This document shows positions 1 through 21,098 of a stretch of 21,098 nt of DNA, in pieces (position 1 is the stretch's first letter; each line of letters opens with the position of its first letter). The notes below the pieces were generated by a model, which had not been told where the DNA came from, did not search any database, and was given only the letters and a program-made list of their open reading frames with translations. This DNA comes from a virus. Position numbers and translations under genes: made by a program. Location of the stretch: positions 1 through 21,098 of the IMG/VR virus record IMGVR_UViG_3300017751_000310; one strand, given 5' to 3'.

Positions 1-519
1 ATTGAGTTAAATGATCAAATTAGAAGATCAAATTACACATTTGAATTAGTAAATAATAGATTAAGATTATTCCCTATCCCAAAAGCTATATCATCTGATG
101 GACATGCTGGAAATATGTTTTTTGAATATATTTTTGAATCTGAAAGAAATAACCCATATCAAGATGGGTTAAATAAAATAACAGATGTATCTAATGTTCC
201 ATTTGTTAACCCTAACTATGATGAAATTAATTCAATAGGTAGACAATGGATATTTGAATACACCTTAGCATTATGTAAAGAAATGTTAGGATACATCAGA
301 GGAAAATACTCAACAATCCCAATACCAGACTCAACAGTCACATTAAACCAATCGGATCTACTATCATCAGCTACAGAAACTAAAAATGCTTTAATAGAAA
401 GATTAAGAGGATATTTTGATGAAACCTCTAGAGATAAATTATTAGAGAGAAGATCATTAGAAGGAGATTATTTAGAAAAGGAATTAAATAAAGTTCCTTA
501 CACAATATACATAGCATAA
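1..519 (+). CDS. 13: Neck protein, T4 gp13-like (partial, 5' end outside window)
   Basis: The reading frame is open from base 1, so the gene starts upstream and 172 C-terminal residues are visible. The first ATG in view, at 115, is internal: the frame continues upstream of it without a stop. The core 'WIFEYTLALCKEMLGYIRGK' (bases 247-306), followed by an 'IPIP' turn, a 'TLNQSDLL' segment and a charged helical stretch, matches the pattern I recall for the C-terminal half of gp13-type neck proteins (inference from memory of the family). In T4, gp13 and gp14 form the neck that seals the filled head and receives the tail. The gene ends one base before the gp14-like start, consistent with translational coupling, and the order 13-14-15 supports the call. 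A generic neck or head-completion protein is the alternative. Confidence 0.68.
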   Translation: MELNDQIRRSNYTFELVNNRLRLFPIPKAISSDGHAGNMFFEYIFESERNNPYQDGLNKITDVSNVPFVNPNYDEINSIGRQWIFEYTLALCKEMLGYIRGKYSTIPIPDSTVTLNQSDLLSSATETKNALIERLRGYFDETSRDKLLERRSLEGDYLEKELNKVPYTIYIA

Positions 520-520
520 T

Positions 521-1084
521 ATGGCTTTATACGGGGCAAAACGAGATATAAGTCTATTTAGACATATAAATCGAGAATTAATAGGCAATATTATTTCTCA
601 GGAATGTGTATATTACAAATTTAAAACGGATGAAACTAAAGTAAATTTATATGGTGAAGCCGCAGGTGCTAAATATTATTATTCTGGCGTAATATTAAGT
701 TGTTTAATTGATCAACAGCCACAATCCTACCCAGATGATGAGCTTGGTGTTCGGTATTATAGAAATGTTGATTTCAGGTTTTTACGAGATGATTTACTTC
801 AAAGAAATCTTGATTTTAATAAAGACTATGATCAGGGAGACTATTTTGGAGCTGACTTAGTTCCACAAGTAGGTGATATAATATTTTATTATGGAGGCTA
901 TTATGAAGTAGATGATATAATAGCTAATCAATTCTTTATGGGTAAAGACCCAGATTATGCTTATGATGAAAATCCAATCAATCCAGGATTAGAAAATTTT
1001 GGTAGTGATTTATCTGTTATATGTAAAACACACTACACACCTGTTAATAAAATACAATTACAAAAGGGGGGAATAAATGGCTAG
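521..1084 (+). CDS. 14: Neck protein / head closure, T4 gp14-like
   Basis: A 187-residue protein with no signal peptide or membrane segment. The central 'PQVGDIIFYYGGYYEVDDI' (about residues 116-134) followed by 'NQFFMGKDPDY' is the hallmark I recognise from gp14-type neck proteins: a beta-barrel segment and then the GKDP turn. Its role would be to complete the head-tail connector together with gp13. There is no clear Shine-Dalgarno before the ATG, which lies one base after the gp13-like stop, so coupling is the likely mode of initiation. The gene ends in TAG and overlaps the next start by 8 bases (1077-1084). T4 gp14 is somewhat longer. Gene order (13-14-15) is the strongest support. Confidence 0.72.
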   Translation: MALYGAKRDISLFRHINRELIGNIISQECVYYKFKTDETKVNLYGEAAGAKYYYSGVILSCLIDQQPQSYPDDELGVRYYRNVDFRFLRDDLLQRNLDFNKDYDQGDYFGADLVPQVGDIIFYYGGYYEVDDIIANQFFMGKDPDYAYDENPINPGLENFGSDLSVICKTHYTPVNKIQLQKGGING

Positions 1085-2060
1085 TAATTTTAGAAAACCG
1101 ATACCAAAAACACAAAAAGAAATATCTAAAGGATTACAAATACCTTATTCTGCTGAATATGGTAATCCTAATGATGCCAATGAAACTTCTCAATATCCTC
1201 CTACAAATCAGGCAAATTTATCTTTTAATAGATCTGAAAAAATGTCATTCAAGGATGATACAATTAAACCATTCTCAGTTGGTATAAAAGATATTGATGA
1301 ATCCATAATGTATTATTTTAATAATGTCATTCAACCTTCAGTAATACAAAACAATGAAAGAGTTCCTGTTCCAATAATATATGGTTCACCTGAAAGATGG
1401 AAATCAATCCAAAAAGATGCATATTATAGAGATAAAAAAGGAGCTATCATGATGCCTATAATAATGTTTAAAAGAGATGGTTTAGAAAAAAACAGAAAAC
1501 TAGCTAATAAATTAGATGCTAACATGCCTAATTTATATACATCTTGGCAAAAATCATATAACAGTAAAAACTTCTACAGTAATTTTAATACACTCAATAA
1601 TAGAGTTCCTACTAAACAATTTATAGCTAATGTAGTTCCTGATTATGTTAATTTAACATATAGCTGTATTATACAAACTTACTATGTAGAACAACTAAAT
1701 AAAATAATCGAAGCTATAAACTATTCTTCAGATTCTTATTGGGGAGACCCCGAAAGGTTTAAATTTATGGCTAGGATAGATAATTTTGCTACGGTAACTG
1801 AATTAGTCCAAAGTCAAGAAAGACTAGTAAGAGGAACATTTACCTTAAAAATGTATGGGTATATAGTACCTGATATTATTCAAAAAGATTTAAGTTCTGT
1901 TAAAAAATATAATGAAAAATCAAAAATAATATTTTCAATGGAAACCGATGCTCCCCCTAACAGATATAAAGCAAACCCCACAACAACTGAAGATGGGAGA
2001 ACTCGAACAAATATTGATGGAGAAAATACAAGAGTAAATTTAAAAGATAATGATATTTAA
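1077..2060 (+). CDS. 15: Tail sheath stabiliser / tail terminator, T4 gp15-like
   Basis: A 327-residue protein. After an N-terminal linker of about 60 polar residues come 'MYYFNNVIQPSV' and 'RVPVPIIYGSPERWK', then 'IMMPIIMFKRDGL'. This is the conserved gp15 pattern, in which the protein sets up the 'RVP..Y.S.ER' strand early. Around residue 205, 'QTYYVEQLNKIIEAINY' matches the later gp15 motif seen as 'IFTRYEDDMFQIVEQI' in T4. T4 gp15 caps the tail and joins it to the neck; T4's protein is about 270 residues, so this one has longer ends. A strong Shine-Dalgarno (AAAAGGGGGGA, 1062-1072) sits four bases before the ATG and fixes the start despite the overlap with gp14. The last 40 residues are polar and probably disordered. 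Confidence 0.8.
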   Translation: MASNFRKPIPKTQKEISKGLQIPYSAEYGNPNDANETSQYPPTNQANLSFNRSEKMSFKDDTIKPFSVGIKDIDESIMYYFNNVIQPSVIQNNERVPVPIIYGSPERWKSIQKDAYYRDKKGAIMMPIIMFKRDGLEKNRKLANKLDANMPNLYTSWQKSYNSKNFYSNFNTLNNRVPTKQFIANVVPDYVNLTYSCIIQTYYVEQLNKIIEAINYSSDSYWGDPERFKFMARIDNFATVTELVQSQERLVRGTFTLKMYGYIVPDIIQKDLSSVKKYNEKSKIIFSMETDAPPNRYKANPTTTEDGRTRTNIDGENTRVNLKDNDI

Positions 2061-2072
2061 TTTTTATTAATG

Positions 2073-2080
2073 TATTTATA
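2073..2080 (+). promoter_or_regulatory. Candidate late promoter box (TATTTATA) before the 915-aa virion protein
   Basis: TATTTATA followed by A, ending 19 bases before the ATG at 2100. A transcript starting about 6 bases after the box would begin right at the Shine-Dalgarno. This is one of seven intergenic copies (others at 4872, 9278, 10982, 18480, 18776, 20547). Its promoter role is inferred from position only. Confidence 0.55.
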
Positions 2081-2086
2081 ACTAAC

Positions 2087-2095
2087 AAAGGGGAG
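2087..2095 (+). promoter_or_regulatory. Strong ribosome-binding site
   Basis: AAAGGGGAG, four bases before the ATG at 2100. Only three genes in or bordering the window have such a strong site: the gp15-like gene, this one, and the gene beyond the right edge. Most others start in A-rich DNA without one, so this gene may be translated more strongly. Confidence 0.7.
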
Positions 2096-2099
2096 TTTT

Positions 2100-4847
2100 A
2101 TGGGAAAAACAAGATTTTTAGATAATGTAGGGGTAAATGCGTTTGGCAATACAATGCCAGAAGCAATTATAACAGCTTCGGGTGGTGCTGGTGATATAAC
2201 TTTCACTAGAGCAAACGGAACAACTTTTATTTTACCCCTAGCAGCCTCAGCTAGCTCAGCTGACGCTTTAATAACGGCTTCAGTAGTTGATAATGTTATA
2301 ACCTTTACTAAAGGGGATTTAACAACTTTTTCAGTAGCCGTAGCAACAGGATCCTCGGGGGAGTTAGAAGGAGTATTTACTAGGGTAGGATCTTCAAGTT
2401 TATTCCAATCAACATCTTCACTAATAATTTCAGGTAGTACTCTATCTACTTCTCCTCTAGTAGGGGTTAACCCAACTTCATCTCAAGGAGCAAATAAATA
2501 TGCATTAGTAGTAAGTGAATCAGTTTGGAATTACAACCATAATGTAGGTGTGCCTACAACCTCTCCATGGAAACAAGATTTAGATGGTACTTTCTTTGAT
2601 AGATTTGACCATAATACCGATGTATCTGAAATATTAAGATATATGGTTGGGGTTTTAAGTGGATCAGCAATAGGACCTGATTTTGCAGACGCTGCCCCTA
2701 ATACTAATACTTGGGATAATGTAACAACAAATTATACAGGACAATCTACAACATCAAAACTAAATTTATTTGAGGGTGTATTAGGTCTTAATTTTGAAAA
2801 TGGAAGATTATCTATAAATTACACTTCTTCAACATATATAGATTTTTCTAAAACTGCTTCAATACGAGAAGCTCAAAATTATTATATCTCAAAAGGTTTT
2901 TTATCTAATAGTGATAGAGGAACTTATGGTAACGATACGGGCACTAACCCATTTAATGGAAATTATGGGAACATACCATTAACAATATTACAAAGTAATA
3001 ATTTTTCTAACTTAACATTTACTTCCACAGCTAATAAAACGGGTAATAGTACTATATTTAGTAATTCTAATTATTTTGGTATGGGAGAACTTCTATCAGG
3101 AAATGCCTACCCATATTCAGTTAAAATAATTTCATCTCAATCTTATAGTGATAATGCTAGTAACCCTACCCCTAATGAAATTAATAACAATTATTTTACT
3201 GCTTCATCTGTAGAATATACAATTTCTGATTTTGGGTCATCTAATGGGTTATTTTTAGGTAAAATTACTCCACCAAATAATCAAATACCAGCAGCATATC
3301 AAGATGGTAGATTTATTAATGTTGTAAGTCCTATAATTGGAAGATTTTATACAAATAAATCAACTAATAGTAACAGTATTTCATCTAGTGGGTATTATAG
3401 AATGTTTGGTACTAAATCAGGTATTAAGTCTGGATCTATGTCTAACTTTGAATTTAAAAATAATTCAAATTCCAATACTCTATTTTACACCCCCAATCCT
3501 TACCAATCAGGCTTTACATCCGTTGGAGCATTAGAAGATATAACAAATTCTCAACCTAATGCTATTATATCTAATGTTAAATTAACAAGGACAGCATTCT
3601 CAGCTACTTCAAGATCCTTAAGTGGAGCTCCTTATTTACAAAACTTAAATTACCAATATAATTTTTCCTCTGAAGTTGCTAATAATTTTGATCCTGTATA
3701 TGGAGCTGATTTTCAGGGTTCAAATATAACTTTAGCTCATTCAAAAACTAATAATTGGGATAGTGTAGGCAACCCTACTTTTACACCAACAATATGTTTA
3801 GTAACAAACGAAGGTGTTCAAACCACAGGAGTTTTAGGAGGAGTATTATCTCAAGATAAAAGCACTCAAAGAAGTAAAGATTCAATTCCACATATAACCG
3901 ATATTTCATATTTATCTTCATCTTATGATTTTTCATTAAATGTTGTTTATAACTCAAATACTAATCGTACTTTATCTTTTACATCTACAGGAAAGAATTT
4001 TAGGGGAACATCAGTAACATCATCAACAATAAACGAAGAATTATATAATGCTTCCTTATATGGTCAAGATCCAAGTAGTGGGAGTATGCAGATTTATACA
4101 AATGCCCAAGGGTATGATAGTAGTACTCTAACAGGGTTTAATGAATATTTTACAGGTGAAAATTTTAGAATTAAAATTACAGATGCACTATTAAATTCCA
4201 CATATGCTGCAGGAGATAAATTTATTACTAACAGTTTTCAAACAAATGATGAAGGAGATAATGTTATAGGAGCAAATGATTTACAAGTAATCCCAGGTAT
4301 ATCACAAGGTAAATTAGTTAAACCTGGTGATCCAACCAATGGATACTGGCTACCAGCATTTAATTCATTAGGATATTCATATTATGCTAGGGCTTTTGAC
4401 ATGAATAATGTTGGAAATACATTTGGTCAACAAAGCACTTTAAAAATAGATTTAGGTGATTCTGGAATAGTGCATTGGGGAGATTTAAGTGGAACTAACA
4501 CAATATCAGCAATAGTTATAATGCAATCATTAACGGCAGCTAGTTTAGGAGGAGGAAATAGTGCTAGGTTTATAGATGTAAAAAATACAACATTCCAACC
4601 ATCCCCAGGATCCCTTGTAGCAAATACTACAGGTTTAAATCCATTTGGAGTAGAAATTGATGTTAGGTCTAATAATGGTAGTGGAAATGGTGTAGAAAAT
4701 GGAATAGGTTCTAACACAAGATTCATAATTCCTTTACTTAGCCCTAGAAATCAAATAATAGATAAAAATAACTCCCAAATAATATTATTAGTAAGGTATA
4801 AAGGAAATCCAACACCTTTAACTCGTATAAATGCTTTTACAAACTAA
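2100..4847 (+). CDS. Large virion adhesin/fibre protein sharing a long C-terminal module with the 4893 gene
   Basis: A 915-residue Ser/Thr/Asn/Gly-rich protein with a single cysteine, typical of surface-exposed phage fibre or decoration proteins. Residues about 25-85 contain two copies of a short beta unit ('ITASGGAGDITFTRANGTTF' and 'ITASVVDNVITFTKGDLTTF'), a unit I associate with marine phage fibres. From about residue 115 to the end the protein parallels the 1124-residue neighbour. Shared landmarks include 'YNHNVGVP', 'FDHNTDVSEILRY', 'SRSLSGAPYL', 'GLNPF' and 'ILVRYKGNPT'. There is no catalytic motif, signal peptide or membrane segment. It is the first gene of the adhesin block and has its own promoter-like box and strong ribosome-binding site. 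Function is inferred (host recognition or capsid/tail surface); the exact location on the virion is unknown. Confidence 0.7.
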   Translation: MGKTRFLDNVGVNAFGNTMPEAIITASGGAGDITFTRANGTTFILPLAASASSADALITASVVDNVITFTKGDLTTFSVAVATGSSGELEGVFTRVGSSSLFQSTSSLIISGSTLSTSPLVGVNPTSSQGANKYALVVSESVWNYNHNVGVPTTSPWKQDLDGTFFDRFDHNTDVSEILRYMVGVLSGSAIGPDFADAAPNTNTWDNVTTNYTGQSTTSKLNLFEGVLGLNFENGRLSINYTSSTYIDFSKTASIREAQNYYISKGFLSNSDRGTYGNDTGTNPFNGNYGNIPLTILQSNNFSNLTFTSTANKTGNSTIFSNSNYFGMGELLSGNAYPYSVKIISSQSYSDNASNPTPNEINNNYFTASSVEYTISDFGSSNGLFLGKITPPNNQIPAAYQDGRFINVVSPIIGRFYTNKSTNSNSISSSGYYRMFGTKSGIKSGSMSNFEFKNNSNSNTLFYTPNPYQSGFTSVGALEDITNSQPNAIISNVKLTRTAFSATSRSLSGAPYLQNLNYQYNFSSEVANNFDPVYGADFQGSNITLAHSKTNNWDSVGNPTFTPTICLVTNEGVQTTGVLGGVLSQDKSTQRSKDSIPHITDISYLSSSYDFSLNVVYNSNTNRTLSFTSTGKNFRGTSVTSSTINEELYNASLYGQDPSSGSMQIYTNAQGYDSSTLTGFNEYFTGENFRIKITDALLNSTYAAGDKFITNSFQTNDEGDNVIGANDLQVIPGISQGKLVKPGDPTNGYWLPAFNSLGYSYYARAFDMNNVGNTFGQQSTLKIDLGDSGIVHWGDLSGTNTISAIVIMQSLTAASLGGGNSARFIDVKNTTFQPSPGSLVANTTGLNPFGVEIDVRSNNGSGNGVENGIGSNTRFIIPLLSPRNQIIDKNNSQIILLVRYKGNPTPLTRINAFTN

Positions 4848-4871
4848 CTAAATAAAATAAAAAGAATAACA

Positions 4872-4879
4872 TATTTATA
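4872..4879 (+). promoter_or_regulatory. Candidate late promoter box (TATTTATA) before the 1124-aa virion protein
   Basis: TATTTATA ending 13 bases before the ATG at 4893, with no Shine-Dalgarno in between. If transcription starts about 6 bases after the box, the leader would be only around 7 bases long. Confidence 0.5.
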
Positions 4880-4892
4880 ATAAACAATTAAA

Positions 4893-7800
4893 ATGAGTGA
4901 ATTTAATAAACCAATAAAATCCAATAGATTACTGCAAAGTAAAAGATATACTATTGCAGAAATTGATGCAGCTGAGGCATATACATCCGTATTTGACCTT
5001 AACACCTCAGAAATATTTACCCAACAATCTCTTATACTTTCAGATAACATTCCTTACTCGGGTAGTAGTCAGGATGGTTCATTTTTATACTCAGGAAGTA
5101 GTAATGTTCCTATTTCAAAATTTTATTACAGGTTCCCATTAACACCATCAGCAGTTAAAATAGAGGGTAATACTAGAAATAATGTATTTTTCTTTCTTTC
5201 AGGTAGTGGATTTACCCCAGGAATATCAACAACCGCGGATCCTCAAATAATCCAACCACAACAACAAACAAGCTTTATATCCAATAAGTATGCTGATACT
5301 TCTTTAACCACAAACAACTCAGAAAACGGTATAAATGATGGTGGAACAGCTTATAATGTAGTAGTATCTAATCAAGCTACTGGCCCAGGAGGTGTATACC
5401 CAACAACAGAGTACCAATTTGATTATAAGACAGGTATTCTCCAATTTCAAGAAAATGCAACATCTCCTACAATATCAACACAAATTTATATAACTGTATA
5501 CCAATATTTAGGTAAAACCTTAGATGGTTTTATTGCTAACCAAGAAGCTTCTGGTTCTGGAACAGGCGCAGGATTTCCATTCTCAGGATCTGCTGAAATT
5601 ACAGGCTCAATATTAATATCAGGAAGTGGTGGGTTAACAGTATCAGGTAGTTCAAATTTTTCTGGTTCTATTAATACTACTTCAATAACAGGAACCAATG
5701 CTACTTTTGATTCAGCTTCCATAGATGTTTTAATAGTAGATACTATAATATCAAGTTCTACTATCCAAACCACAGGCTCTAATACCTTTGGTGATGGAAT
5801 GGAAGATGTTCAAACATTAGTAGGTACTACTAAAATAACAGGTTCTGCTCAAATAACAGGATCTTTAGACATAAGTGGGTCTTTAAGTATCCCTGGTATT
5901 TCAAATGTTTCAGCATCTATTGCCTCAGCTGTAGCTGGTACTGGAATTTTTAATCAAGTAGGAGCAACCGATGTATATAAAACACAAAAACAACTATTAA
6001 TATCTTCTAGTGCACCTTTAATGTCCTCTCCATTCTCAGGATCAAGTCCAACAGTAACTAATGATGGTTCTGATGGAACTGCTACAAAATATTCAGTAGT
6101 ATCATCTCAATCAGGATGGTTTTATAATCATAATGTAGGTGTACCTAAATCAAAAGCATGGAATGATGATTTAGAAGGTTCATTTTTTAATAGATTTAAC
6201 CACAATACAGACACATCGGAAATTTTAAGATATATAGCAGGACTTTTAAGTTCTTCACTACCAGGAGCTGCAGATGCTTCTCCAAACCAGAGAGCATTTA
6301 GTGGTCTCACACCTAATCCCACCAATACTAATACTTTTTCAATCTCAGGATTGATACCACAATCTTCAACTAATAATACTGTTATTTATTCTATAAGTAA
6401 AGGATTTTCATCTAATGGTGGTACTATGTTTGATAATGTTAGTGGAACTATATATGGTAAAGAAGAATACGCTAGGACATTTAGCTCTCTAACATCAGGA
6501 AATACATCAAATTCTTCAAATCCAAGTGATACTCAATTATTTGCTTTAGGAGATATAAACACGCTTGTTAAAGTTTCAGGAAGTTTAAATTTTGTATACC
6601 ATGAAGATACAGGTTTAAATTCAAATATAACTTCAGCATCAGGACAAATAGTTTCAGCAACAGGCGCACCTGGAGCTAATGATATTACAATAGGTGATTT
6701 ACCTGTACCAAATCCTGCAGTACCTGTTACTTTCCAAGACGGAAAATTCTCAACATTATTTAGAGCACCTCTTAAATTTAATGATGCTGCATTACAAACA
6801 AGATTTACTAACCCAACAGCATCAATGGGATACTATGAAATTACCTCTTCAGTAGCTATTGAAAACACTGTTAATGGAGCTGCAACAACATCAAGTGCTC
6901 AAGAAAATAAAACACGTGTATTTTTTGCTAATGAAGATATGGGTAGTACTATTTCAAACAATACAGTGAATATAACAGGAATATCATCAGGTTCAATAGG
7001 AACTCCAACATCACGTTCTTTATCTGGAGCTCCTTATTTATTAACTAATGCTTTCCAAATATTTAGTTCAGCCTCAGGTGTATTTAACCCACTATTTAGT
7101 AACCAAACTACATTGGCTTCTATAACAACAAATACAGGTGGAACTGAAGGAGTTAGTAATCCATTAGATGCAGGAGGAATGAGTAAAGATTTAAGTATGA
7201 GTGGTGGTAAGATTAATACTGCTGAAGATGTAGTATTTGATTCAAGTTTCTCAACTCCAAGAGCTAATAACACAATACCTTTTGAAACTGACACAATTGG
7301 ACTTTCAGGAAGTATAACGTTTACAGCTGCAGATGGTAAAACAAATTTAAGTGCTGGTACAATATCACCTTCTTCATTCACGTTAAACCACAAATACCTA
7401 AGAAGAAATAATACATTTGAATCAGCTAATTCAACTTTTAATTATTTTGATGCTGGAACTTATGGTCAATCTGCGGGAATAACTTTAGCATATTTTGGTA
7501 AATCTCAAGGATTTGATTCAAATAGCACAAATGCGGGATTTCCTCAAACTGAATTATTAACTGGAGAAAGATGGAGAAAAGTAATTAATGATAATTTATT
7601 AACTTCAACTCTAGCAGGAGCAGATGATTTTACAAATTATAATACATACACAATAAATAATTTAGGAGCTAAAGATCTACAGCAAGTACCAGTTAGAGGA
7701 GCTAGTAATGGTGAATTGATAGTACCTGGTGGAAATAAAAAGTACTTTTTAGATACTATAGCGGGAGATGGATATAAGTATTACGCTAGAGTTTATAACT

Positions 7801-8267
7801 TTAATGTTGGTACTCAGTATGGATTTTTAAATATAGATTTAGGAATCCCAAGTAGTAATAATGAATTAGTAGAATGGAGTGATGTTATAACATCTGATTC
7901 TATAGCATGTGCTGTTTTATTTGAATCTACTTACACTTCAGCTTTAAGTGCTAGATCATTTAGTAATACTAACACAATGTTATTTGATGCTTATCCTGGA
8001 AGTGGTAATTTAGGTGATACGGCAACTACAGCAGGTTTAAACCCATTTACTCCAACCTTAAACATTAAATCAAATAATCAACCAACAAATGGATTTACAA
8101 GTGGACTTAGTGGTTTATCCAATATGAAATTTCCATTAATATCTGCACAAGGTCCATTAATTACTAATTCACCAACTAGATATGATCAAGTTACAATATT
8201 AGTAAGATACAAAGGAGACCCAACAACCTCAGTAACTAAAATTAAGGTGGAACCAACAGCATCTTAA
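4893..8267 (+). CDS. Large composite virion adhesin/fibre protein
   Basis: An 1124-residue protein and the longest uninterrupted gene here. Residues about 8-212 form an N-terminal module ('KSNRLLQSKRYTIAEIDAAE' onward, through 'GSGFTPGIST' to 'VYQYLGKTLDGF') that is nearly duplicated in the 306-aa gene at 8351. Residues about 215-310 are a low-complexity Ser-Gly linker with repeated 'SGS' strands. From about residue 350 to the C-terminus it parallels the 915-aa protein at 2100 ('YNHNVGVP', 'FNHNTDTSEILRY', 'SRSLSGAPYL', 'ILVRYKGDPT'). It therefore joins the anchor-like module of one neighbour to the distal-like module of the other. There is no Shine-Dalgarno; the start is supported because the paralogue at 8351 begins the same number of residues before 'KSNRLLQ'. 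The role as a receptor-binding or surface protein is inferred from composition and context. Confidence 0.72.
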   Translation: MSEFNKPIKSNRLLQSKRYTIAEIDAAEAYTSVFDLNTSEIFTQQSLILSDNIPYSGSSQDGSFLYSGSSNVPISKFYYRFPLTPSAVKIEGNTRNNVFFFLSGSGFTPGISTTADPQIIQPQQQTSFISNKYADTSLTTNNSENGINDGGTAYNVVVSNQATGPGGVYPTTEYQFDYKTGILQFQENATSPTISTQIYITVYQYLGKTLDGFIANQEASGSGTGAGFPFSGSAEITGSILISGSGGLTVSGSSNFSGSINTTSITGTNATFDSASIDVLIVDTIISSSTIQTTGSNTFGDGMEDVQTLVGTTKITGSAQITGSLDISGSLSIPGISNVSASIASAVAGTGIFNQVGATDVYKTQKQLLISSSAPLMSSPFSGSSPTVTNDGSDGTATKYSVVSSQSGWFYNHNVGVPKSKAWNDDLEGSFFNRFNHNTDTSEILRYIAGLLSSSLPGAADASPNQRAFSGLTPNPTNTNTFSISGLIPQSSTNNTVIYSISKGFSSNGGTMFDNVSGTIYGKEEYARTFSSLTSGNTSNSSNPSDTQLFALGDINTLVKVSGSLNFVYHEDTGLNSNITSASGQIVSATGAPGANDITIGDLPVPNPAVPVTFQDGKFSTLFRAPLKFNDAALQTRFTNPTASMGYYEITSSVAIENTVNGAATTSSAQENKTRVFFANEDMGSTISNNTVNITGISSGSIGTPTSRSLSGAPYLLTNAFQIFSSASGVFNPLFSNQTTLASITTNTGGTEGVSNPLDAGGMSKDLSMSGGKINTAEDVVFDSSFSTPRANNTIPFETDTIGLSGSITFTAADGKTNLSAGTISPSSFTLNHKYLRRNNTFESANSTFNYFDAGTYGQSAGITLAYFGKSQGFDSNSTNAGFPQTELLTGERWRKVINDNLLTSTLAGADDFTNYNTYTINNLGAKDLQQVPVRGASNGELIVPGGNKKYFLDTIAGDGYKYYARVYNFNVGTQYGFLNIDLGIPSSNNELVEWSDVITSDSIACAVLFESTYTSALSARSFSNTNTMLFDAYPGSGNLGDTATTAGLNPFTPTLNIKSNNQPTNGFTSGLSGLSNMKFPLISAQGPLITNSPTRYDQVTILVRYKGDPTTSVTKIKVEPTAS

Positions 8268-8291
8268 ACTAAAGGTTAATAATTAATAACT

Positions 8292-8336
8292 ACTGTTACT
8301 AGTTGCTTTTAAATTAAGACAACTAGTAGCAGTTTT
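8292..8336 (+). terminator. Probable rho-independent terminator
   Basis: Arms 8292-8305 (ACTGTTACTAGTTG) and 8320-8333 (CAACTAGTAGCAGT) pair over 14 positions with one G-T wobble around a 14-base loop. The short TTTT at 8333-8336 follows. The T-run is weak, so termination may be partial. It separates the 1124-aa gene from the gene at 8351, which lacks a TATTTATA box of its own. Confidence 0.6.
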
Positions 8337-8350
8337 AAAAATAAAAATGA

Positions 8351-9271
8351 ATGGCTACTTTTGCATCAGCATCAAAATCAAATAGATTACTTCAAGGTAA
8401 GAGATATACCATTGCAGAACTTGATGCAGCTGAAGCATATACAAGGGTATTTGATCTTAATGCCTCTGAGATATACACCCAAGAAGGTGAAATTATTTCA
8501 AACAATATTCCTTATTCGGGTAGTAGCCAGAATGGTTTATATTTAACTTCTAACGGTCAAAACATCTCAAAATTTTACTATAGATTTCCTTTAACACCCT
8601 CTTCTGTTAAAGTTGTAAATAATACTAAAAATAATACCTTCTTCTTTCTTTCAGGTAGTGGATTTACCCCAGGGATATCAACAACAGCAAACCCCCAAAT
8701 AATCCAAACAGAACAACAAACAAATTTCATATCTAACAAATATGCAGATCCTACATTAGCTTCAAACAACTCAGAAAATGGTGTAAATGATGGGGGAACA
8801 GCTTATAATGTAGTAGTATCTAATGGTTCCAAAGTTTATGAATCTACAGATTATCAATTTGATTATAAAACTGGTATTTTACAATTTACTTCTAATGGAG
8901 TATCTCCTACAATATCTACAAATGTTTACATAACAGTTTACCAATATTTAGGAAAAAAACTAAATGAATTTATTACCTCAGATGCATTGCCTGGGGGTTC
9001 ACCAGGAGAAATTCAATTTAATGATGAAGGAACATTTGGAGGTGATCCTAGATTTATATTTGAAAAAACAACTGGACTAACTCAGTTAAGTGGAAGCCTA
9101 CAAATTACAGGCTCAACTAATAATATATTCTTAATAAAAAGTGGCAGTGTTGATTTGCTCCGAGTTAGCTCTTCAGGAGCTATAGTATTTGGAGATCTTC
9201 AACATACTCCACCACCAGTTGCAGGGGGGTTCTTTTACTCTTCTTCGGCTTTTTATATGGGAGTAGAATAG
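8351..9271 (+). CDS. Short virion adhesin sharing its N-terminal module with the 4893 gene
   Basis: A 306-residue protein. Residues about 8-208 match the N-terminal module of the 1124-aa protein in order and almost in wording ('KSNRLLQGKRYTIAELDAAE', 'GSGFTPGIST', 'DYQFDYKTGILQF', 'YQYLGKKLNEF'). After that the proteins diverge: here about 95 residues follow with 'GSPGEIQFNDEGTFGGD' and a final 'AGGFFYSSSAFYMGV', a C-terminal pattern I associate with marine phage fibre-like proteins. The shared module is probably the virion-anchoring or oligomerising part and the variable part the distal end (inference). ATG 8351 is preferred over the out-of-frame ATG at 8347 because the paralogue has the same spacing to 'KSNRLLQ'. 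No Shine-Dalgarno is visible. The gene ends in TAG. Confidence 0.7.
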   Translation: MATFASASKSNRLLQGKRYTIAELDAAEAYTRVFDLNASEIYTQEGEIISNNIPYSGSSQNGLYLTSNGQNISKFYYRFPLTPSSVKVVNNTKNNTFFFLSGSGFTPGISTTANPQIIQTEQQTNFISNKYADPTLASNNSENGVNDGGTAYNVVVSNGSKVYESTDYQFDYKTGILQFTSNGVSPTISTNVYITVYQYLGKKLNEFITSDALPGGSPGEIQFNDEGTFGGDPRFIFEKTTGLTQLSGSLQITGSTNNIFLIKSGSVDLLRVSSSGAIVFGDLQHTPPPVAGGFFYSSSAFYMGVE

Positions 9272-9277
9272 GTTATG

Positions 9278-9285
9278 TATTTATA
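9278..9285 (+). promoter_or_regulatory. Candidate late promoter box (TATTTATA) with an 80-90 base leader
   Basis: TATTTATA seven bases after the preceding stop codon and 90 bases before the ATG at 9376. This is the longest leader of the seven copies, and it contains the hairpin at 9315-9333. Confidence 0.5.
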
Positions 9286-9314
9286 ATATGAATAAAATAA
9301 CGAATTAAAAATAA

Positions 9315-9333
9315 TGTTGTACGGAGTACAACA
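9315..9333 (+). other. Perfect 8-bp hairpin in the leader of the 9376 gene
   Basis: TGTTGTAC (9315-9322) and GTACAACA (9326-9333) are perfect inverted repeats around the three-base loop GGA. A-rich DNA rather than a T-run follows, so this is a poor rho-independent terminator. It may act as a leader RNA stem that protects or regulates the mRNA, or as a protein-binding inverted repeat. Confidence 0.5.
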
Positions 9334-9375
9334 CTTTAATAAATAAAAAAAAAACAATAATTAAAATTTAGAATT

Positions 9376-10503
9376 ATGGCAAAATGGAAAAAAGTCGTCG
9401 TCTCCGGTTCATCAGCAGAATTATCTGGATTAACTTTAGACACACAATTAGCAGTAACCTCGGGTGGTACTGGATTAAATGATTTAACTGGACAAGCAGG
9501 TAAAACATTAGCAGTAAATACTGGAGCAACTGGATTTATATTTGCAGATGCTTCAGCACCAGCAGGAACAATATCCGCTTCTGCAGCAGGTACTGCTCAA
9601 GGTACAATAGCATTAAATGGTGTAGATGTTGACATTACAGACATGCAAAGTGATGATTCACCAACGTTTACAGGTATTGAACTTGGTGGAACAGGTGTAA
9701 CTGACGCAACTATTACAAGAGTAGGTGCAGGTCAAATCGCAGTAGAAGGTAACAATTTACTAAGAGCAGGTGGAGATAGTGTAGTTTCAGGATCAGCTCA
9801 AGTAAAAGATCTCCTACCTTCAGGTACAGTTTCAGGATCAGCTCAAACAATAGCTAACCTACCTTCAGGTACAGTTTCAGGATCAGTTCAAGTTGTTGCA
9901 AGTACATTTGCATTAAATGGTCAATCAATTACTACTTTCTCATCCTCAGCAGCTTTAAGAATTACAACTCTAGAAGATGCAGCTTCTACAGCACCAGCAG
10001 GAACAATATCCGCTTCTGCAGAAGGTACTGCTCAAGGTACAATAGCATTAAACGGAGTAGATGTTGACATCAACAACATGCAAACTGATGATTCACCTGA
10101 ATTTGCAGGTTTAACATTAACAGGAAATGCTAATATAGCAGGTAATTTAGTAGTACAAGGTACAGCATCATTCCAAAATACACAGAATTTATTAGTAAGT
10201 GATAAATTTATTATGTTAGCTTCAGGTTCAGGAGCTGCAACAGATGGTGGTATTGTAATAGAACAAAGTAGTACAGATGGTGGAAAAGGTGCAGTATTTG
10301 CATATGATGGTTTATCTACAGGAAGATGGGGGATTGATTTAAGTTTCAGCCCAACATCTTCAGTTTATACTCCACAGGCATTTATGTCAGCAGTAGTAGA
10401 AGGTAGTACAGGAGTAAATGTTCCAGATGCAGTAGCATCTCCATATACTTCAAAAGGTAATATATTTGTTGGAGATAACGAAGACATATATATTTACTCA
10501 TAA
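9376..10503 (+). CDS. Repeat-containing phage fibre-like virion protein
   Basis: A 375-residue protein. It opens with 'MAKWKKVVVSGSSAELSGL', the same N-terminal tag as the long fibre at 11053 ('MPNWKKVLVSGSNATL'), which suggests a shared attachment or oligomerisation end. Residues about 61-96 and 206-241 are near-identical copies ('PAGTISASA.GTAQGTIALN', then 'DDSP.F.G'). Two 15-residue units beginning 'LPSGTVSGS' lie between them. The C-terminal part ('NLLVSDKFIMLASGS', 'DGGIVIEQSS', ending 'GDNEDIYIYS') is a pattern I know from marine phage structural proteins. It has no S74 chaperone. It is flanked by a leader hairpin and a strong terminator, so it is probably a single-gene transcript. The virion role is inferred. 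Confidence 0.68.
   Translation: MAKWKKVVVSGSSAELSGLTLDTQLAVTSGGTGLNDLTGQAGKTLAVNTGATGFIFADASAPAGTISASAAGTAQGTIALNGVDVDITDMQSDDSPTFTGIELGGTGVTDATITRVGAGQIAVEGNNLLRAGGDSVVSGSAQVKDLLPSGTVSGSAQTIANLPSGTVSGSVQVVASTFALNGQSITTFSSSAALRITTLEDAASTAPAGTISASAEGTAQGTIALNGVDVDINNMQTDDSPEFAGLTLTGNANIAGNLVVQGTASFQNTQNLLVSDKFIMLASGSGAATDGGIVIEQSSTDGGKGAVFAYDGLSTGRWGIDLSFSPTSSVYTPQAFMSAVVEGSTGVNVPDAVASPYTSKGNIFVGDNEDIYIYS
9556..9662 (+). repeat. 107-bp direct repeat, copy 1 (copy 2 at 9991-10097)
   Basis: The stretch starting GCACCAGCAGGAACAATATC recurs exactly 435 bases downstream with only scattered substitutions. Both copies are in the same reading frame and encode the same protein unit of the 9376 gene. 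Confidence 0.85.
9813..9886 (+). repeat. Tandem 45-bp unit within the 9376 gene
   Basis: A 29-base identical core (CCTACCTTCAGGTACAGTTT onward) starts at 9813 and again at 9858, an offset of 15 codons. It encodes two successive 'LPSGTVSGS' units. Confidence 0.8.
9991..10097 (+). repeat. 107-bp direct repeat, copy 2
   Basis: Second copy of the 9556-9662 unit. The differences cluster in the last third (ITDMQS becomes INNMQT). Confidence 0.85.
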
Positions 10504-10525
10504 AAAACAAAATAATAAATAATAC

Positions 10526-10558
10526 AAGGGCTGTCTTTAATTAGTCAGCCCTTTTTTT
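10526..10558 (+). terminator. Strong rho-independent terminator
   Basis: AAGGGCTG (10526-10533) and CAGCCCTT (10546-10553) form an 8-bp GC-rich stem with a 12-base loop, running straight into seven Ts (10552-10558). It lies 23 bases after the stop of the 9376 gene and is the clearest terminator in the window. Confidence 0.92.
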
Positions 10559-10571
10559 AAATAAAATAGTT

Positions 10572-10766
10572 ATGGGACTAATAGATAAAATAACAAACAA
10601 TAAAATAAATAATCCAGTACTTTCTCCTAAAGATAGTTTGGATATCAATGAAATTTCACTTATATTAAACCTAATTAAAAATTCCCCATTTAAGGGAAAA
10701 GATGTAGAAACAATTTATAACCTAGTTATAAAATTACAAAATCAATATACTAAATTAGAAAATTAA
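10572..10766 (+). CDS. Small conserved-type phage protein, function unknown
   Basis: A 64-residue protein with the core 'NEISLILNLIKNSPFKGKDV' followed by 'ETIYNLVIKLQNQYTKLEN', predicted to be mostly helical. Small proteins of this form (a short charged N-terminus, a 'L..EI..IL..IK...FKG' helix, then an aromatic-containing helix) are familiar from T4-like phage structural regions, but no function is known to me. It starts 13 bases after the strong terminator and has no TATTTATA box, so it probably depends on read-through or an unseen promoter. Its TAA overlaps the next ATG by one base (TAATG), so the two small genes are translationally coupled. Confidence 0.62.
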   Translation: MGLIDKITNNKINNPVLSPKDSLDINEISLILNLIKNSPFKGKDVETIYNLVIKLQNQYTKLEN

Positions 10767-10969
10767 TGTTTGATAAAAATGAATTAGAGGTTTTACGGAG
10801 TTCACTAAATACAATTGATATTAAAGGCTCTAATGCCCAATATCTTGCAAAGCTACAGATAAAATTAGAACAAGAAATTCTTAGAATAGAAGAAGAAATT
10901 AAACTAGGCCCCCCTGAACTTAAAAATAAGAAAGTAGATGAAAAATCTACTAAAAACCATAATAAGTAA
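10766..10969 (+). CDS. Small helical protein, function unknown
   Basis: A 67-residue, highly charged protein. Residues about 5-47 are a likely long helix or coiled coil ('NELEVLRSSLNTIDIKGSNA', then 'LQIKLEQEILRIEEEIKL'), ending in a Lys-rich tail. It has no membrane segment. The one-base stop/start overlap with the 64-aa gene and the similar size point to a functional pair, perhaps a scaffold or assembly helper for the fibres (speculative). It is too short to assign by family. Confidence 0.58.
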   Translation: MFDKNELEVLRSSLNTIDIKGSNAQYLAKLQIKLEQEILRIEEEIKLGPPELKNKKVDEKSTKNHNK

Positions 10970-10981
10970 TTACCTTATTAA

Positions 10982-10989
10982 TATTTATA
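10982..10989 (+). promoter_or_regulatory. Candidate late promoter box (TATTTATA) for the long S74 fibre
   Basis: TATTTATA followed by C, the only copy not followed by A. It ends 63 bases before the ATG at 11053. A start about 6 bases downstream would begin the RNA immediately before the structured leader at 10998-11036. Confidence 0.52.
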
Positions 10990-10997
10990 CGGGAATT

Positions 10998-11036
10998 GTT
11001 GGCCCTCGGGAAGTGGGCTCATATAGAGTAACCAAC
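10998..11036 (+). ncRNA. Structured GC-rich 5' leader RNA (unclassified)
   Basis: In a very AT-rich genome this leader is notably GC-rich. GTTGG (10998-11002) can pair with CCAAC (11032-11036), enclosing CCC/GGG (11003-11005 with 11015-11017; loop about TCGGGAAGT) and CTC-ATATA-GAG (11018-11028). This gives a small three-way junction or two nested hairpins. I do not recognise it as a named riboswitch. The ATG of the fibre gene lies 16 bases after the fold. It could control translation or stability of the fibre mRNA (inference). Confidence 0.45.
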
Positions 11037-11052
11037 CGCAATAAAAAATATT

Positions 11053-12165
11053 ATGCCTAATTGGAAAAAAGTACTAGTATCCGGCAGTAATGCTACATTA
11101 AACCATATCACATCATCGGGTAACATAAGCTCAAGCGGATATATCTCAGCATCATTTTTCAGTGGTGATGGATCTCAATTAAAAAATCTACCCTCATCTG
11201 GAGGAAGTGTTTTTAAAACTGGATCAGCACCCCAAATTACTCCTAGTATACAACCTATAGCAGGTTTAAATACAGCATCAGGAAATTTCTCAAGTGTATT
11301 AGGAGGAAAAAAAAATAAGTCAATATCTAATTTTTCTAGTATTGTAGGTGGTTATTATAATTACATTACAAAATCAGCTTATTCAAGTATAGCTGGAGGA
11401 TATAATAATTCTATTTGTATTAGCCAATTTGGGGGTAATAATACCATTGTTGGAGGTAATTACAATTATATGCAGGGTAATACCTTGAATAGTAATACTA
11501 TTAATGGAGGATATTACAATTATATAAAATCTACTTCCAATATCACATCATATACAACAATAGCAGGGGGTAGTTATAATGGCATAGATAGTACAGGTGG
11601 TAATCAATTAAGCCATGCAACTGTTGGAGGTGGATATTGTAATAGGATTTATAAAAATTCTGGTGCTTCAACTATAGCAGGGGGATTTGATAGTTGTATA
11701 TCATCTTCACAACGAGCAACAATTGCGGGTGGAGCGCTGGGTTTCATTCATAATAGTAGAGAAAGTACTATAGGTGGAGGTTGTGAAAATTTAATCAATA
11801 ATAATAATTTTATACCTGGTGAAGGTCAAACATCAGTTGGCAAAGCTTCTACTATAGCAGGAGGAAAATGTAATGTTATTACTAATGTATATAGTTTTAT
11901 AGGTGGAGGTAAACAAAACATAATATCAAGTTCTTTTTCAAATATAGGAGGGGGATGCAATAACGTAATATCGGGTAGTAATCTTGAATCTGGAAACTAT
12001 GGTTGTTTTCAAACTATAGCAGGAGGAGAAAATAATAAAATTTTAGGAAATTCTTCACATAATTTTATTGGAAATGGAAAAAATAATATAATTTTTCATT
12101 ACAATGATAATTATGGAGCAAGTTCTTATAGCAATATTGTAGGAGGAAAAAATAATAAAATTTAA
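11053..12165 (+). CDS. Long beta-roll tail fibre, N-terminal part (ends at in-frame TAA)
   Basis: 370 residues up to a TAA at 12163-12165. It begins 'MPNWKKVLVSGSNATLNHIT', the attachment-type N-terminus shared with the 9376 gene, followed by 'ISASFFSGDGSQLKNLPSSG', a common fibre linker. From about residue 78 it is a chain of 14-25 residue units of the form (S/T)-I-x-G-G-x-x-N-x-I, which should stack into a left-handed beta-roll like the YadA head. The stop falls in the sixteenth unit; the same frame then continues with more units and an S74 chaperone through 15027. Without that chaperone this product probably cannot trimerise normally (inference). The downstream frame is unchanged, so a single substitution or a read-through stop explains it better than an indel. 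No Shine-Dalgarno; the start follows the structured leader. Confidence 0.75.
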   Translation: MPNWKKVLVSGSNATLNHITSSGNISSSGYISASFFSGDGSQLKNLPSSGGSVFKTGSAPQITPSIQPIAGLNTASGNFSSVLGGKKNKSISNFSSIVGGYYNYITKSAYSSIAGGYNNSICISQFGGNNTIVGGNYNYMQGNTLNSNTINGGYYNYIKSTSNITSYTTIAGGSYNGIDSTGGNQLSHATVGGGYCNRIYKNSGASTIAGGFDSCISSSQRATIAGGALGFIHNSRESTIGGGCENLINNNNFIPGEGQTSVGKASTIAGGKCNVITNVYSFIGGGKQNIISSSFSNIGGGCNNVISGSNLESGNYGCFQTIAGGENNKILGNSSHNFIGNGKNNIIFHYNDNYGASSYSNIVGGKNNKI

Positions 12166-12185
12166 ACTTCAGGCGACGGCGCTTG
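12163..12185 (+). other. In-frame TAA followed by a GC-rich hairpin
   Basis: The TAA (12163-12165) is followed after four bases by CAGGCG (12170-12175), loop ACGG, and CGCTTG (12180-12185): a 6-bp stem with one G-U pair. A stop followed closely by a stem is the layout of stimulated read-through signals, though TAA is the least leaky stop and the spacer is short. Chance or a sequencing change is possible. Confidence 0.4.
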
Positions 12186-12657
12186 TCATAGTATAGTAGG
12201 TGGTACTAATAATTGCATTGAGGGAAGTAATTATGGTTCTTTTATAGGAGGAGGAGTAGGTAATAGAATTGCAGGTGGTGATAGTAGTAAAACTATAGTT
12301 GGTGGAGAATTTAATTTTAATGAGGGTAGATATGCTACAATAGCAGGAGGTTCGGGTAATTGTATAACCGGTTATTATAGTACTTTAGTAGGTGGATATG
12401 GAAATATTACCAAGGGTTCTGCAGATACGGTATCAGGAGGAAAGTATAACGAAACTAATGGACAATATTCAACGATTGGTGGGGGGTATAATAACATAAT
12501 TTTTAAAAATTATGCTAATCAATCATCTAATACTATAGTAGGGGGAGAAAGTAATCATATAATAGGAGAAGGTAGTATTCAGGGGGCCCATGCAGGGAAT
12601 AGTATTTTAGGTGGGTGCTACAATAATGTATCAGCATCTGCATTACCAGAAGGCACT
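12166..12657 (+). other. In-frame continuation of the beta-roll fibre between the stop and the next ATG
   Basis: These 492 bases contain no stop in the frame of the fibre and encode about nine more beta-roll units ('SIVGGTNNCI', 'TIVGGEFNF', 'TIAGGSGNCI', 'TLVGGYGNI', 'TIGGGYNNII', 'TIVGGESNHI', 'SILGGCYNNV'). The stretch is therefore coding in character, not intergenic, and joins the two annotated halves (11053-12165 and 12658-15027) into one 3975-base gene. Confidence 0.85.
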
Positions 12658-15027
12658 ATGGATGTTTGTAATAATATTATAGGAGGTCGAAATAATAAAA
12701 TACATAATGCTCAAGATTCTGGTATATTAGGAGGAAAAAGTAACTGTATAACCCACAATAATTCTTTTACTATAGGATCAGATATTTGTTCTACTAGAAC
12801 GGATACACTTTTTGTAAATAATATATGTTTATATGGTAGTAATGGAAGTAATGGTCAAATTTTAGGAGGCGCTAATATTGTTTTAGAAGAGGGCACATTT
12901 GGAACAGCTACTACAGTAATAAATGATAATATTTCATCTAGTGGTTATCTTAAAATGGAGGGAGCTATAACAGCATCCGCAGATATAAGTTCAAGTGGTA
13001 CTATAACAGGAAATAGTTTTATTAAAGGAGGAGGTACATCTGCACAATTTCTAAAAGCAGATGGTAGTGTAGATTCTAGTACTTATTTAACAAGTGTAGG
13101 TACTATAAATTTAACTTCGGATGTAACCGGTATTTTACCCGTACCAAATGGTGGAACTGGAGTTAATACAGTAACATCAGGTAGAATATTAATTGGGAAT
13201 GGAACTTCTGCATTAGCAACAGATTCAGGGTTTACATATTCACAAAATACATTAACGGCTGCGACAGCTTCTGTTAAACTTCTAAAAAATAATTCAGGTG
13301 GAGATTTTATTATTGACGGTAATGGAGAAGATATTTATATTACAAGTTTTCTTACTGCCCAAGGAGGGATAGATATACCTACGGGATTTAATTTAAATGT
13401 TCAAGACTTAACATCAGGTAATGTAGTAATAGTAAGTAGTGGTGGTGGTTTAGCAGACACAGCAGAGTTTACATATAACACATCCAATAAATTACTATCA
13501 GCACCTACAGCATCATTTGATCATTTAATAGTAAGCCAAGTAATTTCATCTTCTGTCATTAACACTTCAGGATCCAACATATTTGGAGATGAAGCTACAG
13601 ATACTCAAACATTAAATGGTTCAGTAATATTAGGTAATATAACTGGAGCCACTGAAACTAAAGCTTTATTTATAGATAGCTCTAATACTATTAAAAAAAG
13701 AACACTTCAAGCTAATGCATTTACATCTACAACAATCCCAGTAATTGCTAGTACATCAGTAACGGATTTAAGCGATGTAACATCAGCAGGTTCAGGTATT
13801 ATTATTACAGCCGCAGAAAGAACAGCAATTGGAACTAATACAACAGATATTTCAACTAATACCAGTGATATTTCAACTAATACAGGCAACATTTCAACTA
13901 ACACAAGTGGAATTTCATCAAATACTAGTGCTATATCAGGAAAAGCAGCATCTGGAGCAAATAGTGATATTACTTCACTTACAGGTTTAACTACAGCTTT
14001 AAGTGTTGCTCAAGGTGGTACAGGAGCAACTACTCTTGGAGCCTTTTTAATGGCTGGTAATGATTTATCTGAATTAAATGATCCTGGCACTGCTAGAGAG
14101 AATTTAGAATTAGGAGGTATGGCTACACAAGCTAATACTAACGTAAATATTGATGGTGGTTCTATTACAGGAATTACAGATTTAGCAGTAGCAGATGGTG
14201 GTACAGGAGCAGGTACAGCTTCAGGCGCTAGGTCAAATTTAGGAGCTGCTAAATCTGGAGCTAATACAGATATTACTTCACTTACAGGTTTAACTACAGC
14301 TTTAAGTGTTGCTCAAGGTGGTACAGGAGCAACAACATTAGATGAAATTCCATTATCTTCTTTTGATGATGATTTAAATAGTACTTATGTAGAATTAACG
14401 AATGCACAAACTATCAGTGGAACCAAAACATTCTCAGTAGCTCAAAAATTTTCTACAGGAACTGTTTCTGTTCCTAGTATATCATTTAATAGTAATAATG
14501 TATATACAACTGGATTTTATTTATCAAACCCAAATGAAATATCTATATCACGAGCTGGGGTTCAAGCTTTTAAATTTGATTCTAATGGTTTACAATCACT
14601 ACAATCTGGAACATCTAATTTTTCTGGAGATGTAATAATATCTTCTCATTTACAATCTCATTGTTTAGGAGTAGGTACTACAGCATCAACAACACAAGGT
14701 GAAATTAGAGCTACTGGTGATATTATAGCAAATTATTCATCAGATAAAAGATTAAAAGAAAATATTAAACCTATTTCAGGTGCTTTAGACAAACTCTTAC
14801 AAATGAGTGGTGTAACTTTTGATTGGATAGAAAAAGAAGAAGTACATTCTCATAAGGGACATGATGTAGGGGTAATAGCACAAGAAGTAGAAGCTGTACT
14901 TCCAGAAGTAGTTGTTACAAGAGATAATGGTTATAAAGCAGTTAACTATGAAAAAATAGTCCCATTATTAATTGAATCTATTAAAGATTTAAAAGCTGAA
15001 ATTGACGAATTAAAAAAATCTAAATAA
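12658..15027 (+). CDS. Long beta-roll tail fibre, C-terminal part with peptidase S74 autochaperone
   Basis: 789 residues counted from ATG 12658, which is only the first ATG after the TAA; the true frame begins at 12166 and belongs with 11053. It opens with the last beta-roll units, then fibre-shaft segments ('GGTSAQFLKADGSVDSSTYL', 'GILPVPNGGTGVNTVTSGR'). Five heptad-like 'ISTNTSD' repeats (about 13840-13950) look like a trimeric coiled coil, and two 'VAQGGTGATTL' modules follow. The end is a peptidase S74 intramolecular chaperone: 'SDKRLKENI' has the catalytic Ser at 14740-14742 and Lys at 14755-14757 (S and K five apart, as in endosialidase), then 'GVIAQEVEAVLPE' and a C-terminal helix. S74 domains trimerise the fibre and then cleave themselves off, here releasing about 95 residues. 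AGAAGG at 12648-12653 could allow an internal start. The TAA overlaps the next ATG by one base. Confidence 0.85.
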   Translation: MDVCNNIIGGRNNKIHNAQDSGILGGKSNCITHNNSFTIGSDICSTRTDTLFVNNICLYGSNGSNGQILGGANIVLEEGTFGTATTVINDNISSSGYLKMEGAITASADISSSGTITGNSFIKGGGTSAQFLKADGSVDSSTYLTSVGTINLTSDVTGILPVPNGGTGVNTVTSGRILIGNGTSALATDSGFTYSQNTLTAATASVKLLKNNSGGDFIIDGNGEDIYITSFLTAQGGIDIPTGFNLNVQDLTSGNVVIVSSGGGLADTAEFTYNTSNKLLSAPTASFDHLIVSQVISSSVINTSGSNIFGDEATDTQTLNGSVILGNITGATETKALFIDSSNTIKKRTLQANAFTSTTIPVIASTSVTDLSDVTSAGSGIIITAAERTAIGTNTTDISTNTSDISTNTGNISTNTSGISSNTSAISGKAASGANSDITSLTGLTTALSVAQGGTGATTLGAFLMAGNDLSELNDPGTARENLELGGMATQANTNVNIDGGSITGITDLAVADGGTGAGTASGARSNLGAAKSGANTDITSLTGLTTALSVAQGGTGATTLDEIPLSSFDDDLNSTYVELTNAQTISGTKTFSVAQKFSTGTVSVPSISFNSNNVYTTGFYLSNPNEISISRAGVQAFKFDSNGLQSLQSGTSNFSGDVIISSHLQSHCLGVGTTASTTQGEIRATGDIIANYSSDKRLKENIKPISGALDKLLQMSGVTFDWIEKEEVHSHKGHDVGVIAQEVEAVLPEVVVTRDNGYKAVNYEKIVPLLIESIKDLKAEIDELKKSK
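13951..14030 (+). repeat. 80-bp direct repeat in the fibre shaft, copy 1 (copy 2 at 14254-14333)
   Basis: TCTGGAGC onward recurs 303 bases downstream with few changes. It encodes the module 'DITSLTGLTTALSVAQGGTG' twice in the same frame. Confidence 0.82.
14254..14333 (+). repeat. 80-bp direct repeat in the fibre shaft, copy 2
   Basis: Second copy of the 13951-14030 unit, followed by a different segment ('LDEIPLSSFDDDLNSTYVEL'). Confidence 0.82.
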
Positions 15028-16436
15028 TGGCACTACCAGAAGAAGGACCATTATCTGCAAGTCAAGTAGCTACTGAATTTGGAGTATCTCAAACCAGTAT
15101 TAGTTTTCAAAATTTAGGAAATTATGTTGGAATTGAACCTGGTGAAGATCCAGTTACTCTACCAGATAGTTTTTATGGTCAAGCAGGAAATACTCCAACT
15201 ATATTAACAAATACCCCATCTAGTATTACTTCAACAGGTATGACTTTAGGCGCTTACATTTCAAGTGTAGGATCTTCTGCTGTAACTAATAGAGGATTTT
15301 ATTTTGGAACTAATTCAAACTATGCCTCAAATACAAAAACCCAAGTTGGATCAGGAGGAGGAGGCTATACACTAGCTAAAACTGGTTTAACAGCAGGTAC
15401 AACTTATTATGTTACAGCATATGCTATAAATAGTCAAGGTGAAGCAAGAGGTTCAACAGTTAGTCAAGATACTACTGGAGGAACAGCTACTTCAGGTTCT
15501 GTAATGAGATATGGTTCTACAGATAGAATGTCTATTACTAATAGAATAATTTCTCCTAGTACCGAAGAACCCACTACAGGTATAAGATTAACAAGTACTT
15601 CCACTTTCACCTTAAATTTTTGGGTAAAAGCTGGGTGGACTTCTGCTTTAAGCTCACAAGGAAGACATCAATTTCTGTGGGGAGTATCTGCTAATGCACA
15701 AGACTCAACTTCAACCAATTATACTACTAACGTTTATAATAATAATTGGAGAATGTACTATGATGAAGCGCAGAATAGAGTTACTTTTAGCTTTTTAGGA
15801 AAAACATCAACAGGTGCAAATGCATATACCGATAATTTTTGGTGGCTTCATAAAACAGGAACAGGCAACGCAGCGGTTCAAACTGGATTAGGTTCTACTT
15901 ATTGGTCAAATACTAACAGAGGTGATGTAAACGATAATGATTTTTGTATGATAACTGTTACATATAATGGTAGTATGTCTCAATCAAATTTAAAAATGTA
16001 TTGGAATGGAAGTGACATAGGAACAGCTTACTACGCTAGTGGTCGAGTTTCTGGAACCCCTCTTATAGATACCACCCAAGTTAGACTTCAAGCATTATTA
16101 GGAACACCATATGGTCCGAATGGTACATTAACTGGAACAGGTGATCAAACTGCTGGTTATTTTGGAGGTAATGGAAACACATACATAGATCAATATAGTT
16201 TATGGGATAGTGCATTATCCTCAACGGCGGTATCAAATTTATATAATGAAGGTGCAGGAGGTTCAATATCAACAACAGAACAACCTGAAGGGTTAATAGT
16301 ATATTATAATATGAACTCAAATTACCAAACCTCATCTCCTAAATCTTTTTCACCTGTATGGCCTACTTCAAATGGAGAATTTTATATAAGTGGTTCTTCG
16401 GATTTTGGTTCTGGTACTAATACTGTAGATGGATAA
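15027..16436 (+). CDS. Lectin-like tail fibre protein (FN3-like and LamG/ConA-like domains)
   Basis: A 469-residue protein. Residues 1-20 ('LPEEGPLSASQVATEFGVSQ') form a short N-terminal motif common in phage tail fibre proteins. Residues about 56-148 look like a fibronectin-III-type fold: an 'ITSTGMTLGAYIS' strand, 'NRGFYFGTN', then 'LTAGTTYYVTAYAINSQGEA'. Residues about 190-408 fit a LamG/concanavalin-like sandwich: 'FTLNFWVKAGW', 'NWRMYYDEAQNRVTFSF', 'FCMITVTYNG', 'LKMYWNGSDIGTAYY', and the closing 'YIDQYSLWDSALSSTAVSNL'. Such domains bind sugars, so this is a strong candidate receptor-binding tip. ATG overlaps the stop of the S74 fibre (TAATG), tying the two proteins to one transcript. 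No signal peptide is visible. Confidence 0.78.
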   Translation: MALPEEGPLSASQVATEFGVSQTSISFQNLGNYVGIEPGEDPVTLPDSFYGQAGNTPTILTNTPSSITSTGMTLGAYISSVGSSAVTNRGFYFGTNSNYASNTKTQVGSGGGGYTLAKTGLTAGTTYYVTAYAINSQGEARGSTVSQDTTGGTATSGSVMRYGSTDRMSITNRIISPSTEEPTTGIRLTSTSTFTLNFWVKAGWTSALSSQGRHQFLWGVSANAQDSTSTNYTTNVYNNNWRMYYDEAQNRVTFSFLGKTSTGANAYTDNFWWLHKTGTGNAAVQTGLGSTYWSNTNRGDVNDNDFCMITVTYNGSMSQSNLKMYWNGSDIGTAYYASGRVSGTPLIDTTQVRLQALLGTPYGPNGTLTGTGDQTAGYFGGNGNTYIDQYSLWDSALSSTAVSNLYNEGAGGSISTTEQPEGLIVYYNMNSNYQTSSPKSFSPVWPTSNGEFYISGSSDFGSGTNTVDG

Positions 16437-16448
16437 AATTAAAATACT

Positions 16449-16724
16449 ATGAAATATTATTATATGATATCAATGGGTGAATTTTGGAAATTAGACCCAT
16501 CTTTAATAAGTATAATTGCCCAAAGGTGGACAAAAGATTCTATATTAATTGAAATATCAAAAGAACTTTCTATTTATGATGAGCAATTTGATAATATAGA
16601 TGAAATGTGTAATTTTACAATCCCAAATGGATTTTGGGAATTACTTAATGAAGGAACACCTTTTGAACCTTACATCCCAGAAATAGATGATCCCATTTTA
16701 CGAGGAGAAGTTGGCCCCCAATAA
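16449..16724 (+). CDS. Small acidic protein, function unknown
   Basis: A 91-residue protein starting 'MKYYYMISMGEFWKLDPSLI', rich in Asp, Glu and aromatics, with a proline-rich acidic C-terminus ('PFEPYIPEIDDPILRGEVGP'). It has no transmembrane segment or recognisable motif. It starts 12 bases after the lectin-like gene with no promoter box between, so it is probably on the same transcript. A role as a fibre assembly helper would fit its position but nothing in the sequence shows it. ATG 16449 gives the longest frame; ATG 16464 and 16473 are alternatives. Confidence 0.55.
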   Translation: MKYYYMISMGEFWKLDPSLISIIAQRWTKDSILIEISKELSIYDEQFDNIDEMCNFTIPNGFWELLNEGTPFEPYIPEIDDPILRGEVGPQ

Positions 16725-16760
16725 TATTTTTATTATATTAATGTTATATTTAAAAGGTTT

Positions 16761-17648
16761 ATGGGTCAATATACAATATTCCACATTGAGGGAGGATTAG
16801 GAAAACATATAACATCAACAGCAGTCGCTCGTTGTATAAAAAACAATCATCCTGACAGAAAATTAATAGTAGTTTGTGCTTACCCTGAAATATACCTAAA
16901 TCTAAGGTTTGTAGATAGGGTATATAGAATAGGAACCACCCCATATTTTTATGACGATTATATTAAGGGTAAAGACACTCTTATATTTAAACAAGAACCT
17001 TATTTCACCACAGACCACATTGTAAAAAGAAAACCATTAATTCAAAATTGGTGTAATTTATACAACTTAGAATATAATAATGAAATGCCTGAGTTGTTAT
17101 TTAATGTTAGACAAAAACAAATAGGTTTTAATAGATGGCAACGAGAAAAACCTATAATGCTTATTCAATCCAATGGGGGTCCTTTAGGAGATGCACAAAC
17201 TACCCCTTACTCTTGGACAAGAGATCTACCATACCAAAATACCTTAGACATAGTTAACCATTTTAAAGAAATTTATCATATCATTCAAATATGTAGGGAC
17301 GATAGTAATATTATCCCTGGTATAGAATCAATAAATAAACCATTACTTAACATGGAATTATTTAGTTTGCTATTAGTTAGTCAAAAACGTTTATTTATAG
17401 ATTCTTGCATGCAACATGCGGCATATGCTTTAAATTTACCTTCTATTGTATGTTGGATAGGCACCTCACCTTCAATCTTTGGGTATGATTTACATGAAAA
17501 TATACAAGCAAACATACCTGAAGGAGCAAAACTACCCGATAGTTATCTATTTGATTTTGGGTTTCAGGGTTCAGTGTATGAATGTCCTTTTATAGATGAG
17601 GAAATATTTGACTCAAATCAATTAATTAATACTTTAAAGTTATCATAA
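16761..17648 (+). CDS. GT9-like (heptosyltransferase-type) glycosyltransferase
   Basis: A 295-residue cytoplasmic protein with a GT-B look. The N-terminal nucleotide-binding-type half begins 'YTIFHIEGGLGKHITSTAVA', with Gly 11, 12 and 14 in the loop, then 'NHPDRKLIVVCAYPEI'. The C-terminal half has 'IDSCMQHAAYALNLPSIVCW' (about residues 213-232) followed by 'GTSPSIFGY'. That matches the 'DSGPMHLAAALGVPTVALFG' signature of glycosyltransferase family 9, with Cys-Met-Gln replacing Gly-Pro-Met before the conserved His. Known members transfer heptose or a related sugar in LPS core synthesis. The substrate here is unknown. AAAAGG (16752-16757) is a possible ribosome-binding site. The stop overlaps the sulfotransferase start by one base (TAATG), so the two enzymes probably act together. 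Confidence 0.78.
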   Translation: MGQYTIFHIEGGLGKHITSTAVARCIKNNHPDRKLIVVCAYPEIYLNLRFVDRVYRIGTTPYFYDDYIKGKDTLIFKQEPYFTTDHIVKRKPLIQNWCNLYNLEYNNEMPELLFNVRQKQIGFNRWQREKPIMLIQSNGGPLGDAQTTPYSWTRDLPYQNTLDIVNHFKEIYHIIQICRDDSNIIPGIESINKPLLNMELFSLLLVSQKRLFIDSCMQHAAYALNLPSIVCWIGTSPSIFGYDLHENIQANIPEGAKLPDSYLFDFGFQGSVYECPFIDEEIFDSNQLINTLKLS

Positions 17649-18460
17649 TGGAAAAACTATTTTTTCAATCATCATTACCACGCTCAGGATCAACACTATT
17701 ACAAAATATAATGGGTCAAAATCCAGATTTTTATACTACACCAACATCGGGAATAATAGAATTATTATACGCTGCAAAAGAAAGATATACTAATGCTTCT
17801 GAATTCAAAACCCAGGATAAAAAAGCAATGGAACAAGCCTTTTTATCTTTTTGTGGTGGTGGGATACATAATTACTTTGAATCTTTAACAGATAAAAAAT
17901 ATGTTATAGATAAAAGTAGAGGATGGTTAGGCTTTCAAGGTTTTTTAAATTCTATCCACCCTAACCCAAAAATTATTTGTATGGTTAGAGACCCTAGAGC
18001 TATATTTACTTCTTTTGAAAAAAAGTTTAGAGCAAATCCTCTTTCACAAGTACATACTGCAACTATAAATAAAGGGTACAACACAACAGAAAAAAGAATA
18101 GATCATTGGATTCAAGATCCTCCTATAGGACTTACACTTGAAAGGTTATATCAAGCTTTAAAAGAAAACTATACTTCAAAAATGCTTATTCTTAGGTTTG
18201 AAGATTTAACATTCAACCCTCAAAAAGAAATTGAAAAAGTATACAATTATCTAGAATTACCACAATTCAAACATGATTTTAATAATGTAGAACAAGTTAC
18301 CCATGAAGATGATACCTTCCATGGTATATATGGTGACCACCAAATAAGGCAACAAGTAAAACCAGTTAAAAGTGATTATAACCAAATTCTAGGAGTTGAC
18401 GCTGCAAATTGGGTCAAAAATAGATATCAATGGTTTTACGATACTTTTAATTATAGTTAA
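17648..18460 (+). CDS. PAPS-dependent sulfotransferase
   Basis: A 270-residue protein with both PAPS-binding signatures. The 5'-phosphosulfate loop is 'SLPRSGSTLLQ' (P11-R12-S13-G14-S15-T16) at the N-terminus. The 3'-phosphate motif is 'MVRDPRAIFTSF' (R114 and S122 are the expected contacts), followed by the late 'LILRFEDLTFNPQKEIEKVY' seen in Sulfotransfer families. The length is usual for a single-domain cytosolic sulfotransferase. It would move sulfate from PAPS to a hydroxyl, plausibly of a sugar, given the coupled glycosyltransferase upstream. PAPS would have to come from the host. The target (fibre, host polysaccharide or metabolite) is not shown by the sequence. No signal peptide or membrane segment. 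Confidence 0.87.
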   Translation: MEKLFFQSSLPRSGSTLLQNIMGQNPDFYTTPTSGIIELLYAAKERYTNASEFKTQDKKAMEQAFLSFCGGGIHNYFESLTDKKYVIDKSRGWLGFQGFLNSIHPNPKIICMVRDPRAIFTSFEKKFRANPLSQVHTATINKGYNTTEKRIDHWIQDPPIGLTLERLYQALKENYTSKMLILRFEDLTFNPQKEIEKVYNYLELPQFKHDFNNVEQVTHEDDTFHGIYGDHQIRQQVKPVKSDYNQILGVDAANWVKNRYQWFYDTFNYS

Positions 18461-18479
18461 TTTTTAAACAAACAATTAA

Positions 18480-18487
18480 TATTTATA
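18480..18487 (+). promoter_or_regulatory. TATTTATA box only 3 bases before an ATG
   Basis: TATTTATA ends at 18487 and the ATG of the 86-aa gene is at 18491. If this is a promoter of the usual geometry, RNA would start at or inside the start codon. It could serve the sheath genes further downstream, make a leaderless message, or not be a promoter at all. Confidence 0.4.
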
Positions 18488-18490
18488 AAC

Positions 18491-18751
18491 ATGGCAGAAA
18501 AAACCAAAAATCCAGTTTTAACAAAAGAAGAAATAGAAAATTTAAATTCGTTACAACAACAACAAAATAATTTAATTTATAATTTAGGTCAAACTGAATA
18601 TCAATTAAAAGTTTTTGAGGACAGAAAAAAAAATATTTACCAAAACTTACAAAACTTAGAAGGTAAACAAACCGAATCAGCTCAAGAAATAGAAAACAAA
18701 TACGGACAGGGATCAGTAAATCTAGAGAACGGCGAATTTATTAAAGACTAA
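18491..18751 (+). CDS. Small coiled-coil protein upstream of tail sheath, function unknown
   Basis: An 86-residue protein. Residues about 11-70 are a Gln/Glu/Lys-rich coiled coil ('LTKEEIENLNSLQQQQNNLI' and onward to 'QEIENKYGQGSVNLENGEF'). Small proteins ending in a 'KYG.G..NLE.GEF' turn recur in T4-like phages of aquatic bacteria, as far as I recall; their function is unknown to me. It has no in-frame ATG after position 1. The direct neighbour downstream is gp18, so a role in tail or sheath assembly is plausible (inference). Confidence 0.65.
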   Translation: MAEKTKNPVLTKEEIENLNSLQQQQNNLIYNLGQTEYQLKVFEDRKKNIYQNLQNLEGKQTESAQEIENKYGQGSVNLENGEFIKD

Positions 18752-18775
18752 TCGCATTTTTAAAGACTTCTGTCG

Positions 18776-18783
18776 TATTTATA
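18776..18783 (+). promoter_or_regulatory. Candidate late promoter box (TATTTATA) for tail sheath
   Basis: TATTTATA followed by A, ending 22 bases before the gp18 ATG at 18806. It has nearly the same geometry as the box before gp19. Confidence 0.55.
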
Positions 18784-18805
18784 AACAAAATAAACATATT
18801 ATAAA

Positions 18806-20530
18806 ATGGCAGAAGTACTTTTATCCCCCGGCGTATTAGCAAGAGAAAATGATCAATCTTTTCTCACATCTCAACCAGTACAAGCTGGAGCAGCAATATT
18901 AGGTCCAACTGTAAAAGGACCAGTTGGTATACCAACTATAGTTACTACATACTCAGATTACCAAAACGTATTTGGTGCTAAAATAGTAAGTGGTAGTTCA
19001 GAATACACTTATTTAACTTCTATAGCAGCTTATAACTACTTCCAACAAGGAGGAGATTCATTATTAGTAACTAGAATAGTTAGTGGTTCTTATACTGAAG
19101 CTACTAGTTCTAAGATTCTTAATGAAGAAAATATTTCATCATTTACTTTAGAAACTTTATCTGAAGGAGCTAATCAAAATAGTAGTTCTTCATTAGGTAC
19201 ACAAGGACAACTATCAGCAGGAACTGCTGATAACATTAGATGGGAAATTGCATCTCCAAATACAGCATCAGGAACATTCGCATTACTTATTAGACAAGGT
19301 AATGACATTACAAATAACAAAACAATATTAGAAACTTGGGCAAATTTATCTTTAGATCCAAATTCAACTAATTACATTGAAAAAGTAATAGGTAACGCTA
19401 AACAATCAGTTGATACTGATGGAACTGAATCTTACATAAAATATTCAGGAGAATATGCTAATACTTCAAGATATGTAAGAGTAAAATCCGTATCTACACC
19501 AACTTTAAATTATGTAGACAATGCAGGTTTTGCAAAATCTGAATTTACTTCTTCAATACCATTAGCATCAGAAGGAGCTTTTGGTGCAGCTATAGGTAAA
19601 GCATTTGGTTCAGGAGCACCTGCTAATTTTTATGGAGATATTAACGATACTAATACTCAAGGAGTAAAAGGTAGTGATTATGTAAATTCAATTAATTTAT
19701 TAGCTAATCAAGATTTATTCCAATATAACTTAATAGTAGCCCCAGGTTTAACAAAAGATATGAGTGTAAGTGGAGGAGCATCATCCTTAACTACATTAAT
19801 AGATAATGCTCAAACAAGGGGAGATAATTTAGCTATTATAGATTTAAAAAATTACGGCTCAGGAATTAACACAGTAACAGCAGCAGCGGATGCAATAGAT
19901 TCTTCATATGCAACAGCATATTGGCCATGGTTACAAACAATTGATCCAGATTTAGGATCTAGAGTTTGGGTACCAGCTTCAACAATGATGCCAGGTGTAT
20001 TTGCCTTTAACGATAAAGCAGGAGAAACATGGTTTGCACCTGCAGGTTTAAGTAGAGGTGGATTAACAACTGTTATTAGAGCAGAAAGAGCTTTAACAAA
20101 TGGTAATAGAAATACTTTATACGAAAATAACGTTAACCCAATAGCTACATTCCCTAACACAGGAGTAGTAGTATTTGGACAGAAAACACTACAGAAAAGA
20201 CCAAGTGCTTTAGATAGAGTAAATGTTAGAAGATTATTAATTTCTCTTAAGAATTTCATTTCACAAATAGCAGATAATTTAGTATTTGAACAAAATACAA
20301 TAGCTACAAGAAACAATTTCTTAAGTCAAGTAAACCCATATCTAGCAAGTGTACAACAAAGACAAGGATTATATGCTTTTAAAGTAGTAATGGATGATAG
20401 TAATAATACACCAGATGTCATAGACAGAAATCAATTAGTAGGACAAATTTATATTCAACCAACTAAAACAGCTGAATTTATTTACCTAGATTTTAATGTA
20501 TTACCAACTGGAGCTACTTTCCCAGCATAA
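18806..20530 (+). CDS. 18: Contractile tail sheath protein, T4 gp18-like
   Basis: A 574-residue protein. The N-terminus 'EVLLSPGVLARENDQSFLTS' and then 'AGAAILGPTVKGPVGIPTIV' is the sheath signature. The mid-region 'YWPWLQTIDPDLGSRVWVPA' and 'AGETWFAPAGLSRG' leads into the conserved C-terminal domain, with 'RRLLISLKNFISQIADNLVF' and the closing 'GQIYIQPTKTAEFIYLDFNV'. T4 gp18 is 659 residues; this shorter form is like those of cyanophage-type relatives. It polymerises around the gp19 tube and contracts on infection. It has its own promoter-like box and no strong Shine-Dalgarno. The antisense frame inside it is a shadow. Confidence 0.97.
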   Translation: MAEVLLSPGVLARENDQSFLTSQPVQAGAAILGPTVKGPVGIPTIVTTYSDYQNVFGAKIVSGSSEYTYLTSIAAYNYFQQGGDSLLVTRIVSGSYTEATSSKILNEENISSFTLETLSEGANQNSSSSLGTQGQLSAGTADNIRWEIASPNTASGTFALLIRQGNDITNNKTILETWANLSLDPNSTNYIEKVIGNAKQSVDTDGTESYIKYSGEYANTSRYVRVKSVSTPTLNYVDNAGFAKSEFTSSIPLASEGAFGAAIGKAFGSGAPANFYGDINDTNTQGVKGSDYVNSINLLANQDLFQYNLIVAPGLTKDMSVSGGASSLTTLIDNAQTRGDNLAIIDLKNYGSGINTVTAAADAIDSSYATAYWPWLQTIDPDLGSRVWVPASTMMPGVFAFNDKAGETWFAPAGLSRGGLTTVIRAERALTNGNRNTLYENNVNPIATFPNTGVVVFGQKTLQKRPSALDRVNVRRLLISLKNFISQIADNLVFEQNTIATRNNFLSQVNPYLASVQQRQGLYAFKVVMDDSNNTPDVIDRNQLVGQIYIQPTKTAEFIYLDFNVLPTGATFPA

Positions 20531-20546
20531 AAATTAAAGAATTAGA

Positions 20547-20554
20547 TATTTATA
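20547..20554 (+). promoter_or_regulatory. Candidate late promoter box (TATTTATA) for tail tube
   Basis: TATTTATA followed by A, ending 22 bases before the ATG at 20577. Tail tube is needed in many copies, which fits a separate promoter in a 46-base gap. Confidence 0.55.
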
Positions 20555-20576
20555 ACAAGAAATAAATTAGAACAAC

Positions 20577-21065
20577 ATGCCAGTAATAGATCCAAACGAA
20601 ATATTTTTTACCGCTTTTGAACCAAAGCAAGCCAATAGGTTTATCCTTTATATGGACGGTATACCAAGCTTCATTATTAAAGGAGTTAGTGCAGTATCAC
20701 TAACACAAGGTGAAGTAACATTAAACCACATTAACATCCTTAGAAAAGTAAAAGGTAAATCAGTATGGAATGATGTTACAATGACATTATTTGACCCAAT
20801 AACTCCATCAGGAGCTCAAGCAGTAATGGAATGGGTAAGATTAGGACATGAATCTGTAACTGGTAGAGATGGTTATTCCGATTTCTATAAGAAAGATTTA
20901 ACAATCAATGTATTAGGACCAGTAGGTGATATTGTTTCAGAATGGATATTAAAAGGTGCATTCATTAAAGAATCTACATTTGGAGATTACAACTGGGATA
21001 CTGAAAACGAAGCAAAACAAATAGAATTAACTCTAGCAATCGATTACGCAGTATTAAATTTCTAA
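20577..21065 (+). CDS. 19: Tail tube protein, T4 gp19-like
   Basis: A 162-residue protein, the size expected for gp19 (163 in T4). Conserved features are 'QANRFILYMDGIPSFIIKGV' at residues 18-37, the beta core 'TLNHINILRKVKGKSVWNDV', 'MTLFDPITPSGAQAVMEW', and the C-terminal 'GAFIKESTFGDYNWDTENEA' followed by 'IELTLAIDYAVL'. It forms the inner tube through which DNA passes, surrounded by gp18. It follows gp18 directly, as in T4. Confidence 0.97.
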   Translation: MPVIDPNEIFFTAFEPKQANRFILYMDGIPSFIIKGVSAVSLTQGEVTLNHINILRKVKGKSVWNDVTMTLFDPITPSGAQAVMEWVRLGHESVTGRDGYSDFYKKDLTINVLGPVGDIVSEWILKGAFIKESTFGDYNWDTENEAKQIELTLAIDYAVLNF

Positions 21066-21085
21066 AAATAATTAAATATTTTATT

Positions 21086-21093
21086 AAGGGGAG
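21086..21093 (+). promoter_or_regulatory. Strong ribosome-binding site of the next gene (start beyond the window)
   Basis: AAGGGGAG, the same core as at 2088-2095, five bases before the right edge. T4 gene order suggests the portal protein (gp20) follows, but nothing of it is visible. Confidence 0.6.
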
Positions 21094-21098
21094 CTTGG

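Follow-up and report, generated by a model that had tools for sequence, protein, structure and literature searches.

The window analyzed here is the entire 21,098-base IMG/VR virus record IMGVR_UViG_3300017751_000310, which is probably a genome fragment. By tail sheath its closest cultured relatives are the Flavobacterium phages vB_FspM_immuto (54%), and homologues of genes 1, 521, 1077, 8351, 9376, 10572, 10766, 11053 and 18491, of the sheath and of the tube are found in immuto in identical order. Since the structural cluster is thus arranged as in immuto, the interrupted gene that begins at 11053 occupies the place of immuto gp219, and on sequence grounds it is the tail fibre gene of an Immutovirus-like phage. 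Also present amid the structural genes is a sulfotransferase-family gene (17648-18460; PF13469, E 9.5e-22), whose neighbour, gene 16761, accompanies it in the loci L075, L085, L110 and L239.

The fibre frame, which like the other parts of this gene, its leader and the next gene lies on the plus strand, extends over 1324 codons from 11053 to 15027: 370 sense codons (11053-12162), an in-frame TAA at 12163-12165, 953 further sense codons and a final TAA. The 5' part encodes an MPNWKK N-terminus and the first part of a GGxxN beta-roll, and ends mid-roll. The TAA falls in a turn right after a roll motif (IVGGKNNKI), and the roll resumes immediately 3' of it with IVGGTNNCI, so that GGxxN repeats flank the stop on either side. 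An earlier note on this DNA had described a fibre frame of this length split by a single TAA, with one repeat type on both sides and 2862 stop-free bases after it, and each of these points is borne out. From 12166 to 15027 there is no same-frame stop before the terminal TAA, while the other two forward frames over this interval contain 96 and 122 stops; at the local base composition, 953 open codons would arise by chance with a probability of ~5e-37. Furthermore, codon-position composition is similar on both sides, with a GC3 of 0.13 upstream of the TAA and 0.14 in the downstream roll. Because the frame is the same before and after the interruption, a substitution or balanced indels are required and a single indel is insufficient. 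This supports the note's view that a substitution was responsible, with balanced indels formally fitting as well.

All of the domains that would complete the fibre lie 3' of the TAA. The remaining beta-roll (12166-12723) is followed by a roll end-cap, ILGGKSNCITHNNSFTIGSDICSTRTDTLFVNN (12724-12822), a fibre shaft with repeats (12823-14739) and an S74 intramolecular chaperone domain (14740-14913), which, as the note had stated, is encoded only downstream (PF13884, E 2.5e-19, 69.7 bits against a Pfam cutoff of 22). The S74 region also matches PDB 6f45 (E 7e-9), with alignment of the SSDKRLKENI segment, and the domain may cleave itself. The next structural gene (15027-16436) starts with an ATG that overlaps the final TAA of the fibre gene (TAATG).

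The roll consists of tandem repeats of ~15 residues with a GGxxN core, as in rolls of the UspA1/YadA type. A profile built from the window and 11 relatives matches the UspA1 head structure PDB 3pr7 with an E value of 9.2e-34. The window roll searched alone gave no significant Pfam match; other members match LbR_Ice_bind and UspA1_rep. By sequence, these comparisons place the roll with the left-handed beta-rolls of the UspA1/YadA type, and it is predicted to form a trimer. AlphaFold2, applied to the roll as a monomer with an arbitrary residue substituted at the stop, predicts continuous beta-structure through the stop position, where block pLDDT values are 78-92; the mean pLDDT of the model is 75. 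A Foldseek search with this monomer model gave no match at E <= 0.001.

The comparison with homologues that the earlier note had suggested points to a gene that is normally in one piece. A pattern scan of viral contigs for the roll recovered at least 120 stretches. Among the matches listed, 93 roll ORFs have a natural 3' end, and only the first half of the window gene ends mid-roll with a same-frame continuation. None of the other 92 has a same-frame mid-roll stop, and the conservation of the stop that was looked for as a sign of programmed readthrough was therefore not found among them. Many of the intact rolls close with a cap like ILGGxxNxxxHNxSFIIGSxITSxxxxTTFVNN, the counterpart of which sits after the stop in the window; caps are described here without counts, as strict patterns missed too many of them for a reliable tally. 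A candidate second in-frame interruption, in L220, was rejected as two complete genes side by side. As a separate observation, another GGxxN roll gene (L210, 3903-4760) contains two apparent frameshifts and is either a pseudogene or affected by indel errors.

An intact relative is the fibre of L159 (IMGVR_UViG_3300024316_000060, minus strand, 10699-6728), a single unbroken ORF of 1323 aa. Like the window gene it combines an MPNWKK N-terminus, a GGxxN roll, a cap and a C-terminal S74 domain, and it has the same TAATG overlap with the following gene (MALP...) and the same type of RNA leader, described below. It differs in having a long region ahead of the main roll, and its identity to the window protein is 57% in S74 and 34-38% in roll segments. 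The intact state of L159, along with the absence of the stop from the other rolls, indicates that the ancestral fibre gene was most likely one ORF.

Just 5' of the ATG at 11053 lies a conserved structured RNA leader (10994-11043). It comprises a closing stem in which UAUUA-UUGG pairs with CCAA-CCG-UAAUA, a CCC/GGG hairpin, the invariant element GGGAAGUGG and a variable hairpin with a covarying stem. In an alignment of 15 distinct sequences, standard pairs fill 96.2% of the pair cells, and both sides have changed in 9 of the 16 pairs. The covariation score is 0.405, compared with 0.148 in shuffles (0/500) and at most 0.123 when the structure is slid along the alignment; the scored alignment was fitted to the structure, and the first MAFFT alignment showed the same picture. 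The folding energy of the window sequence is unexceptional (z 0.21), and the case for the leader thus rests on covariation.

A covariance model of the leader was run over ~2.5 Mb of loci, and every strong match lies directly before an MPNWKK gene. The model recovers all 17 loci picked by the protein pattern alone, some of which are near-duplicates. The leader was found ahead of every MP[N/S]WKK fibre gene examined (the window, L020, L022-L025, L028, L029, L034-L036, L053, L077, L124, L159 and L202), and it was absent before the MA-x-WKK paralogues of the same loci. L263-L265, L270 and L271 give weak matches (21-25 bits). It is also present in cultured Flavobacterium phage immuto, before gp219 (L274, 15893-15958; 46 bits, E 1e-11). 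No Rfam family reaches threshold for this leader, which we regard as a candidate new cis-regulatory RNA. The likeliest guess is that it controls the fibre gene at the level of translation or of the transcript.

For the stop itself, the explanation that we consider probable, though well short of assured, is a recent or segregating nonsense mutation in a normally one-piece fibre gene. One substitution would have turned a sense codon into TAA within a turn of the trimeric beta-roll, and translation would then halt at 370 aa. The fragment would carry the virion-end N-terminus and a partial roll. Lacking the end-cap, the shaft and S74, it would not be expected to trimerise, and the phage would have lost the fibre or make far less of it.

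Several observations bear on the age of the change. The S74 end shows a purifying pattern relative to L004, a comparison of 291 codons in which dN/dS is informative in S74 only. There are 14 nucleotide changes in the last 110 codons, with 7 synonymous and 6 nonsynonymous codons, and the dN/dS that rests on these 14 changes is 0.05-0.26 depending on the method. In addition, a random substitution downstream has a ~4.5% chance of producing a further stop, and none is present. Constraint at the S74 end, together with the lack of an added stop or frameshift, suggests from small numbers, and modestly, that the change is recent or at low frequency, or an error.

Loss of the fibre may be tolerable to the phage, because the close relative L038 has the same flanking genes with no fibre cassette between them. 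In L038 the homologue of gene 10766 ends at 3108 and that of gene 18491 begins at 3142, so that the cassette corresponding to window 10970-18490 is missing between them. Its relatedness to the window is 84% in gene 10572, 91% in the C-terminal part of gene 8351 and 74% in the sheath. From this the fibre cassette looks optional, with the qualification that L038 is one 5.9-kb contig, that it may carry a fibre elsewhere and that its junction could be misassembled.

The main rival to a nonsense mutation is a consensus or assembly error, in which the TAA stems from a base that was miscalled or mixed and the fibre gene is intact in the phage; we judge this a lesser but appreciable possibility. The window is a single metagenomic contig, and ~4.7% of single substitutions in the fibre gene yield a stop. 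Peptide-pattern scans, and a degenerate pattern that spanned the stop and left its codon free, found no near-identical copy of the stop site, and gene 4893 used as a probe found no near-identical relative; with no second sequence over the site, an error is possible. Furthermore, contigs of near relatives break at or near the fibre gene (L237 at 15260, L239 at 14959, L004 and L037 inside the shaft), and this clustering of contig ends hints at strain variation or difficult assembly.

Set against an error is the low background rate indicated by L237 (IMGVR_UViG_3300017752_000858), whose positions 1-5839 correspond to window 15260-21098 and are identical at 5836 of 5839 bases (99.95%). By this agreement L237 belongs to the same population as the window, and base errors are rare within the overlap, which starts 233 bases past the fibre gene and leaves the stop outside it. 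The three differences are confined to a 44-bp stretch (16765-16808) at the beginning of gene 16761. In addition, the sole exact repeat at the stop site is ~15 nt, and repeats of this size are below the usual assembly k-mer length.

The earlier note had listed four causes without ranking them. Two of them, a nonsense mutation of the ordinary kind and an error in the consensus, are now favoured. Controlled production of short and long fibres is disfavoured because the stop is unconserved among the roll ORFs, the short product would be capless and end mid-coil, no unusual RNA structure was found near the stop and 492 nt separate the stop from the next in-frame start. In favour of programmed readthrough of the TAA, the downstream frame is wholly open and its S74 end is constrained. 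Such readthrough often goes with a stimulatory structure, and a 6-bp GC-rich hairpin begins 4 nt past the stop. This hairpin is unremarkable, however, as its 50-nt energy is equalled or bettered by 78 of 1313 gene windows and the 101-nt z-score is -0.62. Overall we think programmed readthrough improbable. A related proposal is that termination at the mid-roll TAA leaks, perhaps in combination with control by the leader, so that a minority of fibres would have a complete roll, the shaft and the S74 tip; its chances appear slimmer still.

Restart of translation, giving a 370-aa N-terminal and a 789-aa C-terminal polypeptide that assemble together, is very unlikely. An in-frame ATG at 12658 is preceded by AGAAGG, but it is the first start (ATG, GTG or TTG) downstream of the stop and lies inside the roll, so that about nine coils would go untranslated; the intact relatives are, moreover, single ORFs. 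Decoding of the TAA as an amino acid, through a reassigned code or a suppressor tRNA encoded by the phage, can be given hardly any weight: alternative codes are known in some phages, for example the reading of TAG as glutamine in crAss-like phages (PMC9523058), but TAA terminates 15 of the 17 gene units of the window (the other two end in TAG), as the earlier note had counted in arguing against reassignment, and the window contains neither an internal TAA in another gene nor a tRNA gene. Two further candidates were rejected: a bypass of the T4 gene 60 type, as the coding roll continues directly after the stop with no non-coding gap, and a diversity-generating retroelement, as the window has no repeat of the stop region that resembles a template.

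If the stop is a nonsense mutation, it represents a further case of loss or diversification of a host-range gene in phage populations. For metagenomic fibre ORFs more generally, read-level variation should be checked before such a pair is annotated as two genes. Readthrough, if true, would be an unusual phage route to two fibre forms. The leader deserves more attention than the stop: it is linked to one member of a pair of paralogous fibre genes, which raises a new question that can be tested.

Comparisons with known systems place these features in context. The GGxxN-type roll of the window fibre is like that of the UspA1 head domain (PDB 3pr7, 3ntn); UspA1 is a bacterial trimeric autotransporter without S74, whereas the window gene encodes a phage fibre with S74. 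A second known system is gp219 of Flavobacterium phage vB_FspM_immuto_2-6A (QQO91898.1), annotated as a putative tail fiber-like protein, which shares with the window fibre its position in the cluster and its RNA leader. It starts with MPSWKK, and it differs in being an intact protein of 587 aa in which no GGxxN roll was seen and the C-terminal part is of another type. With respect to the interruption, near-identical T5-like phages have premature stops in a tail-fibre gene with no reported effect on host specificity (PMC5816814), and the stf gene of lambda is disrupted by a frameshift (PMC10721106). Although these are cultured isolates with other fibre types, and lambda arrived there by a frameshift whereas the window would have done so by a nonsense mutation, in both cases fibre genes have been broken by point changes in phages that are otherwise viable.
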